Positions 1 through 44,811 of a stretch of DNA of 44,811 bases are shown here, piece by piece. Positions within the stretch are counted from its first letter, which is position 1, and the number at the start of each line of letters is the position of its first letter. This stretch comes from Vicinamibacteria bacterium (lineage in GTDB: Bacteria > Acidobacteriota > Vicinamibacteria > Fen-336): assembly GCA_025923995.1 (NCBI GenBank), contig JAICEW010000009.1, positions 1-44,811 of the forward strand. Direction: 5' to 3'. The translations under genes were made by a program, and so were the position numbers. Under the pieces are notes generated by a model. That model was given only the letters and a program-made list of their open reading frames with translations, did not search any database and was not told the DNA's origin.

Positions 1-266
1 ACCTGCGCCGCCTGGCCGCGCGCGACCCGCGCGCCAGCGCGGAGGTCCGCCGCCTGCTGGACGCCCTGCGGCCGCTGGTGCGCGCGGAAGAGGTGGAGCC
101 GGCGCCGGATGACACGGGCCCGGGCCGCATCCACCACCTGGTCGACCGCGGCAGCGTCGCACCCTATCGCGCGCTGGTGCGCCGGGCGGCGCGGGCGCTT
201 CCGGAGCTGCTCGTGAGCTGCACCGGACCCTGGGCGCCCTACAGCTTCGCGGGAGACGGCGTGTGA
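1..266 (+). CDS. Gas vesicle protein GvpL/GvpF family, C-terminal fragment
   Basis: The gene enters from the left edge and is read from base 3, so its start is outside the window. About 87 C-terminal residues remain. They end in the block GPWAPYSFAGDGV, which matches the GPWPPYSF signature at the end of GvpF/GvpL proteins. In that family these proteins are minor gas-vesicle components thought to act in assembly of the GvpA shell. The stop overlaps the GTG start of gvpK by 4 bases (GTGA), so the two are translationally coupled. GvpF and GvpL cannot be told apart from this fragment. Confidence 0.85.
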   Translation, partial: LRRLAARDPRASAEVRRLLDALRPLVRAEEVEPAPDDTGPGRIHHLVDRGSVAPYRALVRRAARALPELLVSCTGPWAPYSFAGDGV

Positions 267-595
267 AGAGGGCTCCGACGTCCCGCCGCCGGGCGCGGCG
301 CGTGCCGGCCCGCCGCGCGGTCCCGCTGGCCCGCCGAAAGTGGAACGCGAACCCGGAGGACGTGGAGCGCTCGCTGGCCAAGCTCGTGCTTTCGCTGGTC
401 GAGTTCCTGCGCCAGATCATGGAGCGCCAGGCGGTGCGCCGGATGGAGGAGGGCACGCTCTCGCCCGCCGAGGTGGAGTCGATGGGGGTCGCCCTCATGA
501 AGCTCGAGGAGACCCTGCACGACCTGGCCGCGCGCTTCGGGCTGCGCCCCTCCGACCTGAACCTGGACCTGGGCCCTCTGGGGAGGCTGACTTGA
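263..595 (+). CDS. gvpK: Gas vesicle protein GvpK
   Basis: A 110-residue protein with the GvpK core: a helical segment with LVEFLRQIMERQAVRRMEEG, then a segment beginning LSPAEVESMGVALMKLEETL, and a closing DLNLDLGPLG motif. GvpK is needed for gas-vesicle formation in several bacteria and is thought to act in assembly; its exact role is unclear. The GTG start lies inside the stop of the upstream gvpL/F gene, and its own TGA overlaps the ATG of the next gene (TGATG), so the three genes form one coupled operon. The N-terminal ~30 residues are rich in Arg and Ala and are not conserved. Confidence 0.9.
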   Translation: MKRAPTSRRRARRVPARRAVPLARRKWNANPEDVERSLAKLVLSLVEFLRQIMERQAVRRMEEGTLSPAEVESMGVALMKLEETLHDLAARFGLRPSDLNLDLGPLGRLT

Positions 596-978
596 TGCTT
601 CCGGCGCCGCTCATCCTCATCGGGGAGGATTCGGCGGACCTGCGCGAGGCCTACGTGGACTGGTTCGCGTTCAAGGGGTTCCGCGTCGAGTCCGCCGCCG
701 ACGGATACGAGACGCTGTCCAAGGCGATGGAGCTGGATCCGCACGCCATCGTGATGGACGTTTCGCTGCCGGGGCTGGATGGCCTCGAGGTCGCGCGGCG
801 GCTGCGCGGCGACGAGCGCACGCGCTTCATCCCGCTGATCGCGATCACGGGCCACGGAGGCGAGGACATGGTGGCCCTGACCGAGTCGGCTGGCTTCGAC
901 TGCTACCTGCTGAAGCCCTGCCTGCCCGACCGCCTCCTGGCCGAGGTGCGACGATTGGTGGAGGCGCGGAAGGGCTGA
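595..978 (+). CDS. Receiver-only response regulator
   Basis: A 127-residue CheY-like protein made of one receiver domain and no output domain. The acidic pair is E11/D12, the phospho-acceptor is D55 in IVMDVSLPG, the switch Thr is in IAITGHGG, and the conserved Lys is in YLLKPC. The start ATG overlaps the gvpK stop, so it is co-transcribed with the gas-vesicle genes. It could relay a histidine-kinase signal to a partner protein, perhaps tied to buoyancy control. That link is inferred from position only. It lacks an AAA+ or DNA-binding domain, so it is not itself a sigma-54 activator. Confidence 0.9.
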   Translation: MLPAPLILIGEDSADLREAYVDWFAFKGFRVESAADGYETLSKAMELDPHAIVMDVSLPGLDGLEVARRLRGDERTRFIPLIAITGHGGEDMVALTESAGFDCYLLKPCLPDRLLAEVRRLVEARKG

Positions 979-985
979 CGAACGT

Positions 986-1018
986 GAGGCGCCGGGCCGC
1001 GAGCGGCCTCGGCGCCTC
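986..1018. terminator. Hairpin between convergent genes, probable bidirectional terminator
   Basis: GAGGCGCCG and CGGCGCCTC form the outer stem, and GGCC pairs with GGCC inside it across a one-base bulge, with GCGAGC at the tip. The hairpin lies between the stop of the response regulator and the stop of the convergent Gly-Gln repeat gene. There is no clear T-tract on either side. Confidence 0.6.
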
Positions 1019-1025
1019 GAACCGA

Positions 1026-1211
1026 TCAGCGGTTGTCCGAGCCGCCGCGGTTGCCCTGGCCGCCCCCGCTGCGTCCGCGGTTGCCTTGGCCCTGGCCCTG
1101 GCCCTGGCCCTGACCCTGGCCTCCGGACCGGCCACGGTTGCCCTGTTTGGAGCGTCCGGAGTCGCGGTCGTCGTCCTGTTGGCGGTCCCGTTCGTCGTTG
1201 TTCTGGGCCAT
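1026..1211 (-). CDS. Small hydrophilic Gly-Gln repeat protein, unknown
   Basis: A 61-residue protein with no recognised domain. The N-terminal ~20 residues are highly charged (Asp, Arg, Gln). The rest is Gly/Arg/Ser/Gln-rich, with a run of GQ dipeptides flanked by GNRGRSGG blocks. It should be disordered, resembling small stress or desiccation-related hydrophilins in composition only. A strong Shine-Dalgarno sequence (GGGAGG) lies about 7 bases before the ATG, which supports real translation. The GQ run is encoded by a 6-bp tandem repeat. It is convergent to the response regulator. No promoter is obvious upstream. Confidence 0.55.
   Translation of the reverse strand: MAQNNDERDRQQDDDRDSGRSKQGNRGRSGGQGQGQGQGQGQGNRGRSGGGQGNRGGSDNR
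1080..1120. repeat. 6-bp tandem repeat (CCCTGG) inside the Gly-Gln repeat gene
   Basis: On the plus strand, copies of CCCTGG/CCTTGG run head to tail with one CCCTGA variant. On the minus strand they encode alternating Gln and Gly. The unit is a multiple of 3, so copy-number change would alter protein length without a frameshift. Confidence 0.7.
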
Positions 1212-1534
1212 CTCAGGCCTCCCTCATTGATTCGCCCCCGATGGTCGAGCCGGCTCACTGGGGCGCGTGGGCCGGTCTTCGCGGATTGTCAAATCGCCGG
1301 GACAGCTTGTCGACCCGGGCAGAATGCACAAGCACGACCATCCCCGCTGGCCCTTCCATGCTGTTCCGTCGCCCCTTCTTTCCGGCTCTTCCTCGTTGTG
1401 CGGTCCGCCCGGCGATTCGAGACGCGGGCATGGAATGCACGAGTGATGCCGCGGCGCCGGCAGTGGCACATCGCTTGCGAGTCCTCGATCGTGCTCGTTC
1501 GGCACTCTTGCATCACCGAATCGAGGAGGACCCC
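1212..1534. other. Intergenic region between divergent genes
   Basis: 323 bases between the start of the Gly-Gln repeat gene (minus) and the sortase-substrate gene (plus). On the plus side it carries one clear sigma-54 site at 1464-1478. On the minus side only the GGGAGG ribosome-binding site is convincing. No other gene, repeat or RNA was recognised. Confidence 0.6.
1464..1478 (+). promoter_or_regulatory. Sigma-54 (-24/-12) promoter of the sortase operon
   Basis: TGGCACATCGCTTGC matches the RpoN consensus TGGCAC-N5-TTGC, with GG and GC spaced correctly. The predicted transcript start is near 1490, about 45 bases before the ATG at 1535, and GAGGAGG precedes that ATG. Confidence 0.8.
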
Positions 1535-1969
1535 ATGAACACCCGCTTCTTCTTCCTGGCCTGCGCCCTCATCCTGGCGCTGGCCATGCCCGTGGCGGCG
1601 CAGGATCCGCCGGCCGCCCAGGCTCCTTCCGCCACGCTCACTCTGGGCGGGACGGTCACGTCTTCGTCTCCCACGTCGCTCGTCATCCGCGCCGACGACG
1701 GCTCTTCGAAGACGTTCACGGTCGACGACCGGAGCACGCTTCCGACCGGTCTCGCCCGCGGCGCGCGCGTCAACGTGACCTACGAGATGAACGGCACCCG
1801 CATGCGCGCCGTGAGCGTGACCGACGCCGCGCCGCCCCCGACGGCCGCGGAGACGGACCCCGGCCGCACGGATCGGCTCCCGGCGACCGCCAGCTCCCTG
1901 CCGCTCATCGCCCTGCTCAGCGCCGTGGCGCTGGCATCGGGCTTCGCCCTGCGGCGGCACCTCGCCTGA
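1535..1969 (+). CDS. Secreted protein with C-terminal LPATA sorting signal, probable sortase substrate
   Basis: A 144-residue exported protein. Residues 1-22 are a signal peptide (cleavage likely after V-A-A, before Q23). Residues 33-97 look like one small beta-rich domain (GGTVTSSSPTSLVIRADDG followed by a second short strand set), similar in style to OB-fold-like DUF5666 domains. A Pro/Thr linker follows. The C-terminus has the three parts of a sortase signal: LPATAS (115-120), a hydrophobic segment (122-138) and a short RR-containing tail. Class D sortases are known to use LPxTA motifs. The next gene, 1 base downstream, is a sortase, so this is very likely its dedicated target. The start ATG follows GAGGAGG at a good distance. 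Confidence 0.75.
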   Translation: MNTRFFFLACALILALAMPVAAQDPPAAQAPSATLTLGGTVTSSSPTSLVIRADDGSSKTFTVDDRSTLPTGLARGARVNVTYEMNGTRMRAVSVTDAAPPPTAAETDPGRTDRLPATASSLPLIALLSAVALASGFALRRHLA

Positions 1970-1970
1970 C

Positions 1971-2567
1971 ATGGGCTCGCAGGCCCTCCGGCGCGCGTCG
2001 GCGCACATGCTCCTGGCCGCCGGCCTGGGGGGCCTGCTGCTGTGCGGCGCCGCCCGCGGATGGGCGCTCTACTACGAGCGGCGCGAGGCCGCTCGTCTCC
2101 AGGCGGCCCGGGGAGGGACCGACGTCTCGTCCCGCGACGCCGCCCTGCGGCGCTCCGCCGGCGGCGGAGCCTGGGGCCGCCTCGAGATCGAGCGGCTGGG
2201 CGTCTCGGCGCTGATCGCGGAGGGCACCGATGGAGCGACGCTCGCGGTCGCGCTCGGCCACGTCGGCGGCACCGCGTTCCCCGGGGAGCCGGGGACGGTG
2301 GCCCTGGCGGGGCACCGCGACACCCATCTCCGGAGCCTGGCCCGCGTGCGAGTGGGAGACCGCGTGCGCATCGCGACGCCGGAAGGAGGCTTCGACTACG
2401 TCGTCGAGGCGACGCACGTCGTCGCGCCCGAGCGCGTCGACCTGATCCGCGCGGGCCCGACGCCGCGACTGGCGCTCGTCACGTGCTACCCGTTCGGATA
2501 CGTGGGCCCTGCGCCGTATCGCATGGTGGTCCACGCGCGCCCCGCGCCAGGCTCCCTCGTCCGATAG
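1971..2567 (+). CDS. Class D-like sortase
   Basis: A 198-residue transpeptidase with an N-terminal membrane anchor (about residues 11-31) and a sortase domain (about 68-192). The catalytic triad is visible: H115 in AGHRDT, C172 in LVTCYPF, and R184 in APYR. The compact size and the TCYPF context fit class D/E-type housekeeping sortases. Sortases cut LPxT-type signals and join the substrate to an acceptor amine. In Gram-positives the acceptor is peptidoglycan; in a diderm the acceptor is not established. It begins 1 base after the stop of its presumed substrate gene, so both are made from the sigma-54 promoter at 1464. The next gene is convergent. Confidence 0.88.
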   Translation: MGSQALRRASAHMLLAAGLGGLLLCGAARGWALYYERREAARLQAARGGTDVSSRDAALRRSAGGGAWGRLEIERLGVSALIAEGTDGATLAVALGHVGGTAFPGEPGTVALAGHRDTHLRSLARVRVGDRVRIATPEGGFDYVVEATHVVAPERVDLIRAGPTPRLALVTCYPFGYVGPAPYRMVVHARPAPGSLVR

Positions 2568-2577
2568 CGAGGAGCCG

Positions 2578-2609
2578 GAGCGCGCCGCGGGAGACCCCGC
2601 GACGCGCTC
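2578..2609. terminator. Strong hairpin between convergent sortase and hemerythrin genes
   Basis: GAGCGCGCCGCGGG pairs with CCCGCGACGCGCTC (14 positions, one mismatch) around a short loop. It lies just past the sortase stop and before the convergent hemerythrin stop. It is a probable bidirectional terminator without a T-tract. Confidence 0.65.
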
Positions 2610-2621
2610 GGTCCTGTCTCG

Positions 2622-3617
2622 CTAGGTGCGGGCGGAGCGGCCGCGGCCGCGCGAGCCCGAGGACGACCCGCGCCGCCGGGACGAGCCGCGCCGGCTCGAG
2701 GACCCGCCGCGGCTCGACTTCGCGGAGCCGCTGCGGCCCGAGGACGACGAGCGACCCCCACGTGAGGACGCGGCGCGTGCGCCGGTCTTGCGGGCGCCGC
2801 CGCGGCTCGACCCGCCGCGGCTGCTCGAGGTGCGGCTGCTCGAGGTGCGGGTGCCGCTCGCGGACCGCCCCGTCGACCGGCCCCGGGAGCTGGACGACCG
2901 GCTGCGGCCCGAACTCGACGACCGGCTGCGGCCGGAGCTCGACGACCGGCTCGACCTCCGGGACGGCGTCCCGGAGCGCGGCGACTCCTCGTCGCTGCCC
3001 ATGGACTCGAGCCGCTCCGACGGGTTGCTGCCTCTGGCGCGCGCCACTCCGGTGCCCGACGTTTCGCCATTCGCCTTGCGCCCGCTCCGACGGCCCGGTG
3101 CTGCGGCGCGGGTGCGGCTCGCAGGCGATCCGGACGCCGAGCGTCCCGCGGAGCGGCCCGCCGGCTGCGCCAGGATCTGCTCCTTGCGCGCCGCGATCTG
3201 CTGACCCAGCTCCTCCAGCCGCTCGCTGCCCAGCTGCTTCTGGGCGTGCGGGAACATCTCGCCCTCCTCCTCCTCGACGTGGTGCTCCACGTTGTCCTTG
3301 AGCACCTTCATCTTCGCGTCGAAGGTCTCGTCGTCCGGCCCCAGCTCCTCGAGCTCGGCCAGGAGGGTCTTCACCTGCTTGTGCTCCTCGCCCGCCTCCA
3401 GGACGAGCTCCTTGTCGTCCTCCTCCTTGGCGGCCCCGTCGAACGCGGGATAGAAGATCTCCTCCTCGACTCGGGCGTGCACGTCCAGCTCTTCCTTGAT
3501 GCTCGCGAACAGCTCGGCCTTGCTCGTCCCCTCGTCCTTCTCCTTGGCCTTCTCGAAGGACTCGAAGAGAGACTTCACCGTGCGGTGGTCCTTCTTCAAC
3601 AGTTCGATCGCGTTCAT
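2622..3617 (-). CDS. Hemerythrin HHE protein with Arg/Ser-rich C-terminal tail
   Basis: 331 residues. The N-terminal ~145 residues form a hemerythrin HHE cation-binding four-helix bundle. The metal-ligand pattern includes H11 (KKDHRTV), H47 with the E of EEEIFYP, H near 79 (EEHKQV), the HH pair near 112 and H near 123 (MFPHAQ). Such proteins bind a di-iron centre and act in oxygen, nitric-oxide or redox sensing or protection. From about residue 155 a long low-complexity tail of Ser, Arg and Gly follows, with runs such as RSSRSSSSGRSRSSSS. It is strongly basic and probably disordered, perhaps DNA- or RNA-binding (inference). The chosen ATG has GGAGGAG just upstream and lies about 21 bases after a predicted sigma-54 transcript start. 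A longer reading to 3653 would run into the promoter and is rejected. Confidence 0.85.
   Translation of the reverse strand: MNAIELLKKDHRTVKSLFESFEKAKEKDEGTSKAELFASIKEELDVHARVEEEIFYPAFDGAAKEEDDKELVLEAGEEHKQVKTLLAELEELGPDDETFDAKMKVLKDNVEHHVEEEEGEMFPHAQKQLGSERLEELGQQIAARKEQILAQPAGRSAGRSASGSPASRTRAAAPGRRSGRKANGETSGTGVARARGSNPSERLESMGSDEESPRSGTPSRRSSRSSSSGRSRSSSSGRSRSSSSRGRSTGRSASGTRTSSSRTSSSRGGSSRGGARKTGARAASSRGGRSSSSGRSGSAKSSRGGSSSRRGSSRRRGSSSGSRGRGRSART
2821..2952. repeat. Short tandem repeats encoding part of the Arg/Ser tail
   Basis: CTGCTCGAGGTGCGG is duplicated exactly at 2821-2835 and 2836-2850. A 24-base unit beginning CTGGACGACCGGCTGCGG occurs at 2890-2913, again at 2914-2937 and in part after that. 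All units are multiples of 3, so the tail has probably grown by in-frame duplication. Confidence 0.7.
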
Positions 3618-3649
3618 GACTCCTCCTGCTTGACGCCGGTCCACGAGCA

Positions 3650-3664
3650 GCAAGGCGCATGCCG
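3650..3664 (-). promoter_or_regulatory. Sigma-54 promoter of the hemerythrin gene
   Basis: On the minus strand CGGCATGCGCCTTGC fits YGGCAY-N5-TTGC. The predicted start is near 3638, with the GGAGGAG ribosome site and the ATG at 3617 downstream. It is back to back with the plus-strand site at 3669, only 4 bases away. Confidence 0.65.
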
Positions 3665-3668
3665 AACC

Positions 3669-3683
3669 TGGCCGACGCCTTGC
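3669..3683 (+). promoter_or_regulatory. Sigma-54 promoter of the DUF6496-type gene
   Basis: TGGCCGACGCCTTGC fits the -24/-12 spacing, with GG and TTGC intact (followed by A) and CCG in place of CAC. The predicted start is near 3695, followed by AAGGAGG and the ATG at 3710. Confidence 0.6.
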
Positions 3684-3709
3684 ATCGGCCTCGCCACGAA
3701 GGAGGCGTC

Positions 3710-3967
3710 ATGGCCCAAGGGAAGAGTCGGAGCCGGAAGTCGAGCGGCGGGCGCCGCTACGGCCGCAAGGCGAGCGAGAAGGTCGAGAAGGCGATGCACG
3801 AGCGCAAGCAGGGCACGCTGAAGTCGGGACGCTCGGGGAAGAAGGTCACCAGCCGCAAGCAGGCCATCGCCATCGGCCTGTCCCAGGCGCGGCGGGCCGG
3901 CGGCAAGGTCCCGCGCAAATCGTCCGGACGCGGACGGAGCCGCAGCAGGAGCCGCAAGAGCTCCTGA
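3710..3967 (+). CDS. Small basic DUF6496-type protein with Arg/Ser ends
   Basis: 85 residues, very rich in Lys, Arg and Ser. The core YGRKASEKVEKAMHERKQGT followed by LKSGRSGKKVTSRKQAIAIG matches small proteins annotated as DUF6496 (recognised from memory). Both ends are Arg/Ser/Lys-rich (SRSRKSS at the start, GRSRSRSRKSS at the end). The function is unknown; composition suggests nucleic-acid binding. AAGGAGG lies 5 bases before the ATG. It diverges from the hemerythrin gene, whose product has the same kind of Arg/Ser tail, and both have sigma-54 promoters. It ends in a strong hairpin. Confidence 0.8.
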   Translation: MAQGKSRSRKSSGGRRYGRKASEKVEKAMHERKQGTLKSGRSGKKVTSRKQAIAIGLSQARRAGGKVPRKSSGRGRSRSRSRKSS

Positions 3968-3974
3968 CGGCACC

Positions 3975-4003
3975 GGGGACGCGCTGTCATCGCGCGCGTC
4001 CCC
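3975..4003. terminator. 10-bp GC stem between convergent genes
   Basis: GGGGACGCGC pairs perfectly with GCGCGTCCCC around a 9-base loop. It separates the DUF6496-type gene from the convergent ligD stop and would serve both strands. Confidence 0.75.
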
Positions 4004-4014
4004 GCCCCTCCGTC

Positions 4015-5553
4015 TTACAAGCCTTGCGCTTTCTTCAACCGCGCGGCCGTCAGGCTCTGGCGGACCGCCTCGTATCCTGCCCAGGGGTCCTCCCCGCGAT
4101 CGCGCAGGCGCCGCTCCACGTCGGCCAGGACGACCGCGCCGCCGCCGGCCAGCGCCGGCAGCTCGTCCCACGAGACGGGCATGGACACCGGCGCCGTCGG
4201 CCGCGACCGCGTCGAGAAGGCGGAGACCGACGTGCTTCCCCGATGGTTCCGGGCGTAGTCGATCAGGATGCGGCCGGGCCGCTTGGCCTTGGCCATGGCG
4301 GTCAGGAAGGCGTCCGGCTGCTCGCGCTCCAGGCCCTCGGACACCGCGCGTGAGAACTCGAGGCACTCAGCCCAGCCCGCACGGGGACGGAGAGGCACGA
4401 CGACGTGCGCGCCCTTGCCGCCCGTCGTCTTCACGAAGGAGGCGAGACCCATGCGCTCGAGCCGTTCGCGAAGGATGGCCGCCGCCGCCGCCACCCGCGC
4501 CCAGGCCACGCCGGGGCCGGGGTCCAGGTCGAACACGATGCGGTCGGGCCGTTCCAGGTCGTCCGCGCGCGCGTTCCACGTGTGCAGCTCGAGCACGTTC
4601 ATCTGGACCAGCCCCACGAGACCCTCGACCGAGTCCACCGTGAGGTAGTCGGCCCGCTTCGTCTTCTCCTGGATCGAGACGCGCCGCAGCGCGCGCGGCG
4701 CCCACGCTCCGGCGTGCTTGACGAAGAAGCACTCGCGGCCCGCGCCCTCGGGACACCGGACGAGGGTCAGGGGCCGGCCCTCCAGGTGCGGGAGGATGCG
4801 CGGAGCGATGCGCTCGTAGTAGCGGGCCACGTCCTCCTTGGTCTGGCCCGAGCGCGCGAACACGACGCGCTCCGGGTGCGTCAGGCGGACGCCGGCCACC
4901 GATGCGGCGTCCGCCTCGCGCCGGGACGCGCGACGCGGGACCCCGCGCTCCGCGCGGGCCGAGGTCCAGGTGCGATCGCGGTCCCTCGCGATCTGCTCCA
5001 GGTCGCGACCGCTGTCGACGCTCAAGGGCCTGGCCATCGTGACCTCCTGTCCCGCGCGCCGGATCGACGCGCCGTCCTTCTCCTTGACGAGGAGCCACTC
5101 GCGCTGCTTGGCCCGGCCGTCGCGCCCCCGCCGCAGGCGGACGAGCGCCCAGCCGCCACGCAGCTTCTCGCCGTGCAGCGTGAACACCAGCTTGCCTTCG
5201 AGGAGCCCGCGACGCGGGTCGTCGCGCGGCTCCCAGGTCCCGCGATCCCACAGCAGCACGGTTCCGCCGCCGTACTCGCCCTCCGGGATCACGCCTTCGA
5301 AGCCGCCGTACTCGATCGGATGGTCCTCCGTCTCGACGGCCAGGCGCTTGTCCGAAGGATCGAACGTCGGACCCTTCGGTACAGCCCAACTCTTCAAGAC
5401 GCCATCGAGCTCGAGGCGGAAGTCGTAGTGCAGGCGCGTCGCGGCGTGCTTCTGGATGACGTACGACCACCCTTCCGCGCGCGGCGTGTCGTCTCCCGCG
5501 GGCTCGGGCGTCGCCCGGAAGTCCCTCTTGCGTCGGTACTCACGCAGCGACAT
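4015..5553 (-). CDS. ligD: LigD-type end-joining protein: 3'-phosphoesterase plus polymerase, no ligase domain
   Basis: 512 residues. The N-terminal phosphoesterase domain (about 25-190) shows H36 and HYDFRLELDG from H42, plus EDHPIEYGGFEG and PEGEYGGGTV. The C-terminal primase-like polymerase domain (about 225-500) has VFDLDPGPG (the metal-binding DxD), KTTGGKGAHVVVPL and DYARNHRGSTSVSAFSTR. These trim and fill ends in bacterial non-homologous end joining with Ku, which is encoded at 22343. The ATP-dependent ligase domain found in many LigD proteins is absent: the two domains are joined by a short basic linker, and the ORF stays open. A separate ligase must act elsewhere. I chose the ATG at 5553 (MSLREY, like other LigD starts); a reading from 5589 would overlap the promoter. 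Confidence 0.9.
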   Translation of the reverse strand: MSLREYRRKRDFRATPEPAGDDTPRAEGWSYVIQKHAATRLHYDFRLELDGVLKSWAVPKGPTFDPSDKRLAVETEDHPIEYGGFEGVIPEGEYGGGTVLLWDRGTWEPRDDPRRGLLEGKLVFTLHGEKLRGGWALVRLRRGRDGRAKQREWLLVKEKDGASIRRAGQEVTMARPLSVDSGRDLEQIARDRDRTWTSARAERGVPRRASRREADAASVAGVRLTHPERVVFARSGQTKEDVARYYERIAPRILPHLEGRPLTLVRCPEGAGRECFFVKHAGAWAPRALRRVSIQEKTKRADYLTVDSVEGLVGLVQMNVLELHTWNARADDLERPDRIVFDLDPGPGVAWARVAAAAAILRERLERMGLASFVKTTGGKGAHVVVPLRPRAGWAECLEFSRAVSEGLEREQPDAFLTAMAKAKRPGRILIDYARNHRGSTSVSAFSTRSRPTAPVSMPVSWDELPALAGGGAVVLADVERRLRDRGEDPWAGYEAVRQSLTAARLKKAQGL

Positions 5554-5568
5554 GGCACCTCTCGACTC

Positions 5569-5583
5569 GCAAGCGCCGTGCCA
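5569..5583 (-). promoter_or_regulatory. Sigma-54-like promoter of ligD
   Basis: The minus strand reads TGGCACGGCGCTTGC, a near-perfect -24/-12 element. The predicted start (about 5557) lies only a few bases before the ATG, inside the GAGAGG ribosome site, so the leader would be unusually short. That spacing is the one argument against it. The divergent site for the next gene starts 23 bases away. Confidence 0.55.
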
Positions 5584-5606
5584 TTGCACACGTTGCGGTC
5601 GCGCAG

Positions 5607-5621
5607 TGGCACAGGGCTTGC
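5607..5621 (+). promoter_or_regulatory. Sigma-54 promoter of the secreted repeat protein/polX operon
   Basis: TGGCACAGGGCTTGC followed by T is a full match to the RpoN consensus. The predicted start is near 5633 and the ATG is at 5646, giving a short leader with GGCGGAGG as ribosome site. Confidence 0.75.
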
Positions 5622-5645
5622 TGCCTTGCCCAGGCGGAGGCGGTC

Positions 5646-7556
5646 ATGAAGCATTTCGCATGGGTCATGGTCGGAATCTGTTGCAGCGCGCCCCTCGGTG
5701 CGCAGGACGTCAATGTCTTCACGCCCTCGCAGCGGGGCGACGCGCCGATCTTCATGAATGGCCAGGTGGTGCGCATCGACCGCGCCGCCGGCACCATCAC
5801 GATCCGCAACAACGACGGGCGGCGCGTGCTCACCGTGGACCGGCAGGCACTGGGCGCGTTGGGCAACCTCAGGGTGGGCTCGAGCGTGATCCTCGGCCTG
5901 CGCGAGACGGGCTCAGGCGCGTCGGCGCGCCAGTTGGTCACGGACATCCGGCCCTCGGGCGCGGTCTCGCTCGGCGCCAGCCGCGTGTCCGCGAATGCGT
6001 CGCTGCTCGCGTCCGGCGCCCGCTCGATCGGGACGGCGCAGGTGGTCAGCACCGACCGCGCCTTGCGGCGGATGACGGTCGTCGACTCGACGGGCGCCAC
6101 CCGGGTGCTCGACGTGCGCGGCGGAGCCGTGGGCACGCTGGGCTCGCTCCGTGCGGGCGACTCGGTGTCGCTCGGCGTGGCGGCGCCCCTGGTCTCGGGC
6201 ACGCCCGCGGGCACGGTCACCTCGATCGACAGCCCGGGGCAGTCCGTGAACGCCACGACCGCGAGGGGCACCGCGCCCGCGAGCGGGAGGAACGCGAGCG
6301 GGGGCTTCTCGACGTCCGCGCCCTCGGCTACCGGCGGGACGGTGACGGTCTTCAACAACGATTCCCTCCCGCAGGCCCCGCGGCTGCCGGCGAGTCCCGA
6401 CAACGGGCTCAACCGGAACCCGGCGACGACGGGCGTGCAGCCCGCGCCGGGTGCGCAACCGATCCCGGGCGTGCAGGGTCCGACCGGCATGCAGCCGGTG
6501 CCGGGCGCACAGCCGATCCCCGGATCGACGGGCGGCGTCAGGACGCAGGCCATCCCCGGCACGCAGCCGATCCCTGGATCGACCGGCGGCCTCACGACCC
6601 AGCCCGTTCCCGGCGCGCAGCCACTGCCCGGCACGGGCGTGACGGGACAGAGCGCCGCGAACCCGGGCCTCGCGCCCCAGCCGGTGCCGGCGATTCCGGG
6701 TCAGCCGAGCGTCGACCCCGCGACCGGAATCGTGACCACGACGAATCCCGGCTTGTCTCCGCAGCCGGTTCCCGGATCCGGCGGCCAGAACGCCATCAAC
6801 TCGGGCGCGACCGGCGGGGTGTCCACGACCGCCAACCCCGGTGGCGTCGCGACCACCGGCCAGCCGACGACCGGCAGCACCGGCATTCCGGGCAACGTGG
6901 CGGTGCCCGGCGTCTCCGGCCTCACCGGCGGCATGAGCTCGCGCGGTGTGGGCAGCGGGAACACCGGTGGCGCCGGTGTGGGCACGACGGGCGGCCGTGG
7001 GGGCGGCGGTGCCACGAGTGGCGGCACGGCCACGGGCGGCGGAAGCCCGATCCTCTCCCCCTCCATCCCGCAGCTCGGTAGCGGCGGCTTCATGGGTGGC
7101 GGACTCAACAGCCAGATCCCCAGCATCCCGCCGTCCGCGGGGACGATGAACAGCCCGGTGCTGCCTGTGCCCGCGGTGCTGCCCAACTCGTACGCGCCGC
7201 AGACGCCGAACGAGGTCGCGGCCGTGCGCGAGCTGGCCTCGCGCGACTTCGACATGGCGGTCGCCGTGGTGGCCGCGCGCGCCTCCGAGGTCGACCGCGC
7301 CTGGGTCGCGTATCGCTCCCAGTGCGTCACCAGCACGGTGCCTCTCAACAACCGCGCTCGCGAGTGGTTCGCGGTGCTGGACGGCACGCTCATCGGTCCG
7401 AGCGAGGACGTCTGCGAGTCGAGCTACAACGAGGTCGCCCGCCTGGCCCAGGGCGTCCAGGCGTCGCTGGACATGGCGCGCGACACCGCCCGGCGCGCCG
7501 ACGTGCTGCCCGGGCGCATGCGCGACGTGCTCCAGAGGTACAACCTCGACCTCTAG
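5646..7556 (+). CDS. Secreted low-complexity protein with QPIPG repeats, unknown
   Basis: 636 residues. A signal peptide ends near residue 19 (PLGA before QDV). Residues 35-200 hold two or three small beta domains (GQVVRIDRAAGTITIRNNDG; VVSTDRALRRMTVVDSTG), comparable to the DUF5666-like domain of the sortase substrate at 1535. A repeat region follows, with many copies of (P/T)GAQPIPG or QPVPG, then a Gly/Thr/Ser-rich stretch. The last ~130 residues form a distinct helical, alanine-rich domain with two Cys (YRSQC, DVCESS) that could form a disulfide. No sorting signal or barrel is visible. It is probably an exported structural or surface protein. polX begins 4 bases after its stop. The family is not recognised. 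Confidence 0.75.
   Translation: MKHFAWVMVGICCSAPLGAQDVNVFTPSQRGDAPIFMNGQVVRIDRAAGTITIRNNDGRRVLTVDRQALGALGNLRVGSSVILGLRETGSGASARQLVTDIRPSGAVSLGASRVSANASLLASGARSIGTAQVVSTDRALRRMTVVDSTGATRVLDVRGGAVGTLGSLRAGDSVSLGVAAPLVSGTPAGTVTSIDSPGQSVNATTARGTAPASGRNASGGFSTSAPSATGGTVTVFNNDSLPQAPRLPASPDNGLNRNPATTGVQPAPGAQPIPGVQGPTGMQPVPGAQPIPGSTGGVRTQAIPGTQPIPGSTGGLTTQPVPGAQPLPGTGVTGQSAANPGLAPQPVPAIPGQPSVDPATGIVTTTNPGLSPQPVPGSGGQNAINSGATGGVSTTANPGGVATTGQPTTGSTGIPGNVAVPGVSGLTGGMSSRGVGSGNTGGAGVGTTGGRGGGGATSGGTATGGGSPILSPSIPQLGSGGFMGGGLNSQIPSIPPSAGTMNSPVLPVPAVLPNSYAPQTPNEVAAVRELASRDFDMAVAVVAARASEVDRAWVAYRSQCVTSTVPLNNRAREWFAVLDGTLIGPSEDVCESSYNEVARLAQGVQASLDMARDTARRADVLPGRMRDVLQRYNLDL
6440..6780. repeat. Degenerate repeats encoding (A/T)QPIPG motifs
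   Basis: Related units encode PGAQPIPG, PGTQPIPG, PGAQPLPG and PQPVPG, spaced 12-24 residues apart. The DNA copies differ at third positions, so the array is old or has been diversified. Confidence 0.6.
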
Positions 7557-7560
7557 ACCC

Positions 7561-9288
7561 ATGGCCGCAGCGCAGCCACCCCGGACGTCGCCGGCCGGCG
7601 ACCCGTTCGGGGTGGCTGCCGCGCTGCGTGAGATCGCCGCCCTGCTGGCCGTCGAGGGGGCCAGCCGCTTCAAGGTCCGCGCCTTCGAGCGCGGCGCCCG
7701 CACGATCGAAGCCCTCCCGGACGACCTGGCCGCGCTGGTGGCCGCTTCCGACCTCACGAAGCTGCCCGGCATCGGGCCCGTCATCGCCTCGACCATCGCG
7801 GAGGTCGTCCGCACCGGCCGCAGCACCCTCCTCGACGACCTGCGCAGGCGCCTCCCGCCCGGCGTCGCCGAGCTGAGCGCGGTGCTGAGCCTGCCGAAGA
7901 TCCGCACGCTGCACGAAGCCCTCGGCATCGGATCCCTCGCCGATCTGGAGGCGGCCTGCCGCGAGGGGCGCGTGCGCACGGTGAAGGGGTTCGGCGAGAA
8001 GACCGAGCGGAAGCTCCTCGACGCCCTGGCCGCGCGCGCGGCGCGGGGACGCGCCCTCCTGCTGCACCAGGCCGAGGAGACGGCGGCGTCGCTGCGGCGG
8101 ATGCTGGCGGCGGTGCCAGGCGTCCAGCGAGTGGAGATCGCGGGCGCGCTGAGGCGGCGAGCCGAGGTGAGCGAGAGCCTGTGCGCCGTGCTCGCGGCCG
8201 AAGACGTCGCCGCGACGCTGGACCGTCTCGCGAGCGACACGCAGTTCCAGCCGGACGCGCTCCGCCCGGGGCTCGCGTCGCTGCGGACGCCCGGCAGCGT
8301 GCCGATCGAGGTCCGCGTCGTCGAGCCGGAGCGCTTCGCGGCCATCTGGCTGTGGGAATCGAGCGCACCCGCACATCGCGAGGCTCTCCGGGATCGTGCC
8401 AGGCGCCGCGGGCTCGCGCTGACGGAAGAGGGACTCGAGGGCGCGCCCGCTCCGACCGAGGAGGCGATCTACGAAGCGCTGGGCCTGCCGTTCATCGAGG
8501 CCGAGCTGCGGGAGGGCTCGGGCGAGGTCGAGACCGCCGAGCGCGGCCTCCAGCCGCCGCTGCTGACGCGCGACGACCTGCGAGGCGCCGTGCACTGCCA
8601 CACCGACGCCTCGGACGGCCGCCATACGCTCGAGCAGATGGCCCGCGCGGCCGAGGCGATGGGGCTGGAGTACATCACCGTGACCGATCACTCCCCCGCC
8701 GCCTTCTACGCCAACGGCCTGAGCGCCGAACGGCTGTTGCGCCAGTGGGACGAGATCGAGCGCGTGCAGGCGCGCGTCTCGGTGCGCCTGCTGCGCGGCG
8801 TCGAGTGCGACATCCTCGAGGACGGCTCGCTCGACTGCCCGCCGGACCTGCTGGAGCGGCTCGACGTCGTGGTGGCCAGCATCCACCAGCGTCATCGCAT
8901 GGACCGGGAGCGGATGACGCGGCGCATCGTGGCCGCGATGCGCCAACCGTGGTTCAAGGTGTGGGGACACGGCCTCGGGCGGTACGTCCTGCGGCGGCCG
9001 CCGGTCGACTGCGACATGGACGCCGTGCTGGACGCCATCGCGGGCTCGCGCGCGGCGATCGAGATCAACGGCGACCCGCACCGGCTGGACCTGGAGCCGC
9101 GGTGGCTGCGCGAGGCCCGCCAGCGCGGTATCCGGTTCGTGGCCTCGTGCGACGCCCACTCGACCCGCGGACTCCACAACCTGCGCTTCGCGGTCGATAT
9201 GGCGCGGCGTGCGGGCCTGGCCCGGACGGACGTGCTCAACACGCTCCCCGTGGAGGCGTTCGCGGCCGAGGTCCGGCCGGCGCGCTGA
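7561..9288 (+). CDS. polX: PolX-family protein with degenerate polymerase site and intact PHP domain
   Basis: 575 residues, the normal length for bacterial PolX. It has the N-terminal 8-kDa and helix-hairpin-helix region (KLPGIGPVIASTIAEV; VKGFGEKTERKLL), the nucleotidyltransferase fold, and a C-terminal PHP domain from about residue 340. The PHP metal ligands are present: HCHTDASDG, TVTDHSP, GVECDI, ASIHQ, WGHGLGR and CDAHS. In the polymerase domain the usual GSxRR is AGALRRR (near 194). The DxD that should follow is replaced (AEVSESLCAV), and the third Asp is Glu (PIEVRVV). The protein is therefore likely a PHP nuclease or phosphoesterase in DNA repair without polymerase activity (inference). 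It is co-transcribed with the secreted protein upstream. Confidence 0.85.
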   Translation: MAAAQPPRTSPAGDPFGVAAALREIAALLAVEGASRFKVRAFERGARTIEALPDDLAALVAASDLTKLPGIGPVIASTIAEVVRTGRSTLLDDLRRRLPPGVAELSAVLSLPKIRTLHEALGIGSLADLEAACREGRVRTVKGFGEKTERKLLDALAARAARGRALLLHQAEETAASLRRMLAAVPGVQRVEIAGALRRRAEVSESLCAVLAAEDVAATLDRLASDTQFQPDALRPGLASLRTPGSVPIEVRVVEPERFAAIWLWESSAPAHREALRDRARRRGLALTEEGLEGAPAPTEEAIYEALGLPFIEAELREGSGEVETAERGLQPPLLTRDDLRGAVHCHTDASDGRHTLEQMARAAEAMGLEYITVTDHSPAAFYANGLSAERLLRQWDEIERVQARVSVRLLRGVECDILEDGSLDCPPDLLERLDVVVASIHQRHRMDRERMTRRIVAAMRQPWFKVWGHGLGRYVLRRPPVDCDMDAVLDAIAGSRAAIEINGDPHRLDLEPRWLREARQRGIRFVASCDAHSTRGLHNLRFAVDMARRAGLARTDVLNTLPVEAFAAEVRPAR

Positions 9289-9290
9289 CG

Positions 9291-9305
9291 CGGCACCGAT
9301 CCTGC
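9291..9305 (+). promoter_or_regulatory. Sigma-54-like promoter of the YqjE/YqjD operon
   Basis: CGGCACCGATCCTGC followed by A keeps GG and GC at the right spacing, with C for T at two positions. The same 16 bases (CGGCACCGATCCTGCA) recur on the minus strand at 21167-21182. The predicted start near 9317 gives a 121-base leader. Confidence 0.55.
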
Positions 9306-9437
9306 ATCTACCCACTCTGTCGCCGCGCCAGATCCTTCCGGCTGCCGCAGGAAAGCGCCGGAAACCTCGTCCCTGGATGACACCAGCGCGCGGCACGTTC
9401 GACGAGCTTTGAACATTCGGGGTGGAGGAGGTACGTG

Positions 9438-9845
9438 ATGGCGTCCGCGGCTTCAACAGGGCGTCCGGCGGTCGAAGAGGGCCTGCGGTCCCTGCTGGGA
9501 GACGTCGTCGACCACGTCCGGGCCCTGGTGCGCCTCGAGCTGGCGCTGGCCCGCGACGAGGTCCGGCGAGCCCTGGCCTCGCTGCGCCACGGCGTGATGC
9601 TCCTCGCGGCCGGCATCCTGGTCGGTGCGCTCGGCCTGCTCTCGCTGATGGCCGCCCTCGTCGCCGCGCTGGCCACGGTGTGGCCGGTATGGCTGGCCGC
9701 TGCGACCGTGGGCCTCGCGCTCGCGGTCACCGGCGGCCTGCTGGCGCGGGCGGCGGTCTCGGGGCTGACGCTCGAGGAGGTGCGGCCCTCCGCCACGTTC
9801 GAAACGCTCGAGGAGACGAAGGCATGGCTGAAGTCGCGGACGTGA
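9438..9845 (+). CDS. YqjE/phage-holin-like membrane protein
   Basis: 135 residues. An N-terminal amphipathic helix (about 14-45, LLGDVVDHVRALVRLELALA) is followed by two membrane segments (about 50-75 and 80-105) and a short acidic tail. This is the layout of DUF1469/YqjE 'phage holin family' proteins of the inner membrane, found with YqjD-type proteins. AGGAGG lies just before the start. A GTG at 9435 is also in frame, giving MMAS. The 3' end overlaps the next gene by 22 bases. It is the first gene of a three-gene stress-type operon. Confidence 0.8.
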   Translation: MASAASTGRPAVEEGLRSLLGDVVDHVRALVRLELALARDEVRRALASLRHGVMLLAAGILVGALGLLSLMAALVAALATVWPVWLAAATVGLALAVTGGLLARAAVSGLTLEEVRPSATFETLEETKAWLKSRT

Positions 9846-10327
9846 CGAAGGCGGTTGTGCGCGCGGAGCCGCCGCAGGAAGAGGCGCTGCGCCGCCTGAT
9901 CGAGCAGGAGCGTTTGGCGCTCGACCACACGCTCGACCGGCTGGGCGACCGCGTCCGCGAGACGCTCGACTGGCGCCGGGCCGCTGCGCGGCACCGGGGT
10001 GCGCTGGTCGCGGCGGCCGGTAGCGCGACGCTGTTCGGGCTCTGGCGCTGGCGACGCCGCCGCTCTCCCGCCGACCGTGCCGCGGCCGCGATCGTGGACG
10101 GCGCGCGCGAGGTCACGTCGCGGGCCTGCGAGATGCTCGGCACGCTGGGCTCCGCCGTCTCCGTGAGGCGGCGGGCCCCGCGCTTCCTGATGGGATCGCT
10201 CGCCGCGGCGGCCGCGCGGGCGGCCGTCAAGTGGTGGGACGAAGGCAGGGCCGGCGCCTCGCAGCGATCGCCGGATGAAGGGGTACCTGAGGAGGAACGA
10301 TGGAGACTCGAGAGGAAAATGTCGTGA
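9824..10327 (+). CDS. DUF3618-like membrane-associated protein
   Basis: 167 residues. It starts with a helical segment (EEALRRLIEQERLALDHTL; RLGDRVRETLDWR) resembling the short repeat of DUF3618 proteins. One probable transmembrane segment follows (near 60-78, RGALVAAAGSATLFGLW), then basic and alanine-rich helices. The middle gene of the YqjE-DUF3618-YqjD arrangement often has this form. It overlaps both neighbours (22 and 28 bases). The biochemical role is unknown. Confidence 0.7.
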   Translation: MAEVADVTKAVVRAEPPQEEALRRLIEQERLALDHTLDRLGDRVRETLDWRRAAARHRGALVAAAGSATLFGLWRWRRRRSPADRAAAAIVDGAREVTSRACEMLGTLGSAVSVRRRAPRFLMGSLAAAAARAAVKWWDEGRAGASQRSPDEGVPEEERWRLERKMS

Positions 10328-10710
10328 ACCGTCCGACGACGCCGCGCGCTGCGCGGTTCGACGCAGCCGTGCGCGACACGACCGAGGCCGCGGCGCGCGC
10401 CGCCGAGGAGGGCGCCGAGGACCTGAAGGCGCGTGTGACCGACACGGTCAACCGTGCGAAGGACAAGCTGACGGACGCGTACGAGAAGAGCTCCGACGCC
10501 GCGACGCGGGCGTACTCGCGCGCGATGGACTACAGCCGTGAGAACCCCCGGACGGCCACCCTGGTCGCGCTGGGGGCAGGGATCGGCGTGGGCATGCTGG
10601 TCGGAGCCAGCATGGGCAGCGGACGCAGCCGCAGCTACCGGAGGATGTTCCCGAGCATGGCGCTGGCCGTCGCGGACGCGGTGCTGGACGTCTTCGAACA
10701 CCGCCGCTGA
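10300..10710 (+). CDS. YqjD/ElaB-like protein (DUF883 type)
   Basis: 136 residues. A long alanine/glutamate/lysine-rich helix (about 15-75) is followed by the block SRENPRTATLVALGAGIGVG, a glycine-zipper C-terminal membrane anchor typical of ElaB/YqjD/DUF883 proteins. In E. coli these tail-anchored inner-membrane proteins appear in stationary phase and bind ribosomes. Here a further ~25 residues follow the anchor. GAGGAGG lies 5 bases before the ATG. It is the last gene of the operon, and a hairpin follows. Confidence 0.82.
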   Translation: METREENVVNRPTTPRAARFDAAVRDTTEAAARAAEEGAEDLKARVTDTVNRAKDKLTDAYEKSSDAATRAYSRAMDYSRENPRTATLVALGAGIGVGMLVGASMGSGRSRSYRRMFPSMALAVADAVLDVFEHRR

Positions 10711-10720
10711 CACGAGGATC

Positions 10721-10757
10721 GCCGCCCGGAAACGCGGGAGGGGCGTCTCCGGGCGGC
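10721..10757 (+). terminator. 10-bp GC hairpin after the YqjD-like gene
   Basis: GCCGCCCGGA and TCCGGGCGGC pair perfectly around a 17-base loop, between the DUF883-type stop and the GTG of the next gene. There is no T-tract; it is likely a partial terminator. Confidence 0.55.
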
Positions 10758-10779
10758 CGATCTGGGGCAGGATGACGGG

Positions 10780-11448
10780 GTGAAGGACCGCATCTTCATC
10801 CTCTCGCCCGCCTCCACCAGCGGGGAGCGCGCGCGCATCCTGATGCGTGACGAGGCTCGCTTCGACCTCGCTCAGCGGCTGCGCAGCCCTTCGGGCGCGC
10901 CGCTGGGCGAGGTCTTTTCGTTCCTCAGCGGGCTGTACTTCCGCGGCAAGCTCACCTACGCGACGGCTTTCGCCCGGCCGCCCGCCGCGCTGCCCGCCGG
11001 CGTGTTCGTCGTCACGCCCTGCCAGGGCCTGGTCCCCCCCCAGCAGAACGTGGACCTGGCGGGCCTGCGCCGCTATGCCTCGGTCCCGATCGCCACGACC
11101 GAGCCGCGCTATCGCACGCCCCTGCTGCGCGACCTCACGTGGCTCACGGGCATCGCGCCCGACGCCGAGATCGTGCTGCTGGGGAGCATCGCGACGGACA
11201 AGTACGTCGAGCCCCTGCAGGCCGTGTTCGGCGAGCGGGTGCTGCTGCCGGCGGACTTCGCGGGCCGCGGCGACATGAGCCGCGGGGGCCTGCTCCTCCG
11301 CTGCGTCGAGGAGGGGCGCGAGCTCACGTACGTGCCGGTCGCCGGCGCCCTCCGCCACGGGCCCCGCCCGCAGCGCCTCGAGCCGCGGGCCGGGATCCTG
11401 AAGAGGGCGATCGACCGGTCGCGACGGTCCAGGTCGGATTCGTCGTAG
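10780..11448 (+). CDS. Conserved hypothetical protein, no recognised domain
   Basis: 222 residues, GTG start, weak ribosome site. It begins RIFILSPASTSGERARILM and has an alpha/beta look, with TPCQGLVPPQQNVDL, VPIATTEPRYRTPLLRDL and AEIVLLGSIATDKYVEPL as the most structured segments. There is no signal peptide or membrane segment. The composition suggests a soluble cytoplasmic protein with a Rossmann-like core. I recall similar uncharacterised proteins but cannot name a function. It is convergent to the small gene at 11459, 10 bases away. Confidence 0.7.
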   Translation: MKDRIFILSPASTSGERARILMRDEARFDLAQRLRSPSGAPLGEVFSFLSGLYFRGKLTYATAFARPPAALPAGVFVVTPCQGLVPPQQNVDLAGLRRYASVPIATTEPRYRTPLLRDLTWLTGIAPDAEIVLLGSIATDKYVEPLQAVFGERVLLPADFAGRGDMSRGGLLLRCVEEGRELTYVPVAGALRHGPRPQRLEPRAGILKRAIDRSRRSRSDSS

Positions 11449-11458
11449 CGGCCTGACC

Positions 11459-11602
11459 TCAGTTCGCGCGCCGGCGGCGGAACCGGCGTGTGCCCTGGTT
11501 GCCCATCGCGCCGACCGCGCCCGGGCCCTTGGGCCGGGTCTCCTCCGGCTCGGAGGTGCTCACACGCGTCTGCTTCTTGCGGCGGATCGGCTTGCCGGCC
11601 AT
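11459..11602 (-). CDS. Small basic protein downstream of the TamB-Omp85 gene
   Basis: 47 residues: a lysine/arginine-rich start (MAGKPIRRKKQTRVST), an acidic/proline middle and a C-terminus ending RRFRRRRAN. AAGGAGG precedes the ATG by about 7 bases, and the start lies 11 bases past the stop of the large TamB-Omp85 gene, so it shares that transcript. No family was recognised. The basic C-terminus could bind RNA or membrane surfaces (speculative). Confidence 0.6.
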   Translation of the reverse strand: MAGKPIRRKKQTRVSTSEPEETRPKGPGAVGAMGNQGTRRFRRRRAN

Positions 11603-11613
11603 CGCGTCCTCCT

Positions 11614-14600
11614 TCAGAAAGCCTGTCCCAGGCTGAAGAACCACTGGAATGCGCGGTCGTCCCGCCGCTTGTTCAGGGGGAAGCCGAAGTCGATGCGGAG
11701 CAGGCCCACCGGCGAGTCGTAGCGCAGCCCCGCCCCGATCGAATGGCGCAGCTTGAAGGTCCACAGGTCCTTCGCGTCGGCGTAGACGTTGCCGCCGTCG
11801 TAGAACGCGGCCAGGCCGAGCCCGCTCGGGTGCCGGTAGCGGATCTCCTGGTTGAGGATGAGCATCGCCTCGCCGCCGCGCGAGACGCCCTGGATCGGCC
11901 CGGGCGGCCCCACGGAATCGGTGGCGAAGCCGCGCAGGCTGTTGGCGCCGCCGGCGCGGAAGCCCTCCGTCGACCGCCCGAAGAGCGCGGTCTGGAACGC
12001 GATCTGCTCGTCCAGCCCGGCCGCCCAGCCGATGCGGTACGCCTGGGCCCACGTCAGCCACTCGCCGACGGGGCGCGCCAGGAACGCCTGGCCGGTGCCC
12101 TTGAAGAACTGGAAGTCGGAGCCCAGCAGAGTGGGACCCACCTCCAGGCTGAGGCTCAGGAACATGCCCTCGCGCGCGTCGAGCGTGCTGTCGCGCGTCT
12201 CGCGCAGGGCCGAGGCCTGGATGCTGGAGAGCGTCTGCTCGAAGTGCCGGTGCACGCTCTCGATCGTCTTGAAGCGGTAACCCAGCAGGAAGTCCCACTT
12301 GAGCGGCGCCCGCAGGGAGTGCTGGATCTCGAAGCCCTGCCGCCGCTCCGTGTCCGGGATGGTGGCCGGCGTCAGCACGGGCCCCTCCTCGCTGAGCAGC
12401 AGGAAGTCCTCCTCCTCCCGGAACAGCGCCCCCGTGATCTCGGCCGACTTCCCCAGCGCCGGCAGGTGCAGCGAGCCGCGCGCCTCGCGCACGTCGGCAC
12501 CGCCGCGGAACCGCGCTCCGATCGCCAGCGCCGTGCCCGCGATGTTGCCGACCTCGGCGTCCACCAGCCCCGAGAACCCCTCCTCCGGGTTGTGCCGGAC
12601 GTCGTACTGCAGCGTGTACGGGCCCTGCTCCCGCACCTCCACGGTGATGGTCGCGCGCTCGTCGGAGGAGGCCGTGGCCGCGGCGCGCCGGAAGACGTCG
12701 AGGTCCAGCAGGCGCCGCTCCAGCAGCGTGAGCTTGCGCGGGTCGAGCGGGTCTCCCGCCTTGAACGGGAGGACGCGGCGGACGGTGGCCTCCCGGGTGC
12801 GCCGCAGCCCCTTGAACACCACGTCCCCCACGAACTGCTGCGGGCCCTCGACGATGCGCAGCACCAGGTCCAGGTCCGTCTCCTGCGGCTCCAGCCGCGG
12901 CTGGACGCGCACGCCCGCGAACCCGCGCTCGAGGTAGTACGCGCGGATGCGCTGCACCGCGTCCTCGACCGGCATCGGGTCGTAGGGGTGGCCGGTCTCG
13001 ATGCGCGCGGCGTCGGCCAGCTCCGTCTCGTCCCGGGTGGCGCCTTCGAAGCGCACGTCCCCCAGCAGGGCCTGCGGACCTTCCTCGACCGCGACGTCGA
13101 TCGTGACGGACGAGCGGTCCTCCGACTCGCTCACCCGCGGCAACTCCACGCGGGCCTGCAGGTAGTGGTGCTCGCGGTAGAGCGCGACGATCCGCTCGCG
13201 CGCCTCCCGCGGATCGCCCAGCAGGGCCGCCTCGCCGCCCGCGGCGGCCACCAGCTGCCCGGAGGACAGCGCCGCCGCTCCGGTGAAGCGCACCTCGCGC
13301 ACGACGGCCGGATCGCCGAGCGCGACCTGGAACACGATGGTGCGCGCGGCCTGGTTTCCGCGGACCTCCGTCGTCACGCGCGCCTTCACGTACCCGCGCC
13401 GGTGCGCTTCCTCCAGCAGGCGGGCGCGGCCGTTCTCGATCGCTTCCTCCTCGAAGAAGGACCGCAGGATGTCGGCCGTGAGGTCCGGCGGAGTCGCCAT
13501 CCCCTCCACCATCCACGCGTAGCGCGGCCCGGGCCGCGCCTCGATCACGCCGACCGTGCCTTCGAGGTCCGCGGACGCGAGGGCCTCCAGGTAGCCGGCG
13601 GAGTGCATCAGGTCCTGCACCGCCTCGGACTCGTCCTGGAGGCGCCAGAAGGTGGCGCGGCTGCCTTCCTCCACGCGCAGGCGCCGGCGCGCGGCGTCTT
13701 GCAGCTCCGCCGGAACGCCCGCGAGGCGCACCTCGGTCAGCTCGACCGAGTCGTCGGCGGCGCGGCGACGCCCTCCGCCGGGCCCCCTGCGGTCGCCCCC
13801 CCAGCGCCAGCGCTGGCCGACGCCGTAGTTGTACGTTCCGTCGTCCCCGTACTGGATCTTGGCGGAGACCTCGCGGCCGAGCCGGAAGCGGTACTGCCCC
13901 TCGAAGAAGCGGGCCTCGGGGTCGTTGAGCCCCACCGAGTAGATGAGCTTCAGCTGCGGCGTCAGCAGCTTGCCGAACGTGAAGCGCGCGCCGGGGTCGT
14001 CCTCGCGCGCCAGCAGCTGGGGCTGGATGTCCACCTGGTCCAGCCCCAGGTCGCGCAGGCTCCGGGACAGGCCGCGCGTGAGGCGTCCGGCCAGCAGCAC
14101 CGCGGTGTGCTCGCCCGCCGCCCACGCCGCCCCGCTGCCCGAGTCGAGCACGCCCCGGCGGCCGGTCGCGATCAGGCTCGCGATCTCGCGCTCGGAGTAC
14201 GAGGGGTCCGAGCGCAGGTCGAGCGTCGGACGCTCCAGCGGGCCGCTCGCGATGGCGGTCACGCGCACGTCCTCCTCTTCGATCTGGGAGATGACGGTCT
14301 CGGCCGTGATCGCGATCTCGGGATCGAGGGAGCCGTTGTACGTGAGGCTGCCGTTGCGGATCGTGAACTCGCGCGTCTGCAGGAACACCTTGCCGCCCTG
14401 GCGCACGTCCAGCCGGCCGAAGGGCGCGGGATAGCGGGCGTCCCCGCGAATGCGCAGGCGACCGCTCGCCTCCAGCTCCGCCAGGTTGTTGCGTACGATC
14501 ATGGGCCGGTCCGTCACCGCGGTGAGGTCGAGGGCGACCGACTCCAGGAACGGCGAGCGGGTAGCGGGCGGCGGCGGCACGCTGGGGGCCCACAGCGTGT

Positions 14601-17600
14601 TCTCCAGGCGGATGTCCGTGTCGTAGAGCCCCCGCTCGGCGTGCACCTCACCGGCCAGCAGGAGCGATCCCAGGGGGCCCTTGAGGGTCAGGTCCGCGCG
14701 CAGCCGGCTCCGGAAGTCGCGCGGATAGCGCAGCGACACGTCGCGCGCCTGCAGCGTCAGGTCGAGCGGCGTGTCCTGCGCCAGCCCGGCCGAGCCCGAG
14801 GCGGTCAGCGTGCCGCCGCCCCACTCCGCCCGCACGTCCTCGAGGCGGAGCACGCGGCCCTCGAGGACGCCGCGCCCGTTGATGTCGGTGATGGCCTGCG
14901 GGATCTCGCGCAGGCGCAGCGAGCCGTCCGCCAGCGTGACGACGCCTGCCGCGCGCGGAGCGTCGAGCGAGCCGGACACGGCGACGTCGAGGTCGGCGCT
15001 GCCGGCCAGGGCTCCCTGTTCGACGAACGGGGAGAGAGCCCGCAGGTCCAGCCGGCCGCGGCTCGTCCCCTCGACCGCACGCGTCCTCAGGTTCGCGTGG
15101 CCCTGCGTGACCACCTCGCCGCCGTGCGAGCGCACGGTCCAGGGATCGAGGACGACGGCCGCCCCGTCCGCGTGAGCGCGCAGGGCCCCCAGCTCGACCG
15201 CGACGTTCTCGACGCGCAGCGTCGTGGCGGGAGCCTCGAGCGTCCCGCGCGCCTCGCGGGCGGCGGGGCGCGCCTCCAGCGTGAGCCGGGCCGCGAGCGT
15301 CCCGTCCACCGGCACGGACGCGTTGCGCAGCGACGCGAACAGGGCACCCGCGTCCACGTCCCGCACGTCGACCTGGGCGCGCACGAGGTCGGCCGACGGC
15401 GTGTGACCCGCCACGGGCGGCGCGAGCGCCGCCACCGGGGCCTCGCCGGAAACGGTCATCGTCCCACCGGCGACATCCGCCTGCAGGTCGGCGACCGCGA
15501 TGCGGTCGCCGCGCAGCTCGATGCGCCCGGCCGGCAGCGAGAGGAACGGCGCCTCGCCGGGACCGCCCAGCAGCACGTCGGCCACGTCGATCTGCCCGGA
15601 GGCGCGCGGGGCCGCGCGCGTCCCCGTGAGCGCGACGTCCGCCGCGAACGAGCCGGCGACGCGGAAGCGGGGAGGGGCTCCCACGTTCGCCAGGTCGCCC
15701 TGCACTTCGAGCCGTCCCTCGACCGGGTCGTTCGGGCCCAGCCCGGCCGAACCGGACACGCGCACGCGAATCCCTTCGCCCTCCGCGTCCAGCCCGTCGA
15801 TGCGCGCCCGCTGGTCGCGCCAGCCGACCGTGAACGGACGCAGGGCCGATGCGCCCAGGTCGCCGCTCAGCACCTCCGCGGACGCGACCCGTGCGTCGAC
15901 CGTCGCCCGCATCGGGTCGCTCCAGGGCACGCGCACGTCCGCGGACGCGGTGACCGCGCCCTCCAGCGGGCGGCCGGCGGGCATCAGCGGCTGGAGCGGC
16001 GCGAGTGGCGTCTGGGCCAGCTCAAGGCGGGCGGTGGCCTCGCGCGCATCGAACGTCGCGTCTCCCGTGACGTTGAGCGACGGCACCGCCATGCGCGCGG
16101 TCCCGCGTCCGCGCGAGCCGGTCAGGTCCACCGCTGCCGAGCCGATCGCGACGCCATTCCACACGAGGCCCGCGCCGCGCACGGAGCCGCTGCCGCCCAG
16201 GGCGTCGAGCGGCCCGGACGCGCGCAGCTCCGCGTCCACGCGTCCGGTGGCACCGGGCGCGAACGGCGACACGTCGAGGCCCTGGGCGCGAGCCTCCAGG
16301 TCGCGGACGATGCTTCCGTCGGTCGCGATCCGCACGTCGCCCGTGCCGCCCAATCCGCGCGTCGCGAGCGTGGCGTCGACGCGTGTGCCGCTGCTCCGCA
16401 GCTGGCCGTCGACCGAGACCTCCTGCGGCCCCGTCGCCGTCTGGAGCGCGACCGTGCCCGTCACCGTGCCCCTGACGTCCGGCGGCAACGCGCCCTGCGC
16501 ATCGCCCTGCGCGTTCAGGTGTGCCGTTCTCCAGCCGGCCGCGCCGGGCGCGAGCGGCTGCGACAGCGTCAGCTCCCCGCGCCACTCGAGCCCCACGCGC
16601 GGGCCCTCGACTTCGACACGGCCGCCGCCCTGCGCTCGCACCTGGTGCGTGAGGGTTCCTTCGCGGCCCGCGGCGCCCAGGTCGAAGGCGACCTGCAGCG
16701 GACCGTCGAGAGGACCTTCCGCGTTCACGCGGCCGGAGACGCGGCTGGCCGGGAGGCCCTCGGGCGCCACCGATGCGGGCAGGCGCCGCGTGTCGATGCC
16801 CTCGGCACGCGCGTGCGCGGTCACGCGACCGCCGACGAGGCTCGCGTCGCCGGTGACGGCCCCACCGAGGGTGCGCGCGGTCCAGCTCGCGCGCGAGCCC
16901 GCCGTCTCGTAGGCGAAGCGGGCGTCCACGTGGTCGACGCGCACGTCGCTCACGCGCAGGTCCTGGCCGGTCGCCGAGCCGGAGACGGCGGGCTCGGCCA
17001 GCGTGCCCAGGGCGGTTCCCTCCGCGTTCACGAGCCCCGCGATCGCCGGCGGCCGCGGTGCGAACCCGCCCAGCTCCTGGAGATCGAGGGCCGCGCTCCA
17101 CGTGACGTCGAGCGCGCCCGGGTCGCCCGTCTCGATGCGGCCCGAGCCGCGTGCGCGCGATCGCGCGGTGCCGGCCTCGAGGGACTCGACGTCGACGTCG
17201 AACATGGGCGAGACCGCCCCGCGGAAGGACACGGGACCCAGCGGCACCTGGGGCTCTCGCGACCACACGCCACCGGCGGCGGTCGCCACCAACGTGCCCT
17301 CGCCGATGCTGCCGCTCGCGTCCACGTCGTCGAAGCGCAGGGGTCCGCCCAGCCGCTCGTCCTCGTAGGTGATCGTCGCGTCGGTCACGCGCAGCGACCC
17401 GATGCGCACGGCCGTTCGTTCGGACGCTCCGGACTCGGGCGGCGGCCGCAACGTGATGCGGGCACCGTCGACCTCGAGCGAGCGCAGGTCGATCGTGCCC
17501 CTGAGCAGCATCGCCATCGTCGCCCGCACGCGGGCGTGCGGAGCCTCGATGCGGTACGCCGGCCCCTCGAGCGTCAGCTCGCTGATCTCCGCCGAGAGGG

Positions 17601-17808
17601 ACCCCGGGACCACGTGCAGCGCGCCGACGCGGCTGCGGGGACCGACGGCCTCGCGCATCCGCCGCTCGACCAGGAGCCGGACGCGCTCCTGCGGGAACCA
17701 CCCGGCGGCCAGCAGGCCGAGCCCGAGGAGCAGGCAGAGTGCGGCCACGGCCAGGACCCGCCGGGGCCGCAGCCAGGACCGGCTGACACGTCCTCCGTTC
17801 TCGACCAT
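11614..17808 (-). CDS. TamB-Omp85 fusion: AsmA/TamB-like bridge, five POTRA-like repeats and an outer-membrane barrel in one chain
   Basis: 2064 residues in one open frame. Residues 17-37 are an uncleaved inner-membrane anchor. Residues ~40-1345 are TamB-like, with repeated beta-rich AsmA/TamB units. The conserved TamB C-terminal domain (about 1040-1345) shows DRPMIVRNNLAELEASGRLR, REFTIRNGSLTYNGSLDPEI, SEREIASLIATGR and GLDQVDIQPQLL. From ~1350 come five POTRA-like repeats (starting near 1350, 1432, 1501, 1580 and 1658; for example VREVRFTGA, LLGDVRFEG and VGDVVFKGL). From ~1727 an Omp85 barrel follows, with the loop-6 motif SLRGF near 1956 and a C-terminus ending in aromatic Phe. TamB and TamA are normally separate proteins that link the two membranes and act in outer-membrane protein or phospholipid delivery; here they are joined covalently. 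Each part has near-normal length. Five POTRAs resemble BamA more than TamA (three). Confidence 0.88.
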   Translation of the reverse strand: MVENGGRVSRSWLRPRRVLAVAALCLLLGLGLLAAGWFPQERVRLLVERRMREAVGPRSRVGALHVVPGSLSAEISELTLEGPAYRIEAPHARVRATMAMLLRGTIDLRSLEVDGARITLRPPPESGASERTAVRIGSLRVTDATITYEDERLGGPLRFDDVDASGSIGEGTLVATAAGGVWSREPQVPLGPVSFRGAVSPMFDVDVESLEAGTARSRARGSGRIETGDPGALDVTWSAALDLQELGGFAPRPPAIAGLVNAEGTALGTLAEPAVSGSATGQDLRVSDVRVDHVDARFAYETAGSRASWTARTLGGAVTGDASLVGGRVTAHARAEGIDTRRLPASVAPEGLPASRVSGRVNAEGPLDGPLQVAFDLGAAGREGTLTHQVRAQGGGRVEVEGPRVGLEWRGELTLSQPLAPGAAGWRTAHLNAQGDAQGALPPDVRGTVTGTVALQTATGPQEVSVDGQLRSSGTRVDATLATRGLGGTGDVRIATDGSIVRDLEARAQGLDVSPFAPGATGRVDAELRASGPLDALGGSGSVRGAGLVWNGVAIGSAAVDLTGSRGRGTARMAVPSLNVTGDATFDAREATARLELAQTPLAPLQPLMPAGRPLEGAVTASADVRVPWSDPMRATVDARVASAEVLSGDLGASALRPFTVGWRDQRARIDGLDAEGEGIRVRVSGSAGLGPNDPVEGRLEVQGDLANVGAPPRFRVAGSFAADVALTGTRAAPRASGQIDVADVLLGGPGEAPFLSLPAGRIELRGDRIAVADLQADVAGGTMTVSGEAPVAALAPPVAGHTPSADLVRAQVDVRDVDAGALFASLRNASVPVDGTLAARLTLEARPAAREARGTLEAPATTLRVENVAVELGALRAHADGAAVVLDPWTVRSHGGEVVTQGHANLRTRAVEGTSRGRLDLRALSPFVEQGALAGSADLDVAVSGSLDAPRAAGVVTLADGSLRLREIPQAITDINGRGVLEGRVLRLEDVRAEWGGGTLTASGSAGLAQDTPLDLTLQARDVSLRYPRDFRSRLRADLTLKGPLGSLLLAGEVHAERGLYDTDIRLENTLWAPSVPPPPATRSPFLESVALDLTAVTDRPMIVRNNLAELEASGRLRIRGDARYPAPFGRLDVRQGGKVFLQTREFTIRNGSLTYNGSLDPEIAITAETVISQIEEEDVRVTAIASGPLERPTLDLRSDPSYSEREIASLIATGRRGVLDSGSGAAWAAGEHTAVLLAGRLTRGLSRSLRDLGLDQVDIQPQLLAREDDPGARFTFGKLLTPQLKLIYSVGLNDPEARFFEGQYRFRLGREVSAKIQYGDDGTYNYGVGQRWRWGGDRRGPGGGRRRAADDSVELTEVRLAGVPAELQDAARRRLRVEEGSRATFWRLQDESEAVQDLMHSAGYLEALASADLEGTVGVIEARPGPRYAWMVEGMATPPDLTADILRSFFEEEAIENGRARLLEEAHRRGYVKARVTTEVRGNQAARTIVFQVALGDPAVVREVRFTGAAALSSGQLVAAAGGEAALLGDPREARERIVALYREHHYLQARVELPRVSESEDRSSVTIDVAVEEGPQALLGDVRFEGATRDETELADAARIETGHPYDPMPVEDAVQRIRAYYLERGFAGVRVQPRLEPQETDLDLVLRIVEGPQQFVGDVVFKGLRRTREATVRRVLPFKAGDPLDPRKLTLLERRLLDLDVFRRAAATASSDERATITVEVREQGPYTLQYDVRHNPEEGFSGLVDAEVGNIAGTALAIGARFRGGADVREARGSLHLPALGKSAEITGALFREEEDFLLLSEEGPVLTPATIPDTERRQGFEIQHSLRAPLKWDFLLGYRFKTIESVHRHFEQTLSSIQASALRETRDSTLDAREGMFLSLSLEVGPTLLGSDFQFFKGTGQAFLARPVGEWLTWAQAYRIGWAAGLDEQIAFQTALFGRSTEGFRAGGANSLRGFATDSVGPPGPIQGVSRGGEAMLILNQEIRYRHPSGLGLAAFYDGGNVYADAKDLWTFKLRHSIGAGLRYDSPVGLLRIDFGFPLNKRRDDRAFQWFFSLGQAF

Positions 17809-17852
17809 GACTCACCCGGAGCGGTTCGCCCGACGTGCGCCATGCGAATCGT

Positions 17853-17867
17853 GCAACTCCGGTGCCA
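17853..17867 (-). promoter_or_regulatory. Sigma-54 promoter of the TamB-Omp85 gene
   Basis: The minus strand reads TGGCACCGGAGTTGC followed by A, a full consensus match. The predicted start is near 17841, 33 bases before the ATG at 17808. Confidence 0.8.
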
Positions 17868-17875
17868 CGATCTGA

Positions 17876-17890
17876 TGGCACCGGAGTTGC
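17876..17890 (+). promoter_or_regulatory. Sigma-54 promoter of the Gfo/Idh/MocA oxidoreductase gene
   Basis: TGGCACCGGAGTTGC followed by A is identical in sequence to the divergent site. The predicted start near 17902 is followed by AGGGAGG and the ATG at 17925. Confidence 0.8.
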
Positions 17891-17924
17891 ACCAATGACG
17901 TCGGACAAAGGCAGGGAGGACCCG

Positions 17925-19094
17925 ATGGCACGCACCCGGACGACCCGAGCCTCCACGAAATCAGCACGATCCCGCACCTCGAAGCAGCCGCGCGGCCGCG
18001 TCCGTTACGCGGTCGTCGGACAGGGTTACATCTCGCAGATCGCTGTCCTCCCGGCCTTTGCCAACGCGCGCCGCAACAGCGAGCTGACGGCGCTCGTCTC
18101 GGACGATCCCCACAAGCTGGAGCTGCTGGGCCGCCGCTATCGGGTCAAGCACCTCTACCGGTACGAGGACTTCGACGCCTGTCTCGCCAGCGGCGAAGTC
18201 GACGCGGTCTTCATCGCGCTGCCCAACCACCTGCACCACGCCTACACGCTGCGGGCGGCGCGCGCGGGCAAACACGTCCTGTGCGAGAAGCCCCTGGCGG
18301 TCACCGAGGACGAGTGCCGCGAGATGATCGACGAGGCGGAGCGCTACGGGGTGCAGCTCATGGTCGCCTACCGGCTCCACTTCGAGCGGGCCAACCTCAA
18401 GGCGGTGCAGATCGCGCGCGCGGGCCGGCTGGGCGGCCTGCGCACGTTCAACTCGCTGTTCTGCATGCAGGTCGAGGACGGCAACATCCGCCTGCAGGCG
18501 GCCGCCGGCGGCGGCACCCTGTACGACATCGGCATCTACTGCATCAACGCGGCACGCCACCTCTTCGGAGCGGAGCCGGTCGAGGTGGTGGGCTTCGCGG
18601 GCAACAACGGAGAGGAGCGCTTCCGCGAGGTGGACGAGATGACCAGCGCGATCCTGCGCTTCCCCGGCGACCGGCTGGCCAGCTTCACCTGCAGCTTCGG
18701 AGCGGCGGACGCGTCGGCGTTCGACCTCGTCGGCACCAAGGGCTCCCTCCGCCTGGAGAGCCCGTACAGCTTCGCCGAGGACATCACGCAGCGGCTCAAG
18801 ATCGGCGAGCGCACGACGGAGCAGGTGTTCCCCGCGCGCGACCAGTTCGCGCCCGAGCTGCTGTACTTCTCGGATTGCATCCGGGAGCGCCGCAAGCCGG
18901 AGCCTTCCGGCGAGGAGGGCTGGGCGGACGTCCGGGTGATCCGCGCGCTGCTCGCCTCCATCGAGCTGCGGCGCCCGGTCGCCCTCGAGCCGCTCGACCG
19001 GCGGCGGCAGCCGACCCTCGAGCAGGAGATCCACCGGCCGCCGATCGAGGAGCCCGAGCTGGTGGGCGCGCGCAAGCCCTCTCCCGGCGACTGA
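17925..19094 (+). CDS. Gfo/Idh/MocA-family NAD(P)-dependent oxidoreductase
   Basis: 389 residues. After a basic, Thr/Ser-rich leader of about 24 residues comes the Rossmann fold (VRYAVVGQGYISQIAVLPAF), the family motif GKHVLCEKPLAVT with the EKP lysine, and a C-terminal beta-sheet domain (GGGTLYDIGIYCINAARHLFG). The closest pattern is glucose-fructose oxidoreductase-like enzymes acting on sugars or sugar derivatives. There is no signal peptide, although the basic Thr/Ser-rich leader is unusual. I prefer the ATG at 17925 (AGGGAGG 5 bases before) over the in-frame ATG at 17895, which has no ribosome site. The substrate is unknown. It diverges from the TamB-Omp85 gene through twin sigma-54 promoters. 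Confidence 0.85.
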   Translation: MARTRTTRASTKSARSRTSKQPRGRVRYAVVGQGYISQIAVLPAFANARRNSELTALVSDDPHKLELLGRRYRVKHLYRYEDFDACLASGEVDAVFIALPNHLHHAYTLRAARAGKHVLCEKPLAVTEDECREMIDEAERYGVQLMVAYRLHFERANLKAVQIARAGRLGGLRTFNSLFCMQVEDGNIRLQAAAGGGTLYDIGIYCINAARHLFGAEPVEVVGFAGNNGEERFREVDEMTSAILRFPGDRLASFTCSFGAADASAFDLVGTKGSLRLESPYSFAEDITQRLKIGERTTEQVFPARDQFAPELLYFSDCIRERRKPEPSGEEGWADVRVIRALLASIELRRPVALEPLDRRRQPTLEQEIHRPPIEEPELVGARKPSPGD

Positions 19095-19101
19095 GCCCCG
19101 C

Positions 19102-20640
19102 TCAGGCGGGAACGGGCCTGGGGTCGGGCTTGGGGTCGTCCACCGCGGCGAGAGGGGCCACGGCCGGGCCGTGCACCACGTTGCCGTCCACATCGAATCG
19201 CGATCCGTGGCAGGGGCAGTCCCAGGTGCGCTCCGCCCCGTTCCAGGCCACCACGCAGCCCAGGTGCGTGCAGTGCGCCGAGCGCTCGTGCAGCTCGCCG
19301 GACGGGTCCCGGTAGACGGCGACCTTGCGCAGCCCGCGCCGCACGATGGCTCCCTGCCCCCGCGCGATCTGCTCCTCGTCCTCCACGTCGCCGCCACTGG
19401 CCAGCTCGGCGTAGTGCCCCGCCGTCTTGACGTTCTCGCGCAGGAAGGACGGCGCCGCACGCAAGCTGATGCGCCCTGGCTCGTACACCGAGGCCCAGTC
19501 GTTGGGCCGGCCCAGGACGAGGTCGGCCAGGAGCACGCCGGCCAGCGTCCCGTGGGTGATCCCGTTCCCGCTGAACCCGGTGGCGACGTACACGTGCCCG
19601 TCGCCCGGGTTGCGGCCGATGAACGCCAGGCCGTCGACGGGCTCCTGCACCTGCCCCGACCAGCGATGCGTCACGCGGCCGAGCCCGCCGATCCGATCCC
19701 GCGCCCACGCCTCGAGGCGCTCGTAGCGCGCGTCCGCATCCTCGGCCTCGCCGGTGCGGTGATCCTCGCCGCCGACCATCAGCACCTCGCCGCCCGGGTC
19801 GGGGCCCACACGCGCGCGCCGCACGTAGTGGTACGGCTCGAGCGTGTCCCAGAACAGCCCGCGCGGGAAGCCGGCGGGCGGGGGGAAGGCGATCGCGTAC
19901 GTGCGCGAGGAGGCCTGCTTGGTGTGGATCGCGAAGCGGTTGTTGATGGGCGTGTCCGTCGCGATCACGAGCGAGCGGGCGCGGACGCGCAGTCCCTCGC
20001 TGGTGCGCACGGTGGCGGGCTCGCCGTCCTCGAACTCGGTCGCCTCGGCCCGGAAGATCCGCCCGCGCCCGCCGCGGACCTGGGCCGCGAGCGCCTCCAG
20101 CAAGCGCAGCGCGTGCACCTGGGCCTGGCGCGGGAAGCGCAGGCAGCGCCCGGTCGCGAAGGGCAGCGGCGGCGCGGCCAGCTCCTCCACGTCGAGTCCG
20201 GCCCTGCGCGCGGCCTCCGCCTCCTCGTGCAGCGCGTCCGCGTCTCCGCCCTCGGGATCGAAGAGATATCCGTCCACCCACTCGAACCAGCACTCCTCGG
20301 GAGCGCGCGCCGTCTGGGCGGCGATCATCTCGATCGCCGCTGCGTGGCTGGCCGCCGCCCGGCGCGCCCCCTCCGGACCGTGGAAGCGCTCCAGCCGACG
20401 GAAGCGCGCGTCGAGGGCGCACGTCAGGTGCGCGGTCGTGCGTCCGGTCTCCCCAGCACCGATGCCCACGCGGTCGAGGACCACGACCGAGAGCCCCTCA
20501 GCTGCGATGCGAGCGGCCGTCGCGAGACCGGCGATGCCGGCTCCGACCACGCACACCTCGGTCGTCAGGTCCTCGTGGAGCGCGGGCACGCCCGGCAGAG
20601 CCGTGCCCGCCGCCCAGGGAGAGCTGGAGAACCCGGCCAC
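19102..20640 (-). CDS. FAD-dependent oxidoreductase with C-terminal Rieske domain
   Basis: 512 residues. An N-terminal DAO-type FAD domain begins with [20 protein letters not shown] and keeps the second FAD signature near the end of the domain ([15 protein letters not shown]). The last ~90 residues are a Rieske [2Fe-2S] domain with CTHLGC and CPCHGSRFD, giving both Cys-His pairs. This architecture (amino-acid-oxidase-like domain plus Rieske) is known in many bacteria, but the substrate is not established. The GTG start at 20640 is 3 bases from the stop of the SRPBCC gene, so the two are co-transcribed. Only a weak ribosome site is visible, suggesting coupling. It is cytoplasmic (no signal peptide). 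Confidence 0.87.
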
Positions 20641-20643
20641 CGG

Positions 20644-21111
20644 CTACCTGTCCACCTGCTGGCCGTGGATCTCGCCACGCCAGCCGCCGGTGGCCCGGCC
20701 GCGCTCCTCGATGAAGTCGCGGAACCGCTCGAGGTCGCCCTGCACCCGCCGGCCGACGAAGCCGAGCGCGTCGCCGACGTGTTCGGTCAGCCCCTCGGGG
20801 TCGTACTGGGCGCGCATGGTGATCTCGGTGCGGCCGTCCTCCACCGGGCGGAAGAGCACGGCGCCGCCGTGCGCGGGACCGGTGACGCTCTTCCAGGCGA
20901 TGCGGCGGTCGGGGGTCTGGTCGGTGATCTCGGCGTGCCACTCGCGCTCCGCGCCGCCGATGCTGGCCCGCCAGTAGAGGCGCTTGTCGTCGATCTGCCT
21001 CACCTCCACGACGCCCTCCATGAAGCGCGGGAACTCCTCGAACTGCGTCCACTGGTTGTAGACCTCGCGCAGGGGCGCGTCCACGACGACCGACTTCTCC
21101 ATCTCGGACAT
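20644..21111 (-). CDS. SRPBCC (polyketide cyclase/dehydrase-like) protein
   Basis: 155 residues. It opens MSEMEKSVVVDAPLREVYNQ and continues WTQFEEFPRFMEGVVEVRQ, the standard beginning of coenzyme Q-binding/COQ10-type SRPBCC proteins. The WRASIGGAEREWHAEI and TEITMRAQYDPEGL segments form the rest of the helix-grip fold. Such proteins bind hydrophobic ligands; the ligand here is unknown. GGAGGG lies 8 bases before the chosen ATG at 21111. It is the first gene of a two-gene operon with the FAD/Rieske enzyme, behind a sigma-54-like promoter at 21168. Confidence 0.85.
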   Translation of the reverse strand: MSEMEKSVVVDAPLREVYNQWTQFEEFPRFMEGVVEVRQIDDKRLYWRASIGGAEREWHAEITDQTPDRRIAWKSVTGPAHGGAVLFRPVEDGRTEITMRAQYDPEGLTEHVGDALGFVGRRVQGDLERFRDFIEERGRATGGWRGEIHGQQVDR

Positions 21112-21167
21112 GGGGTTTCCCTCCAGAAGGCGATTCCGGCAACGAAGCGTCGCCGACCAGACGGAGT

Positions 21168-21182
21168 GCAGGATCGGTGCCG
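21168..21182 (-). promoter_or_regulatory. Sigma-54-like promoter of the SRPBCC/FAD-Rieske operon
   Basis: The minus strand reads CGGCACCGATCCTGC, identical to the site at 9291. The predicted start is near 21156, 45 bases before the ATG. It is back to back with the plus-strand site at 21190, 7 bases apart. Confidence 0.55.
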
Positions 21183-21189
21183 CCGCCCG

Positions 21190-21204
21190 CGGCACGTCTC
21201 TTGC
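21190..21204 (+). promoter_or_regulatory. Sigma-54-like promoter of the small acidic protein gene
   Basis: CGGCACGTCTCTTGC followed by T differs from consensus only in the first base. The predicted start is near 21216. GGGAGG and the ATG at 21262 follow. Confidence 0.65.
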
Positions 21205-21261
21205 TCGACGGTGAGCACGCGCGACGCACCGCGGGCGCGCGTGACTGTCAGGGAGGACGCG

Positions 21262-21402
21262 ATGCCGAACAGGGAAGAGCAGACACCGGGCCACAACCGC
21301 AATCCGCAGCCCCACGGTGACGACTTCGGTCAGCCCGACGACGAGCGCCAGCGCCAGCCGGGGAGCGATCGGGACGCCGAGGAAGAGGACGAGGAGCTCT
21401 GA
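21262..21402 (+). CDS. Small acidic disordered protein, unknown
   Basis: 46 residues, almost no hydrophobic residues, rich in Asn, Gln, Pro, Asp and Glu, with an acidic tail ending AEEEDEEL. AGGGAGG precedes the ATG by 6 bases. A hairpin follows the stop. The composition is like small hydrophilins or stress peptides; no family was recognised. Support comes from the ribosome site, the promoter and the terminator framing it. Confidence 0.6.
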   Translation: MPNREEQTPGHNRNPQPHGDDFGQPDDERQRQPGSDRDAEEEDEEL

Positions 21403-21410
21403 CGAGGACC

Positions 21411-21440
21411 GGGAACGGCGGCGCTCGTGCTGCCGTTCCC
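21411..21440 (+). terminator. 9-bp hairpin after the small acidic protein gene
   Basis: GGGAACGGC pairs with GCCGTTCCC around a 12-base loop, 8 bases after the stop. A C/T-rich stretch follows. Confidence 0.6.
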
Positions 21441-21465
21441 CGTTCCCCGGGGTGCACGGGTTGTA

Positions 21466-21491
21466 GGGATGTGAAGCAGGCCTTACATCCC
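21466..21491 (+). promoter_or_regulatory. Hairpin abutting the ribosome-binding site of the glycine-zipper gene
   Basis: GGGATGT(G)AAG pairs with CTTACATCCC around CAGGC: 10 pairs with one bulged base. It directly precedes GAGGAGGAG and the ATG at 21503. It could be an RNA element controlling translation, or mark the 5' end of the transcript. No promoter was identified with confidence. Confidence 0.4.
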
Positions 21492-21502
21492 GAGGAGGAG
21501 CG

Positions 21503-22033
21503 ATGAGCAGGAGCAAGCGCAAGGACAAGGCGGAAGTCGCCAACGAAGACCCGCTGACGGGCGCGCCAGGGGCGCACCCCGTGGGCGTGGCGCTGGGCGC
21601 GACGGGCGGGGCGGCCGCCGGCGCGGCGGTGGGCGCGGTCGGAGGGCCGCTGGGAGCCGCGGTGGGAGCCGCCGTCGGCGGGCTCGCCGGCGGCCTGGCC
21701 GGCAAGGGAGCGGCCGAGACCGTGAACCCGACCGCCGAGGACGCGTACTGGAGCGAGCACTACCAGGACCGTCCCTACGTGCAGGACAGCCTCGGGTACG
21801 AGTACTACCAGCCGGCCTACCGTTTCGGCTGGGAGTCGTACTCCCAGTACGGCGAGCGGAGCTTCGACGAGCTCGACGACAGCCTCGCGCGCGAGTGGGA
21901 CCAGCGGCGCGGCGCGTCCTTGCAGACGTGGCGCGAGGCCCGTGAGGCCGCCCGCGATGCCTGGAACCGCGTCTCGCAGCCGCCGGAGGACGTCTCCGAC
22001 GTTCCGGTCTACGCGGGCCGGAGGCACTCGTGA
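21503..22033 (+). CDS. Glycine-zipper protein of unknown function
   Basis: 176 residues. Residues ~25-70 are a Gly/Ala-rich double zipper (VALGATGGAAAGAAVGAVGG and a similar second half) likely to insert into membranes. The second half is a conserved soluble region, with the motif NPTAEDAYWSEHYQDRPYV and then YEYYQPAYRFGWESYSQYG. I recall this pattern in uncharacterised proteins of many Gram-negative bacteria. It is possibly membrane-stress related. GAGGAGG lies before the ATG. The stop overlaps a GTG start downstream (GTGA). Confidence 0.78.
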   Translation: MSRSKRKDKAEVANEDPLTGAPGAHPVGVALGATGGAAAGAAVGAVGGPLGAAVGAAVGGLAGGLAGKGAAETVNPTAEDAYWSEHYQDRPYVQDSLGYEYYQPAYRFGWESYSQYGERSFDELDDSLAREWDQRRGASLQTWREAREAARDAWNRVSQPPEDVSDVPVYAGRRHS

Positions 22034-22185
22034 AGGCGCACGATCGCCGGAGGGTCCGCCGGACGCGCGACGAGGATCCCCTCGAGTCCCCGTTCGAGGA
22101 GGAAGCGTCGGAGGTCGAGCGGTGCTGGGGGTACGAGATGCCGGTCCGGCATCGCGTGATCCGGCCACGGAGCCCGTTGCCATGA
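22030..22185 (+). CDS. Small charged protein coupled to the glycine-zipper gene
   Basis: 51 residues from a GTG that overlaps the upstream stop by 4 bases. It is rich in Arg, Glu and Asp (start MKAHDRRRVRRTRDEDP) with one Trp-Gly-Tyr spot. No homolog is recognised. The case for it is the GTGA overlap at its start and the ATGA overlap at its end, typical of translational coupling. The ORF is short and the region GC-rich, so chance remains possible. Confidence 0.4.
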   Translation: MKAHDRRRVRRTRDEDPLESPFEEEASEVERCWGYEMPVRHRVIRPRSPLP

Positions 22186-22346
22186 CCTCGCGGCAGGTAC
22201 CGGTGCGCGGCGAGGATCCGCAGAAGCCGGGCGAGCCCACCCGGCGCCGTCATCCGCCGGGGCCCGAGCCGCCCGCCGCTCCAGCGGCCGGCCGGGACGA
22301 GCCTCCTGACGACGACGGCCGCCGGCCGGGAGGTGGCGGGCGCTAG
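22182..22346 (+). CDS. Small Pro/Arg-rich disordered protein
   Basis: 54 residues beginning MTSRQVPVRGEDPQKPGEP, then Pro, Arg, Asp and Gly to the end. It should be disordered. Its ATG overlaps the preceding TGA (ATGA), and its stop overlaps the end of the convergent ku gene by 4 bases. No family was recognised. Support is context only. Confidence 0.4.
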   Translation: MTSRQVPVRGEDPQKPGEPTRRRHPPGPEPPAAPAAGRDEPPDDDGRRPGGGGR

Positions 22347-23224
22347 CTGGCCTTCCGCTCCCGCCGTGCCCGGTCGGAGCGGGCGGAGGGTCGTCCCTTC
22401 TGCGACTCCAGGCTGGCCTTGAGGGCGGCCATGAGGTCAACCACCTCCGCCTTCGGGCGCGCCTCCTCCGGCGCCTCGATGGCGAGGCCGCGTGACTTGC
22501 GCGCGATCAGCTTGCGGACGCGCTTGCGCACCTCGTCCTCGTAGAGCGAGGGGTCGAAGCGGTCGCGGGCGACGCTGTCGATCAACCGCTTGGCCAGCTC
22601 GACCTCGGCGGGACGGGCCGCCGCACGGGGCGCGGCCACGGGCGCGCGGACCTCGTCCTGGTGGAAGAGCTGGTGCATGACGAGCCTGCCCTCCGACGCG
22701 CGCAGCGCGACCAGGTAGTCCTTGCCGCGCGCCGCGTAGCGCGCGATCGCGAGCAGCTTCTGGTCGGCCATCGCGTCCGCCAGCAGCGCGTAGGCCTTGG
22801 CGCCCCCGGCATCGGGCCCGAGGTAGTAGTGGCGCTCGATGTAGACGGGCGACAGCGAGTCCTCGGGCACGAACTCCGCGATCTCGATCCCGCGGCTGGC
22901 CTGCGCGTCGAGCGCGCGCAGCTCGTCGTCGGTCAGGACCACGTAGCGTCCCTTCGACACCTCGAAGCCCTTGACCATCTCGGAGCGCGGCACGACCGTG
23001 CCCTCCTTGACGCAGACGTACTGCTGCTTGAGCCGCGAGCGGTCCTTCTCGTGCAGCATGTGGAAGGACAGCCCTCCCGACACCGACGCGGTCGGGTAGA
23101 GGCGCACCGGGACGGTCACCAGACCGAAGGTGATGGTGGCGGTGGCCAGGGCGCGCGGCCCGCGGTCCGCTTCGTCGTCGTTGCGTGGGGCGGTCCTGCG
23201 GGTGGCCTTCCGTTTGGCGCTCAT
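22343..23224 (-). CDS. ku: Ku homodimer, non-homologous end joining
   Basis: 293 residues, the usual size for bacterial Ku. The family pattern is clear: TITFGLVTVPVRLYPTAS, FHMLHEKDRSRLKQQYVCV, MVKGFEVSKGRYVVLTDDEL, IEIAEFVPEDSLSPVYIERH and YYLGPDAGGAKAYALLADAM. A Lys/Arg-rich tail ends in RRERKAS; such tails aid DNA binding. Ku holds broken ends and recruits LigD (encoded here at 4015). The ATG overlaps the stop of the YihY gene by 4 bases, so ku is the last gene of the operon that begins at 25967. Confidence 0.95.
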   Translation of the reverse strand: MSAKRKATRRTAPRNDDEADRGPRALATATITFGLVTVPVRLYPTASVSGGLSFHMLHEKDRSRLKQQYVCVKEGTVVPRSEMVKGFEVSKGRYVVLTDDELRALDAQASRGIEIAEFVPEDSLSPVYIERHYYLGPDAGGAKAYALLADAMADQKLLAIARYAARGKDYLVALRASEGRLVMHQLFHQDEVRAPVAAPRAAARPAEVELAKRLIDSVARDRFDPSLYEDEVRKRVRKLIARKSRGLAIEAPEEARPKAEVVDLMAALKASLESQKGRPSARSDRARRERKAS

Positions 23225-24102
23225 GCGGGCTCCGGTGTCGGCGCCCCTGGCTCGCGGCGCGCCCCTGGCTCACGGCGCGAGCCGTGCCGATGGGCGTAGG
23301 CCTGCGTGACCTCGGCGCCGAAGAAGAAGATCTGCGCGGCGTAGTAGACCCACACGATCAGCACCACCACCGAGCCCGCGGCCCCGTAGACGGAGGCGAC
23401 GCTGCTGCGCCCGAGGTAGAGGCCGATGAGCATCTTGCCGACCGTGAAGAGCCCCGACGTGACGACCGCTCCCCACCAGACGTCGCCCCACTCCACGTCG
23501 GTGTCGGGCAGGTACTTGAAGAGCAAGGCGAAGAGCGCAGTGATCACGACGAAGGAGGAAGCGGCGTTCGCGACGTGGACGAGCGCGGGAGGGATGCCGA
23601 CCCACTCGAAGAAGCCGTCGGCGGCCGAGATCGCGGCGGAGAGCAGCAGGGAGACGACCAGCAGGAAGCCGACCGCGAGCACCATCGCGAACGCCCACAG
23701 CCGGCCCCGCAACAGGGCCATGAGGCCGCCGCCCTCGTCCTTCACGTCCCACACGACGTTGAGCGCGCTCTTGAGCTCGGTGAACGCGCCCGTCGCGCCC
23801 AGCAGCAGCGTCAAGAGGCCGACGATCGTCGCGACCAGGCCCGCCGCGGGCTGCCGCGAGTTCTGGATCATGTCCTGGACTGCCCGCGCCCCGGCCTCGC
23901 CGACCAGCCCCTGCAGCTCCGCGACGATCTGGCCCTGCGCGGCCTCGCGCCCGAAGAAGAACCCGGCCACCGCGATGGCGACGACGAGCAGGGGCGCCAG
24001 GGAGAACAGGGTGTAGTACGAGAGGGCCGCCCCCAAGCGCCCCGCGTTGTCCCTGCGCCAGTCGGCGAAGGCCTGACGGACGATGGTGAAGGCGGCCCTC
24101 AT
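23221..24102 (-). CDS. YihY/BrkB-family inner-membrane protein
   Basis: 293 residues with about six membrane segments. The family features are the opening FADWRRDNAGRLGAALSYYT then LFSLAPLL, the central GATGAFTELKSALNVVWDV, and the late segment YGAAGSVVVLIVWVYYAAQI then FFFGAEVTQAYA. The family was once called RNase BN or virulence factor BrkB; its function is still uncertain. It is coupled to ku by a 4-base overlap and lies 24 bases after the rhomboid stop. Confidence 0.92.
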   Translation of the reverse strand: MRAAFTIVRQAFADWRRDNAGRLGAALSYYTLFSLAPLLVVAIAVAGFFFGREAAQGQIVAELQGLVGEAGARAVQDMIQNSRQPAAGLVATIVGLLTLLLGATGAFTELKSALNVVWDVKDEGGGLMALLRGRLWAFAMVLAVGFLLVVSLLLSAAISAADGFFEWVGIPPALVHVANAASSFVVITALFALLFKYLPDTDVEWGDVWWGAVVTSGLFTVGKMLIGLYLGRSSVASVYGAAGSVVVLIVWVYYAAQIFFFGAEVTQAYAHRHGSRREPGARREPGAPTPEPA

Positions 24103-24126
24103 CGGCTGCCGGGCGTCACTCCCCGG

Positions 24127-24810
24127 TCAGGCGAGCGCGGTCCGGCGCCGCCGCGCACCCATGAGCGTGACCAGCAGCATGCCGGCCAGGAAGCCGCCGA
24201 TGTGAGCCATGTACGCGACGCCGCCCGTCTCCTCGGTCTGCGCGATGGTGCCGAAGCCGCTCACGAACTGGATGAGGATCCACAGCCCCAGCATCACGAC
24301 CGCCGGAACCGCGGTGACGCCGGCGGAGGTCATCACGCGCACGCGGTTCTGCGGGAAGAGCAGCAGGTAGCCGCCGAGGATCCCGCTGATGGCCCCGGAG
24401 GCGCCCACGGTGGGCACGCCCGAGCGCGTGTTGAACGCGATGTGCGCGAAGGCGGCGACGACGCCGCAGAGCAGGTAGAAGAAGAGGAACCGGCCGCGCC
24501 CCAGGCGGCGCTCCACGTTGTCGCCGAAGATCCAGAGGTAGAGCATGTTCCCGCCCAGGTGGGCGAACCCGCCGTGCAGGAACATCGAGGTGACCAGGGT
24601 GCTCCAGAACGGCAGCGGGATGTACGGCGCCAGGTCGCGGCCGGCGCTGTACTCACGAGGCACGACGCCCCATGCCTGGATGAACGACTGCAGCGCCTCG
24701 CCGGTGGGCTGCCCCAGCTCGAGGAAGAAGGCCACCGCGTTCAGGGCGATGAGCGCCCAGGTCACGACGGGGGCGCCGCCGGGCTCGCGATCGTCGCCGA
24801 TCGGCAGCAT
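24127..24810 (-). CDS. Rhomboid-family intramembrane serine protease
   Basis: 227 residues with six or seven membrane helices. The catalytic Ser is in VGASGAISG and the catalytic His in AHIGGFLAG. The FLHGGFAHLGGNMLYLWIFG segment is the usual L1/TM2 signature with its His and Asn. The length and order match bacterial rhomboids, which cut single-pass membrane proteins. The substrate may be an operon neighbour, such as the single-pass protein at 24980 (speculative). The start is 2 bases after the preceding stop. Confidence 0.93.
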   Translation of the reverse strand: MLPIGDDREPGGAPVVTWALIALNAVAFFLELGQPTGEALQSFIQAWGVVPREYSAGRDLAPYIPLPFWSTLVTSMFLHGGFAHLGGNMLYLWIFGDNVERRLGRGRFLFFYLLCGVVAAFAHIAFNTRSGVPTVGASGAISGILGGYLLLFPQNRVRVMTSAGVTAVPAVVMLGLWILIQFVSGFGTIAQTEETGGVAYMAHIGGFLAGMLLVTLMGARRRRTALA

Positions 24811-24812
24811 CG

Positions 24813-24968
24813 CTACTCGCTCCCCTGGGACCGGTCTTCCTTGCGCTTCTCGGCCGGAGTCCCGGGCAGGATGCCGGGGCCGCGATCGGGCACCGTGGGC
24901 GTCCCGGGCAGCACGCCGGGCTCGGGGTTCTGCTCCCGGCGCCGCTCGTCGGTCTGCTTCTTCTTCAC
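24813..24968 (-). CDS. Small Pro/Gly protein with PGTP repeats, unknown
   Basis: 51 residues from a GTG at 24968, with AAGGAGGG just upstream. The start is basic (MKKKQTDERRREQNPEP). Then PGVLPGTPTVPDRG and PGILPGTPAEKR form an imperfect repeat, and the end is charged. It has no hydrophobic segment. The operon position (11 bases after one stop and 2 before the next start) supports it. Confidence 0.55.
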   Translation of the reverse strand: MKKKQTDERRREQNPEPGVLPGTPTVPDRGPGILPGTPAEKRKEDRSQGSE

Positions 24969-24979
24969 CTGACCCTCCT

Positions 24980-25183
24980 TCAGCGCGAGCGCAGCAGGCT
25001 CATGAGGCCCGCGCCGGCCAGCAGCCCTACCAGGCACGCCATCGCCGCGCCCGCGATCCGGCCGGCCTCCTCGGCCGACTCCTGCCGCTCGACCAGGGCT
25101 GCGGACGCGCCGCCTTCGTCCTCCATCGAGTGCGCCCGGTCGGCGTCCAGCTTCGACAGCCCGCCTCCGTCACGCTCCGACAT
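24980..25183 (-). CDS. Small tail-anchored membrane protein, unknown
   Basis: 67 residues. The N-terminal ~40 are acidic and hydrophilic. Residues ~44-63 form one hydrophobic segment (AGAAMACLVGLLAGAGLMSL), followed by LRSR. GGAG lies upstream of the ATG, and the start overlaps the end of the superoxide-dismutase-family gene by 14 bases. No family was recognised. Confidence 0.55.
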   Translation of the reverse strand: MSERDGGGLSKLDADRAHSMEDEGGASAALVERQESAEEAGRIAGAAMACLVGLLAGAGLMSLLRSR

Positions 25184-25796
25184 GTGCGATCTCCCGCTCC
25201 AGCGCCTCGCAGCGCGCCCAGCGCGCCGCCACCGCCGGCCAGTGGATGTGCTTGAGCAAACCGTCGAGGTAGGCCGTCTTCTTCGTCTGGTAGTCCGCGA
25301 AGTAGGCGTGCTCCCAGCAGTCGATGGCGATCAGGATGGTCTGGTTGGGCAGCAGGCCGACATGGTGCTCGGACTGCACGAGATGGCTGCGCACGCCGCC
25401 GAAGTTGCCGTCGTGCGCGACCAGCACCCAGCCGTGCGCCGAGGCGGCCATCGCCTTGACGTCGGCGATCGCGTCCTCCCAGGAGCCACAGGACTGCGCG
25501 AACGCCGCGCGGAAGGGCGCGGGGGGCTCGCCGCCGGCGGCGCCGAGGTTCTCGAAGTAAAGCTCGTGGAGGACGGTGCCGTTGTACGCGACCGGCTCGC
25601 GCCGGCGCAGCTCGGAGTACTCGCCGTACGAGTAGTTCGCCGACTCGCGGTCGGCCTGGGCGAGGCCCTCTTCGATCTCGTTCAGCTTCTTGACGTAGCC
25701 CTCGTACAGCTCGAAGTGCGCCTCGAGCTGCGTCTCGCTGAGGAAGCCCCGGCACTCGCCGACGAGCCGCCGATAGTCCTTCGGTTCGTGTGCCAT
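25170..25796 (-). CDS. Fe/Mn superoxide dismutase family protein
   Basis: 208 residues. The C-terminal signature DCWEHAYFADYQTKK is present with its Asp and His ligands, followed by TAYLDGLLKHIHWPAV. Further candidate ligands are the His in EAHFELYEGYVKKLNEI and the His in NGTVLHELYFENLG. The segment HDGNFGGVRSHLVQSEHHVG differs from the usual LVxNPxG region, so activity and metal cannot be assumed. It would remove superoxide in the cytoplasm. The ATG lies 3 bases after the stop of the 55-residue gene; GGAGGAG is the ribosome site. Confidence 0.88.
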   Translation of the reverse strand: MAHEPKDYRRLVGECRGFLSETQLEAHFELYEGYVKKLNEIEEGLAQADRESANYSYGEYSELRRREPVAYNGTVLHELYFENLGAAGGEPPAPFRAAFAQSCGSWEDAIADVKAMAASAHGWVLVAHDGNFGGVRSHLVQSEHHVGLLPNQTILIAIDCWEHAYFADYQTKKTAYLDGLLKHIHWPAVAARWARCEALEREIAHVGA

Positions 25797-25799
25797 CCC

Positions 25800-25967
25800 C
25801 TACTCCTCCCCGAACAGGCGCACCTCGCGTCGGCGCGCCACGTCGACGCGCGCCTCCAGGACGATGCGCCTGGGATCGCGCGCGAAGAGCTCGCGCTCCG
25901 AAGGAGCCGGCTCGGTCCAGATCAGTTCTTCCCCGTCGGGCAGTTCTCGCACCCGCGTCACCCACAT
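25800..25967 (-). CDS. Small conserved-looking protein, unknown
   Basis: 55 residues: MWVTRVRELPDGEELIWTEP, then a segment rich in Arg and Glu that ends VRLFGEE. GAAGGA lies 5 bases before the ATG at 25967. It is the first gene of the operon leading through the SOD-family gene to ku, and its stop provides part of the next ribosome site. A longer reading to 26192 crosses the promoter and is rejected. No family was recognised. Confidence 0.6.
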   Translation of the reverse strand: MWVTRVRELPDGEELIWTEPAPSERELFARDPRRIVLEARVDVARRREVRLFGEE

Positions 25968-26043
25968 GGTTCCTTCTCCCTGTCTTCGGAGACTCACGTC
26001 CAACGGCCCAGGGGCACGCGGAGTGAGACCTTCCTTGGTCAGA

Positions 26044-26058
26044 GCAAGAGCCGGGCCA
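26044..26058 (-). promoter_or_regulatory. Sigma-54 promoter of the SOD-rhomboid-YihY-ku operon
   Basis: The minus strand reads TGGCCCGGCTCTTGC followed by T: GG and TTGC are intact, with CCC for CAC. The predicted start is near 26032, 65 bases before the ATG at 25967. Confidence 0.6.
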
Positions 26059-26186
26059 TGGGTGCGCCGTGGAAACTCGCGTGGATCCGCGTGTTTCCAA
26101 GCCATGCCGGGGCGGACGCTTTGTAGATTCTGCCGGCGCGATCTCTTTGGAGACGACGCGTCGCCCGCCCCCAGCCCCTTCTGCAG

Positions 26187-26201
26187 TGGCACGGGGGTTG
26201 C
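26187..26201 (+). promoter_or_regulatory. Sigma-54 promoter of the BON/CsbD operon
   Basis: TGGCACGGGGGTTGC followed by T is a full consensus match. The predicted start is near 26213, 79 bases before the ATG at 26292. Confidence 0.8.
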
Positions 26202-26291
26202 TCCCTCCCCACCGTACCGCGTCGCGCGTCACTGATCTCTTGCGGTCGTTCTCGGCGCGGCGCTGTGGATCGAATTATTGGAGGAACTCAG

Positions 26292-26813
26292 ATGAGCAAT
26301 CGGTTCACGCAGGCTCTGGCGATCGGCGCGCTGGCACTCTTCGTGTCGGCCGCCCCCGCACTGGCCGCGAACGACACCTGGATCGGCACGAAGGCCAAGA
26401 TCGCGCTCCTGACCGCGGACGACGTGTCCGGCACCGCGATCGACGTCGACGTCAAGGAAGGGATGATCACGCTGTCCGGCAAGGTGCACACCGCCGCCGA
26501 GAAGGCCAAGGCGGAGCAGGTCGCGCGCGGCATCGAAGGCGCGACGGGTGTGAAGAACAACCTGCAGGTCGTCCCCAAGTCGCAGGAGAAGATGGTCGAG
26601 GAGTCCGACGACATGATCCAGGACAAGGTCCAGGCCGCGCTCAAGACGCAGGGCCTCGCCAGCGACGTCAGCGTCGACTCCGTGAACAAGGGGGTCGCGA
26701 CGCTCAAGGGCAAGACCGACAGCCTCGGCCGGCAGCTGGCCGCGATCGAGACGACCGCCAAGGTGCCCGGCGTGCGGCGGGTGGCCAGCCAGATCGAGAC
26801 GACCGAGAAGTAG
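26292..26813 (+). CDS. Periplasmic protein with two BON domains (OsmY-like)
   Basis: 173 residues. The signal peptide (1-25/26) ends in P-A-L-A-A. BON domain 1 (about 30-97) contains AIDVDVKEGMITLSGKVHT, and BON domain 2 (about 106-172) contains VSVDSVNKGVATLKGKTDS. Each ends in a GV(K/R) segment. BON proteins such as OsmY bind membranes or phospholipid surfaces and protect the envelope under osmotic or stationary stress. GGAGGAAC precedes the ATG. The csbD-like gene follows 29 bases downstream. Confidence 0.92.
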   Translation: MSNRFTQALAIGALALFVSAAPALAANDTWIGTKAKIALLTADDVSGTAIDVDVKEGMITLSGKVHTAAEKAKAEQVARGIEGATGVKNNLQVVPKSQEKMVEESDDMIQDKVQAALKTQGLASDVSVDSVNKGVATLKGKTDSLGRQLAAIETTAKVPGVRRVASQIETTEK

Positions 26814-26842
26814 TGCCATTCAAGAGCGGAAGAGAAGGAGCC

Positions 26843-27058
26843 ATGAACGAAGACACGCTGAAGGGCCAGTGGAGCCAGCTGAAGGGCAACCTGCGCAAGC
26901 AGTGGGGCCGCCTCACGGACGACGACATCGACCAGATCAAGGGCGACCGCGACATCCTGCTGGGGAAGCTCCAGGAGTACTACGGCAAGAACCGCGAGCA
27001 GAACGAGCGGGACCTCGAGAACTGGCTGGACGGGTACAAGACCGCATCCCGCACCTGA
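26843..27058 (+). CDS. CsbD-family stress protein
   Basis: 71 residues. The N-terminal half is the CsbD signature: NEDTLKGQWSQLKGNLRKQW followed by GRLTDDDIDQIKGDRDILLG. The second half resembles YjbJ (LQEYYGKNREQNERDLENWL). The family is general-stress induced with unknown activity. AGAAGGAG lies 4 bases before the ATG. It is co-transcribed with the BON gene, and a strong hairpin follows. Confidence 0.92.
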   Translation: MNEDTLKGQWSQLKGNLRKQWGRLTDDDIDQIKGDRDILLGKLQEYYGKNREQNERDLENWLDGYKTASRT

Positions 27059-27070
27059 TCAACTGACGTC

Positions 27071-27100
27071 CCGGCCCTCGTCCGCAGCGACGAGGGCCGG
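27071..27100 (+). terminator. 12-bp perfect hairpin after csbD
   Basis: CCGGCCCTCGTC pairs with GACGAGGGCCGG around CGCAGC, 12 bases after the CsbD stop. It separates the stress operon from the carbohydrate genes. Confidence 0.75.
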
Positions 27101-27116
27101 ACCGGAGCCCGCCGCC

Positions 27117-28256
27117 ATGAAGAACCCCTCCGCCGACCTCGTCTGCCTCTCCCACCTCCGTTGGAACTTCGTCTACCAGCGCCCGCAGCACCTGATGACC
27201 CGGCACGCGCGCCACCGCCGCGTGTTCTTCCTGGAGGAGCCCGTATTCAACGGCGTCTCGCGGCCGCGCCTCGACATCCAGGTGGGCGACGACCGGGTGC
27301 GCGTCGCCGTCCCGCACCTCCCGCGCGACATGGACGCGGTCGACGTCCTGGCGGCACAGCGCGCGCTCCTGGACGAGCTGCTGGAGAGGGAGGACGTCCG
27401 CGGCCCGATCCTCTGGTACTACACGCCGCTCGCGCTCCCTTTCACCGAGCACCTGGAACCCGGTCTCGTGGTGTACGACTGCATGGACGAGCTGTCGGCG
27501 TTCCGCGGCGCCTCCCCCCGTCTCCTCCACGAGGAGGAGCGGCTCCTCCAGCGCGCGGACGTCGTGTTCACCGGGGGCTGGAGCCTGTACGAGGCCAAGC
27601 GCCACCGTCATCACAACGTCCAGGGCCTGCCCAGCAGCGTGGACGTGGCCCATTTCCGCCGCGCACGGACGCCGCTGGCCGATCCGCCCGACCAGGCGGC
27701 GCTCGCGCGCCCCCGGCTGGGCTTCTTCGGCGTGATCGACGAGCGCATGGACCAGGAGCTGCTCGCCGCCGTCGCCGACCGGCGGCCGGACTGGCAGATC
27801 GTCCTGCTGGGCCCGGTGGTCAAGGTCGACCCCGCGGAGCTTCCGCGGCGGCCGAACCTGCACTACCTGGGCTCGAAGGCCTACGACCAGCTCCCGGCCT
27901 ACCTCGCGCACTGGGACGTCGCCCTGATGCCGTTCGCGCGCAACCACGCGACCCGCTTCATCAGCCCCACCAAGACGCCGGAGTACCTCGCGGCGGGACG
28001 TCCCGTCGTGTCGACGTCCATCCGCGACGTGGTGCGGCCCTACGGCGAGCGCGGGCTGGTGCGCATCGCCGATCGGCCGGACGCGTTCGTGGCGGCCGTG
28101 GAGGAGGCGATGGAGCGCGACGCGACGAGCGCGTCCTGGCTCGAGCGCGTGGACGCGTTCCTCGCGGACACCTCGTGGGACCGGACCTGGGCCCAGACCG
28201 ACGCGGCGCTCAACGAGCTGCTGCGCCGCGGGAGCCGGCAGAGCGGCCCCCATTGA
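27117..28256 (+). CDS. Glycosyltransferase, GT4/GT1-like
   Basis: 379 residues. It opens DLVCLSHLRWNFVYQRPQHL, a pattern of TuaH-like and related family 4 glycosyltransferases. The nucleotide-sugar side shows GFFGVIDERMDQELL, IVLLGPV, LHYLGSKAYDQLPAYLAHWD, and TPEYLAAGRPVVST, where the E of the EX7E-type motif sits in SPTKTPEYLAAG. It has a cytoplasmic GT-B fold without a membrane segment and probably adds a sugar to a polysaccharide or lipid carrier. It is the first gene of the plus-strand run GT, GH2, galK. Its last four bases form the TTGA overlap with the next gene. Confidence 0.85.
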   Translation: MKNPSADLVCLSHLRWNFVYQRPQHLMTRHARHRRVFFLEEPVFNGVSRPRLDIQVGDDRVRVAVPHLPRDMDAVDVLAAQRALLDELLEREDVRGPILWYYTPLALPFTEHLEPGLVVYDCMDELSAFRGASPRLLHEEERLLQRADVVFTGGWSLYEAKRHRHHNVQGLPSSVDVAHFRRARTPLADPPDQAALARPRLGFFGVIDERMDQELLAAVADRRPDWQIVLLGPVVKVDPAELPRRPNLHYLGSKAYDQLPAYLAHWDVALMPFARNHATRFISPTKTPEYLAAGRPVVSTSIRDVVRPYGERGLVRIADRPDAFVAAVEEAMERDATSASWLERVDAFLADTSWDRTWAQTDAALNELLRRGSRQSGPH

Positions 28257-30010
28257 ACGGCGCGCCCGTCCACCCACGGCCGCAGCTCACGCGGCCGGTG
28301 TGGTGGTCGCTCGACGGACGATGGGACTTCGCGCTCGACCCGGACGGCGCGTGGACCGGGCCCGATCGCGTCAGCTGGGACCGCACCATCCTGGTGCCGT
28401 TCGCCCCGGAGACGCGCGCGTCCGGCGTGGGGATCGAGGGGTTCTTCACGGCGTGCTGGTACCGGCGCACGCTGCCTCCGCCGCCGCTGGGGCCCGACCA
28501 GCGCCTGCTCCTCCATTTCGGGGCCGTCGACTACCGGGCCCAGGTCTGGTTCAACGGCGTCCCCGTCGCCTCGCACGAGGGCGGCTACACGCCGTTCACC
28601 GCGGACGTCACCGACGCGCTGCGCGAAGGCGAGCAGGTCGTGGTCGTGCGGGCGGAAGACGACCCGCTCGACCTGGCCAAGCCCCGCGGGAAGCAGGACT
28701 GGCAGCCGGAGGCCCACTCCATCTGGTACCCGCGCACGTCCGGCATCTGGCAGACCGTGTGGATGGAGCCGGTGCCCCGCTGGCGCCTGGCGGCCGTGCG
28801 CTGGACCCCCAGCCTGGAGTACTGGGGCATCGGCATGCACGCGACAGTGGCCGGTCCGTCGCGTGAGGGCATGCGGCTGCGTGTCCGGCTTTCCGTGGAC
28901 GGAGATGTGCTGTCCGACGACACCTACAGCGTGACCGGCGGCGAGGTGAACCGCCGCATCGCGCCCTCCGACCCCGGCGTGGACGACTACCGCAACGACC
29001 TGCTGTGGAGCCCGTCGAACCCGACGCTCATCGACGCGTCCCTCGAGCTGATGGGCCCGGGCGGCGAAGTCCTCGACCAGGTGGGCAGCTACACGGCGCT
29101 GCGCGCCGTCGGCGTGCAGGGAGACCGCTTCTTGCTGAACGGGCGCGTGCAGTCGCTTCGCTTCGTGCTGGACCAGGGTTACTGGCCCGACACCGGCATG
29201 ACTCCCCCCGACGGCGACGCGCTGCGGCGCGACGTGGAGCTGGCCAAGGCGATGGGCTTCAACGGCGTGCGCAAGCACCAGAAGATCGAGGACCCTCGCT
29301 ACCTCTACTGGGCCGACCGCCTGGGCCTGATGGTGTGGGAGGAGATGCCCAGCGCCTACCGCTTCACGCCAGACTCGGTCGAGCGGCTGTCGCGCCAGTG
29401 GACGGAAGCGCTGCGCCGTGACCGCAGCCACCCGTGCATCGTCGCCTGGGTCCCGTTCAACGAGTCCTGGGGCGTGCCCGACCTGCCCGCGATCGCGGCC
29501 CAGCGTCACTACGTGCAGGCGCTGTATCACCTCACGCACACCCTCGACCCCGACCGCCCCGTCGTCGGCAACGATGGCTGGGAGAGCACCGCCACCGACG
29601 TCATCGGCATCCACGATTACGACGACGACCTGGACCGCCTCGCGCGACGCTACGAGCGCCCGGACGTGCTGCCGCAGCTGTTCCGTCACGGCCGCCCGGG
29701 CGGGCGCCTGCTCACGATCGAGGGCCATCCGCATGCCGGACAGCCGATAATGCTCACCGAGTTCGGGGGCATCGCGGTGGGAGAGGCGTGCGGGGAGGAC
29801 TGGGGCTACTCGCGGTGCTTGAGCGCGGACGAATTCGGGGAGCGCTACCGCGAGCTGCTGGCCATCGTCCGCGGCTCCGAGCTGCTGGCGGGGTTCTGCT
29901 ACACGCAGTTCGCGGACACGTACCAGGAGGCCAACGGTCTGCTCTACGCGGACCGGCGACCCAAGCTCCCTCTGGAGGAGATCGCCCGCGCCACCCGCGG
30001 CGAGCGCTAG
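28253..30010 (+). CDS. Glycoside hydrolase family 2 protein (beta-galactosidase/glucuronidase-like)
   Basis: 585 residues. The N-terminal sugar-binding jelly roll (about 15-190) shows WWSLDGRWDFALDPDG and WYPRTSGIWQTVWMEPVP. A beta-sandwich follows, then the catalytic barrel. The acid/base Glu is in VPFNESWGV and the nucleophile Glu in IMLTEFGGIA. It has no signal peptide, so it is probably cytoplasmic. It is shorter than LacZ (about 1000 residues) and like other compact GH2 enzymes. I infer a TTG start at 28253, overlapping the upstream stop (TTGA). No ATG or GTG fits nearby without losing the N-terminus. galK follows at 4 bases, consistent with galactoside use, but the sugar is not proven. 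Confidence 0.88.
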   Translation: MNGAPVHPRPQLTRPVWWSLDGRWDFALDPDGAWTGPDRVSWDRTILVPFAPETRASGVGIEGFFTACWYRRTLPPPPLGPDQRLLLHFGAVDYRAQVWFNGVPVASHEGGYTPFTADVTDALREGEQVVVVRAEDDPLDLAKPRGKQDWQPEAHSIWYPRTSGIWQTVWMEPVPRWRLAAVRWTPSLEYWGIGMHATVAGPSREGMRLRVRLSVDGDVLSDDTYSVTGGEVNRRIAPSDPGVDDYRNDLLWSPSNPTLIDASLELMGPGGEVLDQVGSYTALRAVGVQGDRFLLNGRVQSLRFVLDQGYWPDTGMTPPDGDALRRDVELAKAMGFNGVRKHQKIEDPRYLYWADRLGLMVWEEMPSAYRFTPDSVERLSRQWTEALRRDRSHPCIVAWVPFNESWGVPDLPAIAAQRHYVQALYHLTHTLDPDRPVVGNDGWESTATDVIGIHDYDDDLDRLARRYERPDVLPQLFRHGRPGGRLLTIEGHPHAGQPIMLTEFGGIAVGEACGEDWGYSRCLSADEFGERYRELLAIVRGSELLAGFCYTQFADTYQEANGLLYADRRPKLPLEEIARATRGER

Positions 30011-30014
30011 CCCG

Positions 30015-31226
30015 ATGAGTGCGCGCGTGCTGATCCCGCCGAGCGGCGCCCCGCCGTCCCCGGCCGGGCCCACGGTGGATGCGGCGGCCCTCCGCCGCGC
30101 CTTCCGCGACCGCTACGGACGCGAGCCGCGCCTGTTCCAGGCGCCCGGCCGGGTCAACCTGATCGGCGAGCACACCGACTACCACGACGGCTTCGTGCTG
30201 CCGCTCGCCATGGACCGCGGGACGGTCGTGGCCGCGGCGCCGCGCGAGGACCGCCGGGTGCGGGTCCTCTCCCTGGACGCGGGGGAAGAGCGGGACCTCG
30301 ACCTCGGCCAGCCGGCAGTCGCGCGGCGCGGCGAATGGCTCGACTACGTCGAAGGCGTCGCGCGCGAGCTGGAGGTCGGCGTCGGCCGCCTGCGCGGAGC
30401 GGACCTGATGGTGCACGGCGACGTGCCGGTCGGTGCGGGCCTGTCGTCGTCGGCGTCGCTCGAGGTCGCCCTGGGCACCGCTCTGCTGTCGCTCTCGGGC
30501 CGGCGCGTGGGCCGGAGGCGGCTGGCCCGCCTGTGCCAGGCCGCCGAGCATCGATACGTGGGAACCCGCTGCGGGATCATGGACCAGCTCACGGCCGCGG
30601 CCGGACGCGCGGGCCACGCGCTGCTGATCGACTGCCGCTCGCTGCGCACCACGCCCATCCCCCTGCCCGCGGACCGCGCGGCGGTCCTGGTCGTCCACAG
30701 CGGGGTCCGGCACCGCCTGGCGAGCAGCGGGTACAACGATCGGCGCGCCGAGAGCGAGTCGGCGCTGCGCGCGATCGCGCCCGAGCGGCCGGCGCTGCGC
30801 GACGTGCGCCCCGCGGAGGTGGAGCGGGAAGGCCTCGATCCCCTCCTGCAGCGACGGGCGCGCCACGTCGTCCTCGAGATCGACCGGACGCGACGCGCCG
30901 CGCGGGCGCTGCGGCGCTTCGACCTCGACGCGTTCGGCGCGCTGATGGTCGAGTCACACCGCTCGCTGCGCGACGACTACGAGGTGAGCACGCCGGAGCT
31001 CGACGCGCTGGTCGAGGCGGCGCTGGGCCAGCCGGGCGTCTACGGATCGCGCATGACCGGCGGCGGCTTCGGCGGCTGCACGGTCACGATGGCGCGTCCG
31101 TCCGCGGCCCAGGCCGTGGGCGCGGCCGTGGAAGCCGCCTTCGAGGCGCGGTTCGGCCGCAGGCCGATGTGGTTCGTCACCGGCGCCGCCGACGGCGCGC
31201 GCGAGCTGGTCGGCCAGACCGGCTGA
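30015..31226 (+). CDS. galK: Galactokinase
   Basis: 403 residues, a GHMP kinase. The galactokinase signature is PGRVNLIGEHTDYHDGFVLP, the ATP loop is VPVGAGLSSSASLEVALG, and the third motif is GSRMTGGGFGGCTV. The catalytic Asp is in CGIMDQL. It phosphorylates galactose to galactose-1-phosphate. Beside a GH2 enzyme and UDP-galactopyranose mutase, it suggests galactose salvage into UDP-galactose and galactofuranose. galT and galE are not in the window. The N-terminus carries ~20 extra residues before the fold. Confidence 0.93.
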   Translation: MSARVLIPPSGAPPSPAGPTVDAAALRRAFRDRYGREPRLFQAPGRVNLIGEHTDYHDGFVLPLAMDRGTVVAAAPREDRRVRVLSLDAGEERDLDLGQPAVARRGEWLDYVEGVARELEVGVGRLRGADLMVHGDVPVGAGLSSSASLEVALGTALLSLSGRRVGRRRLARLCQAAEHRYVGTRCGIMDQLTAAAGRAGHALLIDCRSLRTTPIPLPADRAAVLVVHSGVRHRLASSGYNDRRAESESALRAIAPERPALRDVRPAEVEREGLDPLLQRRARHVVLEIDRTRRAARALRRFDLDAFGALMVESHRSLRDDYEVSTPELDALVEAALGQPGVYGSRMTGGGFGGCTVTMARPSAAQAVGAAVEAAFEARFGRRPMWFVTGAADGARELVGQTG

Positions 31227-31228
31227 CG

Positions 31229-31251
31229 GCCCCGCCGCGCGAGGCCGGGGC
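31229..31251. terminator. Short hairpin between convergent galK and glf
   Basis: GCCCCG pairs with CGGGGC around an 11-base loop. Weak; it is the only candidate in this short convergent gap. Confidence 0.3.
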
Positions 31252-31262
31252 GCCGACGCGGC

Positions 31263-32444
31263 TCAGGTGGTGAGCGGGCTGGCGTCAGCGGTCGCGGCCG
31301 GCAGGAGGAGCGGCAGGGTGCCCCGTCGGGCGGCACCCTCCCGTGCCCGTCGATCCAGTCCCGCGAGGCGCGTGTAGAGCGTGAGCGCCTGCCCCACCAC
31401 CTGGTCCATGTTGTAGTAGCGATACGTCGCCAGACGACCGACGAAGTGCACGCGCGGCGTGGCCTCGGCCAGCGCCTGGTAGCGTTGGTACAGCAGCGCG
31501 TTCTCCGGCCGCGGGATCGGGTAGTAGGGGTCCCCTTCGGCGCGCGGGTACTCGTAGACCACGCTCGTGTGGTGGTGCCTCTGCCCGGTCAGGTGCTTGA
31601 ACTCGGTGACGCGGGTGTAGTCGTGCTCGTTGGGATGGTTCACGACCGCGACCGTCTGGTGCCACTCCTTCGCGACCGTCTCGTGACGGAACTCCAGCGA
31701 CCGGTAGGGCAGCTTGCCGAAGCGGAACTCGAAGAACTCGTCGACGGGGCCTGTATAGACCATCTGGCGCCAGCGTACCTGGCGCTGCACGTCCCGGTAG
31801 TCCGTCTGCAGCAGCACGTGGATGCTGGGATGGTCGAGCATGCGCTCGAACATCCGCGTGAAGCCGTGCCGCGGCATCGCCTGGTGCTTGTCGGTGAAGT
31901 AGCGGTCGTCACGGTTGGTGCGCGTCGGGATGCGCCCCAGCACGGACGGGTCGAGCTGGGAGGGATCGAGCCCCCACTGCTTCCGCGTGTAGTTGCGCAC
32001 GAACTTCTCGTAGAGGTCCCGGCCCACCTTGCCCACCACGACGTCTTCCGAGTTGCGGACCTGTGGGCGGGGCTCGGCCACCTGGCGGAAGTAGGCCTCC
32101 AGGCCGTCACTGGTGAGCTCCAGGCCGTAGAGGCGATTGACGGTGTCGAGGTTGATCGGGATGGGAAGCAGCTGGCGGTCCACGCTGGCCAGCACGCGGT
32201 GCTCGTAGGGGCGCCACGTCGTGAAGCGCGAGAGGTACGCGAAGACCTCGTCCGAGTTGGTGTGGAAGATGTGCGGGCCGTACCGGTGCACGAGGATGCC
32301 CGCGTCGTCGTAGTGATCGTACGCGTTGCCCCCGACGTGCGGGCGTCGGTCCACCAGCAGCACCTTGCAGTTCGAGCCGCGCGCCAACCGTTCGGCCATC
32401 ACTGAGCCGGCGAACCCCGCTCCCACGATCAGGTAGTCGTACAC
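31263..32444 (-). CDS. glf: UDP-galactopyranose mutase
   Basis: 393 residues. The FAD-binding start is YDYLIVGAGFAGSVMAERLA, then DRRPHVGGNAYD. Family motifs continue with HRYGPHIFHTNSDEVFAYL, YTRKQWGLDPSQLD and RYYNMDQVVGQALTLY near the end. The enzyme converts UDP-galactopyranose to UDP-galactofuranose for surface glycans. The GTG start at 32444 has GGAGG 4 bases upstream and gives the expected N-terminus. It runs convergent to galK and downstream of the GH1-RmlD gene, from which it is separated by 74 bases. Confidence 0.95.
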   Translation of the reverse strand: MYDYLIVGAGFAGSVMAERLARGSNCKVLLVDRRPHVGGNAYDHYDDAGILVHRYGPHIFHTNSDEVFAYLSRFTTWRPYEHRVLASVDRQLLPIPINLDTVNRLYGLELTSDGLEAYFRQVAEPRPQVRNSEDVVVGKVGRDLYEKFVRNYTRKQWGLDPSQLDPSVLGRIPTRTNRDDRYFTDKHQAMPRHGFTRMFERMLDHPSIHVLLQTDYRDVQRQVRWRQMVYTGPVDEFFEFRFGKLPYRSLEFRHETVAKEWHQTVAVVNHPNEHDYTRVTEFKHLTGQRHHHTSVVYEYPRAEGDPYYPIPRPENALLYQRYQALAEATPRVHFVGRLATYRYYNMDQVVGQALTLYTRLAGLDRRAREGAARRGTLPLLLPAATADASPLTT

Positions 32445-32464
32445 GTCACCTCCACGTTTGCGGG

Positions 32465-32494
32465 GTTGCCGACACGACGGTTGCCGACACGACG
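32465..32494. repeat. Perfect 15-bp tandem duplication upstream of glf
   Basis: GTTGCCGACACGACG occurs twice with no gap (32465-32479 and 32480-32494), 21 bases ahead of the glf start in the untranslated leader region. Confidence 0.85.
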
Positions 32495-32518
32495 GGCCGG
32501 TGCCAGAAGCATGCCAGG

Positions 32519-34732
32519 CTAGGGGGGCGACGTCGCAAGGCGCTCGTGCGCCCAACGCTGCAGGGACGCGTCCAGGGGAGGCAGCAGCCTTCCCCGCTCG
32601 CTTCCGAGCGCGCTGTAGGGCGGCCGCCGCGCGGCGAGACGGAGCTCCGCCGTCGTGCAGGCGTGGACGCGGTCGGGATCGAAGCCCGCGAGGGCGGCGG
32701 CGTCGCGCGCGAAGTCCGCCCAGCTCACGGCGGACGGGTTGGCGAGATGCCAGAGTCCCTCCTCGCCGTCCACCAGGAGGTCGAGGGAGGCCTCGACCAG
32801 GTCCGGCACGTACGTGGGGGAAACGATCAGGTCCGACGCCGCCTTGAAGCGCGCGCCGCGCCGGAGCGCACGCACCATCAGGGAGAGGAAGTTGTGCTCG
32901 TCCGCCGGCCCGAAGAACGCGCTCGTCCGGACGATGAGGGCGCTGGGCAGGCGCGCGGTGACGGCGGTCTCGGCGCGCGCCTTGCTCGCGCCGTAGACGC
33001 CGAGCGGACCCACCTGCGCGCTCTCGGTATACGGCCGCCTCCGCTCGCCGTCGAAGACGAGGTCGGAGGAGAAGGTGAGCAGGCGGACCCCGCGCTCGCG
33101 GCACGCGGACGCCAGCACCGCGGGCCCGACCAGGTTCTCTCGATAGCAGCGCTGCGGGTCCGTCTCGGCCTCGTCCACGCGCACGTACCCCGCGCCGTTC
33201 ACCAGCGCCCACGGGTCGTATCGCGCGATGGCGGCGGTCACGCTGGCGGCGTCGGCGACGTCGAGCTCGCTGCGGCCGAGCAGGTGGTGGGCGATGCCGC
33301 GCGCGGCGCACGCGCGAGCGAAGGCCCGCGCGAGCGTCCCCCCCGCTCCGGTGATGAGCACCGGCCGCGCGGGCGCGTCCAGGCGGCCCGTGCCCGCCGC
33401 CCGCGCGCCGACCGGGGGGTAGAGCAGGCGCGCGTCGTCGCGCCGCCACCAGCCGGGCGACGTCAGCAGCGGGTGCGCGTGTGCGCCGCGTGACGCCAGG
33501 TCGCGCACCATGCGGGCGAGCGCCGTCGGGCGCGGTCGGCCGCCGCGCAGGTCGAACACGCCGGGCTCGTAGTGGCCCGCGCGGCGCGTCACCTGGACGT
33601 TCCAGTCCCACGAGCCGAGCAGCGACCAGGCCGTCACCGCACGCACGTCGATGCCCTCCTCGCGCGCGGCGGCGGCGGCATCCCACGCCTCCTGCAGCCA
33701 CCGCAGCTGGTCCTCGCGCGTCGCCCCCGCCTGCACCTCGGTGATGGCGAGCGGGCGGCCGTAGCGTCGGTGCAGCTGGCGCAGGATGGCCCGGTGGCCC
33801 AGGATGCCCGCTCGCCAGGCCCGCACCGCCTCGACGTCGGCGTATCCCCGGCGGCCGTTCCCGCCGTGTGTCGCGGCCGGGTAACGGTGTGTGCGCTCGT
33901 CGAGCAGGCGATCGCTCGTCAGGTAGTAGTTGACGCCGATCACGTCCGGCGGCGGCTGGCTCCCGAACCAGGACAGCTCGGCCGCCGTCGCGCCCGCGTC
34001 GAGGAGGTGCGACCACAGCGCATGACGGCGGCCCATGCGCCCGCACAACAGGTCGAGGCTCAGCAGGCGGCGCTGGTTCTCGTAGCGCGCCTGGCCCCGC
34101 AGCGCCCGCGTGCTGTACGTCCGCCCGAAGTCCTCGGTCAGCACGAGCCGTGCGGTGGGGCTCGTCTCGCGAACCACGCGCATCGCCTCGCCGATCGCGC
34201 GGCACTGCACGAGCAGCGCGCGCACGAACGAGCGCAGGTCGCGGCGGTGCGGGTACCAGAAGCCGTAGAGCGCGCTGAAGCGGGCCGTGGTCAGGGGCTC
34301 GTTGACCGGCGTGTAGTCCTGGACCCACGGGTAGCGTCGGGCGACGGCGCCCGCGAACTCAGCCAGACCGGTGACGAAGGAGTCGTCGAGCAGGCTCGTG
34401 TGCGACGGGCCGCTGCCGTGGTGGACGAGGCCGACGATGGGCCGGATGCCCAGCTCGCGCAGGCGCTCCATGCGCTGGTCGGCCCACGACCAGTCCGCAT
34501 GGGCCGGCCCCCGCGGCGCGATCCGCTCCCACAGAAGCGGGTAGCGGAGCGCCTGTATCCCCAGCGACGCGAAGAGATCGAGGTCGTCGAGGCGGCCGCA
34601 GTGGCCGTTGCGCTCGAGCTGGTCGAAGTAGTCGTCGCCGACCCGGTTGACGGTGCACTCGACGCCGCCCCACATCTCGAGGGACGGCGCGACGAGCGAA
34701 TGGCGTCGGTTGGCGGTGGCGGGCCCGAGCAT
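32519..34732 (-). CDS. Fusion of GH1-like glycosidase and RmlD-like sugar-nucleotide reductase
   Basis: 737 residues with two domains. Residues ~15-420 are GH1/clan-A-like: WERIAPRGPAHADWSWADQR, acid/base Glu in YTPVNEPLTT, and probable nucleophile Glu in LAITEVQAG (usually ITENG). From ~455 on it is an extended short-chain reductase like dTDP-4-dehydrorhamnose reductase: VLITGAGGTLARAFARAC, NGAGYVRVDEAETD, TFSSDLVFDG and YGASKARAE with the YxxxK pair. The two activities have no obvious single pathway; a sugar-modifying role near the glycan genes is inferred. The ATG at 34732 has no clear ribosome site, and a slightly later start is possible. It diverges from the cyclic glucan synthase gene. 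Confidence 0.85.
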   Translation of the reverse strand: MLGPATANRRHSLVAPSLEMWGGVECTVNRVGDDYFDQLERNGHCGRLDDLDLFASLGIQALRYPLLWERIAPRGPAHADWSWADQRMERLRELGIRPIVGLVHHGSGPSHTSLLDDSFVTGLAEFAGAVARRYPWVQDYTPVNEPLTTARFSALYGFWYPHRRDLRSFVRALLVQCRAIGEAMRVVRETSPTARLVLTEDFGRTYSTRALRGQARYENQRRLLSLDLLCGRMGRRHALWSHLLDAGATAAELSWFGSQPPPDVIGVNYYLTSDRLLDERTHRYPAATHGGNGRRGYADVEAVRAWRAGILGHRAILRQLHRRYGRPLAITEVQAGATREDQLRWLQEAWDAAAAAREEGIDVRAVTAWSLLGSWDWNVQVTRRAGHYEPGVFDLRGGRPRPTALARMVRDLASRGAHAHPLLTSPGWWRRDDARLLYPPVGARAAGTGRLDAPARPVLITGAGGTLARAFARACAARGIAHHLLGRSELDVADAASVTAAIARYDPWALVNGAGYVRVDEAETDPQRCYRENLVGPAVLASACRERGVRLLTFSSDLVFDGERRRPYTESAQVGPLGVYGASKARAETAVTARLPSALIVRTSAFFGPADEHNFLSLMVRALRRGARFKAASDLIVSPTYVPDLVEASLDLLVDGEEGLWHLANPSAVSWADFARDAAALAGFDPDRVHACTTAELRLAARRPPYSALGSERGRLLPPLDASLQRWAHERLATSPP

Positions 34733-35058
34733 GGATGGTTTCGCAGAAGTTGATGGTCCCGGACCGGCGGGACCGTCAGCGCTGCTGTCGGGAGCCGGTG
34801 CCGTTCGTCGGGGGTGCGGCCACGCGCTGCGGGTTCGAGGGCCTGTGGATGCAGGGCCGGCGGTCGGCCGCGTCGCTCACGCGGCGCAGCAGGAACGTAT
34901 CGAGGGGCGTTCGGTTCAACTCAGTCCTCCAGTGTCGACCCCCTCTACTGCACGGGCCGCGCCAAAGGGGCGGCCCACTTCACGGCCGCTTTTCGCGCCG
35001 GCCATCATGCAAATTTTGCTCACGCGCAGGTCTGACACCTGGAACGTAGCGTTTACTA
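34733..35058. other. Intergenic region upstream of the cyclic glucan synthase gene
   Basis: 326 bases between divergent genes, and noticeably less GC-rich towards 35000-35058 than the rest. It contains the small palindrome GCAAATTTTGC (35009-35019) and an AT-richer stretch just before the synthase start (AGCGTTTACTAGT). CTGACA lies upstream of that stretch, but a -10 box is unconvincing. No sigma-54 site was seen. Confidence 0.5.
35009..35019. promoter_or_regulatory. AT-rich palindrome GCAAATTTTGC, possible operator
   Basis: GCAAA and TTTGC are inverted around one T, in one of the few AT-rich spots of the window, about 40 bases before the cyclic glucan synthase start. The protein that might bind is unknown. 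Confidence 0.3.
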
Positions 35059-38000
35059 GTGGGGATGGACACCAAGAACCCCAGCACCGAAGCGTTGTTG
35101 AGCGTCGAAAAGCTCGAGGAGCGGGCGCGGTCCCTGGCCGCCTCGCAGGCGGGCGTGCGTCGCCGCTTCGTGCGCCCGGGCCACCTGCGCCGCCTCGAAG
35201 CCGACGTGGAGCGCCTGCGCGAGGCGTACCGGCTCATCGCGGAGGACGTGCACGAGGGCCGCCCCATCGCGCCGGCCGCCGAGTGGGTGCTCGACAACTT
35301 CCACCTGATCGAGGCCGAGGCCCGCAACGTCCAGCGCGACCTGCCGCGCACGTACTACCGGCAGCTCCCCCGCCTGGCGGGCGACGAGCGATTGTCGCGG
35401 GTGGAGTCCCTCGCGGAAGACCTGCTGGCGCACACCGACGCGCGCCTCGACGCCGACCGGCTGACCCGCTTCCTGTCCGCCTATCAGCACATCGCGCCCC
35501 TCACCATCGGCGAGCTGTGGGCCTGGCCCAGCGCGCTCAAGCTCGCGCTGGTGGCGGCCCTGCGGAGCACCGCGGACAAGATCGTGTCGGCGCGGCGGGC
35601 GCGCGCCCGCGCCGTCGCGGTGCTGGCGCGTCTGGACGCCGGCGACGAGCCCCCCGCGCTGCCGGGTGGCGCGCTGGACGCCGCCTTCGTCGTGCACCTG
35701 GTGCAGCACCTCCGCGAGTACGGGGCGGGCGCGTCGTCGCTGCGCACCGCGCTGGAGGAGAGGCTGCGCGCGCAGGGCCTCACGGTCGAGGACCTGATCC
35801 GGGGCGAGACCCGGCGCCAGGCGCGGGAGCAGGTCTCGGTCGCGAACGCGGTCACCAGCCTCCGCCTGACGGCGACGCTCGACTGGTCTGCGCTGGTGGA
35901 GCGCGTCAGCCTGGTCGAGCAGGTCCTGCAGCGCGACCCGGCGGGCGTCCACGGCCGCATGGACTTCCTGAGCCGCGACCGCTACCGGCAGGCCGTCGAG
36001 GACCTGGCGGACCCCACGGGCGAGAGCCAGCAGCGCGTCGCGCTGGCCGCGGTGGAGCGGGCGCGGCAGGCGGTCGAGAAGGAGGCCGCGGACGAGCGGA
36101 CGCACCACGTCGGGCACTACCTGATCGGCCGGGGACGCTGGGAGTTCGAGCGTCACCTGGGCGTCCGGCCGCACCTGTGGCGCCGCGTCCGGCGCTTCGG
36201 CTTCCGCCACGCCACCGCCCTCTTCCTCTGGAGCATCGCGCTGCCGACGCTGCTGGCCGCGCTGGCGGCCGCCGCCTACGCGCGATCCGCCGGCGCGTCG
36301 CCCGCGCTGGCCTGGGTCGCGGCGCTGCTCACGCTGCTGCCCGCGTCCGAGCTGGTCACGACCCTGGTGCAACGGGTGGCGACGGCGCTGGTGCACCCCC
36401 GCCGCCTCCCGCGGCTCGACCTGCGCGGCGGGGTGCCGCCCACCGCGCGCACGATGGTGGTCGTCCCCACCATCCTGGACAGCGTCGAGCGGGCCAGGGA
36501 GATGGTCGAGCACCTCGAGGTCCAGGCGATCGGCAACCTGGATCCGCACTTCCACTTCGCGCTGCTGTCGGACTTCGCGGACGCCGACACCGCGGACCGC
36601 CCCGAGGATGCGCCCATCCTGGCCGCGGCGCGCGAAGGCATCGAGGAGCTCAACCAGCGCTACGGCGACTCCGTCCGCTTCTTCCTGTTCCACCGCCGCC
36701 GGCAGTGGAACTCCGGCGAAGGCCTCTACATGGGCTGGGAGCGCAAGCGCGGGAAGATCGAGGAGTTCAACCGGCTGCTGCGCGGCGCGCTCGACACCAG
36801 CTACACGGTTCAGGTCGGCGACCTGTCGGTGCTCCCGCAGGTCCGCTACTGCCTCACGCTCGACAGCGACACGCGCCTGCCCCGCGACGTGGCGCGCCAG
36901 CTGGTCGGCATCCTGACGCATCCGCTGAACCGGCCGCGCTTCGACCCGCAGGCGGGGCGCGTGACCGCGGGCTACGGCATCCTGCAGCCCCGGGTGAGCG
37001 TCACGCTGGCGAGCGCGGCCGGGTCCCTCTTCGCGCGCACGTACGCGGGCCACACCGGAGTCGACCCCTACACGACCGCGGTCTCCGACGTGTACCAGGA
37101 CGTGTTCGGCGAGGGCATCTTCACCGGCAAGGGCCTGTTCGACGTCGACGCGTTCGCGGTCGCGCTGCACGGACGCGTGCCGGAGAACGCGCTCCTGTCC
37201 CACGACCTGTTCGAGGGCCTGTTCGCGCGCGCGGCCCTCGTCTCGGACCTGGAGCTGGTCGACGACTACCCCTCGACCGTCCTCGCCCACGCGCGCCGCC
37301 AGCGGCGCTGGGTCCGGGGCGACTGGCAGATCCTGCTCTGGCTGCTCCCCTGGGTGCCGGCGCGCGAGGGCTGGACGCGCAACACGCTGCCCGCCATCTC
37401 GCGCTTCAAGATCTTCGACAACCTGCGCCGCAGCCTGATCGCGCCCGGCCTGCTCGCCCTGCTGGCGGCCGCGTGGACCGTCCTGCCCGGCCGCGTGAAC
37501 GCGTGGACGGGCGCCGTGCTGGCGGTGCTCGGAGCCCCTGCGCTGATCGAGGTGCTGCGCGGCCTGCGCGGCCCGCGGGCGCACCAGACGCTCGGCAGCT
37601 TCCTGCGCGGGTCCTGGGAGGAGGCGCGCACCGCCCTGGCCCGCGCCTCACTCGACGTCTCGCTGCTCGCGTACCGCGCGTGGGAGATGCTGCACGCGAT
37701 CGTGCTGACGCTGGTGCGGATGCTGATCACCCAGCGCCGGCTGCTGGAGTGGGAGACGGCGGCCGCCGCGTCGGCGCGCGCGGCGGGCCTCATCGGGGGC
37801 AAGGGGCTGCGCGTGTTCGTCGTCGAGATGGCGGCCAGCCCGGCGACCGCGCTGCTGCTGGCGCCGGCGGTGGCCCTGGCGCGGCCGTCCGCCCTGCCGA
37901 TCGCCTCCGTCTTCCTCCTGCTGTGGCTGGCCGCGCCCGCGCTGGCGCTGGTGCTGAGCCGGCCGGTCCGCCCCCGCCGCTTCCACCTGGGCGAGGAGGA

Positions 38001-41000
38001 CCGCGCCTTCCTGCTCGACGTCGCGCGGCGCACGTGGGACTTCTTCGACGACCTGGCCTTCTCGCCCCAGGACTCCCACCTGCCGCCCGACAACCTGCAG
38101 GAGGACCCGGGACCCATGGTGGCGCACCGCACTTCCCCCACCAACATCGGTCTCGGCCTCGTCTCCGTCCTGGCCGCGCACGACTTCGGGTTCGTGGACA
38201 CCGGCGGGCTGGTGGAGCGGCTGACGCGGGCGCTGGACTCGATCGAGTCCATGGAGCGCTACCGGGGGCACCTGCTCAACTGGTACGACACCACGAACCT
38301 GGCCCCGCTGCACCCGCGCTACGTGTCGACGGTGGACAGCGGCAACCTGGCCGCCTCGCTGCTGTGCCTCGCGCAGGGCCTCAGGCAGATGGCGGATGTG
38401 TCGGATCCCGCCACCAAGGCGGTCGAGCTGCGCACGCTCGCCGAGCGGGCGGACGCGCTGCTGGAGGCGATGGACTTCCGCTTCCTCTACGACGGGCAGC
38501 GCAAGCTCTTCGCCATCGGCTTCCGCCTGGCGGACGCCGAGGGGCCGGCCCGGATGGACCCGTCCTTCTACGACCTGCTCGCCTCCGAGGCGCGGCTGGC
38601 CAGCTTCATCGCCATCGCGAAGGGCGAGGTGTCCTCGTCGCACTGGTTCGCGCTCGGACGGCCGGTCACGAGCGTGGACGGCGTGCCCACCCTGCTGTCC
38701 TGGAGCGCGACCGCGTTCGAGTACCTGATGCCGCTGCTGTTCATGAAGCGGTACCCGGAGACGCTGCTGGACCGCACCTGCCTGATGGCGGTGCGCCGCA
38801 TGCGGCGCTACGGCGAGTCGCTGGGCGTGCCGTGGGGCATCTCGGAGTCCGCCTACGGCGTGACCGACCGCCAGGGCAACTACCAGTACAAGGCGTTCGG
38901 CGTGCCCGGCCTGGGGCTCAAGCGCGGCCTGGCGGACGACCTGGTGGTCGCTCCCTACGCGACCGCGCTCGCCGCCCTGGTCGACCCCGAGGAGGCCGTC
39001 GAGAACCTGGAGCGCCTGCGCCGGGAGGGCCTGTTGGCGCGGTACGGCTTCTACGAGGCCATCGACTACACGCGGCGGGCACGCGCGGACGCCGAGCCCG
39101 ACGAGGCGGTCGCCCCCGACCCGGGCCGCGGCCAGCTGGTGAAGGCCTACCTGGCGCACCACCAGGGCATGACGCTCCTGGCGCTGGCCAACCTGCTGCA
39201 CGAGGACGTGATGGTGAAGCGCTTCCACGCGGACCCGCGCGTCCAGGCCACCGAGCTGCTGCTGCAGGAGCGCGTGCCGCGCGACGCCCCGGTGACGGAG
39301 CCGCGGCCGGCGGAGGCGACGCGCGCGCTGGCGGCGCCGCCCGCGCTCTCGACGCGCCGCTTCCGCTCGCCGCACTCGCTGTTCCCGCACGCCCACTTCC
39401 TCTCGAACGGCGCCTACACGGTCGTGGTCACGAACGCCGGGGGCGGCGGCAGCACCTGCCGCGGGCGCGTGATCACCCGCCTGCGGTCCGACCCGACGCT
39501 CGACCCGGGCGGCCAGTACCTCTACCTGCGCGACGTGTGGAGCGGCTCCGTGTGGTCCGCCACCTACCAGCCCACGCGCCGGGAGCCGGAGGAGTACGTC
39601 GTGAGCCTGCTGCCCGAGCGGGCGATCTTCCGCCGCCTGGACGACGGGATCGAGACGCGGCTGGAGGTGGCGGTCTCGACCGAGGACGATGTGGAGGTCC
39701 GTCGGCTCGCGCTCACCAACCGCGGCGACCGGCCGCGCGAGATCGAGATCACGAGCTACGTGGAGCCGGTCCTGGGCCCCGCGACCGACGACTACGCGCA
39801 CCCCGCCTTCGGCAAGCTCTTCCTCCAGACGTCCTACCTGCCGGACAACGCCGCCCTGCTGTGCCGGCGGCGGCCGCGGGCGGAGCACGAGCCTGAGACG
39901 TACGCGCTGCACGTGCTGAGCGTCGAGGGCGGCTTGCGCGGCGCCGTGGAGTGGGAGAGCGACCGCGAGCGGTTCCTGGGCCGAGGACACGCGCCGGACG
40001 ACCCCTGCGCCCTCGACGGACGCCCGCTCTCGGGCAGCACCGGGACCGTCCTCGATCCCTGCCTCAGCCTGCGCTACCGCGTGCGGTTGCCTCCCGGCGG
40101 GTTCGCGCGGCTGAGCTTCGCCACCGGCGTCGCGCAGGGCCCCGACGCGGCCCACGCGCTCGCCCAGAAGTACCACGACCCGGGCACCGCGGGCCGCGCG
40201 CTGGCGCTGGCCTTCACGCACGCCCAGGTGGCGCTGCGCCACCTGGGCCTCACCAGCGACCAGGCCCAGCTGTTCGAGCGGCTGGCCTCGCGGGTCCTGT
40301 ACGCGGACGCCTCCCTGCGCGCGGCGCCGGAGCTGCGCGCGTCCAACGTGCGGGGCCAGCCCGGCCTGTGGGCGCACGGCATCTCGGGCGACCTCCCCAT
40401 CCTGCTCGTGCGGGTGGTGGAGGAGGACGACCTGCCGCTCGTGCGCCAGGTGCTCCAGGCGCAGGACTACTGGCGCCTCAAGGGCCTGCAGGCCGACGTG
40501 GTGGTGCTGAACGAGCACCCCGTCAGCTACCGCGACGAGATGCACGACGCGCTCACGGCGCTGGTCGAGGGCGGGCCCTGGGCCGCGTGGATCGGGCGTC
40601 CGGGCGGCATCCACCTGCTGCGGGGCGACCTGGTGCCCGAGGCCGAGCGCGCGCTGCTGCTGGCGGTCGCGAGCGCGGTGCTCGCGGGCGACCGCGGCGA
40701 CCTGGCGAACCAGCTGGACCTGCCCTATCCCGAGCCGAAGTACCCGCCGGCGCGCGCGGCGGCGCGTGTGTCCCAGCCGCCGCCGGCGCCGGTCGAGCTC
40801 GCGGTCCCGGAGCTGGCGTTCGCGAACGGGCGGGGCGGCTTCTCGGCGAACGGGCGGGAGTACACGATCCTGCTGGAGGGCGACGCCCACACGCCGCGTC
40901 CGTGGGTGAACGTGATCGCGAACCCGGAGCTGGGGACCGTGGTCACGTCCAGCGGCGCCTCCTTCACCTGGGCCGAGAACAGCCGCGAGAACCGGCTCAC

Positions 41001-43266
41001 GCCGTTCGCGAACGATCCCGTCACCGACCCGAGCGCGGAGCGGCTCTTCGTCCTGGACGAGGAGCTGGGACTCTCGTGGTCCCCGCTGCCCGGCCTGAGC
41101 CCACGCCCGGCCGCGCCCGCGCCGTACCTCGTCCGTCATCGGCCGGGTGCCACGCGCTTCGAGCACGGCGCCCACGGGCTGCGGATGGAGCTGGCCGTGC
41201 TGGTCGCGGCCGACGATCCCGTGAAGATCCAGCTCCTGCGGATCGCCAACGAGAGCGGACGCCCGCGGCGGCTGCGGCTGTTCGCGTACAACGAGTGGGC
41301 CCTGTGCCCGCCCCGCCCGCACGATCACGTGCACGTCGTGACCGAGGCGGTGGAGCGGGCCGTGCTGGCGCGCAACGCCTACAACGAGGAGTTCCCCGGA
41401 CGCGTGGCGTTCGCCGCCAGCAGCCTGCCGCTGCGCTCGGCCACCGCCGACCGCACCGAGTTCCTGGGCCGCAACGGCGACCCGCGACGGCCGGCCGCGC
41501 TGGGCCGGGTCGGCCTCTCCGGCCGCTTCGGGGCCGGCCTCGACCCCTGCGCGGCGCTGGAGGTCGAGGTGGCGCTGGCCCCGGGCGAGACGCGCGAGGT
41601 CGTGTTCCTGCTGGGCCAGGGACGGGACCGCGAGCACGCGCTGGGGCTGGTCGCGCGCTACGGCTCGGTCGAGGCGGGCCGCACCGCGTTGCGCGACGTC
41701 GAGGAGGGATGGGACGCGCTGCTGGGCACGGTCCAGGTGCACACGCCCGACGACTCGTTCGACCTCATCATGAACGGCTGGCTCGTGTACCAGACGCTCA
41801 CCTCGCGCCTGCTCGCGCGCTGCGGGTACTACCAGCCCGGGGGCGCGTTCGGCTTCCGCGACCAGCTCCAGGACGTGATGGCCCTCGGCTTCGCGCGGCC
41901 CGACCTCTGGCGCGAGCATCTCCTGCGCGCGGCCGCGCGCCAGTTCGCGGCGGGCGACGTCCAGCACTGGTGGCACGTGCCGTCGGGCAAGGGCACCCGC
42001 ACGCGCTGCTCGGACGACCTGCTGTGGCTGCCGCACGCGGCGTCCCAGTACGTGCGCGCGACCGGGGACGCGGCGGTGTGGGACGAGGTGGCGCCGTTCC
42101 TGGAGGCCCCTCCCCTCCCGCCCGGCGAGTCCGACTGGTACGGCCTGCCGACGGTCGCGGCCGAGAAGGCGTCGCTGTGGGAGCACTGCCTGCGCGCCAT
42201 CGACCGCGGCCTCACCGCGGGCCCCCACGGCCTCCCGCTCATCGGCAACGGGGACTGGAACGACGGCATGAACCGCGTGGGCAAGGACGGGCGCGGGGAG
42301 AGCGTCTGGCTGGGCTTCTTCCTCCACGAGGTGCTGACCACGTTCTCACCCCTGTGCAGCGCGCGCGGCGACGAGGCGCGCGCGGCCCGCTACGCGACCG
42401 AGGCGGCACGCCTGGCCGACATGCTGGAGCTGGCCTGGGACGGCGAGTGGTACCGCCGGGCCTACTTCGACGACGGGACGCCGCTGGGCTCCGCGCTCAA
42501 CGAGGAGTGCCGCATCGACTCCATCGCGCAGTCCTGGTCGGTGCTCTCGGGCGCTGCCCGGCCGCGCCGCGCGGAGCGCGCGATGGACTCCGTCCGCACG
42601 CACCTGGTGCGCCGCAACGCGCGGCTCCTGCTGCTGCTGGTGCCGCCCTTCGACCGCGCCGCGCCCGACCCCGGGTACATCCGCGGCTACGCCCCCGGCC
42701 TGCGCGAGAACGGCGGGCAGTACACGCACGCCGCCATCTGGACCGTGATGGCGCAGGCGCGGCTGGGCCGCGGCGACGAGGCGATGGAGATGTTCCACCT
42801 GCTGAACCCGCTCAACCACACGCGGACGGCGGCGGGCGTCGACCGCTACGGAGCCGAGCCGTACGTGATCGCCGCGGACGTGTACGCCGACGAGACGCAC
42901 GCGGGGCGCGGCGGGTGGTCCTGGTACACCGGCTCGGCGGGATGGATGTACCGCCTGGGCCTGCAGAGCCTGCTGGGCCTCACGCGCCAGGGCACCACGT
43001 TCTCCGTCGATCCCTGCATCCCGTCGTGGTGGCCCGGCTTCGAGGTGCGGTGGCGCTTCGGGAGCGCGACCTACGTCATCACGGTGGAGAACCGGGGCCG
43101 GCGGGGCCGCGGCCTGGGCGACGCGACGCTCGACGGACGAGCGGTGGACCCGCGCGCGGTCCCGCTGTCGGACGACGGCGTGACGCACGCCGTGCACGTC
43201 GTGCTGGGCGAGGCCGGCGAGGGCCGGCCCGAAGCCGGAGTCACGGCGACGGTGCCCGCGCGCTGA
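35059..43266 (+). CDS. ndvB: Cyclic beta-glucan synthase, NdvB/ChvB type (GT84 plus GH94)
   Basis: 2735 residues, close to the ~2800 of rhizobial and Brucella enzymes. After a helical N-terminus and two membrane segments (about 380-437) comes the GT84 domain: [28 protein letters not shown] (DxD, near 601), HDLFEG (near 715) and [12 protein letters not shown] (near 750). More membrane helices follow (about 787-970), then the glucoamylase-like domain (about 980-1380, with [20 protein letters not shown] and AHHQGMTLL). The long C-terminal part is GH94 phosphorylase-like, with [12 protein letters not shown] near 2400. It builds and cyclises beta-1,2-glucan for the periplasm, important in osmotic adaptation. 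The start is uncertain: GTG at 35059 or ATG at 35065, neither with a ribosome site, so translation may be nearly leaderless. Confidence 0.93.
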
Positions 43267-43272
43267 GACGGA

Positions 43273-44811
43273 TCACGCGCCCTCGTCGCGGCGTGCGAGC
43301 CCGGCGATGCGCGACACGAGGTCGGAAGGCTCGGCCGGCTTCGCCAGGTAGTCCTGGAACCCGGCCGCCGCCGTCTTCTGGCGGTCCTCCGTGGCCGCGT
43401 ACGCGGTGAGGGCGAGAGCGGGTACGGCGCCGCCTCTTCCGCGCGGGCGCCGCCGCACCTCCTGGATGAGGTCGTAGCCGTCGCGGACCGGCATTCCGAT
43501 GTCGCTCACCAGGACGTCGGGGACCTCGCTGTCCAGCGCCACCAGCGCCTCCGCGACCGACGCGGCGGTGGTCACTTGGGCACCGCGCTGCTGGAGAACG
43601 GTTTTCACCGCCTCCCGGCCGTCCGCGTCGTCGTCCACGACCAGGAGCCTGATGCCGAGCAGGGACACCGACCGCGTTTCGTTCGCCGTGTCGACCGGCG
43701 CTCGTGGAAGCGAGGGAGGAGCCTGGGACGTCTCGCGCAGCGCAGGGACCGGCAGCGAGACCACGAAGGTCGCTCCGTGCCCCTCGCCCACACTGGATGC
43801 CGACACCGTGCCGCCGTGCATCTCCACCAGCTGCCTCACGATCGCCAGTCCGAGGCCCAGGCCGGGCTGCACCCGCGAGGTGCTGCCGTCGGCCTGCCGG
43901 AAGCGCTCGAACACGTGGGGCAGGAAGGCGGGGGTGATCCCCTGGCCGTTGTCGGTGACCTTCAGCTGGACGACGGTGCCGACGCGTCCCCACCAGACCT
44001 CGACCGTGCCCCCTCTGGGCGTGAACTTGACGGCGTTCGACAGCAGGTTCCAGATCACCTGCTGCAAGCGGCCGGCGTCGCCCAGCACGGTCTCCGGCTC
44101 CACCTCGCTCGCCACCACCAGGGCGATGCCCTTCGCCTCGGCGGCCGGACGGGCGCTCTCCAGCGCGGCCTCCGCCACGTCCTCGACGCTGACCGGCCGC
44201 ATCTCCAGGCGGAGCTTGCCGAGCGTGATGCGCGTGATGTCCAGCAGGTCCTCGATGAGCCGCGTCTGGGCCATCGCGCTCCGCTCGATGGCGGCGATGC
44301 CCCGAGCCATGACCGCCGGCTCCAGCGATCCGTGGGAGAGCAGGTGCGTCCAGGTCACCATCGCGTTCAGCGGACCCCGCAGCTCGTGCGAGGCATTGGC
44401 CACGAACTCGTCCTTGAGGCGGTTGGCCGCCTCGGCCGACCGGGCCTCGTCCTCGGCGCGCTTGAGCAGATGGCTGCGCTCCGCCTCCGACCGCCTGGCT
44501 TCGGTGCGATCCTCGATGGCGAGGAGGACCAGATCCTCCTTGATCGCCGCCTGGCGCAGCTTGCGCGCGTTGAGGACCAGGGTCCGCGTGGTCCCATCCG
44601 GTGACGCGCATTCCAGCTGGAAGTCGTCGAACGCGCGGTCGCCGGTCAACACGTCCTCGAGCATCCGCCTGAGGGCGGGGCTGTCCCACTGGCGCCCGCC
44701 CAGGTCGTAGAGGAGCTCGCCCTCCGCTTCCGCCCGCAAGAGGCCGAAGACCTCGCAGAAGGCCGGGTTCACGCGGCGCACGCGCAGCGCCGAGTCCAGG
44801 ATGAGGAGGGG
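43273..44811 (-). CDS. Hybrid sensor histidine kinase, PAS-HisKA-HATPase-receiver (5' end outside window)
   Basis: About 512 residues remain, and the frame is open through the right edge (LILDSALRVRRVNPAFCEVF), so the ATG at 44781 is probably not the start. The PAS domain has the pattern EGELLYDLGGRQWDSPALRR and then MLEDVL, FDDFQLE and LNARKLR. I know this pattern from CheB-CheR-PAS fusion proteins. HisKA follows with the His in NASHELRGPLNAM. The ATPase domain has NLLSNAVKFTP, VTDNGQGI and GLGLGLAIVRQLVEMHGG. A C-terminal receiver has its Asp in VLVSDIGMPVRDG and Lys in YLAKPAE. The upstream part may carry chemotaxis-type methyltransferase domains (inference). It is convergent with the glucan synthase gene, 6 bases away. 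Confidence 0.92.
   Translation of the reverse strand, partial: PLLILDSALRVRRVNPAFCEVFGLLRAEAEGELLYDLGGRQWDSPALRRMLEDVLTGDRAFDDFQLECASPDGTTRTLVLNARKLRQAAIKEDLVLLAIEDRTEARRSEAERSHLLKRAEDEARSAEAANRLKDEFVANASHELRGPLNAMVTWTHLLSHGSLEPAVMARGIAAIERSAMAQTRLIEDLLDITRITLGKLRLEMRPVSVEDVAEAALESARPAAEAKGIALVVASEVEPETVLGDAGRLQQVIWNLLSNAVKFTPRGGTVEVWWGRVGTVVQLKVTDNGQGITPAFLPHVFERFRQADGSTSRVQPGLGLGLAIVRQLVEMHGGTVSASSVGEGHGATFVVSLPVPALRETSQAPPSLPRAPVDTANETRSVSLLGIRLLVVDDDADGREAVKTVLQQRGAQVTTAASVAEALVALDSEVPDVLVSDIGMPVRDGYDLIQEVRRRPRGRGGAVPALALTAYAATEDRQKTAAAGFQDYLAKPAEPSDLVSRIAGLARRDEGA

Follow-up and report, generated by a model that had tools for sequence, protein, structure and literature searches.

A sortase beside a small LPATA-tailed protein in a diderm member of the Acidobacteriota, with a sigma-54 promoter site upstream

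Described sortase-substrate pairs and the new locus

Sortases are taught as a surface tool of Gram-positive bacteria, and the question of what role they play in bacteria with two membranes has long been open. The class D sortase SrtC of Bacillus anthracis cuts an LPNTA signal between T and A and uses meso-diaminopimelate as the acceptor (PMC3297441), and the gene for the class D sortase of Clostridium perfringens shares an operon with a substrate that ends in LPQTGS (PMC4498605). Dedicated sortase-target pairs were also known in Gram-negative bacteria by 2011 (PMC3237569). Neither biochemistry of any Acidobacteriota sortase nor a paper on these enzymes was found in the open-licence literature that we searched, a scope that excludes most subscription journals.

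The pair described here lies in a 44,811-nucleotide stretch of DNA (the window; contig JAICEW010000009.1) from a soil-type Vicinamibacteria bacterium, whose assembly (GCA_025923995.1) is a 6.8-Mb draft in 592 contigs that is 96.8% complete. The original prediction of a two-gene operon agrees with what is read in the window: both open reading frames are on the + strand, the substrate at 1535 to 1969 and the sortase at 1971 to 2567, and a single base separates the substrate stop codon (1967 to 1969) from the sortase ATG (1971). Neither a sigma-70-type promoter nor an intrinsic terminator was found between positions 1400 and 2750. The features of the locus are as follows.

1464 to 1478, + strand: sigma-54 (-24/-12) promoter site (TGGCACATCGCTTGC, an exact match), 71 bases upstream of the start codon of the substrate
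1524 to 1529, + strand: Shine-Dalgarno sequence AGGAGG, read directly
1535 to 1969, + strand: 144-residue sortase substrate with signal peptide, small OB-like beta barrel, linker and LPATA tail
1535 to 1600, + strand: signal peptide, residues 1 to 22, with predicted cleavage after VAA; read directly and conserved in relatives
1634 to 1825, + strand: mature domain, residues 34 to 97, a five-stranded OB-like barrel (pLDDT about 90)
1877 to 1891, + strand: LPATA sorting motif, residues 115 to 119, with a predicted cut between T118 and A119
1898 to 1957, + strand: hydrophobic stretch and RR stop-transfer, residues 122 to 141
1971 to 2567, + strand: 198-residue class-D-like sortase with one N-terminal membrane helix and a catalytic domain at residues 65 to 191
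2313 to 2315, + strand: catalytic His115, invariant in 21 relatives
2484 to 2486, + strand: catalytic Cys172 in a TLVTCYPF-type motif, invariant in 21 relatives
2520 to 2522, + strand: catalytic Arg184, invariant in 21 relatives

The enzyme, its partner and the host wall

The sortase had been predicted to carry H115, C172 and R184, and these three positions are exact. Pfam Sortase (PF04203) matches the enzyme at 1.2e-26, with 93.4 bits against a cut-off of 26.6, which places it in the superfamily. From its sequence, we infer that the enzyme transpeptidates a sorting signal. Its AlphaFold model (mean pLDDT 91.5) has as first-ranked Foldseek match the C. perfringens class D enzyme 4d70 (6.1e-14), which is also its best sequence match in the PDB. 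In VIA-align 4d70 is second (Z of 20.8 and rmsd of 1.7 over 155 residues), and class C, A and E sortases are within about 1 Z unit of it. Among the NCBIfam models those for class D score best, with 106.7 against a cut-off of 165 (NF033746) and 111.7 against 140 (NF058671), and the top model is a class D model specific for LPxTATN. Its partner carries an LPxTA signal, as expected for class D, with LPATA at residues 115 to 119. Since the enzyme is below the curated cut-off of every NCBIfam sortase class model, its membership stops at "class-D-like," and class D is only a loose guide to the acceptor.

The small exported protein that was expected to end in LPATAS, a hydrophobic stretch and RR is indeed present, as a 144-residue protein with both signal peptide and tail. 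NCBIfam models recognize neither this protein nor its tail, and the similarity of its mature domain to DUF5666 in Pfam is weak (E of 0.13). The barrel resembles CusF-type OB folds (Foldseek, 9.5e-5), and it thus has its fold in common with CusF-like periplasmic proteins. In contrast with CusF, whose copper site is made of His, Trp and Met, residues 34 to 97 of the substrate contain two Met, no His and no Trp and therefore lack a metal site of this type. A metal-chaperone role, which the CusF-like fold brought into consideration, was rejected for lack of the ligands. The tail itself is not a chance pattern, since the stretches around 82 sortase loci (729 kb) contain 64 such tails, compared with 2 in the same DNA reversed.

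LptD is found in the host genome, which indicates that an outer membrane is present. Together with membership of the Acidobacteriota (class Vicinamibacteria), this makes the host a diderm, as originally predicted, rather than a monoderm. The MurE protein carries DNPR, a mark of meso-diaminopimelate addition, so the wall should contain meso-diaminopimelate.

Pairing across the phylum and the sigma-54 link

Window-type sortases occur in 82 of 396 genomes sampled across the Acidobacteriota, about a fifth, and most often have one small substrate gene next to them. Of the sortases whose source is named, the closest likewise come from this phylum. In the stretches read, 61 of 81 sortase loci have a same-strand gene with an LPxT[A/G] tail, which is upstream of the sortase in 55 cases. 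Pairing of sortase and substrate is a general feature of the phylum. Of the 61 tails, 44 read LPxTA and 16 read LPxTG, and S is the next residue in 47. The LPxTA signal that had been proposed is therefore correct for the window, which has LPATA, but the phylum-wide motif is LPxT[A/G]S and not strictly LPxTA. By similarity, the substrates form groups: some are secreted and have a PAGTYLFKL-like domain, some are OB-like, as in the window, others are large and of vWA type, and others again are very small and of low complexity. The very small substrates at loci L120, L126, L129 and L132 have a signal peptide, a disordered-looking middle rich in Q, D, P, S and T, and an LPxT[A/G]S tail. At another locus, L035, the substrate is apparently split between two frames.

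The window sortase is the single sortase of its genome, and a search with a tail profile, on which all genome-wide tail counts rest, finds no second strong tail there, in line with the predicted one-to-one pairing. None of the three weak second-tail candidates in this genome was confirmed, and one of them is a transmembrane segment without LPxT. Among 60 relatives, 18 of which have the sortase, all tails at E < 1e-9 are in sortase-bearing genomes and none are in sortase-free ones. Because tails of this kind went into the profile (the tail G059:C4 did not), the positives are partly circular, but the absence from sortase-free genomes is not. The G059:C4 tail belongs to a distant second substrate, an LPRTAS protein at L199:3821-4621 on the - strand, far from the sortase of its genome, and at L120 there is a second substrate on the opposite strand. 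One-to-one pairing, which holds in the window genome and as a rule elsewhere, is for this reason a tendency and not a law. Another genome of the window's class, G035, has two sortases, one of which adjoins an LPKTAT substrate. The suggestion that the locus is a compact model system fares less well, since an organism known from a draft of 592 contigs makes a poorer model than a cultured relative would.

The proposal of sigma-54 control gains from the exact site at 1464 to 1478, which has GG-N10-GC in a TGGCAC/TTGC context and is common to the three closest loci, and from the presence of rpoN in the host genome. There are 6 exact sites in the window, compared with 0.03 expected by shuffling, and 28 in the genome, compared with 4 in the reversed control. 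When the regions upstream of 81 sortases were searched for a slightly looser site, 10 were found in the sense orientation versus 1 reversed, 2 antisense and 0 in the complement. The 10 sense sites are at the window locus, at its three close relatives (L034, L035 and L036) and at L120, L126, L129, L132, L133 and L136. These loci mark out a sigma-54-linked subtype whose substrates are very small, being either a domain with an OB-fold or a short peptide that looks disordered. A single origin of the sigma-54 loci is not supported by the sortase tree (a quick FastTree), in which they do not form one clade.

The six exact sites in the window are at 1464, 5569, 5607, 17853, 17876 and 26187, and the genes that follow them are the sortase operon, a LigD polymerase/phosphoesterase gene, a secreted protein gene, a TamB-Omp85 gene, an oxidoreductase gene and a BON-domain gene. 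The window contig is 0.66% of the genome yet has 6 of the 28 exact sites, and it is possibly a sigma-54 stress island, which also contains Ku and superoxide dismutase. The secreted protein (636 residues; 5646 to 7556, + strand), directly after a sigma-54 site, has QPxPG-type low-complexity repeats and no Pfam match. A single open frame of 2064 residues (11617 to 17808, - strand) contains TamB, POTRA and Omp85 domains, which is TamB plus TamA in one polypeptide. At the start of the window (3 to 595) is the end of a gas vesicle cluster, with the C-terminus of GvpL/GvpF and GvpK, and then a lone response regulator.

Proposed mechanism, alternatives and known systems

Because of the LPATA signal, the class-D-like enzyme and the meso-diaminopimelate wall, we regard SrtC-like chemistry in the periplasm as the best explanation: the enzyme probably cuts LPATA between T and A in a class-D-like way and joins the substrate to diaminopimelate in the periplasmic wall. 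RNA polymerase with sigma-54 would transcribe the substrate and sortase genes. The substrate would be exported by Sec, lose its signal peptide and stay attached to the inner membrane through its C-terminal tail, while a single N-terminal helix would anchor the sortase, whose catalytic domain would lie in the periplasm. Cys172, aided by His115 and Arg184, would attack the LPATA motif after its T, and the Thr118 carbonyl would be transferred to a peptidoglycan amino group, most likely that on the side chain of meso-diaminopimelate, which would leave a protein of about 96 residues bound to the wall in the periplasm. The two genes and their pairing, the sortase fold and catalytic residues, the promoter site, the diderm marker and a MurE of the meso-diaminopimelate type are established, and we infer the cleavage, the acceptor and the location of the substrate. 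If the substrate is wall-bound, the periplasm would contain proteins covalently anchored to peptidoglycan that are quite unlike Braun-type lipoproteins.

The acceptor is the step for which other outcomes have to be considered. The sortase might act on the tail and yet use an acceptor other than peptidoglycan, such as water (release into the periplasm), an outer membrane component or another protein, given that the sequence does not reveal the acceptor, that the periplasmic wall of a diderm is thin, and that the sortase class scores are below cut-off. We consider this unlikely, since the nearest characterized enzyme that cuts between T and A uses meso-diaminopimelate (PMC3297441) and the genome makes a wall of the meso-diaminopimelate type; moreover, a transpeptidase is not needed if release is its only role. 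Polymerization of the substrate into a pilus-like fiber, as by class C sortases, would be consistent with the many class C enzymes among the structural neighbors. It is very improbable because the N-terminal part of the sortase lacks a DPW/DPF-type lid motif (none is found in the whole sequence), the single substrate is small and is accompanied by no second pilin gene, and the tiny, apparently disordered substrates of other loci are unlikely to build pili. A class C pilus was rejected on the lack of both lid motif and pilins.

The locus could also be an Acidobacteriota form of the class GN pair (TIGR03784 sortase plus VIT/vWA target) in which only the cargo has changed. TIGR03784 matches all 21 aligned sortases, some relatives have sortases that pair with large VIT/vWA-type proteins ending in LPQTAT, and dedicated Gram-negative pairs are on record (PMC3237569). 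Nevertheless, the window enzyme scores only 89.5 with TIGR03784 against a cut-off of 158.25, and class D models score higher. Its single neighbor is a small OB-like protein unrelated to the class GN cargo, and the loci with vWA-type substrates fall elsewhere in the sortase tree than the window enzyme. We therefore think it quite improbable that only the cargo distinguishes the window pair from class GN.

Returning to periplasmic wall attachment by class-D-like chemistry, our guess at its purpose is that sigma-54 controls the deployment of a small wall-tethered module, perhaps within a stress programme, as the neighboring sigma-54 sites suggest. It is conceivable, if somewhat short of probable, that in Acidobacteriota only distantly related to one another a sigma-54-controlled subtype ties very small modules, either one OB-fold or a disordered peptide some tens of residues long, covalently to periplasmic peptidoglycan in an envelope stress programme. 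No description of such a use of sortases, with tiny modules tied to the wall in a stress programme, was found in the literature searched.

Among the closest known systems is B. anthracis SrtC with BasH and BasI, which likewise has a signal of LPNTA type that is cut after T, a meso-diaminopimelate wall, a small dedicated set of substrates and regulated expression (PMC3297441, PMC3208642). It differs in belonging to a monoderm spore-former and in having unrelated substrates, and the window enzyme does not reach the class D cut-offs. C. perfringens sortase D (4d70), which is the closest PDB sequence match and among the closest folds, is from a Gram-positive host and prefers LPQTGS, whereas the window system is diderm and has LPATAS. 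The class GN pair resembles the window pair in being diderm and in having one sortase that adjoins its only substrate (PMC3237569), but it has a large vWA-type target and a sortase of another subgroup, and no sigma-54 site was found upstream of vWA-type loci. Compared with the pairs already known, what is new is the different cargo, the different sortase subgroup, the sigma-54 control and the wide spread within one phylum.

Follow-up and report, generated by a model that had tools for sequence, protein, structure and literature searches.

A one-piece TamB–Omp85 fusion widespread in Acidobacteriota: a putative covalent bridge between the inner and outer membranes

Here we describe a gene of a Vicinamibacteria bacterium in which TamB and an Omp85 protein, normally two partner proteins (TamB and TamA/Omp85) that bridge the inner and outer membranes, are joined in one chain. 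The window (the whole stretch of DNA analysed, 44,811 nucleotides) carries this gene as a single open frame on the minus strand, running from position 17808 to 11614, with 2064 amino acids and no internal stops. Its predicted architecture comprises an N-terminal anchor helix, some 1,300 TamB residues, a linker of about 20 residues, five POTRAs and a 16-strand Omp85 barrel (Table 1). Sequence comparison and structural models together establish this architecture, the continuity of the chain, its wide and old distribution, the missing second signal peptide and the retention of the terminal TamB strands. We consider it probable, though by no means settled, that the product is a one-piece TAM-like machine acting as a covalent lipid bridge; its membrane topology, the transport of lipid, the hybrid-barrel pairing and the absence of cleavage are inferred.

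Table 1. Features of the fused gene and its predicted product (window positions; residues refer to the fused chain).
Feature	Position	Strand	Basis
Complete fused tamB-omp85 gene	11614..17808	-	2064 codons + stop, 219.7 kDa
Putative N-terminal membrane-anchor helix, residues 15-34	17707..17766	-	model; hydrophobic N-terminus in fused homologues with intact 5' end
TamB/AsmA-type beta-taco rod, hydrophobic/polar alternating strands, residues 60-1201	14206..17631	-	model, strand amphipathicity, fold search
Conserved TamB C-terminal domain, Pfam PF04357, residues 997-1323	13840..14820	-	profile match
TamB terminal 'pseudosubstrate' strands, kept to natural TamB end, residues 1258-1336	13801..14037	-	model, homologue comparison
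Linker GGDRRGPGGGRRRAADDS..., TamB to POTRA 1, without hydrophobic segment, residues 1337-1358	13735..13800	-	linker comparison
POTRA 1, residues 1359-1428	13525..13734	-	model, POTRA profile
POTRA 2, residues 1429-1500	13309..13524	-	model, POTRA profile
POTRA 3, residues 1501-1579	13072..13308	-	model, POTRA profile
POTRA 4, residues 1580-1656	12841..13071	-	Pfam, model, POTRA profile
POTRA 5, residues 1657-1729	12622..12840	-	model, POTRA profile
16-strand Omp85 barrel with terminal Phe, residues 1730-2064	11617..12621	-	Pfam, homologue alignment, model, fold search
SLRGF, the conserved (V/L)RGF motif of Omp85 loop 6, residues 1957-1961	11926..11940	-	sequence, homologue alignment

The G+C content of the frame by codon position (0.77/0.53/0.95) is like that of the other real genes of this DNA. 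An ORF on the plus strand (11488-17898) was ruled out as a real gene: it is antisense and fails the codon-position G+C test, and every profile match lies on the minus strand instead. In the TamB half, the Pfam TamB domain was matched with an E-value of 2.7e-47 and 162.3 bits, against a cut-off of 22.4, while the TamB equivalog for autotransporter assembly (NF047952) reached 56.8 bits, below its cut-off of 825, and the Pfam matches to YhdP and DUF748 were also below cut-off. AlphaFold2 was run twice, each time on an alignment of fused homologues only, and the two models together cover the whole chain. The model of residues 1-1059 (mean pLDDT 88) consists of the helix at 15-34, an amphipathic helix at 40-54 and then unbroken β-strands; the sole cysteine of the fused chain, residue 25, lies within the anchor helix. 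Hydrophobic and polar residues alternate in the rod strands far above what is seen in shuffled strands (z = 8.0), and among solved folds the rod best matched ApoB100 and the lipid-bridge protein LPD-3; the E-values were significant, and the TM-scores against lipid-transfer proteins were low (0.10-0.18), as expected, because these are long flexible rods. As regards membership of the TamB family, the predicted signal anchor and the continuous beta-rich rod (strands to about residue 1200) are present, but a domain placed at the chain's C-terminus with an aromatic end is not, since the linker and Omp85 come after it; the unfused sister TamBs mostly terminate at the end of the TamB domain in an aromatic residue.

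In the other half, Pfam Omp85 (PF01103) matched residues 1851-2064 (2.8e-32; 113 bits against a cut-off of 24) and the Pfam POTRA match (2.2e-29) extended over four stretches. The model of residues 1020-2064 (mean pLDDT 79) contains the last rod strands, helices, the terminal TamB strands, five POTRAs and a 16-strand barrel; with these strands, the RGF motif and the POTRAs, the criteria of the Omp85 superfamily are met, and R and G of the motif are invariant among 32 fused homologues. BamA chains were the best hits in a fold search of this segment. Solved relatives found by sequence profile cover, among the matches listed, the Omp85 half alone, the best being BamA. The NCBIfam BamA model (TIGR03303) scored 221.2 bits over residues 1449-2064, below its equivalog cut-off of 297.15, and that for TamA (NF047950) 99.8 bits, below a cut-off of 625; the BamA criterion of five POTRAs is met by the fused chain, and the TamA criterion of three is not. 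When a POTRA profile built in this analysis was applied to 72 fused loci, five repeats were counted in 64 of them, whereas unfused members mostly have six or seven, in line with the seven-POTRA BamA copies of Acidobacteria described by Heinz et al. 2015 (PMC4494059).

These results bear out most of what the initial annotation had proposed for this gene, namely one uninterrupted frame of 2064 residues, an N-terminal anchor with ~1300 TamB-like residues and their C-terminal domain, five POTRAs, a 16-strand barrel with SLRGF, and an inner membrane–periplasm–outer membrane order within one TamB–Omp85 chain. Coordinates, strand, length and lack of stops were exact, the order is what the sequence encodes, and the profile check it had suggested returned TamB, POTRA and Omp85 Pfam matches far above their cut-offs. 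Its joint, placed at residues 1345-1350, was correct within a few residues, as TamB's last strand runs to about 1336 and POTRA 1 starts at about 1359. The further claim that the partner is BamA-like, not TamA-like, stands as to POTRA number and similarity (221 against 100 bits, BamA as best fold and relative) but needs qualification, given the score below the BamA cut-off and the presence of separate BamA genes.

TamB is retained through its final strand: where unfused TamBs stop (…DVRVRHAF or similar), the fused chains continue with a linker that measures 14-50 residues, with a median of 19. These linkers are variable, Gly/Arg- or Pro-rich and predicted to be disordered, and no conserved cleavage motif was found among the more than 60 compared. 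The segment before POTRA 1 has no hydrophobic stretch (median best hydropathy 0.83 in fused chains versus 2.23 at unfused Omp85 N-termini); one locus of the ~62 (L094) has a moderately hydrophobic linker. Unlike unfused Omp85, the Omp85 half of the fusion has lost its own signal peptide and is therefore exportable only as part of the fusion. An internal start yielding a separate Omp85 is likewise unlikely, with no signal peptide at the joint: lacking a hydrophobic segment before POTRA 1, such a barrel could not be exported.

The source genome (6.8 Mb, about 97% complete) contains four TamB loci, three fused copies and one unfused tandem TamB→Omp85 pair. A second complete fusion, of 2052 amino acids, is found on contig C19 and a third, of at least 1830 and interrupted by the contig end, on C291, while on C126 an unfused TamB (1299 amino acids) directly precedes an Omp85 protein that carries a signal peptide of its own. 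Three further contigs (C32, C248 and C57) each have a separate BamA gene. Since the unfused pair and the BamA genes are both there, the fusion adds to the standard parts and does not replace them. The same genome encodes other lipid-transport candidates, of the AsmA and MCE types. LptD is also encoded, which suggests an LPS-type outer membrane.

What the initial annotation had treated as a single case is thus real but not isolated, being one of three copies here and a member of an old, widespread paralogous family. The survey of relatives that it had called for covered 396 Acidobacteriota genomes, and in at least 92 of them, belonging to 36 family groups, both domains were matched within a single frame; this is a lower bound, tallied by hand from a search with a profile of the fused C-terminal half in which at most two candidates were scored per genome. 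About 100 loci were extracted and their status, fused or unfused, was decided frame by frame. TamB is present in all 60 near relatives, many of which carry two kinds of TamB frame, one of ~1300-1450 codons and one of ~2000-2450 codons that includes an Omp85 match; one family of the same class has only the ~1300-codon TamB frames, so the fusion is not universal among relatives. Named carriers, obtained from a contig scan with a pattern made from nine closer sequences, comprise MAGs of Vicinamibacteria and of other Acidobacteria, together with a Candidatus Aminicenantes and a MAG that bears the label Candidatus Schekmanbacteria. The chain studied here meets the criteria of the fused family: a TamB C-terminal domain and Omp85 in one frame, a short linker, no second signal peptide and five POTRAs.

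A tree of the barrel half, built from 62 fused sequences, 26 unfused ones and 3 of BamA, requires two changes of the fused label, versus 24.8 in shuffles; for a tree of concatenated TamB and Omp85 with 66 sequences a single change suffices, weakly supported (72). Because fused and unfused copies separate on these trees, the fusion is an old paralogue that originated once or a very small number of times; the trees are not independently rooted, and a few origins are not excluded. Unfused Acidobacteriota pairs are ordered TamB→Omp85, the order required for fusion through loss of a stop codon. A tandem tamB-omp85 pair probably lost the tamB stop codon and the Omp85 signal peptide, giving the fusion, with duplication coming later.

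The fused gene of the window stands alone, divergent to an oxidoreductase gene (17835-19091, plus strand) and convergent with an unannotated gene (10780-11445, plus strand). Just downstream of some 20 other fused genes, from several families, lies a small convergent gene for an exported TPR protein, within 150 bp in 19 cases, and no such neighbour was seen at 27 unfused loci or at 3 BamA genes; the count is rough, many loci having only ~500 bases of downstream sequence. This TPR protein is a possible partner and not part of the window copy. Neither the unannotated gene of the window nor the neighbour gene at one other locus (L021) could be accepted as its relative, as there was no match to a profile built without the gene itself.

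The component parts are familiar, but neither their union in one piece nor the spread of that arrangement appears to have been described: (i) Like TamAB, the fusion has an anchored beta-taco TamB with terminal amphipathic strands and a POTRA-bearing Omp85 barrel in the same topological order; it differs in being one chain and not two, in carrying five POTRAs instead of three, in having an Omp85 half closer to BamA, in lacking a second signal peptide and in scoring below the TamA and TamB equivalog cut-offs. (ii) In the BamA-TamB pairs of Spirochaetes (e.g. Borrelia), Negativicutes and Acidobacteria, TamB also stands beside, and is thought to work with, a BamA-type Omp85, with tandem TamB-Omp85 genes (PMC4494059, PMC5007114, PMC13382580), but these are two separate proteins, and the acidobacterial operon BamA copies carry six to seven POTRAs, like the unfused sisters, whereas fused chains carry five. 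(iii) TamL-TamB of Bacteroidota similarly combines TamB with an alternative Omp85 partner, yet TamL is a separate lipoprotein, and its model scored 51 bits on the fused chain against a cut-off of 400. (iv) The AsmA-like and bridge-like lipid-transfer proteins (YhdP, YdbH, LPD-3) share the long grooved beta-rod and the N-terminal membrane anchor; to our knowledge, none has an outer-membrane barrel in the same chain. No TamB-Omp85 fusion is described in the open-access literature searched (TAM evolution, TamAB structure, TamL, Omp85 architectures and BAM), although absence is not proven.

In TamAB, cryo-EM revealed that the last strand of TamB pairs with strand 1 of TamA, that adjacent TamB strands sit inside the barrel and that the TamB groove holds a lipid-like density (PMC12800296); a BamA-TamB hybrid barrel has been modelled for Borrelia (PMC13382580), and E. 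coli has three phospholipid transporters that are redundant with one another, TamB among them (PMC8593681). By analogy, the N-terminal helix would anchor the fused chain in the inner membrane, the long beta-taco rod with its hydrophobic groove would span the periplasm and, beyond TamB's last strand, the short linker would lead to the five POTRAs and the Omp85 barrel in the outer membrane. Phospholipid would most likely travel along the groove and be released at the outer membrane next to the barrel, the BamA-type barrel serving as the port. The terminal TamB strands may pair with the barrel's first strand in a hybrid barrel, as in TamAB, either intramolecularly or between two copies; with so short a linker, the POTRA arm may have to curl for pairing to occur within one chain. 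Every structural element of the TamAB and Borrelia models is found in one chain, and a covalent lipid bridge with a barrel port is therefore favoured; direct evidence for lipid transport, membrane location or an intact chain in cells is lacking, and the fused protein is not the only lipid-transport option, given the AsmA- and MCE-type candidates.

The source genome is a draft of 592 contigs, and the initial annotation itself had warned of a frameshift or misassembly, so that an assembly error, or two genes taken as one, had to be considered. This can be dismissed for all practical purposes: the identical architecture is found on two more contigs of the source genome and in ~62 distinct loci checked frame by frame, two of the fusion carriers are single-contig assemblies, and the existence of independent fused homologues in 36 family groups refutes it and rules out chance as well. 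The fusion is not an assembly or frameshift artefact. It is highly doubtful that the N-terminal helix is instead a cleaved signal peptide, leaving the chain held only by the outer membrane and the TamB rod free in the periplasm; a hydrophobic core followed by small residues would suit such a peptide, and sequence cannot separate the two with certainty, but the N-termini of fused homologues (hydrophobic helix, LFPQ or HTPP, amphipathic helix) fit an uncleaved TamB/AsmA anchor. Somewhat less improbable is a single exported precursor cut in the linker into separate TamB and Omp85, making an ordinary two-part TAM. The variable and disordered linker would permit it, against which stand the missing cleavage motif, the long evolutionary maintenance of the fusion and the unfused arrangement in the same genome, which would leave a cut fusion little to gain.

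The chief rival to the lipid bridge, still unlikely in our judgement, is a one-piece assembly factor for particular outer-membrane proteins, in which the rod would guard and pass on unfolded strands, the BamA-like barrel would insert them, and lipid would not be the main business. The barrel has kept the RGF motif and its C-terminal Phe, the Omp85 half has its nearest relatives among BamA insertases, outer-membrane proteins are assembled in vitro by purified E. coli TAM (PMC11341756), and the TPR gene adjoining many fused genes could encode a partner or chaperone; indeed, the intact Omp85 motif and BamA-type POTRAs are equally compatible with protein insertion. However, the rod's fold is like that of lipid carriers, the genome already has three separate BamA genes, and no autotransporter-domain proteins were found in it, which weakens but does not exclude a classical TAM role, TAM substrates being broader.

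Whether TamB and its Omp85 partner stay together throughout the work cycle, in what ratio, and whether they carry lipid or protein are open questions in the field. The evolutionary tying of TamB to Omp85 in a large phylum is an argument that function tolerates permanent 1:1 coupling, and the fusion, which offers structural and genetic work a target in one gene, opens the coupling question to tests. A fixed 1:1 bridge is the straightforward inference, although cleavage after export cannot be excluded from sequence. For specialists the surprise lies in a chain integral to both membranes, even if its biochemical role is inferred. With confidence evenly balanced, we propose that this uncleaved chain would be a permanent covalent lipid conduit, whose terminal TamB strands complete its own or a neighbour's barrel, kept across much of Acidobacteriota since an early tamB-omp85 duplication.

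Where TamB is unfused in the Acidobacteriota, the Omp85 gene lies directly after it and carries six to seven POTRAs, compared with five in the fused form. The whole genome from which the window comes, which also holds such an unfused pair, has 17 matches to the Omp85 domain, many of them falling outside both the BamA and the TamB-linked groups. The fusion also exists in a long version of 2969 codons, in which the N-terminal part before the TamB C-domain is much longer; this version was seen at L066 (genome G013, contig C28) and on contig C55 of genome G011.

Opposite the entire fused gene runs an open frame of 2136 codons. We rejected it as a gene, judging it a by-product of high G+C, and it represents a trap for automatic gene callers. 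Elsewhere in the window, the LigD protein has phosphoesterase and primase-polymerase domains, with no ligase-domain match within the same ORF, and the 2735-aa protein resembles cyclic-glucan synthase.

Features located in the window and at the extracted TamB/Omp85 loci
Feature	Location	Coordinates	Strand
Unfused TamB/Omp85 pair (L020)	G000 C126	10266-16792	
Antisense open frame	window	11488-17898	+
Ku gene and LigD protein	window	4018-5589 and 22346-23224	- and -
GH1-like glycosidase domain fused with RmlD-type sugar reductase	window	32522-34732	-
2735-aa protein, glucoamylase-like and GH94 domains	window	35059-43263	+
TPR gene just downstream of fused gene	L032, L035, L037, L038, L040, L048-L050, L052-L055, L057, L076, L079, L081, L088, L091, L092		

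Some 20 of the fused loci, spread over several families, have a gene for a small exported TPR protein just downstream of the fused gene and convergent with it. No such gene adjoins any of the unfused loci (0/27), nor the window copy of the fused gene. One of the TPR-bearing loci, L081, comes from a MAG labelled Candidatus Schekmanbacteria, which could reflect transfer, a mislabelled MAG or spread outside the Acidobacteriota. The exported TPR protein is a possible partner of the TamB-Omp85 fusion.
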